A stretch of 64,000 bases of DNA from Hysterium pulicare CBS 123377 (Eukaryota; Ascomycota; Dothideomycetes; Hysteriales; Hysteriaceae). The position numbers and the translations under genes are program-made. This document shows, piece after piece, positions 1-64,000 of this stretch (positions are counted from its first letter, which is position 1; each line of letters begins with the position of its first letter). Location of the stretch: the NCBI GenBank assembly GCA_000467715.1, contig AJFK01000509.1:62001-126000 (forward strand), given 5' to 3'. The notes under the pieces were generated by a model, which ran no database searches, had not been told where the DNA came from, and saw only the letters and a list, made by a program, of their open reading frames with translations.

Positions 1-418
1 CGCAGTTCCCGTGAATCTCAAGGACAGAGATGAATTCCATCTCACGATTGAGGAATATCTACAAGCTCTGATCTCCCTCGTTGAGGAACTGGTAGGAGAG
101 AAAGGTTTCTTCTATGCTTATTCTAGCTAACATCTACAGGCTCGCCTTGCGCGCAACTCAGTCACTCTCGGTGACTACGAGAGACCTGTCCAGATCAATC
201 GGTTCATCAAGGATCTCCATGCCGGTTTTCAGATCTTGAATCTGAAGAACGACTCTCTCAGGCGCCGCAGCGACGGCATCAAATACAAGGTCAGTCAATC
301 TTGGATGAACGCAACGAGACTAAGCACTAACCCTGAGCGACCACAGGTCAAGGATGTAGAGGATGTTGTCTACGATCTCTCTTTGAGAAATCTTGTGCCC
401 AAAGCGGGAAAGCCTTGA
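1..418 (+). CDS. Translin (3' part, gene enters from left edge)
   Basis: Last part of a translin-family protein, the single-strand DNA/RNA-binding octamer-forming partner of TRAX. Exons 1-91, 140-289 and 347-418 join in frame across two GT-AG introns of 48 and 57 bp; the stop is TGA at 416-418. The peptide carries the family's C-terminal hallmarks: an EYLQALISLVEELARLARNS-type helix, then GDYERP, then GFQILNLKNDSLRRRSDGIKY, ending in VVYDLSLRNL. The human protein has a very similar NLKNDSLRKRYDGLKY block, so the family call is strong. TRAX is less likely because the LNLKNDSLR-DGIKY pattern is the translin form. The start codon lies outside the window. Confidence 0.92.
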
Positions 419-688
419 TCGCGGGGAATCTGATTGCGCGAGACAATAGTGGCACGGTCTGAATGGACTTCTCTACGAAGGATCTTGATATGTATGAAGA
501 TAGAAAAACTACCTCTTGGAGAAATGAGAGAAAATGATGATCCATCTGCTTCAGAAATTGTAAATGTACACTATTTGTCGTAGGCGAACATATCGGAGTT
601 CCATAGCTCTACCTGCGCCACATTTGATCCCGAAACGAGAGCAACCTCAACTTCGCGACTCCGAAGCCTCTCGCACAAATCCACAACA

Positions 689-1536
689 ATGAGCTCAACA
701 ACAGCAATAACAAAACCACCAAAGCCTAGGTCGCCGGCCACACCAATTGATACTTTACATAATGACGCCGCTCAGATTTACACCCATATACACCCAATTC
801 TCCTTCTTTCGCTCTACGCCTTCCAATTCAAATCCATCGTTGCAGACCCCGTACCCGCTCTCCTCAGCACATTAATACCACTAAGCATACTCCAAATAGC
901 CTACGTCTCAATATGTTTGCCTCCGACCGGCAGCAGCTCTACACCACCCCCGACAAAGCCGGGTACGAAAAGGAAACCCGGACCGAGTAAAGTCGAGAGC
1001 GGGATTCAGGGCAAGATAATTGTATAGATTCAACTCCTTCTATGTCTACAGACTTTGACCTGCTAATTGTTCCATATAGCCAGCATTTCTCTCCCTCCTT
1101 CTCTCCACCCTCGCTGGTACCCCAATCATCGCCGTAACCCTCGTTCTTTTCGGCGCTCCGCTTACGACGCACCACACACATACCCTCCTTTGCGCGGCTC
1201 ATATCTCGTTCCTATCTATATTACCTCTGATATATGTACACGGTGTCAATGGAGAAAAATGGAGGGAGGTAGTCGCGCTGCTACTACCGATCGATGAGCC
1301 CTTTGGGGCCATGCTTGGGACGATGTTGGGGGCTTGGTTGGGTGCTGTGCCGATACCATTAGACTGGTGAGTTGGAATTACGTTAGGATGGGAGTTTTGG
1401 AATGCTAATTGTGGCCAGGGACCGTGAATGGCAGAAATGGCCGGTTACGATTGTTACGGGTGCTTATATTGGGTTTGCGGTTGGGAAACTGGTTGGAGGG
1501 ATGTTATTGAAGGGACGGAAGATCATGTTCGAATGA
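689..1536 (+). CDS. GPI11: GPI ethanolamine phosphate transferase subunit PIG-F/Gpi11
   Basis: A 245-residue multi-pass ER membrane protein of the PIG-F family, which partners PIG-O and PIG-G (Gpi13, Gpi7) in adding phosphoethanolamine to GPI-anchor mannoses. Exons are 689-1021, 1080-1366 and 1419-1536; both introns have GT-AG ends and the joined frame is open. Hydrophobic segments are visible near residues 30-55, 60-77, 110-130, 145-165 and 185-235. The C-terminal stretch [20 protein letters not shown] is the most diagnostic part of the family. A Pro/Lys-rich loop at about residues 80-105 is poorly conserved. The ATG follows ACAACA and is the first in frame. The next gene on the right is on the opposite strand and converges with it. 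Confidence 0.9.
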
Positions 1537-2302
1537 TTTGAGCCAGGATGTGATGCTACATGCCGTCATATAGCAGGTCTAGGCGTCAGAACGGCTATCT
1601 AAGTGTTTCGCGCCAATTCACAAGATCGAGATGATCGAATATCTGACTGATATAGTAACATATTCGATTTGCCTGCTCAATCATTCTTCATCTTCTAATA
1701 GACTAACAGCACGAGAACTCATGAATTGCTTGATATGGTTCAAGGTTTGCCTGGCAAGGTTAGGCCCGCTTAGTTTTTATTCTGCGAGTAAGTCCAACTT
1801 CCCAATCTCGCCCACCTAGACACCTCCACCATCAAATCCTCACAAGTCAACTTTTCTCGCTTTGGGCACTATACCAAATGTGCAACCTTGGAGTCCATTT
1901 CAAGTCTGGTTCTCATTCAGGCTTTACCCTAGTATCTGCGTCTTATGTGAGATATGGCTTATGTCAAAAGGTGTGAGTACTTGTGATTGGATCAAAGCCA
2001 TTCTCATCCCGCACAACGAGGCTAAAGTCTGCCTTACCATTCCCGCTTACAAGTACAACATCGTGCTAGCTCTCTCAACAAAGTGTACTTACGCTGGGCA
2101 TTAAGCGTTACTTGCACTCTCGTACAGTGGAAAGATCGCCTGGATTGGGTTGGTTTTGGGGGGGGGGGGAATTGCAGGCAGTATGAAACCCTTTCAAGAT
2201 TTTACTCAACAGAAGCGGGCGTCTTTAAGAGCGAGCTGACATCTTCTTAATGTACTATAGCATTATATATGGTAGCTAAATCGGCCTACGTGATATTCCC
2301 GA
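1537..2302. other. Intergenic, convergent 3' ends; poly-G run
   Basis: No gene is supported between GPI11 and the minus-strand membrane protein. Short ORFs here lack codon structure or family motifs. A homopolymer of 12 G lies at 2158-2169. Confidence 0.6.
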
Positions 2303-4828
2303 TTACTGCACCATTGGGTCATCGCGAGGTACCAGAGGCACAGAGTTGTAGACCGGACCGTGTGAGCCATCCCGCAACCTCGCATTTAGAGGAACCGCGT
2401 CCGTCTCAGAGCATTCGTATTTTCTTCCCTTCCGCAGCCTAGGCTGAGCCCCAAGGCCCAATCGTCCCACGTTGGCGTCTGGCTCCTCGTCTCCTATCCA
2501 CCCGGGAGTCTTGTCCAAAGTCTGCTCTTTATCAACGTCGAAGGCTATTCGCAAGGGCATCGCCTCCCCCATCGCGGCACCCACTCTCATCATCGAAAAG
2601 GAATCTAGCGTCGATGTCCAAGTTGGGACGTGGGAGGCGTACGCTGCCATAGCAAATAACATGATTATGAACAGACCCAGCAGCACCGAGATTGTGATCA
2701 TTGCTCCCATCGAGATGACCGGTACGACCGTATCCGCGCCGCTGTCATAATTCAACCAGAGATTGCCGCTCAAGCCCTGTAGCCCTTGTTTGAGCCAGAT
2801 TTGGTTGGCCAGGTAGACAGCAGCCGTGAGCGTAGGCTGCATCTGATACTTAGGAGCGGTTCTGCCGGGTATGGTTGAAAAATCCTCGTTCTCCGTCCAG
2901 AAGAGCTGCAGCCAGTTTCCGATTTGTGAATTTACCTCATTTGGATATGCTAGGCTTATGCATGTCTGGATCTGGACATCTGGAAGAATTCCAGCTGCGC
3001 TTCGCGAGAGACCGACGAGGGGGAGGAGGTCGTAGCAGATATAGTTTGAGGCTGGCCCATTCCAATCCTCCCGTTCCTGTTCAGTCAACTCGTATGCGTC
3101 TGGATGAGCTGTACGGGTTGCTATGTAAGACGTTTCTCCGAACAATGCTTCGGCCACCATGAGAAGTGGCCCTCTATTGATAGCTAGATCAAGCGCGACG
3201 GTGCCATCTGGCTCGGATGAATAGAGAGTACTGTTACCGTTGGTAGTCTTGGCTCTCTTCGTCTTGTTGGCGTGATCACTAGGGGAATTAGGTTAGCTGA
3301 ATTTCTAATACTAAGACTGCGTGGTACTAACTAGAGGGCCTGTCCTTGCATCAGACAATGCTTATCGCAAAGATCATTGGGGTCCTTCTCGAGAAGAGGT
3401 CCTGGACCACCGATCAAGTAATTCGGCAATTCGAAATAGCCTGCGGTACTGTTTGCTTGCACTTTGAAAACCGTCGCGTTGGACTCTGGCTCATCAAACC
3501 CCGTGGTTGTTAAATTCAGATAAAGGAGTTCTGTAATGTCTTGGCGATCGCGGGTGGCCCTCCAAGGAGAATTCGTAAGTTTTCCAGGCATGCAGGCTTG
3601 TATGCTATAATACTCGCTATATCCTGTCCCCGAGTAATTTGCGTAGAAAGCACCTGGGAGCTGATCGCAATTCCGAGGGAATTCGTCAGCGTCGACCATA
3701 TCGTAGCTTAGAGACGAATTAAGGCGCGGTAGGAACTGGCGGACTAGTCCTGTGTTAAACATAGCTGGGAGTTGACAAATAAATGGATCCTGCGATGGTT
3801 CTATCGTGGCAAAGCTTGTTCCACCAGTGCTAACGCATTCCAGATCCAAATCCTTGGACGCAACAGAATCATGGGTGGACACGAAGCTACAGTTTGTGCT
3901 ATTTCCAAGCCAAAGGTTCGGTTGGATGTCGTTGCCATTGGTGGCCGTAAGAGCGTATCGTAGATAAGTGACTAGAGCGTCGTCGCGGGAACTTTCCTCT
4001 CTGGCAAAAAGTTGCGGAATGTCTACCAGATTCGTCATCAAGATTGGCCATGTGGGTGTCTTGATGGTTTTCTGGGTCACAAAGGCTTGTTGCAGTGGTG
4101 CAAGGGCAGCCCCTTTCCTACATTGTCAGCTTCGTCTCTTTGCCCGAGATTCCTTTCTAGAGCTATTTACCTAAGGCATGCAATAGAATTGCCAGCCATA
4201 AAAGCCTACTACCATACCGTCTCCAACCCTTGGGATGAAGAAGTTTTAGCAAGACTTCCGGTTGAATCCAACCATTGTCCGCGAGCGCAGTGGCCTGGCG
4301 TAAACTGAAGTTATGGCGGCTCTGCTGCATGAAGACAACAGCAGCCTTTGCACAGAGCGCCGTGGCTAAAGGAATCGTCAAAACTGCGATGATGGAATTG
4401 ATGACCCTTGCTGCGTAGAAGTAATTTTCACTTTTGACGTAGTACTTGTGATAAGACTCTGGCCCTATCCAACCGTACCCATCGTTTTCCGCATTGAAAG
4501 TATTGACTCCGTAGGAGTGCGCGCCAATGGGACGGAATGATAGATAGCATGTCACCGTCCATGAGAAGGTTGCTAGGCCGGCATAAATTGAAGCGAAAAG
4601 GAATGGGGAACTGTAACGCTTGAGGGTTCTTGACGGGATGCGGATGTTATTTTTCTCTTTCGGGATGGCTTCGTCGGTCTCGCTGTCCACCTGAGTTTGC
4701 GAACTGATATTGTCGTTTGGAGCGGGAGTAAGAAACGCCTGGGTCTCGTCCGATCTTACAGGTTGCTTCTTGTACGAAGACCCGTCGCGTGAAGTGGACG
4801 AAAGCTGTGATATCTCATCCGCCTCCAT
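2303..4828 (-). CDS. Fungal multi-pass membrane glycoprotein, function unknown
   Basis: Three exons on the minus strand (4828-4171, 4112-3332, 3278-2303) give 804 residues. The first intron join (HALG to AALAPLQQ) was chosen because it keeps the frame. A Ser/Thr-rich cytoplasmic N-terminus of about 75 residues is followed by three hydrophobic spans (around residues 80-105, 145-170 and 205-235), with an amphipathic LAPLQQAFVTQKTIKTPTWP segment just after. A large segment of about 400 residues follows with several N-x-S/T sequons and cysteines, then one more membrane span (GAMITISVLLGLFIIMLFAM) and a charged tail. This layout is common in uncharacterised filamentous-ascomycete proteins; no enzyme motif is visible. 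The long middle domain is probably extracellular, which is inference. Family name unknown to me. Confidence 0.8.
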
Positions 4829-5547
4829 CGTGGGTAGAGCGAAGAAAGTGGATTCTCTTGTCGGTGAGATGCAACGACTGCCATCCGCTGGTATTTACAG
4901 CGCAGCCCTACCCGCGTCAAGCCGCAGCCAATGCACCGGACACTCTTGTGTTTCATAGGCTATAACTGTTATGTATGGGGCGCCGCATGTTGGGGGCGGA
5001 GATTTTTGGGAGGGCAGAGCCTGGAAGGATTCTGATGGCTGTCAGGAGCGGTGGCTGTGCAGACTTTTGATACTGCCCGATCATAAGATTCTTGATTATA
5101 AATCTGAAGTTTGCACAAATCGACTATTCGGAAGTTCAACGATTCCAAATATCATCGCACGCTTGCACAACCTTCAAAATGGTTCGGCGAAAAGAGTACT
5201 CGCAACGCTTGTTAGCAGAATAGAGGATTTTGCAATCCTAAACGACCCTGCCGAGCATCGTCAACGACCATAGGTTAGGAGATACGTTAGGTTCTAGAAA
5301 GCAGGGAAACCACGTACAGGTAAGCGATGATTGTAATAGCTTCGCATAAGTATTGGTATCTCACGACTTCTCACGGCTCGGCTAAACTTACCGCGAAGCA
5401 TACGTAATCCCTCTGCGCCACCACTGCCGCCTGGGTTCTATAATATTTGCGATCTCCCAGCCCTTGTGTATTCGCAACCTTTACTTGGAAGTGCTTATAC
5501 CTACAAAGTGTCGGTGTTGTTTCATGGATGAACAATGACTTGTTAGT
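4829..5547. other. Intergenic, divergent promoters
   Basis: This separates the minus-strand membrane protein from the plus-strand HET gene. Short ORFs on both strands look spurious. I see no repeat or RNA gene. Confidence 0.55.
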
Positions 5548-7616
5548 ATGAAGAGAAAGTTCATTCAGGATGTTGAAGGAAATGGCAGCAGCGGAAGGGG
5601 AAAGAGATTCTCAACACGAGTAAGAGCAGCTCGAAGAATATGAATCTTGGAACGATGCTGAAATATCGACATTAGAACGCAAATGGCGATCTTAAATGTA
5701 CCGCATCGCACTCTAGTCAAAGTGCCAGCCTCCCTAGAGCTCCTTTTCCATATGCCCCTCTTGCTCCAGAGGGTAGCATTAGATTGCTGCGTTTGATACC
5801 AGACAACGATGAAAGCGCTCCAATTCAATGTGAGCTGTTTCGCGCACCTTTTAATAGTGACTGCAAGCCACGCTACTCGTCCCTTTCGTATGTATGGGGG
5901 AATCCGGAAACAACAAATGATATCCACGTCAGTGGCTTCCCGTTTGCAGTCACAGTCAATCTGGAATCAGCGCTACGGAGCTTACGGAATAACGTCGACC
6001 TCCTATGGGTAGATGCAGTCTGTATCAATCAAGCAGATGCCGAGGAACGTGGGCATCAAGTACGCCAGATGTTGTCAATCTACCGGGCAGCGGAGGAGGT
6101 GATAGCCTGGCTAGGGCCTGCGACTAGATACAGCAACGACGCTATGAATTCATGTACCCGGGTGGAGTATATTACCCGACCTAATATGGGGCTGTCTATC
6201 TCTCCTCTTCCTTTCCTGAGATACGATCCTATGACTACGCATTGGGCTGAAAGAGGTCTTCAAGAATTATTGAACAGACCATGGTTTCGACGCATATGGG
6301 TGCGATTTCCTACTATCAGCCTTCACATCTTACACTAACATGGAGTTAGGTGGTACAAGAAGTAGCTGTGGCTCGACGATTAAGAATTGTTTGCGGACGG
6401 AAGCAAGTTACAGTCGAGGAGTTCTTCTCACTCATTTGGAATTTCGCCCATCTTTACGACGCACAGCCTTATCCGAATCTAGATGCTATTGCCTTTGCGA
6501 CCGCTTTGAAAATAGCCAGCCTATACTGTCGCTAATGGCTTCCACCTACGGCATCAGCACATTTGCCAAGCTTCCGTTGCGCCTTATGAGATTACGTTTA
6601 GATACAGGGTTCGAAAAAAACGGTCTTTAGCTAAGTTAGTGCTTGATTTTCGCGAATGGCACGCGTCGGATCCGCGAGATAAGATTTACGCTTTGCTAGG
6701 TCTTGCTTCACCTTCGAATGATGGAACTTTCTTTCCCGATTACAAATTATCTGCGCTTGAAGTCTCCCGTAGGTTCTTTCAGGATGCCTTGGATAGAAAT
6801 CGAAGTCTTGAGAACATATTGGGCCCGTGTTGTTCCATAAGCGCCGCTCACCAAAAGAGCTTCTTACCCTGGTCTTCTCCATGGAGCAATCCTCTTTTGT
6901 ACCACCCAACGCCGGTTGATGAACGGAATACCACTAAACCGAAAATCCGAGGTTTTGACGTGTTAGATCAAGGAACAGCAGGCACATCCATCGCAAAATT
7001 GACAGAAGAGCCGGACGTACTGATTGTAGAGGGATTTATTATTGGTAAAATTCTCGTTGTCGACGGCGATTCCATCATTTTTGGTCGATACCACTACCAC
7101 AACTTTCCAAAACATCAAATCCACCATCAATTAACTTTCCTCCGACAATACGTCAGACTCAAGTTCGCCGACAATATGTCGAAGGTAATTCGAAAAGGAG
7201 ATCATGTTTGCGTACTACGCGGGGCTTCTACTCCAGTAATCCTTCGTGAACATAACGAAAGATTCGTCTTGATCTACGTAACCCAGATCTCAACACAAGC
7301 GATACCATCTTCTTCTACCCATGACCAGCAGCTACAGTACCTGGAGGATCTAATGGCCGAATTAGCAAAGAGGAAAGACCTCAGGCGTTTTTCGATTGCC
7401 TGGCGAGAAGAGAAAAACCGCCGAAGTCACGAAAGTTGCCACTCACCAATCCAATCTTCATCTGGTTATCAACACCAATGGCGCTTGTATCAGACTCATC
7501 AGCGGCACTTATATCAGACTCAGTTGGTGGAATGTCTTCAGTTTAATCCGAGAACTGCTTTTGCATGTCGGAATAGTGCTGGATGGTTCCTGGAGAAGTC
7601 ACACACGGTCTACTGA
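5548..7616 (+). CDS. HET-domain protein (heterokaryon incompatibility type), frame disturbed
   Basis: A fungal HET-domain protein. The domain shows all three classic blocks: SYVWGNPETT, then NVDLLWVDAVCINQADAEER with a QVRQMLSIYRAAEEVIAWLG helix, then RPWFRRIW joined to VVQEVAVAR. A later DPRDKIYALLGL motif and a weakly conserved C-terminal KGDHVCVLRGASTPVILR also fit. Exons: 5548-5619, 5676-6299, then from 6350. The start at 5548 is chosen because the second exon has no in-frame ATG and the 5620-5675 intron joins perfectly. The frame from 6350 closes at 6535, while the DPRDK part reads in another frame open from 6516. No good intron links them, so a one-base frameshift (true or sequencing) is likely and the locus may be a pseudogene. 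A near-duplicate of about 24 bp sits at 7480-7530. Confidence 0.78.
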
Positions 7617-8565
7617 GTTAAGCGCTAGCGAGACACTCGACAAAGATCTTTAATTCGATAGTTGAAGAGGTCCCAAATGAGCCTATGGGGCATCTACAAG
7701 GTTGTATGATATAGCTGCCCTTGTTTTTGGTATCCACACATTCGCTTCGTTATTGTTGGGCAACTTGACCATACTCCCTTGCTTGTGCGTCTGAGGTCTC
7801 AGCATAGCTAATCGTCTGCACTATGATACACACAGCTCTCAAGAGTGGCTATGAACCAATATCTTCGGACATCCTAATCCCTAATGTCATAGAGGTATTG
7901 GCGAATCCACCGTTTCGGCGTTTAGATTGACGTATGGACGAACTACCACGATTTTGCTCAGGGAGATGCGACTTCCTTACCGCATTTCAAAGTTTGGGGG
8001 GATGAGTCTGGGTGAAAGCTCGATGGAGCGCTGGATGGATATAGGCAATTTCACGAAATGTATATAGAGACAATTAGTCGTCTTTATTATTGGGTAGATC
8101 ATAGTAATCAATTTCTTCTCTTTTCCGTCTCAAATCCACGCCCGTGAAAGAAACCCGGGATGTTTTGACAACGGCTAAGCCTTCGCTATGATAGCATTAT
8201 CCAATCATTGATCAATTAATTGGAACAAGACTTCATCAGGCTGGTACATCACGAAAATGCTCTGAAGCGCAGTTGCATGCGATTTGCTTCTCCAAAAACG
8301 TTAGCTTCTGCTTAGTCATCGAATGCGGGTGAAATTCCGTGGCTTCCCCGGGTGGCTTCCCGAGCATCGTCACTGCCACTCGGAAGTGAAGGTCGGGTAC
8401 AACGAGGACTTGTTTGCTACCTAACATCTTACCTACCACCTCTAGTAATTCACTAATAGCTTTCCTTCACCATGAGACCATAGTTGTTTTTATTCCTCAC
8501 CGTCAACTCTCTTTTTCTTTCTTTCTGCCGATTCCTCGTCCATATCATCTCTTTCCATCGTCACC
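7617..8565. other. Intergenic, nothing recognised
   Basis: No supported gene lies between the HET locus and the FAD monooxygenase. The stretch 8480-8565 is pyrimidine-rich and is probably the 5' leader of the next gene, which starts in a good CACCATG context. Confidence 0.5.
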
Positions 8566-10519
8566 ATGCCCCAAAAGGTAGATGTTCTCATTTGCGGAAG
8601 CGGCTCAGCCGGTCTCTGTGCAGCAACATGGCTCGCCCGCTACGGCGTTCGCTGCAAAGTCCTCGAGAAGCGTGATGGGCCTATGAAGATCGGCCAAGCT
8701 GACGGAGTGCAATGCCGAACCGTAGAGCTGTTCGAAAGCTTCGGAATATCTGAAGAACTACTCCGAGAATCCTATCATGTACTAGAAGTTGCATTCTGGG
8801 CTCCAGATGGAAAGGGCGGCATTCATAGACAGAGCCGGGCAGCGGATACCCAGCCAGGTCTTTCACATCAACCACATGTTATCATGAATCAGGCGAGGAT
8901 GAATGAGTTGCTCCTTGATGCCATGCAGAGCTTCAACGAACAGCAGGTTGATTACGGTTATGACGTGAAGAGTGTGAGCGTGGATAGTGAGAAGGCATCG
9001 GATCCGGATTCTCACTGTGTCACTGTTGTGACGGAGAGGAATAAGAAGGAGGAGGTATTCGAAGCCAAATACGTTCTGGTAAGCACACTAATCATCTCCC
9101 TGTACCAATTCACGTCTTACAGCTACAGGGTTGCGATGGGGCACACAGTCTGGTGCGCAAATCCCTCGGCTTCAACATGATCGGGGACTCCAGTGATACT
9201 GTCTGGGGCGTCATGGATGTCTTCCCACGCACCAACTTCCCGGACATCCGTAGAAAGTCAACCCTCCACTCACCTGCAGGTAATCTCCTAATCATCCCAC
9301 GAGAGGGCGGTTCCATGGTCCGATTCTACATCCAACTCCCCGCTGGCTCTCGTCCTAAGGATGTCAAGCTCGAGGACTTGCAAGAGACAGCTCGCAAAAT
9401 ATTCAGTCCATACACGATGTACATCACGCACACTTTCTGGTGGTCAGCATACTCGATTGGCCAACGCTTGGCAGACCACTTCCATAAGGACTACAGGGTC
9501 TTCCTCACTGGTGACGCATGCCATACTCATTCTCCCAAAGCAGGTCAAGGTATGAACGTCAGCATGCAGGATGGCTACAACATCGGCTGGAAGCTAGGCA
9601 TGGTTTTCACGGCCCAAGCTGACCCCGATCTTCTAAAGACTTACGTTCTCGAGAGGGCGAAAGTAGCCAGTGATTTGATCGATTTCGACCGAGAATTTGC
9701 AAGAATGTTCTCTTCGAAGGATACGACGCCCGAGGAATTCAGCAAGAACTTCATCAAAGCGGGGAGATACATGGCTGGATTGACCTCCAAGTATGATGAT
9801 TCGTGCATCACTTCGGCAAAATCCAGCACTTCATCTTTGGCGAGCGATGTCGTTGTGGGCATGCGATTCCCGAGTGCGCAGGTGGTACGCTTTTGTGATG
9901 CTCGCGCGATGCAGCTCGTCAGAGCATTACCGGCAGATGGTCGTTGGAGGATTGTAATATTTGCTGGAGATCTTCGGAATGCTAAGGCTGCACGGAAGCT
10001 AGATCAGGTAATTCCGAGGATGAGCAAGAATGTGAGAGCCGTTCTGCTGACAATTTTAGCTCTCCAATGAACTTGGACCAATCGTTCGGAGATGTACACC
10101 AAGCACAGCTCACTTTGACAGCTTCATCGAGCCAATCGTGGTCTTCTACGGCAAGCGTGTGGAGATGGAGCAAGACCAGATCCCGGATTACTTTTGGCCC
10201 GTCACTGGGCAGTACAGGATAAGAGGTGAGCGAGTCTTGGATTGGCCTTTCTAGTAACTAACCCATATGCCTCTAGACCTCCATAAAGTCTTCGTAGACG
10301 ATGAACACTACAACTCCGGTCACGGTCATGCTTACGAGAAATACGGCGTTGATCCAGAGAAAGGGGCGGTGGTTATCGTGAGGCCAGACCAATGTACGCG
10401 TTCAATTAAATCTTGAGTCCGTAATGATACTAACATTATCAGATGTTGCAAAACTCACATCAATGGAGGATTCCGAGGGAATTGGAGCTTTCTTCAAAGG
10501 ATTTGCGCTGGAGAGATAG
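8566..10519 (+). CDS. FAD-dependent aromatic hydroxylase, phenol 2-monooxygenase type
   Basis: Five exons (8566-9078, 9129-10007, 10060-10225, 10277-10393, 10443-10519) give 583 residues, the usual size of the phenol hydroxylase/PheA-TfdB flavoprotein group. The N-terminal Rossmann motif DVLICGSGSAGLCAATWLAR binds FAD; GCDGAHSLVRKSLG is the family DG motif; GDACHTHSPKAGQGMNVSMQD is the second FAD-binding GD motif, followed by the NIGWKLG helix. The last 190 residues match the thioredoxin-like C-terminal domain of phenol hydroxylase (VVVGMRFPSAQV near its start, then VDPEKGAVVIVRPDQYVAKL near the end). Such enzymes ortho-hydroxylate phenols using NAD(P)H and O2. Substrate cannot be told from sequence; salicylate, resorcinol or a secondary metabolite are options. 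No biosynthetic partner genes are adjacent, so a catabolic or detoxifying role is more likely. Confidence 0.9.
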
Positions 10520-11199
10520 TCAAGAACGTTTCTCATATATCAACGACCTCAGATTGATTTTGAGGGGTTCATTATCATCGAATAGATGTTACAGGCTACG
10601 AGAAATGAGTTTACGGCTTTCAGGCATGTATTAGAAAACAGAATAGCCCACCTATAGGATAGTAAGATCTTTCCTGGTCACGTGCTCACGAAATTTCTCT
10701 CCACGTGCGTTGCATTAGCCCTTTCTAAACTTCTGAAGTTTTATAAACTTTAATTCCCTGCAATTCTTTCTCTCTTTCGTCACAACTGTTTAGTACAACT
10801 AGACGAAGATAAAGCTTCAGAATAGTCACTGTCGAGATCTCATTAGAGAGCGTCTCGCTGGCTTGTCTGGCCCACAATCCATTTTGCCAAGGCAACATGC
10901 GTGGAACTTGGCCAAAGAAGAAGCAGAAGAAAAGAATGGGGCAGTTCATGTTATGTAGTTTTACTACGGGTTGTGGTGATGGTAACGATCATCGTCAATC
11001 ACTGGTATTACTTTCTCCTTGTGAATAATGATGCTAATCATCATCCGTAGGCCTCGTAATCTGATAAAGTCCCACGGCTTCCCCATGACGAACCCGAACA
11101 ATTGAAGGCCCCCATAAGATCCCAGACCAAGCCATTTTGAGCGGCATTCAAGTCTTTCGGAACTATGTCTCGAAGAAATGAATGGTAACGGAACGCAAG

Positions 11200-11800
11200 T
11201 CACCCATGCAAGCTCGGTACATATATTTCTTCACAGCCAACACATAGGCTCGACAGAACTACGTATTCTGGATTCACATCCATGTCATCGACCTCTTTTG
11301 CTGAAGAAACCAAGTTTCATCTTCCTCCATGTCGTTCAATCTCATCCAGTGTTTTTGGGCGTGTTTGACGCTCCAGGACCATTTCGAGGGCTCGCACGAA
11401 AAGTTGACACCGCATGCTACCGTGGCATAGCTGTTTTTGGAGAAGCCATCATTCTTGTCCACTTTGAAATTTTGGACAGCGAGACTTTCCATATCCAGGT
11501 TCCCTTCCTGGCTTTGGGCGGCTCAGTGCCACAGACACATGTTGAAGTCCAGACGGTAAGGTTGTTGAAGCCAACACTTCCCATCGGTCGGTCGCGTTGG
11601 TAGGGTTTTTTGGCTCCAGAGAACCATATTCTATTGCATGGTCTCCGATAAAGTCTGGTACCACCACATTCATCCACTGGCGATACTTTGTGAAGACTTC
11701 TATAGCAAATCCACTCCACTTGTGTAGTGGAGAGGAAGTTGAAGTGGGGATGAGGTAGTTTATATAGATTTTGGGGATGGAGAGAGGCACGTGAGTAGGA
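11200..11800 (-). pseudogene. Repeat unit U1, possible decayed or fast-evolving orphan gene
   Basis: The minus strand runs CACGTG, TATATAAA, CT-rich leader, then a frame reading EWICYRS followed later by RDRPMGSVGFNN. The neighbouring unit U2 reads MWEWITW and DKQPMGLLGIN at matching places, which argues for common descent of a protein-coding sequence. Frames change several times and no ORF exceeds about 147 codons. I do not recognise the family. Small secreted protein or orphan gene decay are possible; both are inference. Confidence 0.35.
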
Positions 11801-12130
11801 TGCTGACTAAGAATCGGAGGGGTCTGGGGTCGCGAGTATATAAATTGGACTGCACCTTCCTTGAGTTCTCTACTTAAACCTACGAGCCTCAACCGTGGAG
11901 TATCAAATCATAAAGCGATACGACTACATGGAGTCGGAGAGTCTCGCTCCGTGTCAAACTCAACCTGGAAATTTGCATAATGGCGCGTCCGTTGGAGGAG
12001 TTCGCTGGGTGCATGCATTACTGAGGCGTGTACTTCATAGTCATGGCCGCTCTTGTTTTTGGGCTTCTTAAATGTTCGGCTTTCATCTGCCCATTACAGC
12101 TCTTCATACCAAACAACCATCATACAAGAA

Positions 12131-12203
12131 GCCGGTGTAGTCTAGTGGCAGGACACCTTGGCTTATGAACAAGGAGACCCAGGTTCGATTCCTGTGCGCC
12201 GAA
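12131..12203 (+). tRNA. tRNA-Glu-like sequence, probably degenerate
   Basis: The order TAGTCTAGTGG (A box), AGACCCAGG and GGTTCGATTCC (B box) matches fungal tRNA-Glu. The D stem GTCT/GGAC pairs and the anticodon stem CCTTG/CAAGG pairs. However the anticodon loop is nine rather than seven bases, the first T-stem pair is C-T, and the acceptor ends do not pair fully. It looks like a tRNA pseudogene or a tRNA-derived fragment rather than a working tRNA. No clear anticodon can be given. Confidence 0.42.
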
Positions 12204-12959
12204 CAGATGCGTCTAGAATGGAAATGGGACTTGATATCGAGGTGGAAGAGATGATGGTTGCTTGCTTTCACGGTCCAGGGAGAGACATAATGAGAGGGAG
12301 GAGCGTCTGATACGAATACTGCTTGGACGATGAGCAAGCTTGGAAGAATGTTGTGTGGATTTTTATACATGTGGAGCTGTAGCATGCTTGAATTCCGTTG
12401 GAATATTCTAGTCCTATGAGCAAACATCAGCAGCAAACAGTGATGATGGGCTATATCAACTCACCAATATCCTTCATCAAGGAATCACGGCTTCCAACCT
12501 ACAAATTCAGTAATTCTCTTGAGCCAATGGGTGCTGTAGATGTACGGAGGTTATGGTGATGATGATAATCGTTGATCGATTCTAACGATCATGATCTTTT
12601 GTAGAAAGAGATGGTAATCGAGGTTCCTTTAGACTTGGCTCCACTACCAATATATTCCAATCACCCTCTTCGTCTCCACAGCAGCAAAAAGGCATCGTAC
12701 CCTCCCGTACTTCAAGCATTTTGATCCCTCTCCGACCAGAAAGCATCGTCATCTTCCCACTATGCTTTCTGGAAGCACGGCACTTGCAAAATCTGTTTGA
12801 TGATCGGAAACCCGTTTGAATTGTATCCAAGAATCTCCAACCGGAAGCGTTGATTCTTATCTATGCCTGCTCATCAGGAATCCTTGATGGATTAGTCAGC
12901 ATTTGGGAAGTGTTAGCCCTTGTTACTTCGGGTCTTAATCTTCCGTCCTTCCCTTTTAT

Positions 12960-13640
12960 AGGTTCTCCAATACTTAAGCACGCTGGTAGTACATCCATGC
13001 CCTTAGCTGCGGAGCACGACAACAAATTGGCCCTTCAACGCAACACTGCTCCAGAGCAGTGTTTGTTAAGAATACCATGTCTGTATGGAACCATATAGCA
13101 GCCTGTTGCAACATCCACGAGTTGCGCCGCTGCTTTGGTCGAAACATTTGGGAGTTACTTCGTATGTTGTGGAGTGGGTTTTCTAAAGGATTAGAAAAAG
13201 GATGGGAAACGGTATTAGTGCTTAAGAGCAGTTTCTTATATCGCAGCTCACTAGCATTTTCGTGATGAAGTTCGTCATTACTAGGGCTCCTCAATGAACC
13301 GACCCAAGTGCCCAAGCACCTGTAAGGATGTTAATTCAGTTGCGGAAGAGTTCCACAAGTCCCCAAACGAGTTTCGTTACACCATTCTTCAAGAAAGAAG
13401 CTGCACCCTTTCCCTAGAGCAGAAATTGATTCCGAGAAGTCCCATTGGTTGTTTATCCGCACGTGGTAGATCCCAGGCAGCCCATGTAATCCACTCCCAC
13501 ATGATGAGAGATTCCAAAATTGGGTAATGGCTTTCGGGAGTTGGGGTAAGAGTCACTGCACTTGTGGAGTGGGAGGTGGAGTAAGAGTAAAGTTATTGAA
13601 GAAGGAAGCCGGCAGAGTCTATATAGTCTGCTGCAATATG
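12960..13640 (-). pseudogene. Repeat unit U2, relative of U1 and U5
   Basis: A TATATAG box near 13620 on the minus strand is followed by a CT-rich leader containing CCACTCCACAAG, then the MWEWITW and PMGLLGIN frame. The 3' half encodes MLQQAAIWF and, further on, EQCC. Unit U5 encodes MLQQPC and RNCC in the same order. Interrupted reading frames suggest decay, although short introns cannot be excluded. Confidence 0.33.
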
Positions 13641-15214
13641 CTATCTAGGTCACGAGGTGAGGGCTCCGATTACTGACTTATCAGTAGTAGAGGTGGCAGC
13701 GTGTATATAATCTCCGGATGCCTTTGGAAACCTGCTTACTTCTTCACATAGAATGCTATCAGCTCTGCCCCGGAAGCAAATTACTAATATTTTAGGTAGA
13801 ACTGCATGTGTTGCAGCGGCGCTGTTCCAGTCAGCAAGGGCTCTAGGAACACTTCATGGGTCTCCTTCAACCCAACAAAAGATACGGAACGAAATTAGAA
13901 TGCTTGGAGGATGATAGGCCGCAGTTGATAATCATCATCGTTTGCCATTAGTTGTGCGGACTGGTGTCAAGAATGCCCTCTATTTCAAGCAGGCCGAAAT
14001 TGGGTGCCGGATGCGGAGATAATGAGCGTAGCAGGTCGTTTCTATTGAACAGTTATAAGCAATAATGGGATAAGAAGGGTACTCAAGCATCATGTAAAGA
14101 AGAAAGGAGAATTGAAGTGATAGAGATCTTACACCGCCAACACGAATCTCGATTGCACCCCTTATCCTGGTATCACGTGGCCTACACCCAATGTCCCCTT
14201 CTCTTCCCAATCTATATAAATCTCTCACCCATCTCTTTGAGACACTCAAAATCTCCGCCGAGTAGACAACTTGTGGAAGAAGATCGCCAAAACATTCTCC
14301 ATCCTCAAAGTGTTCGTAATACAAAGCTATTCCTTTCGTGAGTGGTCCAAAAGCTCCCAGAACTTGCCTACATGTCCATAAAGCGAAGTATGATGATGTG
14401 GAATTCAGAGTCTCGGTCCAAAAATGAAACAACGTTACTGGGTCATGTGTGCTGGACCGCGGATCAAAATCATCTTGTCTACGTTTCAACGTGTTTACAG
14501 AGTTCGAGGGAAGATTTTGATGTCCGAGTGGGGCTCTTTTGCGGTATCTAAATGCCGAGCAGATCGAAAGCTAACACTGGAATTCGCGATGGTCCAGTGG
14601 CTCTTGGTGATGAAAAAAATACAATCGGAACAGGGTATGGATTGGGTTGAGATATATCGTCGGACAGGGAAAGAATAAGAACAGTGCTCCTGGATTCTGC
14701 CAGAATCCAATCACGGAGAGACCTTAGAATAGCTTGAGCGACGAGTAGTAACCGTAATGAGGTTCATCAGCGTAGAATGATACCGGAGAGATAGCGGAAG
14801 GGCAAACACTAAAGGTGTCTACTAAAACGAGAATGCGGGAAGGATCCCTAGACGTAAAGAACGGTGTGAAGGATGTTGACTCACTAAAGCTTTACCTTTT
14901 AGCTACAATATATAATCCCACCACTCCCATATCTACCTCTTCTTCACATCTTCACATCTTCATCCGGTATACCTTTGAAGTCCATCTTCTCTGCACTAGA
15001 ATCGGGAACCTGATGAAAATTATGTCCTGGAGGGCCTTGATACAGTCAACCATGAAGAATGATAGATGCCATGAGGATACTCACGGAACATAGAGCCAGA
15101 GTTCTGGCGAATGGGTTAGAAAGTCGAAACGAGGCGATAGAAACGAAGTCGTGAAGATAATTGCAAGCAATACTTCATGGAGATGATCAAGTGCTCAAGT
15201 CAAGACAGATTACT

Positions 15215-16060
15215 AATCCCCTCTTCCAAGCAATATATAAATCTCCTTCCCCCTTCCGATTTTTCTCCTTCTCCACTACACGCTCATACTCAATGGAGTT
15301 GACCACGAGTCTTCAATGCGTTAGCCAAGTTTGACAGCCCAGGCTATTCGTAATAAACTCCAAGACAGTGGTATGGCAGAGCGACTTCCTGGTGCGACTT
15401 GACCAAAGGCGTACGTCCACTGGACCAATGTCTTGCGAGTCGTGTTTGGTACTTGGTATGCTGCAACAACCTTGTAACGAGGCTTGCTCGATGTGGCGGA
15501 ACTGTTGCAGAACCCCTTGGAAAAATGGGCGCGTGGAATGTTCATGTTCTCTCCAAACATCTCGACGCTATTGGCACATGTAGAGGAGAAGCGCGGGAGA
15601 GGGCCATGTGGCAAGACGCGTAGGCCATGGTAATGATATGCATCGGCAGTTTTTGATGACAATTTTCGTACTAGATGCCGAAGATGATTCTGTTTCCCTC
15701 TTATCTTCTGTTTCGAACCGAATAGCGGAGCTATTACCAAATCTGCACGTGCAACAACCTCATCAACCCTCCTCTCCGAAAAACATATAAACCCCTTCTT
15801 CCCGAGGACCAAAACTTCTTGTCCACTCTACACAACCTGCAAAGGGAGGGGAACATCTGTCCTTGCCCAGCGGGCTAATGTAAATCACGAACAAAATGAG
15901 GCATAAAACAATGTCCTGGTGGGGCTCTTCTGGTGAGACCTTACCATACTGGGAGACAAATGTTCCGGGAGCCAGAAGCCGTTCGGTTTGCAAGAGACAA
16001 TAGACCGAAGTGTGGATCATCATTGAACTGAAGTAGCAAGTCATGGTGCGGTGTCTTGTT
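15215..16060 (+). pseudogene. Repeat units U5 and U6
   Basis: U5 has TATATAAA at 15234-15241, a leader ending CTCCACTACACG, and a small frame (15368-15583) encoding MLQQPC and MWRNCCR, rich in Cys. U6 has CACGTG at 15746-15751, ATATAAA at 15785-15791 and the leader CCACTCTACACAACCTGC at 15823-15840, nearly the same as in U7. No ORF longer than about 75 codons reads forward. Not recognised. Confidence 0.33.
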
Positions 16061-16299
16061 CTCCGAATACTCGTCGACGGCGTTCCTTATGTGAGACGGA
16101 GTTGGGGAGTTGCAGGTCGTTAAACGCGGTGGAGAGATGAAATGCTGATGGACATCATCATGATCTGATGATGATTTTCAGTAGAAGTGATAAGAACGTT
16201 GACAAGTTTCCAAGTGTTCTCTTTCACTAAGATATATTCATATCCGACGTCTACCTCCGGTTTTAGAAGCCCCGCAAGAGCGTCCAAGATTTTGTGCTA

Positions 16300-16690
16300 G
16301 GCATATTAGTAGAACCAAACCTATCCTCTTACTAACCAACCGTCTCCCAAATGCAAATTTTAACTACCTCATTCCCACCCAGCACAAACACTTCTTTCTC
16401 TACCCTACACAACCTGCAGCTTACAGAGAGGAACACCAGTCTGTTCCATACCAGTCAATGTGAATCACGGACATCTTGCGAGACAACGAACGTCCGGTTG
16501 AGTGCTCTTCTGGTGGCACTGCACTAGAACATTCCGCCTTGGATATGATGTTCGTGGAGCTGCAAGCCGTTGGAGAAACTGTTGTCGCTCCAAAAAATGG
16601 CTCGAGAAGACAATGTGCGGAGCCCTACGCCAAGATGTATGCAATGCATAGTGTAGTCTTTCTGGGTCATTCAAACCACAACCTCAATTC
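16300..16690 (+). pseudogene. Repeat unit U7
   Basis: The leader CTACACAACCTGCAG (16407-16421) aligns with U6, and both continue into AATGTRAATCACGRAC. The block near 16568-16600 encodes RWRNCCR, matching MWRNCCR in U5. The TATA box is decayed. Confidence 0.33.
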
Positions 16691-16699
16691 GTGATAATG

Positions 16700-17094
16700 T
16701 GGGAGGCAAATTCGAGAGGCTAGTTGATTCCAAAGTCGGAGAATTCGTATAGTGATGAATAGCATTGGGATTTGATGATTGTGATTATTAGTAGGAATGA
16801 CGCAACGGTCGTGAACGTTTGCTGTCCGTCTTCGCAGACCTTGATTTTGATGGAGTTGAGACGTTTCTAAGGTGATAGAGAAGGTCGAAGCGTGGCCGAT
16901 GAGAAGTTGGAGAGTATCAGCGGTTTCCCATTTGGTAATTACAGGAAATAGCTCCAACCGCATCTTGGATTTACATGAGTGTGCTCGGTTGGTCGTGCCA
17001 GGTGGCTATTAGTGAATTCAAATCGATTTATATACCAAGCATACCTATGCAAATAGAATGTACACAAAATCATAAATACCTCCCTTCATCCACG
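16700..17094. other. Intergenic, nothing recognised
   Basis: This lies between the repeat cluster and the 3' end of the minus-strand hydrolase. It contains an ATGATTGTGATTATTAG tract like those between repeat units and no supported gene. Confidence 0.5.
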
Positions 17095-18352
17095 CTATAG
17101 CTTCGATTTCACCCAATCCTGAACCACTTTCGCACTTCCCGTGCCGCTATCGCCCTTGTACCCCAACAAACGCTCAAGAATCATCTCCACGTGAGCCGCC
17201 TTGGGAGTGACCACATAAGTTACCTTTCCACCTTTCCCGCCAAAGCCCTTCTTAAATCTCTTACCAAATTCCTCGATGCCGTCAAGCAAGACTTCGTTGC
17301 CGCCGCCCCAAATCAGCACTTCGCCAATCACGTCCGCCGTTTGTTCCCACCATGATGCTGGAGCGAGGACTGGCTCGTTATAGAAATCTCCGGCGAATGG
17401 CGAGTCGCTGTTCAAGAATGCAGAGGACCATCTACTGAGGGCACGGCCATCAAAGCAGTCTTTCTCAGCGTTGGACTTGAAGGCAGGGGTGTGGACGTTG
17501 AATGAGACCCAGGGAGAGATGAGTAATGCGGCGTGGAGTTTGGTTGGGAGAGTGAGGGCCGGAATGTCTGCGTGGGGATGTGAGAGGTGAGAGAGGACGC
17601 CGAGAGTCAAATTGCCACCGGCCGAGTCGCCGGCGAGAGTGATCTGTGAGCAAGTACTTAGTGCCATGCTCGGGAGTCTTGAGGTTACTGTACCTACATT
17701 TGAAGGATCCCGGTTTTCCACTTCTATAAGGTGACGCAGGAGCTCAACAGCTTGCTTCAATTGAGTGGGGTAACGAGCCTCTGGGGCTAAGGTGTATGCC
17801 AGGAAGATGACAGCGCTGTCTGTGCCCTGGGCAATAAGAGAGTCCTTTATGTCCACAAGATACTGCATTTGTCCGGGATTGGCAGGCATAACGTATCCAC
17901 CACCTTTTATCAATCAGCACAGCACTCAGCCACATTAGCCCTATAGCCTCGACGTACCGTGATAGTACACTATAAGTTTCTGTGCATTTTTATTCCCAAT
18001 CCAGTGTGCCTGAGTCCCATCTGACAACGTTATGCTCTGGGGAGCAAAGCCACTGTCTTTCGCGAACTGAAGGTATACCGGCGTAGTCATAGAGCTCAAA
18101 TAGCGATCTTGGGCGAGATTCAGATTCCCTAATTGGGTCCTCATCATAGCGAACATTACATCTTTGAAGTAGTTTTGCGCTCCCTTCTGGCCCTTGAAGG
18201 GAGAGATCCATAGCCGGGTGGATGCAGAGAACACTAGAAGAGCGAATGTCAGCTACTACTCGCAATGCTTCGACTCACACTAATGGGGACTGACTGGCCC
18301 GGAGGACCACGGAGGCAATGCCGAGCTTGCTAACGTTCTGATCTACAGACAT
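17095..18352 (-). CDS. Alpha/beta hydrolase, hormone-sensitive-lipase (HSL) type
   Basis: Four exons on the minus strand (18352-18295, 18233-17958, 17903-17698, 17643-17095) give 362 residues. The oxyanion-hole motif reads YYHGGGYVMP, created exactly by the 17904-17957 intron join, and the nucleophile elbow is GDSAGGNL, preceded by ITLA. The acid residue probably lies in the IWGGGNEVLLDGIEEFGKR region and the catalytic His in PKAAHVEMI near the C-terminus. These are the marks of HSL/GDXG family carboxylesterases. The start MSVDQNVSKL was preferred because it leaves a 275 bp divergent promoter with the bZIP gene; an upstream in-frame ATG at 18590 would nearly touch it and adds an unconserved-looking extension. 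The first exon is only 58 nt. Substrate unknown; such enzymes hydrolyse short acyl esters or lactone-type metabolites. Confidence 0.85.
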
Positions 18353-18627
18353 GATTGTGGCAGTGAGTTCGGAGATAGTGGATGGGAAGTTGGAGGGATC
18401 AAGAGGTGAACAGTTGGAGCTTACCATTGCAGGGCTCAGCGGTAGTGGACTTTGTTAGTAGGATGCCGGCGGAGTAAGGTACCCGAGGTCGTGGGTCTCT
18501 GCACGAAGATGTGGAGAGGTGCAAGGCTTGGCATGTAGTAGAACCGGGAATGACTCGCAAATGCTGGGGTATCACGCCTGAACAACGCACGCTTGACTCT
18601 CACACCATACAGCCTCGAACAGCCATC
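18353..18627. promoter_or_regulatory. Shared divergent promoter, esterase/bZIP
   Basis: A 275 bp gap separates the chosen start codons of the HSL-type esterase (left) and the bZIP factor (right). I see no clear TATA box. Co-regulation is inference from layout only. Confidence 0.35.
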
Positions 18628-20474
18628 ATGGCCGCAGCCAGGGACGGCAATCACGATAGCGATGCCACTCCGACCGACGACCGCCAATCCACCGACCCCC
18701 AGAACCCTCCGAAGAGGCGTCGAACTACTGGCAACGCATCGTCGCGCGGCGTCGCCAACCTCACTCCTGAGCAACTCGCTAGGAAACGCGCAAACGACCG
18801 GGAGGCTCAGAGGGCTATAAGGGAGAGGACGAAGAATCAGATCGACCATCTGAATGAAAGGATCCGCCAATTGGAATCTACACAACCCTATAACGAGCTG
18901 CAGCTTGTCTTGAGGGAAAAGGAAGCCGTACAGGCCGAGAATGAGGACATTCGAAAGCGATTGGCATCTGTTCTCTCCATCATCCAGCCAATTCTCAGAG
19001 CTCACGAAGGTCTCAATGGTATGCACACCTCCATCTTTAGCATGATCCTACCACCATCAATCCACACGAACACAAATAGAAAGCTCCTATGGTACAGGAA
19101 TCTATTCAAAGCACGTCTTAGACCTTAAAACAGCGCAGCATACGGCAACGACCTATCATCTAGACCACAATTCCTTCCTATATGTTGGAAACGATCTAAT
19201 CTCGATCGCTAATGCTATCACAGAACTCGCTGCTGCAGCTGAGCGAAGCCCACTTCCAGTTCCCCTTCCACCATCAGCACCACAATTCCACCCCGAAGAC
19301 GCTAGGGCTTTCCATGACGGTCTTGGCACATTGGCGGAGACCTCACCTCCATCAAATGGTCCTTCTATGCAATCTCCCGATGGGCAACCTTCACATAGAC
19401 AATGGCACTTTCCCGGGGATGCGCCGACCAGCCATGTGCGAAGATGGCCAGGGTCCACCCCTCCCTTCGAAGAACAACGTCCTCCCATACAACCTGATAT
19501 GCCTTTTGATGAGAGACTAGGGGTCGATTTCCTTCTTGAGGGTAACCAACGGAGGATAGATGGGATTGCGTCCTCTCATTCTGCTGATCCGCCAGCTGTG
19601 ATTGAGCGGGCGATGGTGGCACATTCCACACTACCACGTACACTCCCACCAACCTGTCCATTGGATAACATAATGCTGGACTTTCTGCAAAAACAACGTC
19701 GTCATGCGGCTGAAGGTGTTCCTCTCAAGACATTGGTAGGCCCGCTGTATCCGAACTTCACGGCGCTATTGTATCCCGACCGTCACGTGGAGTCGCATCC
19801 GTTATCGAAACTGTTTACGGATATCCTACGAACATTTCCAGATATTTGCGGCTTACCAGAGCAAGTTGCAGTTGTGTTCATCATGTTCCTGGTCATGCGA
19901 TGGGAAATTGATCCCACACCAGAGAACTACGATAGACTACCCGATTGGGTGACGCCACGACCGAGTCAATTGTTCACCACTCACGCGTGTTGGATGGATC
20001 ATCTGCCTTGGTAACTTTCTCTCGTCTCAATTCTCCCAAATACCCAACGACTAATTGAACACTAGGCCACGTCTCCGCGACCGAATAATAGCCACAGACC
20101 CTTGCACACCATTCGACAGCTTTTTCATTTCCTACACCACGACCATCTCCCTGAACTGGCCGTACGAACCCCGCGATTGTCTTCTCCCAGCGTCAAAGGT
20201 TCAGCCCGCCATATCCTCTACTTCTTCCAATCTCTCCGCCAACTCCCCGTACTCCACCGCTGTAAATGCTGGATCGCCACCTCCGCCCCTCACACCTGGT
20301 GCTGCTGCAAGTACGCCCGGCACCTCTCATGGAAAGGAAGATGAACAGTGGCTCATCAATCCTGCGTTCGAGAGCCATCTCCGGAATCTGGCGAATTGGA
20401 GTTTGGGACCTGCGTTCAAGTCGACGTTTCCGGCGTTTGGGGATTGTGTTAGGATTAAGGAGGGGAGGCAATAG
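18628..20474 (+). CDS. bZIP transcription factor with DUF3425 domain
   Basis: Three exons (18628-19018, 19224-20010, 20066-20474) give 528 residues. The basic region RKRANDREAQRAIRERTKNQ is followed by a leucine-zipper-like coiled coil with heptad L/I/V positions up to about residue 125. The fungal AP-1-like NxxAQxxxR motif is present as NDREAQRAIR. The C-terminal 300 residues carry the DUF3425 type: PLDNIMLDFLQKQR near the front, then HPLSKLFTDILRTFPDICGLPEQVAV and VMRWEIDPTPENYDRLPDWVTPRPSQL. The 205 bp first intron is long for this locus and might hide a small exon. The gene is divergent from the esterase. Target genes unknown. Confidence 0.88.
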
Positions 20475-21338
20475 TTGATCTCAAGGGCGTCTCTCTACGA
20501 GATCGGAAAACGCTACATCATTGCGTGTTCGGATGATTCGAACTAATATTGTTATTGGAGGAATCGCGTACTTTTCATCTTTTTGCCAAGAGTATGGAAA
20601 ATTGCTTCTTGTTTTTACAGCCTCCATCTGGTCTGGTCCTATGTTATTATTTCTTTAACCTCATATTCGTCTGGCTATGAAAGTCAGAAATCGCAAGGTG
20701 CTACATGGAAACTCGCTCTTAACCTTCTCATTTGTCCTCAGGCTTGGATGACTTGATCTGAATAGCTGGAGAGTGCTGGATCTGCACAGTGAGAGATGAA
20801 CGTCGAGGTTGTTCTCCTATGTAGTTTATAACGCTAGAATATTAAAGCTTAACCAATAAATGGACTAGTCGCGTTCTCTGTGTGTGTAAACCGTCTTTTC
20901 ACACACAGGGCCGGGTTGACGATTTAGGAAACCCGATCGACTCCAAGCTTCTCCACGTCCCCAGACAACAGCGCTCCGACAAAATTTATCACCGAACAAG
21001 CCACTATCAACTCTAGATGCGGTTGAATTGGCTGCCACGCACCCCTCATGTGTGCAAATCATCCATGGCGGGGTGGATCAATGGAAGGCGGGGCAGGAGA
21101 TGCTCTCCGTCATTTAATGGTCTTGTGCCCGGTTGATCTGCTCTTTGAGCTCTTTTGCTTTCATGTTGTGATGGTTACTTAGTGCATATAGTCCTATTCC
21201 TGTAAGACTATCCTCTCAACCTAGCTTCCTCTAACACCTTGACTAGACACGCAGTTGACAAGATGTATTGTGTACAGGACGTTGAATCGCATTGGACGAC
21301 GCCTTGAACGGCTAATATACCTTGCATACTATCCAATT
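20475..21338. other. Intergenic, nothing recognised
   Basis: This holds the 3' flank of the bZIP gene and the 5' flank of dihydroxyacetone kinase. The kinase frame is open upstream to 21255 but the first ATG giving the conserved start is at 21339. No repeat or RNA gene seen. Confidence 0.5.
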
Positions 21339-23360
21339 ATGTCCACAAAACACTTCTTTCCAAGTACGGAAGGAGTCGTGGTTCACGCGCTCAAGTCCTT
21401 CGTCGCCCGAAATCCTAAGCTCGGTCTGCATGAGGAACAGCGCGTCGTATATTCCAAGACCCATCCTCCATCCCAAGTGACAATTATATCTGGCGGTGGT
21501 AGTGGACATGAACCTGCTTGGTCAGGGTACGTAGGCGATGGCATGTTGTCTGCGGCCATCTGCGGCGATGTGTTTGCAAGCCCATCGACGAAGCAGATCA
21601 TGGAAGGAATCAAGAACGTCCCTTCTGATGTTGGAATCATCCTGTGTATTACGAACTATACTGGTGATATGCTGCATTTTGGACTAGCGAGAGAGAAAGG
21701 CCAAGCCTTGGGATATAACATCTCCGTAGTGTCAATGGCCGAGGATGCTGCATTGGGGAGGAAGAAGTCTGAGCGTGTAGGACGGAGAGGTTTAGCTGGG
21801 AATCTGCTCAGTATGTACCAGCCGTGCTATAAGGCCGAGGTACATGTCCAAATCGCTGATCTGCCTGATTACCAGTTCTCAAAATCATTGGAGCCGCATC
21901 ACAAAAGAACTGGCCTTTTGAGAAGTGCTTGAAGCTAGGACAGCTAGGCAATGATGAGCTGGTCACGATTGGAACGAGTCTGGATCATTGTCATATCCCC
22001 GGGAAGAAGACTATGCAAAATGTGGAGGATGATGCTTGCGTAGTAGGAATGGGCATACATAACGAACCGGTCAGTACTCCTGTGCCCTGTTGTTTTGTGG
22101 AATGATACTTATTGACGTGGCTCAGGGACTTCGTACGATTTCTCCAATGCCGTCTCCTGAGGACGTCGTGAAAGAGATGTTTAAATATCTCTTGGATCCC
22201 TCAGATTCTGACCGAGCATTTGTGAAATTCGACCCAAAAGATGAGGTGGTCATGCTCGTGAATAACTTTGGTGGCCTATCAGGACTTGAATTGGAAGCTC
22301 TTACACACGTCGCCCTAGAACAGCTAGGTAGAGTTTTAATTGTCCTATACCCCTTCCTTTTTGTTGCCATACTAATAAACGAGCATAGAAAGCGATTGGA
22401 ACATAATCCCCTGCCGCATCTACGCCGGGATAATGGAGACCTCCTTGAATGGTCAAGGCTTCTCCCTCACTCTCGGTAACATTTCTGGAATCGCCCGATC
22501 AATGTCCCTTTCAGAGGCCGAAATCCTCGAGCTACTCGATGCTCCAACAACAGCGCCCGCCTGGCCAAAGAATGGCTACGCCCCAGCAAAAGAATCAAAA
22601 GAGACAGAAGCTCTACGGGAAAAAGCGCACGCAGACGATGAAGCCACAACGGAAGGGAATAAAGGTCCAGCCAGTACGTATACCACCTTTCCATAGAGAA
22701 ATGGGAACGAGACTCATATATATCCCAGCTCCACAAACCCTCATCTCAGCCCTTCAGTCAGCCTGCGAAGCAGCCATAAAAGCCGAACCGGACATAACCA
22801 AATACGACATGCAAATGGGCGACGGCGACTGCGGCGAAGCCGTCGAAGGCGTCTGCAAATCCATCCTAAAGAAACTCTCCACCTTATCTTCTTCCTCTCT
22901 CCCACCCCTGCTCACCCTCCTCGACGACATAGGCGAGAGCGCCGAGGACGTCGGCGGCTCCCTCGGCGCCATCCTTAGCATCCTGACCACAGCCTTCACA
23001 AACGCCCTCCGAGACAACCTCATCAAAGCGCATAAACCCCTCGATATTTCCACGGTAGCAAAATCAGCCACCGCCGGCTTGGAGAATTTGAAGCTTTATA
23101 CTTCGGCTCGCGAGGGGGATAGGACGGTTATGGATGTTTTGATCCCGTTTATCGAGACTTTGCACCAGAGTGAGGATTTTGAGAAGGCGGTTAAGGTGGC
23201 GGAGGAGAAGGCGAAGGAGACGAGTGCGATGAAGGCGAAGTTTGGGAGGGCTACTTATGTTGGGGATGAGAAGGCGGAGAAGGGGGATGCGCCGCCGGAT
23301 CCGGGGGCTTATGCTGCGGGGGTTTGGTTGAGGGGATTGAAGAGTGGGTTTGGGGCCTGA
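21339..23360 (+). CDS. DAK1: Dihydroxyacetone (glycerone) kinase
   Basis: Five exons (21339-21810, 21876-22069, 22126-22327, 22389-22673, 22729-23360) give 594 residues, normal for eukaryotic ATP-dependent Dak. The DhaK half has TIISGGGSGHEPAWSGYVGDGML, AICGDVFASP, TNYTGDMLHFGLA, the GRRGLAGNLL motif and GTSLDHCHIPG, whose His forms the hemiaminal with dihydroxyacetone. A charged linker (KESKETEALREKAHADDEAT) leads to the DhaL half, which binds ATP: DITKYDMQMGDGDCGEAVEG, then DVGGSLGAILSI and SAREGDRTVMDVLIPF. The enzyme phosphorylates dihydroxyacetone or glyceraldehyde in glycerol catabolism and methylglyoxal avoidance. The last intron was placed from GTACGT to CCCAG because it restores the frame with a 55 nt intron. 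Confidence 0.93.
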
Positions 23361-23705
23361 GGGTAGGGAAGAGTTGGAGGGGATCTCGAGTTTGTTGGAA
23401 TAGTTGTTTCTTTTCTGAGATGAAGGGGGTTGTGGTTATATTCGTACGCACTTGGTAAACAACCTGGAATATCCAGTAGGAATGTTTTCATATGCAGTAG
23501 ATTGCAATCGATATTGAATTATATATATGTTTTTACTATATACCCATCCCGACGTCCACTTAAGCTTTCCAAAACAATGACTCACTGGTTCTTACTCCAG
23601 CTAACCGAGGAGTATGACAGGTTGACCCAAAACTCCATCCAATGCCATGCAATATAAACAAATCTTTATTCCCGTCTCTTTCACAAACCCGCCCATCCAA
23701 GTCCC
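23361..23705. other. Convergent 3' flank
   Basis: A short gap between Dak and the CHS7-like gene, which face each other. It contains an AT-rich TATATATATG tract near 23520 and no gene. Confidence 0.5.
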
Positions 23706-24845
23706 TCAATACCCAACAGCGCTATAATGCGATTGGCGCTGGTGGTGAGATGTCGGGTATAAGCTAGGCGTATACTCGGAGTCATTGTAGATGGTGCCTC
23801 GTTTATCTTCCTCGGGGAGGAGTTCCTTGACTTCCCAATTGTTTTGCTTGACGCCGACGCTGAACTCGAGGTCTTCGCGGGTAATGGAGTCCCAGTACTA
23901 TTTTTAGAAATTTAGTCAGTTTGCTATTTACGAGGGAGGAATAGGGAGGTGGGGTTTGACAAACCTTGTAGACCATCATGACACCTAACAAATTGCAGAT
24001 GGTGGCGAAGAAGAGTCCGTCCAAGTAATGTTGTACGGTGTTGCAAATTGTGTCGCTGAAGACATAGAGAATGACTTGCCCGATGACGAGGAAGAATACG
24101 CCGAATGCGATATCGCCTAATGCCCAACGGTCCTCGAGGGTGCTGACGACGAGAAGGACCTGACTGCAGATATAGACCAGAAGGAAGAGGCCGTTGAAAA
24201 TGTATAGCACGACAAACATGCCCACAGTATTTGTCGGCGAAAGGCCAGCCCAGCCTTTGAATGTGAGGAGGGATACGGCACCGCAAATGACGAACATGCC
24301 GAGAGAGCAGAGCCTTAACAGCCAGACCGAAAGCGTTGTCCCATCCTCATACACCTGAAAGCCTACGAAGCCGTTGATGAGGAGACAGACGCAGAGAGCT
24401 GAGGCGAGACCGTTTTGCGCAGCGGCGAAGTAGGCGAAGGCGCCAGAGCCGGGTGGGACAACGCCGGCGTCGAGGATTAGAGAGAACATAGTCAGAAGCA
24501 TGTAGATGTAGAAGAAGGAGGTGATTTCTTTTCGGCCTGTTGTTGTATTTGTGTCAGCATTCCTGGTTTTCGGTCCTATACAGAATTCTACCGCGTGCGC
24601 AACGTACCGACGGCAGTGAATTTGGATCGCACGTGGATAATCATGATAGCAGTCATGATAAGAGCTAGAATGTGCATAACGTCGGTCGCGCCTTGGAAGA
24701 TGATCGTGTTTGCTAACTCAATTGACCTTGAATAACATGATGCTTGGATCCCCGCTCCGCCTGTTATCGCGTTCGGCGGCCCTACGAGAGAACATAGCGG
24801 TACTGCTGTCTTGTCGCAAATAGTGGTAAAGTCTCCGAAGCCCAT
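23706..24845 (-). CDS. CHS7: Chitin synthase export chaperone, CHS7 family
   Basis: Three exons (24845-24608, 24536-23965, 23897-23706) give 333 residues, the family length. The N-terminus [20 protein letters not shown] and the following [20 protein letters not shown] are the most conserved fungal Chs7 blocks. About seven hydrophobic spans follow, with [40 protein letters not shown] and FVISCG-like segments, then [18 protein letters not shown] and a polar tail beginning [15 protein letters not shown]. The protein acts in the ER to fold chitin synthase III (Chs3) and allow its export to the cell surface. Both introns join in frame with consensus ends. Confidence 0.94.
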
Positions 24846-26431
24846 GTTGGGTAGTGGGGAAGCTCTTGGGGAAGAGGATTTCTTGAAAGGCTGTGTCCGC
24901 AGTGAAAGGTTCAGCCTCAGTGGCTGCGATCGCTGGATGGGATGTCGATACTACAGTCGGGAGAGCACGAGCAGCGAGCGTATGAAAAGGCAAAACGAAC
25001 GACGGGGAGCGAGAGGCCGCAGTTGGTGGTGCCTTGTGGGAAGGCTTTGAAGTAGTGAGAGACGTTGGTTGTTGTTTCAGCGTATACAAGAAAGGGCGAC
25101 GACGCCAAGCTGCTCCTGCAGGTCCGACGCCACTGCCCTTGCAAACCTCGCCTTTTCATCCTGAACGCCAACATGTAACACCCTTTTGATTTGGTCAGAA
25201 TATGTTATTTTCGACCATTGCACTCTGTATCAGCCATCAATATACTTGTATCCTCCTTCTCATCATCAAGCGTATCAGACTTCAATCATTCTCGGCATCC
25301 AATATCACGGTCATTGTCCCTAGCAACGATCCGAATGGAGAGCAACAATCACCTCACCAACATCCTTCGTCACTCATCTCAAACGTGTTCCAGATTCAAA
25401 AGCTTGGTGCGGTCAACTAGAAACATCTGATCCCTTCTCACCATACATTCATCCTCTTGTACCTGAAACGATGCATCTGTGCTCCGTATCTCCGATAATA
25501 GCCTGTATCCGGGAACCTGGATTCTTGAACTCGGTCTCTGATGGCTGTAACCTCCGATCCGGCATTGTAGCGGACATTGAATCTTTGATGCCTTGACGTT
25601 AACCTTCCTTGCTCAAAGGCGTGCCAGTGGGTATTCCTCATTCTTCAAAGCTCACGTTGGAATGCCCGAGAGGACTACTGGCAAAGTCAGCTAGGCAACG
25701 CAAGAAAGTCCCTTCAATTCGATAAGTGTAAATGTTTCACTCCTAAGAAAAGGAGGCTTCGCTGTTGTACTCTTCGGTTTACCTTTTTCTTGACAATTTC
25801 CCTATATCTGCCACCGACCTATCCCAGGCGCCTCAGGTCATGTCTTCGGAAGTTTTTGGGTTCGGGTCATCTGCCCTTTTCAATACGAGTATTGTATCTA
25901 GAACATGAATGATGGAAATTCCCGCAATTGGGACGATGGTAAGGCTGTCGAACTATCCGCAAGAACCACCATACTTGGGGTAGGAGGTAAGGTGCATTCG
26001 ACCCTCATTGCCCTTCTCACCTGCACAGGCAGCCCAGATACTCTTTCCAAGCTCGCTTACACAATTCAAATACGCAAATAATGCGGCTTGTACGCGATCT
26101 AAACACTTTCATATGTGTTCAGACAGGTATTCATTTCATTCATTACGGCGCAAACAGCTCTTCAATCGTTTTTGCTGTCTCCGCTATACTTCTACTACTA
26201 TCTCTATACATCCCTCGAAAAACAAAACAACCATTTGCATCTCACGCCAGTGAAGTACTCGCATTTTCAACTTCCCAAATCGACAATCGAAGCTGCACAT
26301 ATCCCGAAGGTCGAACTTTGATCGTCTCTGCCTTAGGCATATCGCTCGATCTCTCCGAACGCTGTCAGCCAAGTGTGCAACCATCATTTCGTATCTTCTA
26401 TGTACCGACAACACCAACATCATCTCTCGAA
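24846..26431. other. Long upstream region; pyrimidine-rich leader near 26180
   Basis: No gene is supported. Several 60-120 codon ORFs lie on both strands without motifs. The stretch 26150-26230 is CT-rich and may be the 5' leader of the next ORF, whose frame stays open upstream to an ATG at 26081. Confidence 0.45.
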
Positions 26432-27397
26432 ATGTCTAGCACACCCTCATCTTTATCAGCTCAACCAACTTCGTCCGCTTCTTCCAGTATTCTTGATCTG
26501 CCCAGATGCCAATGGCCTCGTGGTGTAGGAGACGCCTCTCGTAATACCTTGGCTTTGTTGCGAATCCTGAAACATCCAGATCATCCCGATCACCCCATTG
26601 TTGGAATGGCTGCTCAAGAATTCCTCTCTTCCCCATTCCGAAGCGAAATTTACCGGTACCGCGGCATCCTCCGCCAGTTCTTGATTATACCAACAAATCA
26701 GCACCAGAACAACGCCACTCTCGGACCAGAACAAGGGCTACGCAACTGGGAACGAGAGTACCCGTCTTCCCTGTTATACGGCCCCGCCATAGATGAGTAC
26801 TGTACCGAAGCCGCGCGAAATGCGCTCGAGCGTGAGGACGTTCGGACCTTGATCATGGCTATTGAGGCGTTGAAATCGCTCTATGAGTATCGACATCATC
26901 GAATGAGCCGACATGTATTTGACTTCAGTGAAAGGACATGTCTGGGTGTTGGTGTGCAATTTGAGGAAATAGTTAGGTCTATCGAAGAGCGAATACGCGA
27001 GCGTGAGGCATTACGCTCCGTGGAAGTGGTCGCTCAGAATGATGGGTGTGCAGACCAAGATGTTATTACGGGGCGCAGGATCAGAGCTCCGGATGCTCAC
27101 GAAGAGACACGAAGAGATGATGAAATGACAGAACCGGAGCCGAGACCCGACTTGGAGGTTGCAGAGCGATTACGACTGGCAGCTTTCCGGGAATACTTCA
27201 AATGTGCCAGGCGGGATAAGCTTTGGGAGACTAATTGGATTAAGGCGAGGGAAACAAGAGCCATTGGCAGCCCGGCGCGGGCGCAGGCGGAGGCAGTTGG
27301 ACAAGGAGAAAGCAATGTTGTTGAGATTGAAAGGGGCTCAGCCAGTGATTCTGCGTTAGGGGACGAACAAGGACAAGGAATAATACGGGCGGATTAG
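26432..27397 (+). CDS. Hypothetical fungal protein, charged C-terminus
   Basis: A single-exon reading frame of 321 codons from the ATG at 26432. The frame stays open upstream to an ATG at 26081, which would add 117 residues including a hydrophobic IVFAVSAILLLLSLYIP segment, so a membrane-anchored 438-residue version is the alternative. I prefer the inner start because the upstream part is CT-rich like a leader. The body begins with a Ser-rich run, then LPRCQWPRGVGDASRNTLAL, an AAQEFLSSPFRSEIYRYRGIL block, and YGPAIDEYCTEAARNALERED, which looks alpha-helical. The last third is rich in E, R, D and A. I recognise no domain. Confidence 0.6.
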   Translation: MSSTPSSLSAQPTSSASSSILDLPRCQWPRGVGDASRNTLALLRILKHPDHPDHPIVGMAAQEFLSSPFRSEIYRYRGILRQFLIIPTNQHQNNATLGPEQGLRNWEREYPSSLLYGPAIDEYCTEAARNALEREDVRTLIMAIEALKSLYEYRHHRMSRHVFDFSERTCLGVGVQFEEIVRSIEERIREREALRSVEVVAQNDGCADQDVITGRRIRAPDAHEETRRDDEMTEPEPRPDLEVAERLRLAAFREYFKCARRDKLWETNWIKARETRAIGSPARAQAEAVGQGESNVVEIERGSASDSALGDEQGQGIIRAD

Positions 27398-27988
27398 TGT
27401 TTGGGGGACGCCGTGTCGTCGCCAGGTTGGGTGCTTGTAAACAAGACTTGAGAATCTGATACGATGCTCTGGTGGCCATTGAAGGTATGCAATGATGAGT
27501 GATGTAGAGGCTGTCAAAGTGCCACAGGACGTGGGGAGCGAGATCCATATCCACAATCACCAATACTTCGAAAAGCCGTCAATCGACCGGGGAAGTCATC
27601 CTAGCGAGAGCCCACGAATGAGTATCGTCGCTCCTACAACATTTAGCGAGTTTAAGCTGACCACTCAGTCATATTGTGTTCCTCCCATCTCCTTGCCCCT
27701 TCTCCTTCACCATCCCCTCGCGCATCATTTTCCCCGTCTGATTTGGATTGCATCTTCTCAACCCCTCATTTACTCAACTTTGCGACTCCTTGCACACTCA
27801 ATCAGATCATAATCTCGTCTGCTCTCGAGTTTTGTTGGGCTTCTCATCACATTGGCGAGCATCTCTGATTTTAGGTGCCTTTCTATTCCCCTTTCGCTTC
27901 TCCACCAATCCAGCCCCAGGTCTATCTACAGTCGGCTCGTATCCACCATGTCTGATGATTCGATACGGTCCGTTCGCGAAGCTCAGAT
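27398..27988. other. Convergent intergenic stretch
   Basis: This lies between the orphan ORF and the 3' end of metalloprotease-like paralog 1. Plus-strand ORFs near 27750-28212 run antisense into that gene and look like shadows. Nothing else is seen. Confidence 0.5.
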
Positions 27989-29482
27989 TTACTCTTGTTC
28001 CAATTGCTCTTCGATCTCTTCGTTTTCGTCCTCTTGCGCTTGCCCTCCTGGCGCGAAGGCTTGCATTCCTGGCACGTATCCTTGAAAGAATTCAATCATT
28101 TTCCCCTCCCACCACCAAATGGAATTTTCATCGATTCCTTCTCTCTTTATCCATCTCCAGTTGTCACCTTCACCTAGGCGAGCAACACCAACATCAACCA
28201 ACGGAAACCTAAAGTCGTCACCTGTACCTGCATCAAGCTCATGCCACTTTTTCTTTGTAAAAAAGCTATACATGTAATCGAGCGGAACGGGGTATCGGAT
28301 CATGTTCTCTGTATAGGAATACATCCCGTTGGGATATTGAAAGTGGATCTCTGGCCTGGCCTGCAATCCTACGACACCCTTTTCCGGATGAAGGCGCCAG
28401 TGAACCACCGACTTGGTAATATACTCTTCCCACGACCAGCCGATCTCTGGATCGGAAGCCGTATCGGCTATCCTGGAATGGTAAGGCTCTTTACGCACGG
28501 CGGGCGATCTGAATTTCCAATGGTAAAAGGCATGAGCAATCTCGTGAACCACAGTTATAGCCAGAGTCCAATTGAGACGAAGATCCTGGCATGGTGTCCG
28601 CTGCTCCTTTGGCAGCTGAAGGTATGACATAAATTCCTCATGAAGACATATATAACTATACTTCTGCTGAGCGTAGGTTACGGGAACTTTATCACATAAC
28701 GTGGTCACATCACAATCAATCCTCTCGAGGCTGTTGGAGTGATATCCCATCCACTGATATCCTTCCATTTCACGATTCGGCCTTCCAAAGAAAAAGTAGA
28801 TCCGCGATGCAATTGCGTGGAAACGGCTTTGGACCCCTTGATACGCTTTATCGGGAACCAACACCTTGCCGCTGTTCTCGATCACGCGCCATTGATTGTG
28901 AGGATGCGGTACCTCCTTCCCGTAAAGAACATGCTTCCACCAATCGGACACAGATCGCTCTGTAAGAAACAAGCTCGCGAGGCGAAGAGCGGGTTGTAGT
29001 TCTGTCCAAAGTTCGTCGTCGCCGCTTCCAGACCATCGGATGAAATTCCGGCGGTCGAAAATGGGGTGGAGAGGGTTATCGAGATCACCATTCTGCGGGC
29101 CGGGGAGTGGGGCTTCATCGAAGCCTGCTTTGCGCAGCTGGCGGCGAAAAGAGAGGAGTGGGAGATTGGAGTAAAGCAAAGGCTTCTTGATGTTATCTTC
29201 CTCGTCGCTGGAGCTGTCTTCTTGTCGGAAGAGGCCGTCAGGAACTTTGGGATATGAACCGGTAAGGAATTCGTGAAGTTCTACGCCGGGACTCTTAGAT
29301 CCAGTCAACCCTTTTCCTGGTTTGGCTACAGAGCTCTCCATGCCGTCGTGTTGCTCAAGGTAATTACAAACATCAGGAGATGAACACATGACGGCATCGT
29401 CAAGTTCCTCGTCGGAACTCTCAGATCCAAGCACGTCGTCTACTGCTTTGATTGCATAGCTCTCCATGATGTAGTAGTTCAC
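27989..29482 (-). CDS. Putative zinc metallopeptidase-like protein, paralog 1 (HEIAHAF)
   Basis: A single-exon 497-residue protein, the longest of a local minus-strand family. An acidic N-terminal extension (about residues 15-95) is unique to this copy. The shared body begins with GDLDNPLHPIF, then LQPALRLASLFLTER and WWKHVLYGKE. The core VVHEIAHAFYHW has a zincin HExxH motif (His313, Glu314, His317), and about 29 residues later comes PEIGWSWEE, whose Glu346 could be the third metal ligand as in gluzincins. The three intact paralogs keep HE[IV]AHAF and E[IM]GxSWE, which supports an active site. The tail is Glu/Gln-rich. An inner ATG (MESYAIK) is an alternative start. No signal peptide is seen, so it may act inside the cell. 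Substrate unknown; metal-dependent peptidase activity is inference. Confidence 0.8.
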   Translation of the reverse strand: MNYYIMESYAIKAVDDVLGSESSDEELDDAVMCSSPDVCNYLEQHDGMESSVAKPGKGLTGSKSPGVELHEFLTGSYPKVPDGLFRQEDSSSDEEDNIKKPLLYSNLPLLSFRRQLRKAGFDEAPLPGPQNGDLDNPLHPIFDRRNFIRWSGSGDDELWTELQPALRLASLFLTERSVSDWWKHVLYGKEVPHPHNQWRVIENSGKVLVPDKAYQGVQSRFHAIASRIYFFFGRPNREMEGYQWMGYHSNSLERIDCDVTTLCDKVPVTYAQQKYSYICLHEEFMSYLQLPKEQRTPCQDLRLNWTLAITVVHEIAHAFYHWKFRSPAVRKEPYHSRIADTASDPEIGWSWEEYITKSVVHWRLHPEKGVVGLQARPEIHFQYPNGMYSYTENMIRYPVPLDYMYSFFTKKKWHELDAGTGDDFRFPLVDVGVARLGEGDNWRWIKREGIDENSIWWWEGKMIEFFQGYVPGMQAFAPGGQAQEDENEEIEEQLEQE

Positions 29483-29793
29483 AACGTGATTACACGCTGG
29501 GAAGTGTTGTATCTTAACAGGCTGTTTGGTGGAGGTAAGTAATCAAGGTTAGGGTTAGAGAAGCTCGGCTTTTCAAAAGGCATTTTACATTCATGCTGAT
29601 AGTGATCCAGGTATTAGCGAGTCAATTTTGGTATATTCAAAAAGGCATGTGAATTTAAACAAGGTAATCTTCATCAAGAAAGGGTTTCCATTCACTGCTT
29701 GCTATTCACTAATGCAGTTACGGTTTCTCTCGTTCATTCCATCTGATTCTTCTATTCACTTTTTCGTCTACTCAGCTCTATTCCGTAACTTCA
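29483..29793. other. Upstream region of paralog 1; short telomere-like repeat
   Basis: The gap between paralog 1 and the paralog 4 relic. GGTTAGGGTTAG at 29548-29559 resembles two telomere repeats or an AACCCTA-type promoter element. Nothing else is seen. Confidence 0.4.
29548..29559 (+). promoter_or_regulatory. Telomere-like TTAGGG doublet upstream of paralog 1
   Basis: GGTTAGGGTTAG lies about 70 bp before the start codon of the minus-strand metalloprotease-like gene. In its orientation it reads CTAACCCTAACC, like the telo-box bound by Tbf1/Rap1-type factors in fungi. Two repeats can occur by chance. Confidence 0.25.
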
Positions 29794-30414
29794 TCATCCC
29801 TCTCTACGACTGTTCGCGCTGGTCACCCTCCTACCACCTATCACAGACTTTCGTTTCGGCTTCAAAGTCGACGGGTTCTTATCCTTCTCGGCCTTTTGCT
29901 CCAGCACTTTGTCCACGTTTCGTTCAAGGAGCCTCAAATTCATAGACTCCCAGTAGCACATGCACTCTTGAGCTTCTTCCTCATTGTCTGGACCCCAATC
30001 TCTACGGTCATCCAATTCCCCAGTAACCCACTCCCACTCATCCGCCGAACAAAACCGTGCAATTCCCACGTTCGGGGGTTGAAAGTAGAAGAATTCCGTC
30101 TTGGCATCCCCTTCTAGACCAGCGAGAGCCTCCCAATTCTTCTTCCAGAAAAACTGGTGTAAGTAATCGGCACTCACTGGATACAAGATACAATTACGAC
30201 CAAACACGATACGCTCCGTCTCAGTCTTTACCGTAAGTTGAGCATCCTGCACACAGACGCCTTCCCGAGCAACCAGGGAACCCCATATCTTGGCATTCAT
30301 GATGCAGTATTCCCACGAATGACCGATTTCGGGCAGGAAGCGAGTAAGTGCGCTGATCAGAGAGTTGCTTATAAGATATCTTGAGCGTAGCTTTCTGTAA
30401 GGAATGATAGTCAA
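29794..30414 (-). pseudogene. Truncated metalloprotease-like paralog 4 (C-terminal half)
   Basis: The frame of 206 codons matches the C-terminal half of the family: LPEIGHSWEYCIMNAKIWGS corresponds to PEIGWSWEEY in paralog 1, then VSADYLHQFFWKKNWEALAG and PPNVGIARF followed by EWEWV. The HExxH part is missing in frame, and upstream sequence does not supply it. It is either a pseudogene or a gene fragment left by unequal exchange. Confidence 0.6.
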
Positions 30415-30427
30415 TCATTCTATTATA

Positions 30428-30640
30428 CTATCTAAGATTGATCTTCCTCCGTTTTGATCTTCCCTGAAGATCGGACCGCTCAGAAGTCGAAATCCAAAGC
30501 CACCTCTCCTCCTTATTCTCAAAGTCATAAGCAACACCGGCATCAGCACGGGCAAACATCTCGTTGTCCCTGCGGCAGCGAGTCGAAGTACTTTTCGTAA
30601 CTGTCGTTGATATACATATCTCAAAATTGAAGTAAGTTTG
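30428..30640 (-). pseudogene. Relic of another metalloprotease-like paralog (C-terminal piece)
   Basis: The minus strand encodes RADAGVAYDFENKEERWLWI, which lines up with VDVGVARLGEGDNWRWI of paralog 1 and the matching part of paralogs 2-4. A neighbouring frame gives YEKYFDSLPQG, similar to the KKWHEL-type segment just before. It lies upstream of the paralog 4 fragment, so it is a separate copy reduced to its C-terminal end. Confidence 0.45.
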
Positions 30641-30985
30641 TTGCAGCAAGAAAGACTGAAGCGAAAGCAAGTATGTTGACCTAAACTCTGCCAGTTTATG
30701 GTGTCGCTCAATCGACTATTTTGTTCTAGACATATCAGTAAGCAATTTCGGAGTTTGAGCGGGCAAGCGCTAGTTGACACAATGGGCTTCTTGATTAGGA
30801 CATGGCAATCTCCAACAATGGAAACTGAATACGGCACAAGGCGGATTGATCTCATGACTATCTACCTAAACGTCAACGCTGTACGGCAATATGCAAAACA
30901 GACATAAAAGTGAACCAAAAAAGCAGTAAGATTCCCATAAATACCCTTGTAACCGAGATAGTAATGAAAAAGGACACTGGCTTTG

Positions 30986-32179
30986 TCATTGCGGACGTGG
31001 CCTTAACCTGGCGCTAGACCAAATCTCCTGCTCTGTTCTCTCGTCCATTTTCCGTTTTCTAGGCGCCCGCCATGAGGGATCCTTCTCGTTCGCCTTCTTC
31101 TCTAGCTTGGCTAGATCTATATCTTCTGCATAGATGGCTAACAGAGTCTTCCTGTTTTCAATTTCCTCATAAAGTTTCTTCTCAGTTTCTCTATGCAGAC
31201 CCTCCACCACCCGTGCATCGCCGATCCATTGCCAAATCCCATCCTCCTCCACAAGACCCATGGTCATATAGGGCACTTTAAAGCCATCTCTTCCATCTAC
31301 TCCCGGCAATCCTTGCGCATCCCATGTCGATTTGAACATGAATTTGTGCGCCCAGGTAGCTTGGATCGGAAACATGATATAGCTGTATAAATACACGGCC
31401 GGGCCTCTCGGTAGGTGTATGACTGGATCAGCCAGGTTGGTGATGACCCCTTCAGTCGGACTTATATACATGTGGACAGAGGCATCAAGAACATTGCATT
31501 CCCAGGATACGCCCATTTCTGGACGCCAATTCTCGGAAAGGGAATGATGTGGCTCCGCCGCATAGACCTGACCCTTGGCTCGAAAATAGAATGCATGAGC
31601 GACTTCGTGAACAAGGGTCGTGGCGAAATTCCAATACCACATCGCATCACGCGATGGAGTGCGATCTGACGCTTTCTGACTGATATATTCAAGCCAGTTG
31701 CTGTGTACGGTAATGTTGTAATTACCGTTTTCACCGGGCTGGAACTGGGCAACGGGCAACCGACCATCCTCCTTGATACCCAAATATGCGAAGAGGATAG
31801 TAGTCGAGGGGGCCATTTGCCGCAGTTCATCTTGCACAATGTCGTAGGCTTCTGGCAAATCTTCGTTTTTATGCTCTTTCAAGTATTCCCTCTCGTCTCT
31901 CTCGTCGTATGCAAGCTCGCCATACCACGTGTGTCTCCACCATTTACTTAGCGATCGCTCTGTAAGATAGAGGCTAGCTACGCGGAGCGCAGGTAGTAAA
32001 GCGTGGTATGCCTGTTCACTAAGGTCCCTGAAAGGCCCTTTGTGGGTGAACAGAGGATGCACTTCATTGTCCAGATCTCCTTGAGCGGGCCCAGAAAGTT
32101 CCACGTCCACCAATCCGTGATCACGCAAATGGCCTTGGATTTGCCACGAAATTGCCAGCATGGTGGGATCCTGCTCCAT
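30986..32179 (-). CDS. Putative zinc metallopeptidase-like protein, paralog 2 (HEVAHAF)
   Basis: A single-exon 397-residue protein. It shares with its neighbours GDLDNEVHPLF (about residues 34-44), LLPALRVASLYLTERSLSKWW, the core TLVHEVAHAFYF (His191, Glu192, His195), and RPEMGVSWE about 26 residues later (Glu221 candidate third ligand). A block ending IHLPRGPAVYLYSY and a FMFKSTWDAQGLPG segment follow, then MTMGLV and WQWIGDARVV. A Lys/Glu-rich tail ends the protein. It lacks the acidic N-terminal extension of paralog 1. No signal peptide or membrane span is seen. The start is the first ATG, and the next Met at residue 7 is possible. The sequence is closest to paralog 3 by eye. Confidence 0.82.
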   Translation of the reverse strand: MEQDPTMLAISWQIQGHLRDHGLVDVELSGPAQGDLDNEVHPLFTHKGPFRDLSEQAYHALLPALRVASLYLTERSLSKWWRHTWYGELAYDERDEREYLKEHKNEDLPEAYDIVQDELRQMAPSTTILFAYLGIKEDGRLPVAQFQPGENGNYNITVHSNWLEYISQKASDRTPSRDAMWYWNFATTLVHEVAHAFYFRAKGQVYAAEPHHSLSENWRPEMGVSWECNVLDASVHMYISPTEGVITNLADPVIHLPRGPAVYLYSYIMFPIQATWAHKFMFKSTWDAQGLPGVDGRDGFKVPYMTMGLVEEDGIWQWIGDARVVEGLHRETEKKLYEEIENRKTLLAIYAEDIDLAKLEKKANEKDPSWRAPRKRKMDERTEQEIWSSARLRPRPQ

Positions 32180-33563
32180 GGTTTACGTATGATTGCGAAA
32201 GTTCTTGTTGAAATTTGTTGCTTAGTTGATGAAAATCGAAGTGGTTGCTACAGTGGATTGGTGGAGGTTGGAAGTGGAGAAAGGAAAGGGATAGGAGTGT
32301 AGTAATACTGCAAGAAAGTAATGATTGTAGTTGTTTCATATTGGTAGTACGTTGTGATTACATTGGTGATTTGGTGTGAATAAGAACAATAGTATACAGT
32401 TTTGGCTTTCAGATGAAACGTGAAGACACGTGATTATACTCACCCCGAACACCTCCCAGCCTCTTTAAGGTGAGTTGTGCGCACTTCGACAACTTTAGTA
32501 AGCCGAATCAGTCCTACACCTAATCATTCCCAGAAACAGTTTGACTTCTTATTCTAGTATCGGGCGGGACGAGCTTTATCTTATACCGGTATGAATGAAG
32601 TCGAGAAAGAGGAGGCACTAAAGACAGTGAGCTAGATTTGAAACAGAAATTGAACATAGCGAGAGAGTTGGGGCAGTCAAGTGTGGTCTGTGTATGCTAT
32701 TCGGATTGTTGCATTGAAGGCTATTCATCTAACGCTGTGTCTTTATAAAGAATGGACTGAAGGCTCAAAAGGATTGACTGGAGTATATCAGCATTTCACG
32801 AGGCCAAGGCACCTTTGATTGGCGCATATCATCAAGTCGATCCTAATATCGAAGTACATCTATACCGATAACCGATTATCAAGTTCGAGAACTGAAATCT
32901 GCTACGTTCAGCCACGCAACTTTTAGGGAAAGAGTCAAATACATGCAGGCAAGATCAAAGAAGTTGATTCCACCAACGCCGGCCGAGCAGCCTTGAGGCG
33001 AGGGTCTCATATCTGACGATCCCAGCTATGATAACCTACCAAGCATCCAAATCCTTCCCGTCGCCCTCATAAGTTATACAGCACGCGAATTTACTTTCAC
33101 ATCTACTGATGATTGTGATCTAAATCACATACGAGCACATCATCTTCAACCCGAATTTATGGATTTGTCATTGATGCTTCGGGTGCCGTGAATTGTCTCC
33201 CATACTACGGCAAAAGAGTATTTCCACGGTTAAGGCGTAGCTGAAGTTCGAAATAGTCCTGGATACAGTACTCCTGGAGCAATCCTAGATCATCGGAGAG
33301 GTCGAATAGAACAAGTTATCTCCTTGTCATCAGGTTATCCATCGCATGCAGAAGGCCAGTATCAACCATAATTTTAGGGCGTGCTGCAAAGGAAGCGCGT
33401 TCGGCATTGTGCTTGAATGTTGTTTGTTATAGGTGAGTTAAGAAGTGCTAGAATAAGTCAACAAAGTAAACTGCGTTTGCTCTCAAAGTTAATCCGAGAA
33501 GGAAGAGAAACTTTGTGAAGTTACTGATGAGCGAAGGAATGAGATGGATTAAACTAGCCGTGA
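32180..33563. other. Intergenic within the paralog cluster
   Basis: No gene is supported over about 1.4 kb between paralogs 2 and 3. The composition is AT-leaning and ORFs are short. Confidence 0.45.
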
Positions 33564-33815
33564 CTAATACCTTATGATGTCACCCTGTACATGATCCGGG
33601 TCCATGAGCTTCCACAGCCCCCAGGGACCTCCTTCCTTGTCTTCGTAAATGACAGATTTCGCAGTGCATGTCAAAGATCGAGCATTGCGAGAAGAGTTGC
33701 GAGATCCGGGCGGTTCAACAAATGGGTTAGGCAACGCGCTTGCGTGTAAAATCTCGCGGCAAATCGAAGGGCTCCATCGAATACGAACGCATTCGAAAAA
33801 CCCGGGTTGTCATCC
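33564..33815 (-). pseudogene. Orphan open frame without start, possible exon or relic
   Basis: The minus strand is open for about 83 codons with no ATG, closing with TAG at 33564-33566. The end reads SVIYEDKEGGPWGLWKLMDP, then DHVQGDIIRY, which looks like coding sequence. A different minus-strand frame near 33850-33870 reads IIAHAF, faintly like the HEIAHAF core of the flanking paralogs. It could be the last exon of an unrecognised gene or decayed paralog material. Confidence 0.25.
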
Positions 33816-34150
33816 ATCCTTCCATTGTATCTTCGTGGAAGGCAGGGGGAAATGCATGAGCTATGATTCAGTCGAATGCAGCCTCCTGGGAATAGTTAGG
33901 AGAGTGTCAATTGGTTGGACTCGTCAGGACTGCTTACTTGGTTTGTAATAAGTTGGGATTGGATGAAGGCAAAGAAATCGGGGCGATAGAGGTGCTTTAT
34001 ACAATCAAAGAACAGAGATTGTTAGTTGCAGAAGGTAGTGAGAACTCTCGCGCAATAGCAGCTGAGATTTTGAATTGCCCTAACTAGTATATCGGACGAA
34101 TAGTCAATCGGAAGCCTGCTCGTCGTTTCGCAAAGTAGAATCATGAAAGC

Positions 34151-35326
34151 CTAAGGATTTGATGAGTTTCGACGAGAGGTTTGTCGAAGAGGATACTTCT
34201 TTCGCACCCCATGCTCCACCGGGTCAGAAGGGTCTGGCTCCCACGGCGAATCAACTTCCATTTCCTTCTTCTCTATCTTTGCGAGCTCTTTTTCCTCCTC
34301 CATATCGAGTGCCATCGTTTTCAGAACTCCAATGCCGTTATAGAGAATTGTCTCCGATCTTTCCACATAGCGAGCGATCTTTTTGGGGTCTGAGGTCCAT
34401 TTCCACTTGTCGTAGGAAAGATATGGATTCCATGATACTAGCCCCATGTTCATATACGGCAATCGAAACCCATCGTTTGGTAAGCCATCGCTTTCCCATG
34501 TTGATTTGAAAAGCATTTTGTGCACCCATAGTGCCTGTACCGGAAATTGAACACAACTCGCTGCTATCATAGGTGGTCCTTTCGGCACATGTACTACTGG
34601 CATATACATGGCGTCTCTGATGCCAAATCGATCACAAATAGTAAAGTTGGTGACGCCGTCGAGAGTAGCGCGCTCCCAAGAATAACCCATTTCCGCTACA
34701 TCCTCAGTAAGAATGGCATATGGCTCCGGTATCAGATGTTTCGCAATCCAATGGAAGGCGTGTGCGACTTCGTGGACCATCGTAACAGCAAACCCCCAGT
34801 AAAATATGGCGTCGGCTGAGGGTGATCGATACGATTTATTCTGCTGGATGTATCTGAGCCATTTAATGTTGAAGCCAATATCATACTGGTGCTTTCCGCG
34901 TCTTCTCCATCGTGCGTGGACCGGACGCTTAAAAGTCTCGAACTTCATGGTGGTCCTATCGGCCAATTTTTGGAGTTGGTTGTGTACGGCCTTGCTAGCT
35001 TCTGCAGATTTCTCCTTCTCGTTCTCCTTCAAATACCACTTGCCGGTTTCGGGGTCTTCGATTAGTTCGCCGTAATAAACGTGTTTCCACCAGCCCATAA
35101 AGGTCTCCCTAGTAAGATATAGAGTCGCCAAACGGAGCGCTGGGAGAAATGCATTGTATGTTTCCTCGCTTTGGTGTCTCCAGGGTCCATCTCGAGCAAA
35201 CAGAGGATGTACATCATTATCTAGATCTCCTTCGGGGTTTCCGCCGAGCTCTACCTCCGTGAAACCATGCTCCCGCAATTTAGGTTCGCAGGCGAGCTTC
35301 AGCCTGTACTCTTCGCAAATTTCCAT
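34151..35326 (-). CDS. Putative zinc metallopeptidase-like protein, paralog 3 (HEVAHAF)
   Basis: A single-exon 391-residue protein with the family layout: GDLDNDVHPLFARDGPW, LPALRLATLYLTRETFMGWW, KHVYYGELIEDP, then the core TMVHEVAHAFHW (His185, Glu186, His189) and VAEMGYSWE about 23 residues downstream (Glu212 candidate ligand). The next block VHVPKGPPMIAASCVQFPVQ and HKMLFKSTWESDGLPNDGF match paralog 2 closely. The tail is Lys/Glu- then Arg-rich. The spacing between HExxH and the EMG motif differs by three residues per paralog (29, 26, 23), suggesting a flexible loop between the metal ligands. No signal peptide is seen. Confidence 0.82.
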   Translation of the reverse strand: MEICEEYRLKLACEPKLREHGFTEVELGGNPEGDLDNDVHPLFARDGPWRHQSEETYNAFLPALRLATLYLTRETFMGWWKHVYYGELIEDPETGKWYLKENEKEKSAEASKAVHNQLQKLADRTTMKFETFKRPVHARWRRRGKHQYDIGFNIKWLRYIQQNKSYRSPSADAIFYWGFAVTMVHEVAHAFHWIAKHLIPEPYAILTEDVAEMGYSWERATLDGVTNFTICDRFGIRDAMYMPVVHVPKGPPMIAASCVQFPVQALWVHKMLFKSTWESDGLPNDGFRLPYMNMGLVSWNPYLSYDKWKWTSDPKKIARYVERSETILYNGIGVLKTMALDMEEEKELAKIEKKEMEVDSPWEPDPSDPVEHGVRKKYPLRQTSRRNSSNP

Positions 35327-38300
35327 AGTCGACGCAGCAGAAAGTGAAAGTCTGGTATAGTGTGTTGTATCGTTAGGTTTGAGTTGTAGAGGTGTGTGGA
35401 GGGAAGCGTTTGATTGTAGGAGTTTCTGGGGAGAGACTCAAGAGACGGTTTTGTAAGCACGAGGTTGGTAGTGATTACATTGTGAAGTAGCTATGTGTGG
35501 CGCTATCATCGACCAGGTCCCACGTGCATTCGTCGGTGATGCTTTTCATACTGTGCACGAACAATGTAGCCCGCTCGTGTGACAAAGTAGCGTCTCCAAA
35601 TATTGGAGGGCGGCGTTTCTAGCATGATTTCGGGGCAGCTGCATTGTATAATAATATTGTCCATCATTTTATCGTGTCCTATAAGAGTTGTCAGAGGAGT
35701 CCAAGAGGGACCTTGTAGAGGCAACTTATACAGCAACAATGTTAGGGCAGAGTAGGTTCCTTCGAGTTTCCATCAATGTCCAAGCTGGCTTTGCCAGACA
35801 CACTCCGATCTCGCTAGAGTAACTTGAAAGCGACAGGAAGCCGCAGAATTCTCGCAGGGACAAGTTTTGTTTGCTTTTTGCTGTTTGGGCTGCAGTATTG
35901 AAACTGTCGCAGTGTACAAACCCTCCATCCTCTTGGATTGCGGTGCGTCAGAATGGTGTGTTTCCCCTGGCTGACTGCAGAATCTTCTAGATACGAAGCC
36001 GACAAATCAGATCTTGATGACGAAGGTCATGTACCGGCCTGGCATGCCTCTATGCTCCGACGACTTGTGGCACCCAGGCGCTGCACCCTTAGAGGATGAG
36101 CAGTGCCACCTTCGTAAAATGGTCCTATAACTTCGATATGACTCCAGATGATGAGGATCGGAGTAAACCAGGCCTCTGTTTTCCATTGCCGACGTATGGG
36201 TATCGAATAGTATTAGGATCGCGCCGGAGCTACCGATCTACCAGTCATCATTGAAGACGAAGGACGACCGACGCCTATAGCGTTTGTAAACTAGAACCTG
36301 CATACAATGGTCGGATTGGACCCAGTCGGTCCGTAAAACACTATGTATCGGAGTAAGCTTGAAGACAGCATTCATAGGTATGCCCATGGACCAGAAAGCG
36401 CCGTAAAGCTGATGCTACCGTATAGATGCGGGTTTAGTCTGGGGATGTTTGGTTAACTGAATAATAGTCTATCCGACGTTTGATAAAACTTGGGCTCATC
36501 CGATACCCCTGTAAGGGACTTAAGTCAGTTACTGTCCTGACACTATTTGCATCTTGGCCAACCGTTCGTTTTTCAATTACTTTTCTTCCGACTTTCTGAT
36601 AGTCCGACAACCTTGAATAGACCGGCTGGATTTGTTTGACGTGTTATACCGACCTTCAATCAATTCCGGAAGTCCGATCCGTATCGTTATACCTGGGCCT
36701 TTAGCCAAAGCTGTTGTACAATGCTTTGAACAAGAGAGGGGATCAGAAGCTGACATTGTACAGATATCCCAACAAATGCCTCCTTGACGGGGGTCTCGAA
36801 GGCCTCAGAGGTACAGCCGGTTCTCGAACCAAATGATCGTGTAGATTTAATGCTTTTGAATCGTCCACGATCAGCTGGACGCCGAACTATCGCAGAGGTT
36901 TTCTTCAATCTATTGACAGGTATTTCATCGGATCCGCATCACCCTGGGGTAGATTTGGTTGTGCTTTCAAATCGTCGGACAACTTGTCCATTCGACTAAG
37001 TCCGGGCGGATGTCAGAATAGCAGTCTAACGTGGTTTCGACCGATGATAGAGCCGTAATCCTTTCATGAACAGAGATATACGATGTGTCCGACGTCGATA
37101 TAGAAGCTGCCTGCGAACCATCGCAACTGTTGGGACCCTCTTTGGCTGGAAGTATGCTGGAGTATCCAAGGCTAATAAATGGAAAAGACCAACGTTTTAT
37201 GTCGAGAGCATACACCTGCTCGGTCTCGCAATACTCAGTGCCTGGATAGGGTAACCAACAGTCACAGCCCAGTTCGGTCGAACCTGCTTCTTCACTCAAC
37301 CAAAGCGAACTATTCGAAGACCTCACTTGGAGTCATTCTAGTAACGGACTTGATAGGACTTGAGATAAGGAAAACGATCGAATTTAGGTTCGATAACCTA
37401 GCGCGATGCAATCGACTGCGGAAAGAAGCTTGAGCAAAGGGCAACTTTTGTCGATTTCAAAACCAATCGCAGCAATGAGAGTTAAACCATATCTTCGCGC
37501 CATCGATAGCGCATAGACGAGGCAAGTTGGGAGTAATGACACTAAGTATAATGACAATAGAGATAACGATCAAGCAGGATTATACTAAGAGCGAACTACC
37601 AGTATTGAGAAGCCAAGGACAGGTACATGCAGAGCGGGCACGCTCTAATTGAGTTGAACGAAAGAGGGCAGATGCTACCTGTGAAGAGTCAGTATCGGTA
37701 TAATCAATCCAGGATCGCGACGCCGTTGGCTACTCACAAGCTTGGCGGAGATGTTCCGACAAATTAATACGACATTATAGAGACTTAGAATGAGACGTCC
37801 GCTCGCTCAACTCAACGATAGAATATAGGATGAAAAGTCGTCCCCTTCTCTAGTATCATCGAACGTGGAGAATATGTCAAGGCTAGCCGTTCAAGTCGAC
37901 GTTGTGTGCCTACCGAACTCGAAGCGCTGGATCCGTATGCCTAGCGCCTTCGGTCGAATTCCTGCTAATGCGCAAGGTCGGAGGCTAAATGAAGGTACGA
38001 GCGGAGGCCAACGTAGGCTTATTGATGCTAGCAGAAGAGAGGAAGGCAGTATCCGGAGGCTAAGCTTTGAGTGTGGAGATGCCGACTAGTTTGCTATCCC
38101 CCAGGTCATTTCGAAGGACGATCCGGGAGGGGGGTCTGACGCGACGTGGGTGACCGTAAATTTTAGCCCGGCGTGAATCATTAAGGGCTCTGTATTGGTT
38201 TTTGTTAGAGAAGGTATGCTGCTAGTAAGCAACTCCTGCGCCCTACCCTAACCAATGAGGCAACTGCATGACGAAAATCTCTAAGGCTGGCTACCCTACT

Positions 38301-41248
38301 TTTCTAAACCATGGCTGCAGCGGCCGCATCGAACACTCTCCGATACTGGTTATGATCTCGGGAACACAAGACACTGCCTCACACCTGCTATACCAACAGG
38401 CAGGAACTGCATGCATAGCAAGAAGTCAGCACTCCATATCTTCCTAGTAGAACTAGGTAAACTATTGATGATAAGGGAGACTGGAACTCACCACCGTTGG
38501 TCACACCGCGAACTTCGAGACTGACATCGCTTTCCCCGCCTATGGTAGGTCTCTCAACATTGGGTTCCTCGGCGGTGGTCGCAGATACAGAAGAATTTAA
38601 TGGAGCGTTATCTTGCACAAGATAAAACTTTCGTCGCTTCGAGTACTTGTTGTGTTAGACAACATTGCTGCCCCGTCCATTCGTCGGGGTTGCATGTCGG
38701 GCCGAGGCATCCCCTTTGAGATTGAGCGGAGCTACGTGGTGAGGAAGTTTCTGCAGATGAAAGAAGCTGGACAAATTTTTTATCGTTACATCAATCACAA
38801 CGTTGCCCAGTTCTTCTACTAGTAGCTGCTAAAAATCATCTGGCGGTGGGGCATTTCTTGAAAGCAAATGACTGTGACAAGAGGATCTGAGAAAAAGCCG
38901 AAATGACGAGAGCAGTGGATTGCCCATTTGCGTTCCAAGGGTAAGTAGGTTTCGTACCTCAATGCAGCGTGCGTGTAAGCTTTAAACGTTTCAAGATTGA
39001 AGAGACGAATGACGACCACGAAGAAGATGGAGCTAGTGAGAAATTTTTTAGGACAAAGCATCCTGGTTCATGAAAATATGAAGATCTTTACCGATGTTAA
39101 GGCGGCGTCACTTGTTATGTAGGGCCCTTCCTCTTCTATACGCCTTCTAATCGGTGTACTACAATAGTACTCCAACATCCCAACGCCGTATCCAATGTCA
39201 AAAACCAGGCACATCAGTATCCTAATCCAGAACAGCCTTTCTTAGGATTAGAGTTGTTATGCTGATCCAGAGCCAGACTGTCCAATTTCATGATCGCAGC
39301 ACACGCCAATGCCTCGACATCCTCTTCAGGTATACTCGCGCAGATGCATCCCTTCGACATTGATATCTTTCCATTGTCTTCTCTGACAAAAACAGCAGGG
39401 TGGTCTGATGGCGCTTCGTTGAGAAATCTGTCCATAGGGCTTGGATCTTTTGTGCTCCTGCAAGACCCAGGCTCGAGGTGGATTATGGGACTATGATAGG
39501 GACAGTAAGGTGGCTTGCTGTTCGAAGAACATTGCTCTAATGTATGCTCAGTCTTTCTGGCTAGAGAAGCGCATGTCGCGCGCGGAATAGAGTCTTGCCG
39601 GTGTGAGAATGGACTTCTTCGCAGGAATATGGATTAAGCAACGACGTCCGTGGTATGTTTGTCACAAGCATCGGTGCCTGGGTTTGAGCACTTTCGTTGG
39701 AAAGGCGCTTTAGTCCTTCAATCCTCGACGGTGCAATTTTCTCCCTGGGAGGCGGTCAGCAGCTTAGCGAGCCATACTACGATGCACTTAACTTCTTCTC
39801 GGCAGCAGTATTGTTCACGTTCATAGTTATGTGAATGATGAACTGAGATTCAAGAGATAGGGGGACTGTCCTTTCCTGCGGGAGTCATATGCTTTTCACA
39901 TCAAGAAAGGAGAGACCACGGTATTCGCCGCGAGGCGATCGAATGAGTGAGGTAAGCTTTTGAAGCAGGACATGGAAACTACTAGGTTAGAAGAACGCCA
40001 CTATCGACTTAAAATGAGACCTATTGCACAGCTCATATTTGGCAGATATGGGGCTGTGGATATCTATGCTCGAGATCATGCCAAAACTCGATCATGGGGT
40101 CAGTGAGCCAGGAAGCGACGTAACAGGCGTTCGACCAGGCCACCAAGCACCCACAGCTTGATGAGGTAGGCAGATCACAGTGGCAAAGCCCAGGTACGTG
40201 AAGACTGGCGTCTTGTTCATTTCTTGGGATTTTCACTACCTTTCCAAACAGTTTCTTACGTATCAGGTCGACTTCGCGCAACATTGTCATTTTGAGACAA
40301 GTCTCAGTATGATATCGAGGATGCTGACTGTAATAGCAGAATTCCGCTAACACAGGATCGGATTGATGTCAAAGATGATGAGAGCGGAGCCGTTGTGACA
40401 GAGTCGTACTTGGACAGAGGAGGTGCCGAGAAGGTGCCGGACCATTCAACGCGGAACCATAGCCCTGGTGATTGGATACGTAAAATCGCTCATTCTCTAT
40501 TCGAATGTGGGTGCGACAGCCGCCTGCGAGGCGGTTACTACACACTCTGAAGAGACGAAAGCGTCGCTAAGCAAGAAGTAGTAGAGGAAAGCGGGGAAAC
40601 AAAATCAGAAGCGGTGTCTGTCACTATGCTTCATCTACCTGCCTTCTTTGGAATCCGGCAGAAGGAAAAGGCCGCAAATGGATGCTAGGACAAAGAGTAT
40701 CCCTGGCTTCTAGAAAAACGACTGGGTGAGTAGGAAAGAAAATGAATGATGAGAAGGCCGACGCCACAGGCCTCGGTCCAACATTGAAAGCTGGAAGCTA
40801 CAGAATGAACCCAAGATCGAGTCGTTGAGATGTGTCAAAGCGCTGCATACGTTCACCTACCCTACAGCCTCCGTGATAGATAAATGAAGTCAGCGATGAG
40901 TGGCTACAGCCGCAGTACATGTCGTCCTCAGCGCGCAGACAGCACGGCCCTTGACAGACAGTGGCAATCGCATTGGAAGGGCTGCCACAGCTGAATTGCG
41001 CGGCACGGGCGAAAGTATATAGGCGGTGAAGGTGGAAGACGTCTGCCTCGCGGGCTGAGGAGAGATGAAGTGAGGTCGTGGTGGAAGCGCTAATCCCTCT
41101 TTCGGCGAGCTAAAACAACTAGCCTCATCCCGTCTTAGCGTTGGTCACATCTTCACATCTTGGCAAGCAGCCGTCTCTCGCATTGGACGCGGCAACACTT
41201 ACTTGCCGCCTCAATATGTGACCACCACCTTCCACCTTACTTGAGCCC
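35327..41248. other. Gene-poor region of about 5.9 kb
   Basis: No convincing gene. Composition is near-average, not obviously AT-rich, and stops are frequent in all frames. Weak candidates are a 77-codon minus ORF at 35506-35739, an exon-like pair near 38290-38680 (minus), a minus frame at 39214-39435 ending KKGCSGLGY after a CAG acceptor, and a minus frame at 40033-40353. I found no reverse transcriptase, integrase, transposase or terminal-repeat motif by eye. A TATATA box at 41018-41023 may serve the next gene. Confidence 0.4.
38290..38680 (-). pseudogene. Possible exon pair of an unrecognised gene
   Basis: The minus strand reads FYLVQDNAPLNSSVSATTAE and, further on, GGESDVSLEVRGVTNG up to a GTGAGT donor near 38490. 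A TGCATGCAG acceptor near 38400 resumes an open frame. The peptide looks coding but no family is recognised and no start is seen. Confidence 0.22.
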
Positions 41249-42737
41249 ATGGATGAGGTGAGCGGGCATATCTCAGCGAAGGTCCAAGCGTTGAGTGACA
41301 TTGAACTTGCCGCCCTTCTCTGCCTTGTTGCGGACCAGCACTGTATTATCGAAACCGAGAAAGGCCTGTTGGACGGGCTCGAGGAAGAACTGAGACTTGT
41401 AAATTGCTTTTTCACCTTATTTTGTCCACAAAGCTAACCTGGCTAGGTTGCCCACGATGTTTTTGGCTTGACGTGTGCTGTTCTGGACTGCTCGGAAAGC
41501 ACCACCCTGGATGAGTTTGGGAATGGGCTTCTTGTAAGAGAGGAGAGCGATGATTATTTCAACAATCGAAATGGTAAACTTAGAGAAGATGTGAGTGACT
41601 GATGCTTCCGGCTGGGTTCATCCAATCCTTTCATGCTCTGTCCCACTAGTCGTCACGTTTTATTCTGTAACAACGATCTGCGTTCTAAGCATTGTGACAG
41701 TATCTGTCTTTCTCTTCGGATTCATCTCGACCATCCGATAGACGTACTTCCAAAAGTCCTGGGGCATTCGGCGCGCTGGATAGTCGGAGGATTGCGAATG
41801 TAGTGATTGCTAAGAATCTTAATGAAACGCATCATCAGGTTCAGATTCAAGCTCTCGAGGTGGGTGCCTTCGTTCATGTTTCTGCGAAGCAAAAATCTTG
41901 CTCACAGGCACATAGTTGATTGGTGGCAAACGAATCTACACTCGGACAGCAGTCCATGCGGCCCCAAGGCCATTCCTTTTCGTGGCTCTTGTTGCTTCTG
42001 AGTCCCCTCGATTGACTTCCCATCTGGTAAGTTAGCAAGCTAAATAGTTCTAACTAGACTAAGATCTACAGAATGATCAATTCTTCATTTCACATAAACA
42101 TCACCCGGATGACGGACTGGCAAATGTGGATGATGAATACGCACATAAACCTGCTTCTGATGATGGGGAATCGATATCTTCTGTGATTCGCACTCCTTCG
42201 ACGATTTTCCCATTCAAGAAGCCCTCATCCCCTGTATTCTCTCAAGATGTAAGCATGCGGCCCGGCCATTTCATTGACAGGCACTAACTTGAGTTTAGGA
42301 CATTGCAAAGCTCACAGGACTTACAATCGAAGTGAGAATGAGTTCTGAAGTGCGAGCATATCTTCACAATATTGTGGTTTTTTTGCGACTCCACCGAGCT
42401 GTTGGGGGAGGAATATCAGCAACAGCTACCCGGCACTTTACCGCACTCGTTCGGTAAGGTTTCTCCTTCATGCTTTTCAACAAGTAAACTCGATACATTC
42501 AGAGCTAATTCTAGTAGTGCTTTGGCGCCATTGCATGGTCTTTCTTACGTCTCGCCATCGCTCGTCGCGCTTGCAGCCCGAAAGATATATCCACATCGAA
42601 TAGTGCTCACCTCCCCTGAAAATGAACGAAGCATGCAATGGGGTAGTTCATTAGAAGCTGTAAAGGCAGTATTAGACGGACTTACTGTTGAAGATGTAAT
42701 TGAGGAAGTGTTGCAATCTGTAGAAGTGCCCTTGTAG
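41249..42737 (+). CDS. Fungal conserved protein, often annotated 'magnesium chelatase'
   Basis: Seven exons (41249-41398, 41447-41590, 41701-41859, 41916-42026, 42072-42248, 42299-42453, 42503-42737) give 376 residues, all joined in frame. Blocks I recall from ascomycete proteins carrying this label are present: LSDIELAALLCLVADQHCII, HDVFGLTCAVLDCSESTTLD, IANVVIAKNLNETHHQVQIQ ALEL, RIYTRTAVHAAPRPFLFVAL, then YLHNIVVFLRLHRAVGGGIS, GLSYVSPSLVALAARKIYPH and the C-terminal RSMQWGSSLEAVKAVL. The last two resemble the C-terminal helical lid of AAA+ Mg-chelatase/YifB-like ATPases, but no Walker A motif is seen, so ATPase activity is doubtful. It lies 300 bp from NAD kinase in the same orientation. 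Confidence 0.75.
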
Positions 42738-43037
42738 TCCGAATATTAAAAGGCTTTCCGGCGCCACTTTTGATAGAGTACCCGACTGCTTAGGGACATT
42801 GGAAGTGATCGATCGAATCTATTGCCGCAAAAATACAACATGCAGTTCAACATGATGAGTAATTGCTTTGCAAGGAATGCAAGTGTTGCTGATAGATCCC
42901 CAAGCGCCTTTTGATTGGCACGAACGTCATTGCCCCACGTTTTTGTCGAAGTCGCGTTGAACCTCGCGTTGGAGTACAAAGACAATTCAGTCCGCACCGA
43001 CTGGATGTTTTTGTGAGACATTTTTTGTTCTTCCGGA

Positions 43038-44803
43038 ATGGATCAACTCAAGCCTGAGGCTCAGAGTGTCCCTGAAATTGTCACGGCGAATGAGGTAACA
43101 GACATCTGCATGCCCACATCTACAATAGCTAACGTCCACTCTGGGGAATCGCGATGATGACAATAACAGTGCCAGCGACCATGAGGCGCAACAAGCTCTA
43201 GAGGTATGTGAGAGGTCCAGGCATATTATATGCAGCTACTGATTGTCTCGTTACAGGTAGTATTCGAAAAGGGCGATGGCTACCGCCGAAAATCCTCCAT
43301 CGTCCCAGCAAATGCACCTCGACCAGAGAACGCTCACCGGAATACCCAATGTTTTGTACATTCGCTCCTCGAAAAACATGAAGGGTCTTACTTCACGAAT
43401 CATACTGCTAGCTATGAAGGACTTTTCCAGGAGCGAAAAATGGATAAGGATGCGGAGGCACACCCAGAGAATAGTCATCAGTCAAGACTTCTTACCAAGA
43501 AGCAAATATCTGATATGGCTTTTGGGATAAGAGAACTCGCTAAAAAGCTTGCTAATATACGGATCAAAATGCGTGTGCATCACGTATTCATTCTAGCGAA
43601 AGCTCATGACGAGACCTTGATACATAACGCGCGGGAGATGGCTGAGTGGCTATTGATGCTGAATGCCGGATATAGAGTGTAAGCCGCCGATGAATCTATC
43701 AACCCGTGAAACGACTGATGTTGGAATAGCTACGTGGAGCACACCTTGGAGACCAACAAGATTTTCGACGCGGCGGGACTGATAGCGTCGAATCCAACTT
43801 TCAAAAGCCGTCTCAGGTTTTGGACTACCGAATTATGCGCACAGAAACCTCAGACGTTTGATATAGTACTTGCGGTAAGCTTGAAGTTTTGCACAAATAG
43901 GAGAATAGGATTGACCGATGACTAGCTTGGCGGAGATGGAACTGTCCTATATGCAAGTTGGCTATTCCAACGAATAGTCCCTCCTGTCCTTGCATTCTCA
44001 TTGGGATCCCTCGGGTTCCTGACCAAATTCGATTATGATGGCTATCCCGTAACGCTGTCTCGGGCATTTGATGAAGGCATCACCGTAAGTCTAAGGTTAA
44101 GGTTTGAAGCGACCGTAATGCGATCGCAAAACATTTCAAACCCAAATCGAGACTTAGTTGAAGAACTCATCGGCGAGGAGTGCGAAGATAATCATACACA
44201 CAAACCTGACGGTACACATAACATTCTCAATGAAGTTGTTGTGGATCGTGGGCCAAACCCAAGTATGTCTCCATCACCACCTGTTCTATGTCGCTAACAG
44301 ATGACCTAGCAATGTCAACCATTGAACTATTTGGGGACGATGAACACTTCACGACAGTCCAAGCGGACGGCGTCTGTGTTTCTACCCCCACTGGCTCTAC
44401 AGCTTACAACCTAGCAGCGGGCGGTTCGTTATGCCATCCCGACAACCCTGTCATCCTTGTCACTGCAATATGTGCACACACCTTATCATTCAGGCCAATC
44501 ATCCTCCCAGACACGATAGTGCTGCGAGCAGGCGTACCCTATGATGCCAGGGCAAGTTCATGGGCGAGCTTTGACGGAAGAGAACGGTAAGCACTTCCTC
44601 AAAATTTGCGTATCATTGGTACTGAATCATCTAGTGTGGAACTCCGACCTGGTGATTATGTGACGATATCAGCCTCCCGCTTTCCATTCCCTAGCGTTTT
44701 GCCAATAGATAGAAAGGGTAAAGATTGGGTAGACAGCATTTCTAGAACGCTTCAATGGAACTCGAGACAGCGGCAGAAGAGCTTCAAAGAATGGAATAGT
44801 TGA
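43038..44803 (+). CDS. NAD kinase (ATP-NAD kinase)
   Basis: Seven exons (43038-43094, 43129-43203, 43257-43678, 43730-43874, 43926-44262, 44310-44586, 44635-44803) give 493 residues. The N-terminal third is low-conservation and includes [20 protein letters not shown], typical of fungal NADKs. The catalytic GGDG reads [18 protein letters not shown], followed by [16 protein letters not shown]. The NE motif is [12 protein letters not shown], and the glycine/threonine loop is [20 protein letters not shown]. The C-terminal strands include [12 protein letters not shown] and [10 protein letters not shown]. The enzyme makes NADP from NAD and ATP. A GTAAGT inside exon 5 is not used, since the reading frame and homology run through it. 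UTR1-type cytosolic enzyme is likely as no mitochondrial presequence is evident. Confidence 0.93.
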
Positions 44804-45168
44804 AGACTTGAGCAAAGATAGATCTAGACATTGTCTCATTTCAAGAATATTACGTTTTTGTGGCATGGGACTCGGCAGCTAATTGGTTCGCCTCTAGTGA
44901 GCGAGTATCAACTGACGAGCTTCACCTGGAAGATTTTTTGAGACGGTGAACTGAAATTCTTCGTTTGGAACACAGTGCAAAAGAAGCTCTTAGCTCAATC
45001 ACCCTCGGCTCTCTCTTAGTTATTCTTTTACACCTTCCTTCCGCTTCGCACCGTATGTCTTTACACCATCAAATCAACATCATCACATAAAATGGATTTG
45101 CTCATTGACAGCACTATCAAAGATGGGATTCAAACAGTCCATGAAAAGATAAGAGGAGCCTTCCGATC
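44804..45168. other. Intergenic, upstream of BTB gene
   Basis: CT-rich near 45010-45070 (likely leader), followed by an ATG at 45092 whose frame closes at 45176. See the BTB entry. Confidence 0.4.
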
Positions 45169-46039
45169 GTGTGTCTGACCCTCACGAACTTCCATTTCAG
45201 CATGCTGATCGTCTTGCTAGTGGTGCTTACACTGACCTGACGATCACCTGCGGCAACGATAATTATCAGATTCACAAGTTAATTGTGTGCCTTCAATCTG
45301 AATTCTTCAAGAAGGCAATAGAGTTTGGAAAAGTGAGTAATTTTGCTGCCGAGCACAACAGCCGTCTCACTCTCGAAAACGCGACACTGACACTGACATC
45401 TCCAAGGAGGCCTTCGAAAACCGGATCAATTTGCCTGAAGATGAACCCGCGATTGTCAAAATCATGATACAGCATTTCTATTATGTCGATTACGACACAT
45501 CCCCAGCCAACTCGAATGATGAAGGTCAACTGCTATTGTCTACGACGGAGGGTGCACGATCAGAGTTTACAAGTGAAACTAATTATGACGGTGCAGAAAT
45601 TCGCCTATGTCCCCATGGTTTCAGACATTATTCTTGCCCAGACGATGAGTCGAAAATCATAAACGACAAAGCACAAGATCTTATTGTACATGCGAAAGTC
45701 TACGCCATTGCCGACAAATACTTCATACCCCAACTGAAAGTGCTGGCAAGACAGAAATTCAAAGTCGTTGCCCATTACCATTGGAATTCGCTCTCTTTCA
45801 TCGAAGCTGCGAAGTTTATTTTCACCTCGACCTTGGATAGCGATAGAGGCTTAAGAGACTTTGTGGTTGAAGTCATTGCGGCGAAGATAGAGTTGATGGG
45901 AACGAAGGAGATGAGGGAGGCGGTAGATGAGTGTCCCGGCATGGTGCTTGCGGTCTTGGATAAGAAGGCAGAATTCCACGGGTGGTACAAGGCTGAGAAA
46001 TCTCGTCATCTGAGCCCATGCTTAATGTCTGTGGATTGA
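45092..46039 (+). CDS. BTB/POZ domain protein
   Basis: BTB/POZ protein of the fungal type. Motifs: FQHADRLASGAYTDLTITCG, then YQIHKLIVCLQSEFFKKAIE, the intron 45334-45406 (GTGAGT to CCAAG), and EAFENRINLPEDEPAIVKIM followed by IQHFYYVDYD. Between the BTB helices and the C-terminal region sits an insert with LCPHGFRHYSCPDDE, with two Cys and three His residues that could bind metal. The C-terminal helical part reads HAKVYAIADKYFIPQLKVLA. The start is uncertain: the ATG at 45092 opens a frame that ends at 45176, and the BTB frame has no ATG upstream of 45333. A one-base indel near 45150-45176, a sequence error or a non-ATG start would explain it. BTB proteins often dimerise or adapt Cul3 ligases; the role here is unknown. 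Confidence 0.72.
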
Positions 46040-47502
46040 GTCGTTGTGCTCATTGGATGGGCTCATAATAATTATGCGGCGCCTATTAGCTTCGCCCAGC
46101 GTTCCACACCATGTTCTTCACAGGAATGTCTTTGGACGACTTAGAACAAGAGAATAGTACCGCATGCTTCGACTGACCCAAACGAAGTAGAGTAAGAATC
46201 CAAGTCTCCAGTCTTCGTATGCCAGAAACTGTCAAAGTCTATTACTTTTCTTTACCCTTTTCCGCGCCTCATGAATCTATAGCGCTATCCACACAAACCT
46301 CCCGCCATGTTCCACTATACCAACCAAGAATCTGGATATAGAACAAAGCCCAATTTCCTTAGTTCAATAGCCCTAGAAAAAAAAAATATTCTTAATCCTT
46401 TTTCTTAACTATACTATTCCAGACTCACACCATAACCCTTATCTCTACTGCCAATCCAACCTTAACAGTCCAATACCAAGTGGACTGTATCCGGACTAAA
46501 CTCTTATCCACCATAAAGGTCTGTGCTTGGTGCCGAAAGGCAACCTCTATTTATGTTCCTAGTTCTGCCGGAAAGCGATTGAGTTCGGCAAGGTATTGCC
46601 AAAAAATATTGGTAGACATCCATTTTCTACTCACAGAACCCAAGTAGTCTCAGCGTCCAAATTACTTTTGTCAAAAACTGATGCCTAAGTGATGAAGTAC
46701 TTAATACAATACTTCTAAAGCACCGCTTATATACCTCTAGAGTGAGCTCCGCCCAAAGCATCCAATCTTAAGTCGAAATCAGCATAATAGCCACCACCTC
46801 AGGCCGTACTAGTTAAAGAATCAACCCAAACGTAAGATTTGTGCCAGACCCTAGTGGGAGGCGCCACTTTTCTCTCGATCCTCTACCAGTCATTCATGGT
46901 TTGGACTCTGCGGGACAAGGACTGAAGAGTCACTAATAACTTACCGTCAAATCTTCGAGCTAGCAGAAGGATAATTAGCTTTTGCGCCTAGATCGCCAGT
47001 AAGAGACGGAGTGTAAGGTGAGTGATGGTGTTATTGCAATTCTGCTTTGAGCATGCGGCGCGGATGGGGTTTAATATAAGTCTGAGATCGGGTTGGAAGC
47101 AGAAATGTTGTGGGTTTTGAGGCGGGGGATCGAGGTATGATGGTATTAACAGTATTTCCAGTCCCAGTGTTTACTGATGGTGAGGAGGGTTCTTGATGTA
47201 TTAAATAGAATATTTAGTTATAGGTTTATGGTTTGAGGCATCTTTGAGCTTGGCAAAGAGCTCTTAACGTCTTTGTTTGCTTTTAGATGATACGAGACAA
47301 AAGTATTTCCTTTAACCTATATTTTATGTAGGTGGAATAATTTAAGATTTATAGAATACTTTTCCACCCTATTAAAAAGTAGACTTGCTCTAAAAAGGAT
47401 GTTAGAGTAGAGCATAGCTGTGCAACCTGCTTTAGAGGCCCTCCCCAAAACCCAAAGCTTCTGAACACGCTTAAATTACAGTGATGGACCAGAGTATGCA
47501 TA
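46040..47502. other. AT-rich stretch with decayed sequence
   Basis: An AT-rich region with poly-A and many TA-rich words between the BTB and PARG genes, possibly mutated by RIP. A BTB relic is noted separately. No intact gene is seen. Confidence 0.45.
46540..46610 (+). pseudogene. Relic of a second BTB gene
   Basis: The plus strand reads FCRKAIEFGK followed directly by a GTATTG donor at the same point where the intact BTB gene reads FFKKAIEFGK and then GTGAGT. Upstream sequence weakly recalls the preceding BTB strand but is interrupted. This looks like a decayed tandem copy. Confidence 0.45.
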
Positions 47503-49020
47503 CTATCCATGTTGAGAAAGCCCTTCATACGCGTCATCGCTGAGCTCGTACCCGCCTCCTTCATCTGTATCCTCAATATCCCCACTTCCCTGCGAATCTA
47601 TCAGGTCATATTCGTCCTCCTCTAGTACACTTTCATCGCTTGAAATCTCATCTTTAGTGCGATCCCCATTGACGGCTTCCCTTTCCCGAAGCTGAGCTCT
47701 CAGACCCTCGAGAATGATGTTCATCCTAGACTTCAGATCCGAATTCCAAACCTGCAAGATCTGGCTTTCCATTTCTTGAATCATGCTCCGCAGTTCCTTG
47801 ATTGCGTTCTCATTCTCATCTTCCTCCTCGTCTTCAGGGCTGTCTCTCCCAGGCATTTCCTCAACCTCAATGCCATTACCAAAGAACTTCGCAAAGTCCT
47901 CCGCCATCTTCTTGTTAGTAATCGCAAACACCACTTCTTCAACTCCTTCCCACTTCTCAACCTCCTCGCCTCCTCCTTTCCCCTTCCTATTCTCATCTCC
48001 AAGCAAAACCTTCCTCCAAAGCCCCGCAACCTCCGCAGCAGGATTCCCATACGCTCCACACCCCCAAGCCCCAAGCACTAACCTCTTCACCCCCTTCCTA
48101 CAACAGATCCTCAACACCCCCCTCATCTTCATCTCCACCACCACTCTATCCTTTCCATCCACATACCTCCCAACCCCATCCCTCTCCTCCACCTCCGGAA
48201 ACCTCAACATACCCGCACTAACAACGTCCACCCACCACCTCTCACTTACCCCCAACTCTCCGCTTCCTTCTCCTAAGGGGTCGGCATTCCGGAATATGAG
48301 AACGTCGGACGTCCATGCGCCGCCGATTTCTGGGAGCCGGTAGAAGGAGTCTTTGAGGGAGGGGAGGAGAGTTGTGCGGGCGCAGAGGAATTCTTCTTGG
48401 GATGTGGCGCCGTTGAGAACGCCGCCGCCGGGACGGAGAGGAGAGGCCATGTTTAGGATGCAGGTGTTTGTCGTGGGCTTTTTGGAGGGTTTTTGGGTAA
48501 GTGAGGTTTGAGATGGGGGAAATGTGAGGTGGTGAGATGCTGTTAGGGTATCGGTATTAAGGATGCGAATTATAATTGGCTTTTTTCGGGTGTGCTCGTG
48601 CGGTTTTGTTGGTGATGATGGAGCGATAGGAACTTCATGCGCTGATAACGAAATCGAGGACGATTTATCCCTCCTCCTTCTACCCTGACCTTTTCGCTTC
48701 GTATACTCCTCTTCCTCGTAAATCCCCTTTCCACCCCTCACAACGCTCTCCTCGTCTTCCTCTTTCTTCGCCCTTCGTTTCCCTTTCCTTTTCCCTAATT
48801 CCCTTTCACCCACCACATCCCCCTCCAACCCCTCACCTCCCCACTTGAGAGGTGCCGGATCAACAATAAGTTCACTCCCCTCAACCCCCTTCCTCGCCCT
48901 CGCATTCGAAGCTAGCAGAGCTGGAATGGTCTTATTCACGATGGCACGTGCTTGCTTAGCGCGGATGTCTTTGCGGATGGAGGGGGGTGCGAGGCCTTGG
49001 CTTTGTTCTGTGCGGCCCAT
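47503..49020 (-). CDS. Microbial-type PARG / DUF2263 (TIGR02452) protein
   Basis: A single-exon 505-residue protein. The central domain carries the bacterial-type poly(ADP-ribose) glycohydrolase signature NMASPLRPGGGVLNGATSQE E: Gly198-200 and Gln208-Glu209-Glu210 match GGG-x(6-8)-QEE, the catalytic loop of macrodomain PARGs. Further family blocks are CARTTLLPSLKDSFYRLPEI, TSDVLIFRN, WWVDVVSAGMLRFP and LVLGAWGCGAYGNPAAEVAG LW, then VEEVVFAI. The N-terminal 145 residues are basic and low-complexity, and the C-terminal 130 residues are strongly acidic, so nuclear location is plausible. The predicted reaction is removal of ADP-ribose from PARylated proteins. The gap at the PAAEVA position and charge-rich arms are typical of fungal members. 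Confidence 0.9.
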   Translation of the reverse strand: MGRTEQSQGLAPPSIRKDIRAKQARAIVNKTIPALLASNARARKGVEGSELIVDPAPLKWGGEGLEGDVVGERELGKRKGKRRAKKEEDEESVVRGGKGIYEEEEYTKRKGQGRRRRDKSSSISLSAHEVPIAPSSPTKPHEHTRKKPIIIRILNTDTLTASHHLTFPPSQTSLTQKPSKKPTTNTCILNMASPLRPGGGVLNGATSQEEFLCARTTLLPSLKDSFYRLPEIGGAWTSDVLIFRNADPLGEGSGELGVSERWWVDVVSAGMLRFPEVEERDGVGRYVDGKDRVVVEMKMRGVLRICCRKGVKRLVLGAWGCGAYGNPAAEVAGLWRKVLLGDENRKGKGGGEEVEKWEGVEEVVFAITNKKMAEDFAKFFGNGIEVEEMPGRDSPEDEEEDENENAIKELRSMIQEMESQILQVWNSDLKSRMNIILEGLRAQLREREAVNGDRTKDEISSDESVLEEDEYDLIDSQGSGDIEDTDEGGGYELSDDAYEGLSQHG

Positions 49021-50166
49021 TGTGTGGTTTTACTCTTGATTTGGAGTTGTGAAGAGTGAGGCATCTGAGGAAGGAAATGAGAAGGTGCAGTGATAGTGGT
49101 GATAGATGAGTGGCGTAACGAGTCAGAATCTGGAGATCGATGGGTTGAGATGAGTCATGGATTTCCGGATTGGGTGGGCTGAGTATAGACTGCACAATTT
49201 TTGGAGTCGAAGCTGAAAGGAGGGTTTGAAGATTCTTAGGATATGCTTTGATTATTGATAGCTTTTTTATAATCTATATGTTATTTATAGTATTCTATAA
49301 GTCCTCCCTTTTCCGAACTATCCCAGACTAAGCACGCCGTCTATCATATACACACGCAACAACAGCAACGTCCGCCAACATTTTGTGCTCTTAATATGAC
49401 GCTTGGATGCGTATGTGTCTGTTCGACGACCACAGCCCTATCTCTAAAAACTGATTGAAACAGGGAGGATGCAAAAGCTGTTGCATGAAGACATCATCGA
49501 CGTTCAGGACTTGTTTGGCGATTACGATTTCGATTTCGATTTCAAAAATACTTGTTTCTACAATATGCTCCTAAAATTGGTGTATGGTGGACGCCCGTAG
49601 AAGTCCCGTTGGAGGCCTCATCTTACGGGCCGCGTTCTAAGCACGGAGCATCTGCTTAAGTCGCAGTTGCGGAACGCTGCCTCAGAAAAGATCACGATCA
49701 TGTTTTGGCATCCAGTCAACCTTGAAAATAGTCCCAGATTTGTCCAATAGCAACTCCTTGTTGAAGAGAGTCGACGGACTTTGCAAAGGGCCTTGAAACC
49801 ATTGATGACGATCTCCACTGGCCCATTGCGTTGACTATTTACGTTGTCGCGTGCGCTGCATTTAAATCTAGCACTAACACTATTCAGATGTTTGTTAATC
49901 ACCTTTTTTTTGAGTAGGATTTAAGGTAGAAAGTAGGTTGAATATTGGAGCATACCTTAGATAGCGGTGGAAGAAACTCAAATGTTTGACTTATGCCAAA
50001 CCTAACCAAATAATGATCCATAAGCGGTCGCAAGCCGTTTGGTCTTGGTACTACGCCGTGAATCGCGTTTAGCATCTCGAACTTGGCCCGGTTGTTTCTT
50101 AGGTTCTCGAGCCCAATTCTGGGTCTCGGGGAAAGAGGTAAATCAAGTATCCATAGTCCTTCTTAT
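49021..50166. other. Intergenic, nothing recognised
   Basis: AT-rich in the centre near 49250-49310. ORFs on both strands are short and motif-free. It separates the PARG gene start from the 3' end of the DnaJ gene. Confidence 0.5.
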
Positions 50167-51279
50167 TCAACTTTCGGCAGCTTCCTCCTGTCGAATTTGT
50201 TCTTCCAGTCGCTTCTTTTCGGCCGCCTTCTGCTTCAAGCGCATGAGCGTCACCTCCTCTAAATTCGGGCTTTGAGGAGAGAATGAGAACGATGGAGTCC
50301 CAGTAACCCCACCGTTGGCTTTATGTATCCCGGGGAAGGAGGCGCGGAAAGATTTAGGGGTAGACGTAGGAGTAGAAGGAGCCGAAAAGTCGGCATTCAT
50401 GGGTGATTGAATTTCGGGCTCCTTATTAGCCCAGAAAACGCGCTCGAGAAAGTCGAATGTTCGTTTGGCATCCTCCACGGCTGCGTGAGCGGAGACGATA
50501 GAGTTGTACACGACAAATCCAGTTGCAACAAGCTTCTTGTGCTTTTCGCCTTCCAAACGAGTTTTGCGATCCTTCATGACGCCGACACTCTCGATCTTCC
50601 CAAACTTGCCGAACATCTCTGATAGCTTTTCCTTATCCAGTGTTGCTCCGGGACCTTCCCGTACCCAACGGACTTTTATGGTTCGGTCGATTTCGGCTAC
50701 CTGGCTGGGTATTCTGGACGCGGATATAGGCTCGGTTTCCTCTTCCATGAATGAAGCTTCTTCCTCCTCCTTTTCCCGTCGAAGTTTTTGCTCGCGTTCT
50801 TTCCGCCGCCTTTTGCCATCCTCTGCGAGCCGCATGATATTTCGAGCTTCCATCTCTTCAGCAGTAACGTCATCGTCACGTTTCCTCTTAAAAGCCTTCT
50901 CTCTATTTTCCAGGGCGTCCTTCATGGCACGGCGCTTGCCATCTAGAAGTTGGTTTTGTAATTCCCGTTCTTTCTTCCGGAGCCGGGAGGCATCATAGGC
51001 GGACTTAGCCGCGGGATCAAGAAGGACATCGCCTGCAATTTATTAGAAGGGTGGGTGGAAAGTATCAAAAGTAGGTGACTTACGGGCGATGGCAAGAAGG
51101 TGGAACTTTTCCACAACCTCTAAGTTACCGGGATGCTTGTCAGGATGGTATTTCAGACTGGTTTTCCGGTATGCTCGCTTGATGTCAGATTCGCTACTCT
51201 CAAACTCGACACCCAATAATTCGTAAAAATCCTCCTGGGAGGACTTTGCCCTCTCCAGGAGCTCCTTGTCTTCAGACAT
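50167..51279 (-). CDS. DnaJ/RRM spliceosome-associated protein, Cwf23/DNAJC17 type
   Basis: Two exons (51279-51084, 51032-50167) give 353 residues. The J domain is at residues 15-80: DFYELLGVEFESSESDIKRA, YRKTSLKYHPDKHPGN with the diagnostic HPD, then ARDVLLDPAAKSAYD. A long charged coiled coil rich in K, R and E follows. An RRM-like domain is at about residues 195-270 (TIKVRWVREGPGATLDKEKL, then MFGKFGKIESVGVM and ATGFVVYNSIVSAHAAVE). This order is that of S. pombe Cwf23 and human DNAJC17, proteins linked to the spliceosome. The gene is divergent from porphobilinogen deaminase with 320 bp between starts. Confidence 0.9.
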
Positions 51280-51599
51280 AGTGTTTGCGGTCGCGTGGAA
51301 CAGTAGGCTTTGAATGAGGCCTGAAAGAAAAGAGCCGGATTCTTAGAATAGAAGTGAGTGGTATGCTCAAACAGGGCTTGGTGATGTGAAAAGTGTGTTG
51401 TCGCAAAAGATGAGCGACATGTTGATGGATCGGCGTGATGACTCGCGCGACGCGCTTATCCGGAAGTGGGGTTAGTAAGGATGATATCACAGGGTCCGGG
51501 GGCGGCCACCTATAGAAAAAGTTCGGCCCTCACTTTCGAGGTGTATATCTTCACCGTTCACAGTTTCACATTCCTCCAAGAAAGTATACAGTCCAAGCA
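51280..51599. promoter_or_regulatory. Divergent promoter, Cwf23-like/HEM3
   Basis: A 320 bp gap between the two start codons. GTGTATATC at 51541-51549, about 50 bp from the HEM3 ATG, may be a weak TATA element. No other motif stands out. Confidence 0.3.
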
Positions 51600-52921
51600 A
51601 TGGCTTCCGCGACAGCTGCAGACCTCCAAACTCCATCGGTATCCGTCCCACAGACCACCTCTTCTGCATCCACCAATTTCCCGCCCGTAAACATCGGCAC
51701 ACGAAGCTCCACTCTAGCCCAAATCCAGGCTCGCGAGGTGGAGAGGACCTTAAAAGATGCTTGGCCGGATCGGACGTATGTCATTCATGCCGTGCTGGCG
51801 CAAGGAGACAAAGATAAAATCACACCATTGCAGCAGCTCTCTCAGGGCGAGAATGCAAAGAGCTTGTGGACCGGCGAGCTGGAAGACATGCTGTTGAAGG
51901 GAGAGCTCGATATGATCGTGCATTGTCTTAAAGGTAATCTGGTCTTTGCGCCATCTCTGAGTTGGACGCGCCTTTTTGCAGCTTCCTAGGAGATTTCTTG
52001 TAAGAAAATGGTGGTCATGCATGGATTTGCTAACGAATTGTATTGATAGATATGCCAACCCAACTTCCTCCATCACTCACAATCGGCTGCATCTGTCCGC
52101 GAGAAGACCCTCGCGACGTCCTCGTCGTATCACGAAAACACGCATCGACCTACAAAAGCTTGGCACAACTACCAGAAGGTTCCACAATTGGCACGTCCTC
52201 AATTCGTCGAGCTGCGCAATTACGGCGTCTGTATCCCGGTCTGAAATTCGCAGACGTCCGAGGCAATGTCGGAACTCGATTAGGCAAGCTAGACGCAGAT
52301 GGCTCTCCATTTGTCGCCATCATACTTGCTGCAGCTGGCCTCATAAGATTAGGAATGCAGGACAGAATCACTCAGTATCTAAGTAAAGATAATGGTGGAA
52401 TGCTATACGCCGTCGGTCAAGGAGCACTAGCGATCGAAATACGAGAGAACGATACCGCTGTCAAAGACTTGCTGGCCAAAGTTGGCTGCGAACGGACTAC
52501 ACGTGCCTGTTCTGTAGAGAGAGCTCTTCTACGGGCTTTGGAAGGCGGTTGCAGTGTTCCAATTGGTGTTGAAACGGAGTGGAGGGGTGGTAAGAAGGGT
52601 GTGACGACAGGTGTTCAGCCTGCCAAGGAATACGGTCACGATGGCAAAGCTATTGAACCAACCGATGAGGAGAAAGTAAGTCTTGACGACGAAGAACTGC
52701 TTCTCCGGACACTGGTAGTGAGCGTGGATGGGAAAGAGTACGTCGAGACAGACATAGCAAGAAAAGTCCGGTCGGTTCAAGAGGCGGAGACCATGGGACG
52801 AGATGTGGCCCAGATACTGATCGAAAAGGGTGCTGATAAAATTCTGGAGAAGATCAACGAGGAAAAGAAATGGGCTGCGAAAAAACAACTGGAGGCAGTC
52901 TCACAATCTCCCGACCGTTGA
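51600..52921 (+). CDS. HEM3: Porphobilinogen deaminase (hydroxymethylbilane synthase)
   Basis: Two exons (51600-51933, 52050-52921) give 401 residues. The enzyme joins four porphobilinogens into hydroxymethylbilane in heme synthesis. Seen: NIGTRSSTLAQIQAREVERT, LWTGELEDMLLKGELDMIVH, CICPREDPRDVLV, STIGTSSIRRAAQLRRLYPG, FADVRGNVGTRLGKLD, AAGLIRLG, QGALAIEIRE and the cofactor-binding EGGCSVPIG, whose Cys holds the dipyrromethane. The C-terminal domain has a 40-residue charged insert around GKKGVTTGVQPAKEYGHDGK, usual in ascomycete proteins. No long presequence is seen, so the cytosol is expected. The first intron, of 116 nt, falls between CLK and DMPTQLP, a conserved site in fungi. Confidence 0.95.
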
Positions 52922-53193
52922 TAACCAGGCCTTTGTGCTTAAGTCGATATTTGCAAAGGGAAAACACGGACTGTAGCGGGATAGAAAAAGTTTTTACAAT
53001 GATGTCAGGGACTGAAATTCAGTGGGCACTGCAGTCAGCTGGAATGGCGCTTTAGCCTTCACTGCAAATGGTTATGCATGCATCAGCTGCCTGGCAAAAT
53101 TCGTATAGATGCGTTTGTAAAAAATACTCAAATTCAAATCATTAAGTACATGATTTCATACTCCCACGTTCCCTCTCAAAGCTCTTTTCCTTC

Positions 53194-54330
53194 TCAAGGC
53201 TTCAAAAGCACGTTCTCCCCAAATCCGGCCTTCTCCGCCGCCAAATCGAAAGCCTGCTCCCAGTCCTCCAGCCTAAAAGTCCCCACAGTCTTCATTCCCG
53301 CATCCCTCCCCAATTTCAGTCTTCCCTTCTCAACCATCTTCAAAAGCGCGAAGATGTCCTCTCTTTCATACATCCATTTCCCTTGAATCCTCAAATTCCA
53401 ATGCATAACTCTATGATGCGGAATTCCCAAATCACCCTTAATCCCACCCATAAGACTCACCCGCCCTCCCTGACGAAGCGCAAGAATTCCAGACTTAATA
53501 TGCGTTGACGAAGAAGCTGCGGGCGGAGAAATATCAAGGAAAGCATCCACCTCACCATAAGTGCGTAAAGCCTTCATATCTCTTTCCACATCCCCAGTAA
53601 TCGGCACTGTCTCAAGCAATCCCGGATCTCCATCCGATTCATGGAAAACCTCTTTCAGTGCATCGAGCTTCTTCGTATCCCGCCCCATAGCAATAACTCT
53701 AGCACCCATAGCCAGAGCCACATGCACAGCCGCACCTCCAAATGCCCCCGTAGCAGGACTCACAACAACAGTCTCCCCAACCCTAACATCAATATCCCTC
53801 AACCCGCCAAACGGGACCAACAACCTCGGAATCTGCGCCAGGTCCTCCATCCCATACCTCCGACCTTCCACCAACGCCTTCTCGTTCAACAAAATACAGT
53901 TTTCAAGCGGAACCTTCACATACTCGGCATAAGTCCCATTCCTCCACTCACCAGACATCAGCTTCCGACTCCCGTCCGTCATCCCCTCATGGATACCCAG
54001 TAGAAACACCTCGGCGGGGTTATCCCGCCCGCGGATCGTCACGTCGATAAGTACCAGATCGCCTTCTTTTAGCTGTGTAGCGTCGGGGCCGAGAGAGGCG
54101 ATGCGGCCGATGGCTGAGGCACCCGGGATCAGGGGCGTGGGGTAGGAGTAGGCGCGCGTGTTGTCGGTGTAGATTTCGCGGGCGTAGCTGAGGATGTTTG
54201 CGAGGCTGATACGGACGAGTGCTGAGCCGGGGGTTGGGTGAGGGGTGGGGAGGGTTTGGAGGGTTAGGGGTTGGTTTTGTGAGGGGAGGTGGAGGGCGCG
54301 CATTGTGGGTGGGAGGGTGGATGAGGACAT
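53194..54330 (-). CDS. Zinc-type alcohol dehydrogenase-like MDR oxidoreductase
   Basis: A single-exon 378-residue medium-chain dehydrogenase/reductase. The GroES-like half has LVRISLANILSYAREIYT, then PLIPGASAIGRIASLG and LKEGDLVLIDVTIRG. The Rossmann half starts VGETVVVSPATGAFGGAAVH VALAMGARVIAMGRDTKKL, the NAD(P)-binding site in a T-G-AFGG variant, and later GGRVSLMGG. Cys and His zinc ligands of classical alcohol dehydrogenases are absent, so it is closer to the quinone/enoyl reductase-like branch. Substrate unknown. An alternative inner start at residue 10 (MRALHLP) is possible, since many relatives begin MRAL. The gene converges with HEM3. Confidence 0.86.
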   Translation of the reverse strand: MSSSTLPPTMRALHLPSQNQPLTLQTLPTPHPTPGSALVRISLANILSYAREIYTDNTRAYSYPTPLIPGASAIGRIASLGPDATQLKEGDLVLIDVTIRGRDNPAEVFLLGIHEGMTDGSRKLMSGEWRNGTYAEYVKVPLENCILLNEKALVEGRRYGMEDLAQIPRLLVPFGGLRDIDVRVGETVVVSPATGAFGGAAVHVALAMGARVIAMGRDTKKLDALKEVFHESDGDPGLLETVPITGDVERDMKALRTYGEVDAFLDISPPAASSSTHIKSGILALRQGGRVSLMGGIKGDLGIPHHRVMHWNLRIQGKWMYEREDIFALLKMVEKGRLKLGRDAGMKTVGTFRLEDWEQAFDLAAEKAGFGENVLLKP

Positions 54331-55342
54331 GGTGGGTTGGGATGATTGGATTTGAAAGAGTGGAAATAGAGGGAATGATTTGAGAGAGGAGATTGAAAGA
54401 TAATTGACAGAACAACTCCCCTAGTACATCTCAATTCAACAGCGCCATCGTTCTCATTTTATACTTCCATCCCTTCTCGCATCCCTCCGCAATCGTCAGA
54501 ATTCCGCTTTGATTTCACAAATGGAGATTGCATCCTTAACGCCGCCTCTCATTTTCGAAGGCCGTTAACCCCGAATCGACATTTTCCACAAAACTTTACC
54601 TAGGTGTCTGTGGTGTTTATATGTGGTTCGTCAAAACGAAGCTATTCCCAATCCTTCGAATGCGGTTTAGCGTCGTTATGCGGAGCGGAGCATCTTACTC
54701 GCCGCTTCAGATGCGAACGAAATAACTAATTTCAAGAAGATGACCTTTGGAAGTGGGGCTTAGAGATGGAGATTGATTAAATTAAAGCTAGTAGAGAGTG
54801 TTTGATGTAATGATATATACTAGAATGAAAGCTGATTTCTCTTATCTAGAGAACTACGCTTTAGGAAATAGGCTTATTGAGGACTATCTAAGAGCGCGGA
54901 ACGCCCTTTAAAAACATTCCCTTATGGTGGAATATACTTTGTGGACTGTGGTGATTGTGCTCTAAATGAGTCAACATTCTTCATTAGGACCATGATTTGT
55001 AAGGGAGCTGGCTTGGTATAGAGGGCGCAGGGTTTCATAGAGGCTAATAAAAACATCGGCGTATGAAGAAATGATAGACTTTCAGAATCTTGTGATCAAG
55101 ACATACAATACATTAAAGACTAAAAGCTAAATGAGCGTGGTATCTCACTCCAACCCACCATATAACCAGTTCTCTGGCAATCTTGAACCCGCCTCCTAAC
55201 GCCTTTGTCTCCCTCTCGTGTATCCGCCATGATGAAAAGCTCCACAGTGACCAAATCCTAGGCGAAAGCAATACGCGCATTTTAGTAAAAGGGATTAGAA
55301 GATAATATCATACGAGTGAAGTAGAAAATGGAAAGGGGATGA
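54331..55342. other. Intergenic, nothing recognised
   Basis: About 1 kb, AT-leaning in 54770-55140. No ORF of note, no RNA gene seen. Confidence 0.5.
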
Positions 55343-57727
55343 TCATGAACGGGATTCCGGATGTTGCTCAGGATGTTGCTCGGGATGTTGCTCAGGATGT
55401 TGCTCGGGATGTTGCTCAGGATGTTGCTCAGGATACTCCTCGGGGTGTGGTTGCAAATGTTGGTCAGGATACTCCTCAGCGTGTGGTTGCAAATGCTGCT
55501 CAGGATGGATCTCCGAAAGCGGCGCTAGAGTAGAGAGAGTATTCTCCTCCGAAGGTGGTTCGTAAATCTCGCCATGCCCCAATGCCCACGTTTCCAGCTG
55601 CTCGGTCGTTGGGTCCGAAATTGCATCCGAGACGGCGGTGAGGGCGCCGCTCGGAATGGTGCTATTTCCGCTAGGACCGCGACTGTGGACGGGATCAAAA
55701 TGTTGGCCTTGCACTTGGAACATGCCGTCATCGCCTGGCAATTCGTGCACGTTGGCGAGCATCGGTGAGGTTGGGGTCTTTCGCCCTGTTGCACCACGGG
55801 AGCCGGATGAGTTCCTTGTTGTTCGTCTCTTATGACGGTCATCGAAGTACTCAGCCATTTGGCTATTCATGCTTCGTGGGGTTGAGGCCATGCCTGAATC
55901 GGAGGGTGGAGATTCCAGCTCTACGACCTCAGGCGGGCTCTCCAGTTCTGAAGGTGGTATCTCGTGGATCGGTGGGAATGGGACGTGGTCCTTTTGGTCC
56001 CGACCGCCGTAGTATCCCGTCATGGAGGCGCCGGGTGAGCTGGGAGGATTCGAGTCGAGTTCGCTTGCGCGTCGTTTTCTGCTAACCTCGTCGCCTGCTA
56101 GAGTAGTGTCATAGTCGCTAGACTCAATATTTCCCTCTTTGGCCTTTTTATCTCGGCCACGCCATCTCCAGAAGCAGAAGCCGCCTAGAACAAGGAGCAG
56201 AGCAACTATACCAATAGCTATGCCAACAATTGCAGCTGGCGAGAGACCTGACCCTCCGTGCCCTGGGTGTTGTGTTGTGGCTGGAGGTGGCGGTTCCACG
56301 TAGTTCGCTGAGTGTATCGTCACGATATGAGGTGCTGGCATTGGATCTGAGAAGTTCGCCGGGGCTACCATGAAATTATTGTGTTCGTAATCGACCACAA
56401 TGTAGGCCTCCTGGAGAAATGCACGGCCGAGGACATATTCACCAGAGGACGAGCGTCTGATTGGGAAGTATTTGGTGGCATTTGTGTAGATAGGAAATGA
56501 TGCCTCTAAGTCAAAAGCTGAGTATGGAAGGACTATAGATGTGAAGTTGTTGCTAGGATTTTCACTGCTTCCAATCTTGAACGATACTGTAGCGTTCTGG
56601 TCTATATTTTTCGAGTGTGAAGTAGCATTGACGATGTATAGTGCAGTGGACTTGTCGTAGGTTAACTGGAACACATCGGCGAATTGGTCGCATATCGCCT
56701 GAGGTAGCCATAGGTAGGGCAGAGTGGAGTCAATGACGGCAGAAAACCCGCCCGTGGGCTGGGTTAGGGAAACCACGTTCGACTGGTCATTGGGTGTAAC
56801 TTCGATTGATTGAACACCGACAACGAGTGAATTATTGGTGGTAGGCATATCTATCGTAACGCCATGGGTATTAAATCGGGATTGATCGTAACCTCCTAAG
56901 ACTAAGCTTGCTAGAACACCTTTGCTGTTGTTACCTAGAAATCATTAGCAACCGCAATAATGACTTGAAATGACCATTGCATATTAATCCCTTGATCGAT
57001 GCTAACACATATTCATCGACAAGAGGCGCGGTCTAGAAACTGTACATGAGACAATGAAGTAGTACATATGGACATCAAGCCAAGCAAATGCAATAGACAG
57101 TAACTCACGATAATAGGCGCCTGCCGTGTAACCATACGACAAGCTTGGTATTTGATTTGAAGCGTTGTAATCGGCAAGAAAGGTGTTTTTGGGTCCCCCT
57201 CCATAATCCACTGGCCGGACCGCTAAACCAAAAGAACCCATGAAGAAGTCCTTGGTATTGATCTCGGCGACCAGTTGCTGGGGTAGCTGAAGAGAGTTTT
57301 TTGAGTCGGGTCCTAGACCAACGGTGTCAAAGCCGTAGGAGCCATTTGGATTCGAGTCCGGGGTTAGATCCGGGAAAAAGGGTAGGGACGGCAAGTTGTA
57401 GAGGCCGGCTTCCTGCCAGCTTGTGGATGAAGAGGCTTCAAATCCAAGATCTTGTCTTGACTGGAATGGCAGAACTCCACGATTAACGGCGCACTTTGTC
57501 TGGTCTGGATATGTACACCAATTGGCTTGCAGAGGGACCAGAATTACAGACCCAGAGGTGGAGATGAGGATCTTGAAGTTTTGTCCAGTAATAGATTGGC
57601 CATCGGAGCCAACATTGATAACGAACGTCGACCAGGAGCCATCGTTGCCGTCAAAGTCTCCACTAGGAGCAAATGAGTAGGGTAACAAGAGAGTGGTCGT
57701 GTTCTGGGTTGAGTTTTGGAGGGACAT
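55343..57727 (-). CDS. Membrane-anchored pepsin-like protein, probably catalytically dead
   Basis: Two exons (57727-57109, 56934-55343) give 736 residues. The first 420 residues have the A1 aspartic protease fold: FDGNDGSWSTFVINVGSDGQ, then ILISTSGSVILVP where active enzymes have DTGS, NPNGSYGFDTVGLGPDSKNS, the NNSKGVLASLVLGGYDQSRF block (created across the intron), and the second site AVIDSTLPYLWLP. The first catalytic Asp is replaced by Ser, so proteolysis is unlikely; this subgroup is widespread in ascomycetes. One membrane span (AAIVGIAIGIVALLLVLGGF) follows, with a WRWRGRDKK stop-transfer and about 270 Ser/Pro-rich cytoplasmic residues that end in EQHP repeats. No signal peptide is visible before MSLQNSTQ, so a 5' exon may be missing. 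A sensor or adhesion role is inference. Confidence 0.82.
55359..55502. repeat. Coding minisatellite (12-bp and 36-bp tandem units)
   Basis: Plus-strand GGATGTTGCTCA/G repeats six times in register at 55359-55430, then two 36-bp units at 55431-55502 beginning GGATACTCCTC. In the minus-strand gene they encode EQHP repeats and EEYP-QHLQPH repeats. All lengths are multiples of three, so copy number can change without frame loss. Confidence 0.9.
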
Positions 57728-59290
57728 GGTGGAGGAGAAGCATGGCGGATTTGGAGGGAAAAAGAGAGAGCATGCAAGCAGGAGTTAAGGCCTGCGGTCA
57801 CATAGCTGGAGACGGAAGCATAGCCTAGCTTTGGGGGCAGGATGATAGCTCAAGAAAATGCGGCTGGAATGCTAGAACAGATGAATAAAAGGAATGCTAT
57901 AAAGCACGTAAGCTAGCATATCACATGTGGAAGAGGCAGCGGGAGCTGTAGGCTGAGCAGCTATCTAATTCTGGACTGTGTGTCGAGCCACAAGTTTGCC
58001 CCGCCCGCATCCCCGAAGGGTGGGGTTTGGAGCTCATAGGCACGATGTGCAGGTTGTGGGAGGCACAAGCCATATCACCTGCGGCTGGTCTCTGCCGTGA
58101 GTGGATTGCGATGGGCTGCCGCGTTGGAGGCACAGCGATGGCGAGGTGGGGATGCATATGTGGTGTGGAGAGGAATATCGCTCAGTAGTGGCGGGCACAT
58201 GTCGTGAACTCAGGTGCGCCGGACATGGCTTAGCCTGGTTTGCTGGTCTAGCTCATTGGCGGCAAGAGTCAGGGATCGTTCCGTCCCGATGGTGAGGCCT
58301 TGCCAAGCCCCGTGTGTTCTCTCGCCGCTCGGCAAACCGACCTCTTACACATCATCGGGCAGCATCAACGTGTGAATCTGATCCAACCATCAGCCCCCAA
58401 TATCTCTGTGGCCCCCAAAGAAACACGGGCAGCCATAATAAGCCCGGAGCTGCATCCATCCTCCACGTCAACACCTTCGTAACAATGCACCCAGCTAGCG
58501 TTCTCGGGTTGCTGCATCAACTCGACTTCGCAGCCAAGCAGCCTTCTCCAACTCACCTCGGATGCCTTCGTCCCCCACGTCCATAGTGCTGCTCGGGATG
58601 CTCGTTCTTCTGGGTTCGTCACGTCAGCTAAACACCCCCGCTAGCCTTCTCAACGTCTGGCGGGGTCATGGGCAACGCCCCTGCCAATCTCCCTACCAGG
58701 TCTAGTGAGGCTGTATGTCTGCCCTCATCGAGCTCTGGGCCTATTCATCAATGCCATCGAGAACCAATTCGCCTTGTGTAAGCTACATGCTCCTCCCTGC
58801 CGGACCTCCGCTTTGGCGCCCATTCCCGAGGATGGGACGGTATCATCGTCCTCATGGCTGAAGCCTTTGCCAAAGGCGGCCAGGTTCCGCTCAAGGCAAC
58901 TCAATTGGTCACTGCTTTTTGCACCTCTTCCAACTCTTCCAGCTCTTCCAGCTCTTGGAGCCTTGTCATGCCTTTCATTGCTCTTATACCCTGCGCTTTG
59001 CTCTTCGTTGTTTAGGTTTGGAGACCCAATTCATCTCTCCAGCCTTGTGTAAGTTAACTGTCTCTTTTAATCGTGTGTAGCCTTGTGTCAATCCCCCTGG
59101 CCTTGAGTGTCAAGCCTCGATCTCTGTTTACTCTCTGTGTCACCCAGGGCGTAATTCCTGTACAACTGTCGAACCAATTCATAAGTGTCCATATCGATTG
59201 CACAATTTCCTCCATGCGCCTCATCACGTGTTTCAGACTAACCCAGCTCATCTTCAGTCTTCGGCCCCCTCGGCGACTCGTTAAGCCGAC
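57728..59290. other. Divergent intergenic region
   Basis: 1.56 kb between the pepsin-like gene and the micro-exon gene. It is fairly GC-rich with several short ORFs, none convincing. The stretch 59180-59280 has pyrimidine-rich parts that may be leader sequence. Confidence 0.5.
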
Positions 59291-62200
59291 ATGGGCATTC
59301 TTTCGTTCCCGATGCTTTGTATTCTGACAATTCTCGCCTTTCTCGGCGGAGTGACGGGCAACAACGTTTCCATAGGAACCCTACAGCCTTCTACCTCATC
59401 GTCCTGGATACCGACATCAGCACCCCCTCCAACTTGTGCAGCACAAACAATCACTCTAGAGCACACAGTCACATGTACCGAAACACAAACCTCGACATGC
59501 ACTGAATATCGTACGAAAACGTCCACGTGTACTGAATATAAGACGAAAACGACAACATGTACCGAGTATTTCTGGAATACAACCACCGTCTACGCAACTC
59601 TGACCGATTATCGGACGAGCATCTTCACTACGGTTTCTACTGATCTAGAATTCAGTACTAAATACGAGACTGTTCCAACTATCATTTACTCGGTATGTCG
59701 CCTCACCTGAGCTCCTTTATCAGGATCTCGATGCTGACATCTCAGACCGATTACTTAACCAGCATTTTGACTACTGTTTCCACAGACCTGGAATATAGTA
59801 CAAAATATGAGACTGTTCCAACCGTTATTTATTCGGTAAGTCGCTCTATCCATGCTCTTTGCTAAAGGCATGAATGCTGATATCTCAGACCGATTATGTG
59901 ACAAGCGTTTTGACCACTGTTTCCACGGATCTAGAATATAGCTATATCTACTCCACTGAGGTAAGCTATATCTATTTCTAAGCATTTGCAAATCGGTTAT
60001 ATATTTCATGGGCCTAAGAAGCTGTGCATGCCCGCTCTTAGCAAGTTGAGCGTCGTATGTCGAGCTTATCCGAGCTCTGGAATAACACTTGAAGGGCCAA
60101 CTCCGCATTGAGGGCATCACTTATATCATGCCTTTCTCGTCCAAGATTTGGACTAGGAGACAATAGGCTTATACCTAGAGTCATGAAATACTCTACATAC
60201 GGTGCTTTCATTCTGTCTTACCCATGCTAACTTCTCTAGACCGACATTAAAGTATGTTCCAGGCCTCCGATTATGGTCTCAAGGCCCCTCACCATCTAAC
60301 TCGACCTCTAGACGGATTTCAAAACGGTACCATCATACATCTACTCGACCGAGGTATGCGTCAACCACAATACCCTCTCTATTTTAAATTTACATGCTAA
60401 CTTTCTAAGACTGATATTGAAGTATGTCCCAAATCCTTCAACTATGAAACTACGCCCTCTAACCTAATATTCAGACCGATTTCAAGACGGTACCCTCATA
60501 TATTTACTCGACTGAGGTATGCGTCATTTACACCACCTAACATGGCTCTTCTTTAAGCAAGCTAACTTTTATAGACTGATATTGAAGTATGCATCAGACC
60601 TCATAACTACAGAAATCGCTTCCCTAACTCAGTTCTTAGACGGATTTCGTGACGGTGCCATCATATGTTTATTCGACTGAGGTACGTATTGATTACAGAA
60701 CTTACTATGCTAAGTTTCTACACATGCTGACTCTTCTCAGACTGATATTGAAGTATGTTCATCCTTGAAACCACGATGTTTTCTCAACTAATGTACTCTT
60801 GAGACGGACTTCGTGACAGTGTCCTCCTATATCTATTCTACCGAGGTTTGAGTCTCTTATCCTCATGCATGATAGTAATTGGCTAAGAACACGACATAGA
60901 TTGATACTGTTCCAACGTACATTTATTCGACAGAGGTATTTGTTGACACTCATTTCGGGAATTTCCGCTGTGCTAATATGTCTTCAAGACGGACTTCGTG
61001 ACTGTTTCATCCTATGTGTATTCCACCGAGGTACGGATCCCCGACTTTCGATATAGAAGATGAAGCTCAGTTTTAACCACAGATCGATACGGTCCCCACG
61101 TACATTTACTCCACAGAGGTATTTGTTATAACCCGTTTCGAAGTTCTAACCGTACTAAAATGTATCCAAGACCGACTTCGTGACTGTCCCATCATATGTA
61201 TTTTCTACCGAGGTACGGGGCTCCTCCATTCGCTGCGGAATTTTAAACTCACTTGTAGCCACAGATCGATACGGTCCCAACGTATATATATTCCACAGAG
61301 GTAGTTTTTAGCTCAATTCGGAATTCTGACCTTGCTAATTTACCTTTAGACGGATTTTGTGACCGTCCCATCATACGTCTATTCTACGGAGGTAAGCGTT
61401 ATGTACTGTCTTACAACCAATGAGAATGAATGTGAGCTAACTTATTGCCACAGATCGATTATTCCACAGAGGTACTCCTTCAATCAAATTGCGTTCTGAG
61501 TCCCTACTAATGTGTCACGAAGACGGATTATGTGACGGTGCCGTCGTACATTTACTCTACCGAGGTATTTCACCTACTTAAAGTTGCCAAACCAATGCGA
61601 AGGCTGATTCGGTATATAGATTGATACTGTTCCAACGTATATTTACTCAACAGAGGTAAAGAAACCCACTATCCTTGTAATTGCCACGCTAAAACGTCTT
61701 CAGATTAATACTGTTCCTACATATATCACGGAGGTCAGTTATTCTCATAGAATAGTGTCACGACGATCATGACTCATCAACGTCTTGCCTACCAATTCCA
61801 CCAAATTCATCCATATAACATATAAGTTTGGGTTCGGATGCAAAGACTAATTTACATTGCAGACTATCCCCACGACCATTGAAGAAACTATCACCACAGC
61901 TTTATCGTTCTTTTACACCACGACATCGATTAGCGTGACAACTTATTCGACGACACTGACGCAAATCATAATCTACACGACAACGGCTTCAGGAAGTATC
62001 GTGACCGTCGTTTCGACAAGCTTTGTGCCAACCGTAATAACGTCGACTTTGACGCAAACGCTCACGATAGCAACGCCGAGTCCCAGCCCATTTACTATCG
62101 AGACACCAGGACCTACCTCTGTTCTTACGATCGAAACTCCAGGCCCTACCTCGATCGAAACGGTCGAAACACCTGGCCCAACTTCCTTTATTACGATAAC

Positions 62201-64000
62201 TAGCATTTCTGTGACAACTCTCACGCTTTCCGCTTCAACGATTACGACGACTCAAACGGTAACGGAATCTGGATCGACTCGCACGATTATCAGTACTTCA
62301 GTCGTTCCTCCGACTACGATAGTATCAACGCTGACCTCCCTGATCACGACGCCCGGACCAACTTCCTTCATCACTCTTACGAGCACTTTTGTAACGACTT
62401 TAACGCTATCGGGTTCGACAGTCACGACTACTCAAACTATAACTGAATCTGGATCGACCCGCACGGTCATTTCTACTTCAGTCGCCCCTCCAACCACGAT
62501 ATTGTCTACTCTGACTTCCGTCGTTACGACCCCGGGCCCCATTTCTATCCAAACCGTCCCGGGCCCGACTTCCTTCATTACCCTTACTAGCACTTTTGTC
62601 ACAACTTTAACTCTATCCGCATCCACGATCACCACGACTCAAACTCTGACTGAATCTGGATCGACTCGCACGGTTATTTCCACTTCAGTCGTTCCTCCAA
62701 GCACTATCACATCTACTCTGATTTCACTAATTACGACCCCTGGCCCCACTTCCATTCAGACTGTCCCCGGCCCGACGTCCTTCGTAACAGTTTTGAGTAC
62801 TTTTGTAACAACACTAATTGTACCTCCGTCCACGATCACGACTGTACAGACTATTACGCAGTCGGGCTCAACGCAAACAATCACTACGACTTCAGTTGTC
62901 CCGCCGATTACAATTACATCGTCTTTCACCTCCCTAGTGATTATTCCTGGGCCAACAAGCATATTTACTAGCCCTGTCACACTTCCAGGGTCTACTAGGA
63001 CTATCATTCAGACAACCGTGACCACATTTTTTGTAACTCAAACTCTACCCCCGCAGACGATACCCGTCACATCGACAGTAACCGAAGGGGGCTCAACTCA
63101 AACGATCACTACGATTTCGATAGTCTCAGCGACCACGATCGTGTCCATATCGGTGTCGACTTTGACGATTACTTCTCTTTCCGTTGAAACGCTTCCAGTC
63201 ACGCAGGTCATCACTCAACTCTTACCTACTACGATTGTCTCTGTTGAGACGGTCGCTCCTAGTGGACCTGGCTCTTCTGGCTCTTCTGGAGTCGGCTCTA
63301 TTGGAACTCAGGGCTCTACTGGAGTCGGCTCTATTGGAACTCAGGGCTCTACTGGAATTGGCTCGACTGGAATTGGCTCGACTGGAATTGGCTCGACTGG
63401 ACCTAGCACTACTGGACCCAGCTCTTCTGGAATCGCCTCCTCTATATCATGTTCAAGTGCCTGCCATGTTGATGTGACTGCTACTGAGGTTGCCTATCCC
63501 GGCAGTGTCTCAGTGATCACTGTTTCTGTTCCAATCACGAAAGTAATTGTTACGGTATCGTCGCTCCCTGGTGGTGGCTTCGCTACAATTGGCTCAGCGA
63601 CTACCACTCAGCCGTTACCCAGCCAAACGTCTTTCTTAACATGGGTCTTTGATTCAGTGACCATGTAAGTTTACTACAAAATCAGGCTTTGCAGATAGGT
63701 TGACATTCCACAGGACATGGCCGACTACCTATATCGCATACGAGCAATTCAGTCACATCACCGTCCGGCCCGTAGCCACTGGATGTGATACATCAACCGG
63801 AACGCTACGTCTACCAGCCACAACCGACCCATCATCTTTCGTCTTTCCGACAGCGAGCGTCACTGAGCCAGGGTCGCCCCCGACGGCTCTCATCAGTTAT
63901 CTCAACGGTTTATCCACAGTGATCGAACAGCTTGGCGGCCCAATTGGGTCATCCTGCGATCCCATTATTCGGGGGACCCACACTGCAAGTACCAGTACCC
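59291..64000 (+). CDS. Secreted Ser/Thr-rich wall or adhesin-like protein with micro-exon array (3' end beyond window)
   Basis: At least 23 exons, about 1076 residues in view, no stop before the right edge. Exon 1 (59291-59692) encodes a signal peptide (MGILSFPMLCILTILAFLGG), then three TCTEYKTKT-type repeats with one Cys each. Exon 2 (59746-59835) and exon 3 (59889-59960) carry a 30- and a 24-residue TDYxTSxLTTVSTDLEY unit. Eighteen micro-exons follow (60240-61733, separate entry). Exon 22 (61863-63664) encodes about 600 residues of Thr/Ser/Val repeats with ESGSTRTxISTS and PGPTSF motifs, then Gly-Ser-Thr repeats. Exon 23 starts at 63714 after a phase-2 intron; all earlier introns are phase 0. 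The composition suggests a heavily O-mannosylated extracellular stalk. Family not recognised; adhesin or wall protein is inference from composition. Confidence 0.82.
59485..59575 (+). repeat. 30-bp coding repeats in exon 1
   Basis: Three units encoding TSTCTEYRTK, TSTCTEYKTK and TTTCTEY. Each has one Cys, which could allow cross-linking; this is inference. Confidence 0.75.
59961..60239 (+). other. Long intron before the micro-exon array
   Basis: At 279 nt this intron is about five times longer than its neighbours. It ends TGCTAACTTCTCTAG, so the acceptor is good. No extra exon with the TD... pattern was found in it by eye; it may hold decayed units. Confidence 0.5.
60240..61733 (+). repeat. 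Tandem micro-exon array (18 exons of 12-42 nt)
   Basis: Exons, all flanked by AG and GT and all in phase 0: 60240-60251, 60312-60353, 60410-60421, 60475-60516, 60575-60586, 60640-60681, 60741-60752, 60804-60845, 60900-60935, 60989-61030, 61083-61118, 61171-61212, 61265-61300, 61350-61391, 61454-61471, 61523-61564, 61620-61655, 61704-61733. They alternate between a short type (TDIK/TDIE, 12 nt, four copies; IDTVPTYIYSTE, 36 nt, four copies; IDYSTE, 18 nt; INTVPTYITE, 30 nt) and a 42-nt type (TDFVTVPSYVYSTE and variants, eight copies). Introns inside the array are 48-62 nt, and many have a TGCTAAC/TGCTGAC/ACTAAT branch-like site before the acceptor. The 12-nt exons are the least certain, as skipping them would also keep frame. 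Confidence 0.85.
62160..63240 (+). repeat. Coding Ser/Thr repeats in exon 22
   Basis: Four clear and about two weak copies of a unit of roughly 180-210 bp. Each unit encodes PGPTSFIT, FVTTLTLSAST, TTTQT, ESGSTRT and ISTSVVPP in order. Copies drift toward the 3' end (QSGSTQT, GGSTQT). Confidence 0.85.
63283..63420 (+). repeat. Gly-Ser-Thr coding microrepeats
   Basis: Two 33-bp units encoding GVGSIGTQGST are followed by three 15-bp units encoding GIGST (GGCTCGACTGGAATT). All units are multiples of three. Confidence 0.85.

What the first reader, a model, noticed from the sequence alone, without database searches (positions are those of the whole stretch)
60240..61733. Array of 18 consecutive micro-exons in one secreted-protein gene
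About 1.5 kb holds 18 exons of only 12-42 nt, each bounded by AG and GT, all phase 0, encoding TDFVTVPSYVYSTE- and IDTVPTYIYSTE-like peptides. Introns here are longer than the exons. Micro-exon genes are known in schistosomes and short exons occur elsewhere, but I know of no described fungal array like this. The conserved splice sites, branch-like motifs and peptide show selection on both splicing and protein.
Basis: seen in the sequence. Interest (0 to 1): 0.95.

Follow-up and report, generated by a model that had tools for sequence, protein, structure and literature searches.

The report
Array of 18 fungal micro-exons
One gene for a probable secreted surface protein in a fungus seems to be pieced together from 18 tiny, repeated, frame-neutral exons whose peptides selection has preserved, a layout best known from blood flukes and aphids.

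Summary
Window 60240-61733 carries 18 candidate exons (four of 12 nt, eight of 42, four of 36, one of 18, one of 30), each flanked by AG and GT, all phase 0, with 17 introns of 48-62 nt between them. They lie between repeat exons (90 and 72 nt) and a 1.8 kb Thr/Ser-rich exon of one gene (ATG 59291, cut off by the window end). A rule-based exon-chain search gives 18 links here, 3 in bases 1-59000, at most 6 in 60 shuffles.

Selection on the peptide is plain in the 16 copies compared: eight 42-nt exons differ at 212 third but 66 first and second codon positions (28 pairs); four 36-nt exons have 31 synonymous and no amino-acid differences. Intron bodies are on average hardly more alike than shuffled ones.

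Best reading: an exon-intron unit was duplicated repeatedly, mostly long ago, and is spliced into a repetitive stalk of a surface glycoprotein. Five non-YAG acceptors and frame-neutral exons leave regulated skipping open. There is no RNA evidence, and no fungal genome was available. Ten paper searches, some seen only in part, listed no fungal array; isolated fungal micro-exons are published.

The parts
59291..59692 (+). Exon 1: start codon, signal-peptide-like N terminus, Cys-containing CTEYRTKTSTCTEYKTKT repeats, first 30-aa TDYRTS...TIIYS repeat
   Evidence: model; 30-nt tandem repeat 59487-59569; signal peptide judged by eye
59746..59835 (+). Exon 2 (90 nt): second 30-aa repeat, phase 0
   Evidence: dN/dS 0.025 against the exon 1 copy
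59889..59960 (+). Exon 3 (72 nt): shortened repeat TDYVTSVLTTVSTDLEYSYIYSTE, resembles both the long repeats and the micro-exons
   Evidence: best match of the class A profile outside the array, though with a negative score
60240..60251 (+). Exon 4, short class, TDIK (12 nt)
60312..60353 (+). Exon 5, class A, TDFKTVPSYIYSTE (42 nt)
60410..60421 (+). Exon 6, short class, TDIE; acceptor AAG
60475..60516 (+). Exon 7, class A, TDFKTVPSYIYSTE
60575..60586 (+). Exon 8, short class, TDIE
60640..60681 (+). Exon 9, class A, TDFVTVPSYVYSTE
60741..60752 (+). Exon 10, short class, TDIE
60804..60845 (+). Exon 11, class A, TDFVTVSSYIYSTE; poorest splice sites by eye (GAG acceptor, GTTTGA donor)
60900..60935 (+). 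Exon 12, class B, IDTVPTYIYSTE (36 nt)
60989..61030 (+). Exon 13, class A, TDFVTVSSYVYSTE; acceptor AAG
61083..61118 (+). Exon 14, class B, IDTVPTYIYSTE
61171..61212 (+). Exon 15, class A, TDFVTVPSYVFSTE; acceptor AAG
   Evidence: its exact 3' edge is not in the chains or 41
61265..61300 (+). Exon 16, class B, IDTVPTYIYSTE
   Evidence: its exact 5' edge is not in the chains or 41
61350..61391 (+). Exon 17, class A, TDFVTVPSYVYSTE
61454..61471 (+). Exon 18, class B copy shorter by 18 nt in frame, IDYSTE (18 nt)
   Evidence: left out of class statistics
61523..61564 (+). Exon 19, class A, TDYVTVPSYIYSTE; acceptor AAG
61620..61655 (+). Exon 20, class B, IDTVPTYIYSTE
   Evidence: its exact 3' edge is not in the chains or 41
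61704..61733 (+). Exon 21, class B copy shorter by 6 nt in frame, INTVPTYITE (30 nt)
   Evidence: left out of class statistics; its exact 3' edge is not in the chains or 41
61863..63664 (+). Exon 22: long Thr/Ser-rich region with intronless 207-nt (69-aa) repeats and a GSTGIGSTG-like linker; phase 0 entry
63714..64000 (+). Exon 23, entered in phase 2, open to the end of the window (gene is cut off)

Best explanation
The region is a tandem array of exon-intron units inside one gene for a probable secreted, Thr/Ser-rich cell-wall or surface glycoprotein. A unit made of two small exons (a class A exon preceded by a short or a class B exon) with two ordinary ~50-60 nt introns was duplicated repeatedly by slippage or unequal recombination. 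Because both edges of every unit are phase 0, each duplication added a frame-neutral module. Most copies are old: their introns have drifted almost beyond recognition, yet splice edges and encoded peptide were kept. The pre-mRNA is spliced mainly by intron definition (short introns recognised as units, so tiny exons are no obstacle), and the array yields 192 residues of repeats (18-residue short+A, then 26-residue B+A units) that lengthen a stalk or spacer between the Cys-containing N terminus and the long Thr-rich region. SHOWN from sequence: the possible exon structure, frame, copy relationships and purifying selection on the peptide. INFERRED: transcription and splicing, intron definition, secretion, stalk function, mode of duplication.
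For: Model with 18 phase-0 micro-exons and short introns of even size. Chain search far above shuffles and the rest of the window. Unspliced reading impossible; 21 of 22 introns break the frame if retained. Class A: 40/26/212 differences at codon positions 1/2/3 over 28 pairs, dN/dS 0.033; class B: 0/0/31 over 6 pairs. The correct frame gives mean pairwise peptide identity 0.86 (A) and 1.00 (B), the other two frames 0.37-0.39 and 0.53. Mean identity of intron bodies within a class is 0.68-0.73 against 0.70-0.71 for shuffled ones (gapped, short pieces). Class A units recur at 163-185 nt spacing. Outside the array the best match to the class A profile in the window is exon 3 (score -7.1), and the exon 1 repeat comes third, fitting a common origin. 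Residues 189-398, the array plus 18 residues of exon 22, are 24% Thr, without Cys. Intron-containing repeat expansion is published for a Cryptococcus gene (PMC2395259, passages).
Against: No RNA or protein evidence of any kind. Five of 18 acceptors are not YAG, exon 11 has two poor sites, four of 18 acceptors lack CTRAY. No relative in another genome could be examined. No domain match supports the surface role (Pfam best E 0.1, below cut-off). A stalk function rests on composition alone. Exons 18 and 21 are shorter copies and could be on their way out. Some neighbours are closer than the rest (exons 6, 8 and 10 identical, introns after exons 5 and 7 at 0.86), so not all duplications are old.
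Confidence: 0.68

Rival explanations
1. Micro-exon gene in the schistosome sense: the symmetric exons are skipped or included in varying sets, so that one gene makes many lengths and surfaces of a secreted protein.
For: All 18 exons are 3n and phase 0, so any subset keeps the frame. Splice-site quality varies from exon to exon, with AAG or GAG acceptors at exons 6, 11, 13, 15 and 19, as one might expect of exons that can be skipped. Schistosome MEGs encode secreted or exposed proteins from short symmetric exons (PMC5825161, passages).
Against: Phase symmetry follows from tandem duplication alone. The class A exons with poor acceptors (11, 13, 15, 19: pN 0.075-0.084) are as constrained as the other A exons (0.055-0.096). 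The copies encode nearly the same peptide, so skipping changes length more than sequence. Folding of the array in two halves showed no unusual RNA structure (z 0.56 and 1.17). No transcript data.
Confidence: 0.22
2. Introns were inserted many times into a pre-existing intronless peptide repeat (introner-like gain) rather than copied with the exons.
For: The same gene has an intronless peptide repeat in exon 22; fungal introner-like elements are known (recalled, no call).
Against: Intron bodies are on average hardly more alike than shuffled sequence, and classes are no closer to each other (0.68-0.72). Junctions fall at the same codon in every copy of a class, which copying explains with one event per unit.
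Confidence: 0.05
3. A decaying minisatellite or chance pattern: the array is an intron or pseudogene part, and the real transcript splices 59960 to 61863.
For: Exon 3 and exon 22 are both phase 0 at the join, so skipping the whole array keeps the frame. Some splice sites are poor.
Against: Third-position excess with p = 1.2e-9, no amino-acid change among four class B copies, chain of 18 against at most 6 in 60 shuffles.
Confidence: 0.05

Closest known systems
Schistosome micro-exon genes (MEGs)
   Same: Many short symmetric exons in a row, secreted or exposed product (PMC5825161, passages read: short symmetric exons of 6-36 bp, about 80% of the coding region)
   Different: Here 8 of 18 exons are 42 nt, the array is 576 of 3229 coding bases in the window (18%), exons are recognisable copies of one another, and alternative splicing is untested; no homology to any MEG is claimed or was tested
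Aphid bicycle genes (and the megacycle gene)
   Different: Bicycle exons are phase 2 with CYC motifs; here phase 0, no Cys in the array, tandem peptide repeats
Cryptococcus CNN00420, intron gain by repeat expansion
   Same: Fungal gene in which repeats that include exon ends and a whole intron (about 107 nt) were duplicated (PMC2395259, passages read)
   Different: Two gains whose introns are identical to others in the gene; the passages read mention no micro-exons; here 18 small exons, with most introns near the shuffled level
Isolated fungal micro-exons: Trichoderma Xlr2, Fusarium CYP621A
   Same: Show that filamentous fungi splice tiny exons (PMC11121469 and PMC12940212, abstracts and passages; a 1-nt exon with RNA reads). 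The passages also mention micro-exons tested in Schizosaccharomyces pombe, exons of 2-10 residues in fungi, and several in Phanerochaete P450 genes
   Different: No tandem array of copies is described in the passages read; intracellular products
SP7-like effectors of arbuscular mycorrhizal fungi
   Same: Secreted fungal proteins with tandem repeats and conserved gene structure (PMC11333574, passages)
   Different: The passages describe one conserved intron before the first repeat, not one exon per repeat; hydrophilic nuclear effectors

Membership tests
Schistosome-type micro-exon gene | Short exons that are multiples of three and symmetric, in series | tested here: met
   18 of 18 are 3n, phase 0 in the model
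Schistosome-type micro-exon gene | Exons 6-36 bp making up about 80% of the coding region (definition from PMC5825161) | tested here: not met
   10 of 18 at most 36 nt; array is 576 of 3229 coding bases in the window; the gene continues beyond it
Schistosome-type micro-exon gene | Protein variation by alternative splicing | not testable with these tools
   no RNA data
Schistosome-type micro-exon gene | Secreted or exposed product | tested here: inconclusive
   Hydrophobic start MGILSFPMLCILTILAFLGGVTG and Thr/Ser-rich composition; no predictor run, C terminus outside the window
Aphid bicycle gene | Internal exons almost all phase 2, CYC motifs | tested here: not met
   phase 0 throughout to exon 22; no Cys in the array
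Tandem exon-intron duplication array | Successive exons are copies of one another in register | tested here: met
Tandem exon-intron duplication array | Introns descend from common copies too | tested here: inconclusive
   similar unit length and residual likeness of some neighbours (whole introns up to 0.86), but bodies near the shuffled level on average
Introner-like intron gain | Introns alike in sequence while exons differ | tested here: not met
Fungal Ser/Thr-rich cell-wall glycoprotein | Signal peptide, long Thr/Ser-rich repeats, GPI anchor | tested here: inconclusive
   first two by eye and composition; the gene is cut off at 64000; no Pfam match above cut-off for the spliced protein, no NCBIfam match for exons 1 and 22, no PDB match for the last 168 residues

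The most novel reading that the evidence does not exclude
A fungal counterpart of micro-exon genes: the frame-neutral array is a splicing-controlled ruler or shuffler that lets one gene display surface stalks of many lengths and repeat orders, with weak acceptors (exons 6, 11, 13, 15, 19) as switch points, having arisen independently of the fluke and aphid systems by duplication of exon-intron units.
Probability: 0.22. Interest if true: 0.85.

Novelty: new variant of a known kind. Interest (0 to 1): 0.66.

Why it matters
If RNA bears it out, this is a run of 18 consecutive micro-exons in a fungus, where the papers found here report only isolated ones. It would be a natural test of how a spliceosome that works by intron definition copes with 12-nt exons in series, of what 19 splicing events in and around one array cost in yield, and of whether symmetric exon arrays in secreted proteins evolved repeatedly (flukes, aphids, fungi). 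It also suggests that gene finders may misannotate such loci.

Tried and rejected
Own genome: none is held. Relatives: a degenerate pattern of the shared peptide plus GT gave 0 stretches in viral contigs and 0 in genome contigs; without the GT it gave one viral contigs stretch (L001), whose translation shows one YIYSTE-like stretch with a stop beside it among unrelated sequence, taken as chance. The last 168 residues matched no relative in genome contigs (147 pattern stretches, none confirmed) or viral contigs (24, none confirmed). These are collections of prokaryotes and viruses, so their silence says nothing about fungi.

Domains: no Pfam match above cut-off for the spliced protein (only gp37_trimer, E 0.1), no NCBIfam match for exons 22 and 1, no PDB match for the last 168 residues.

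RIP (repeat-induced mutation) as the source of divergence: not settled. The array has TpA/ApT 1.03 and (CA+TG)/(AC+GT) 0.82, exon 22 1.03 and 0.79, against 0.72 and 1.22 for the window; by thresholds that I recall, the first two lie in the RIP-like range. But Thr (ACN) and Val (GTN) codons alone push the second index that way, and 114 of 243 third-position differences in classes A and B are transversions, which RIP does not make. So RIP cannot be the main source; a part is not excluded.

Special RNA structure: two 751-nt halves fold no better than shuffles. Hidden micro-exons in the longer introns (279 nt, 129 nt): no profile match beyond shuffles, p 0.15-0.86 in six tests.

A local splice-site profile: the harvest from the rest of the window gave only 10 introns of doubtful quality (acceptor -3: A3, T3, C3, G1), too few and too noisy to say how unusual the AAG and GAG acceptors are; taken at face value, with 4 of 10 non-YAG, it does not show them to be rare. 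That YAG is the fungal norm is recalled.

Paper searches whose hit list was seen in part: 20 of 26; 20 of 40; 12 of 17; 15 of 853. PMC8786786 (passages) was read for repeat proteins of mycorrhizal fungi; its genes have one or two introns and did not bear on this.

Structure prediction was not tried: a spliced protein is not letter for letter in the window, and a single Thr-rich exon without relatives would fold poorly.

Exons 18 and 21 were left out of all class statistics because their lengths differ, so those cover 16 of 18 micro-exons; I assigned the classes from the peptides. The composition figures for the array include the first 18 residues of exon 22.

Full report
What is there. The region was read directly and a splicing model was built by hand-set edges. 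A gene starts with ATG at 59291 and runs past the end of the window. Exon 1 (402 nt) begins with a hydrophobic stretch that looks like a signal peptide, continues with Cys-containing CTEY repeats, and ends with a 30-residue repeat. Exon 2 (90 nt) is a second copy of that repeat and exon 3 (72 nt) a shortened one. Then come 18 small exons, 60240-61733, and after them a 1802-nt Thr/Ser-rich exon 22 and the open exon 23. Every junction up to exon 22 is phase 0; exon 22 to 23 is not.

Three classes of small exon. Short (TDIK/TDIE, 12 nt; exons 4, 6, 8, 10), A (TDFVTVPSYVYSTE-like, 42 nt; 5, 7, 9, 11, 13, 15, 17, 19) and B (IDTVPTYIYSTE, 36 nt; 12, 14, 16, 20), plus two shorter B-like copies (18: IDYSTE, 18 nt; 21: INTVPTYITE, 30 nt). 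Short and A alternate first, then B and A. Class A units recur every 163-185 nt. Exon length differences in the model are all multiples of three (partly by construction, since I sought 3n exons), while the 17 intron lengths (48-62 nt) fall evenly on all residues mod 3 (5, 6, 6).

Not chance. The degenerate DNA pattern for the shared V-P-x-Y-x-x-S-T-E peptide has 10 matches in the window, all in the array, and none in 100 shuffles. A chain search by splice rules and open frame, without peptide information, gives chains of 7, 4 and 2 here under strict rules and only single exons among the other chains listed (six per strand); 100 shuffles reach 3 at most. Relaxed rules give 18 here, 3 in bases 1-59000 and at most 6 in 60 shuffles; 12 of the 18 have the model's exact edges, since the search maximises number and not quality. 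I set both rule sets after seeing the region.

Coding. Without splicing the stretch 59961-61862 holds 29, 34 and 30 stops in its three frames, and of 22 introns only one could be retained in frame. Among the eight A exons (28 pairs) differences at codon positions 1, 2, 3 are 40, 26, 212, dN/dS 0.033; among four B exons (6 pairs) 0, 0, 31; among four short exons (6 pairs) 3, 0, 6. Variable columns: 23 of 30 third positions, 7 of 60 others, Fisher p = 1.2e-9; the copies are related by descent, so the p-value is a guide only. Mean peptide identity in the two wrong frames falls to 0.37-0.53. For comparison, the intronless 207-nt repeats of exon 22 have dN/dS 0.116 (two of four copies) and 0.139 (three of four), and the 30-residue exon repeat 0.025. 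So the A and B micro-exons are more constrained than the exon 22 repeats and about as constrained as the 30-residue repeat, and no A copy stands out as relaxed (pN 0.055-0.096 each). With pS about 0.72 the A copies are near saturation, hence mostly old, and wholesale recent homogenisation is unlikely. Exceptions: exons 6, 8 and 10 are identical over 12 nt and some neighbouring introns are closer.

Splicing. In ungapped columns anchored at the exon edges, intron positions +7..+26 agree at 0.24-0.33, the donor hexamer at 0.67-0.92 and NAG at 0.72-0.78. Part of this is simply that GT and AG were required to call the exons. The branch region (-20..-11) agrees at 0.50 in class A, above its flanks (0.26 and 0.35), at 0.43 in B (0.38 and 0.36), and at 0.42 in the short class, not above its flanks (0.44 and 0.50). 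CTRAY lies before 14 of 18 exons; the other four (12, 14, 16, 21) have looser matches by eye. Results against easy splicing: acceptors AAG at exons 6, 13, 15 and 19, GAG at exon 11, donor GTTTGA at exon 11. How unusual this is in this genome could not be established: a harvest of 10 introns elsewhere was too noisy and itself held 4 non-YAG acceptors.

Origin. Intron bodies of the same class are on average hardly more alike than shuffled ones (0.68, 0.73, 0.73 and 0.68 against 0.70, 0.71, 0.70 and 0.70; short gapped pieces, a weak test), though some neighbours retain likeness (whole introns after exons 5 and 7: 0.86). This argues against recent duplication of most units and against introner-like insertion of one intron sequence. 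A class A profile run over the whole window finds, after the A copies themselves and four B exons, exon 3 as next best (-7.1), then an unrelated place (6179, -12.4), then the exon 1 repeat (-13.7). I read this as a common origin: a 30-residue exon was shortened and split, then the exon-intron pair multiplied. That history is inference. Published precedent for the step is Cryptococcus CNN00420, where a repeat including a whole intron expanded (PMC2395259, passages).

Function. The array encodes 192 residues; with 18 residues of exon 22 it is 24% Thr, 13% Tyr, 11% Ser, has 36 acidic and 3 basic residues and no Cys. With the Thr-rich exon 22 this looks like the stalk of a fungal surface glycoprotein. 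No Pfam model above cut-off matches the spliced protein, no NCBIfam model exons 1 and 22, no solved structure the last 168 residues. Whether exons are skipped is open: symmetry permits any subset, and uneven splice sites hint at it, but equal constraint on the compared copies says that they are in the protein often enough for selection to see them. No unusual RNA structure was found.

Literature. Ten searches of an open-access library showed no paper that by title or abstract start describes a fungal micro-exon array; four of the lists were seen in part (20 of 26, 20 of 40, 12 of 17, 15 of 853), and most papers of subscription journals are missing from the library. [quoted passage not shown] a 2026 paper reports a 1-nt exon in Fusarium with RNA reads and mentions further small exons in fungi (PMC12940212, abstract and passages). 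Schistosome MEGs (PMC5825161, passages) and aphid bicycle genes (PMC9168663, passages) are the nearest architectures; both fail a tested membership feature.

Limits. The window's other genes (HET domain, Chs7, porphobilinogen deaminase, aspartyl protease) fit a filamentous ascomycete in my judgement; Leotiomycetes was not tested.

Noticed in passing
window 27989-35437, - strand: Paralogous ORFs 27989-29542, 30986-32182 and 34151-35437 (43% and 30% identity in the two comparisons made), with another ORF, 29794-30414, between them that was not compared. The three share VHE(V/I)AHAF, an HExxH zinc-peptidase-like motif, yet no Pfam family passes its cut-off (SprT-like E 0.11 for one). Possibly an undescribed metallopeptidase-like family.
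   Followed up: partly
window 62172-62972: Four intronless 207-nt (69-aa) repeats in exon 22 of the same gene, the others 61-80% identical to the reference copy, an internal example of repeat growth without introns.
   Followed up: partly
window 59487-59569: 30-nt tandem repeat coding for Cys-containing STCTEYRTKT-like units near the N terminus of the same gene.
   Followed up: no
window 55343-57784, - strand: Two ORFs (55343-56941 and 57002-57784) that look like one aspartyl protease gene; the first matches Pfam Asp, has a hydrophobic stretch that by eye could span a membrane, and ends in a 12-nt tandem repeat (55359-55506, EHPEQHPEQ). The second had no Pfam match.
   Followed up: no
window 59961-60239: The intron before the array is 279 nt, about five times the array introns; no hidden micro-exon copy was detected in it.
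   Followed up: partly
window 47503-49029, - strand: ORF with a microbial-type PARG catalytic domain (Pfam E 5e-15) and charged low-complexity flanks.
   Followed up: no
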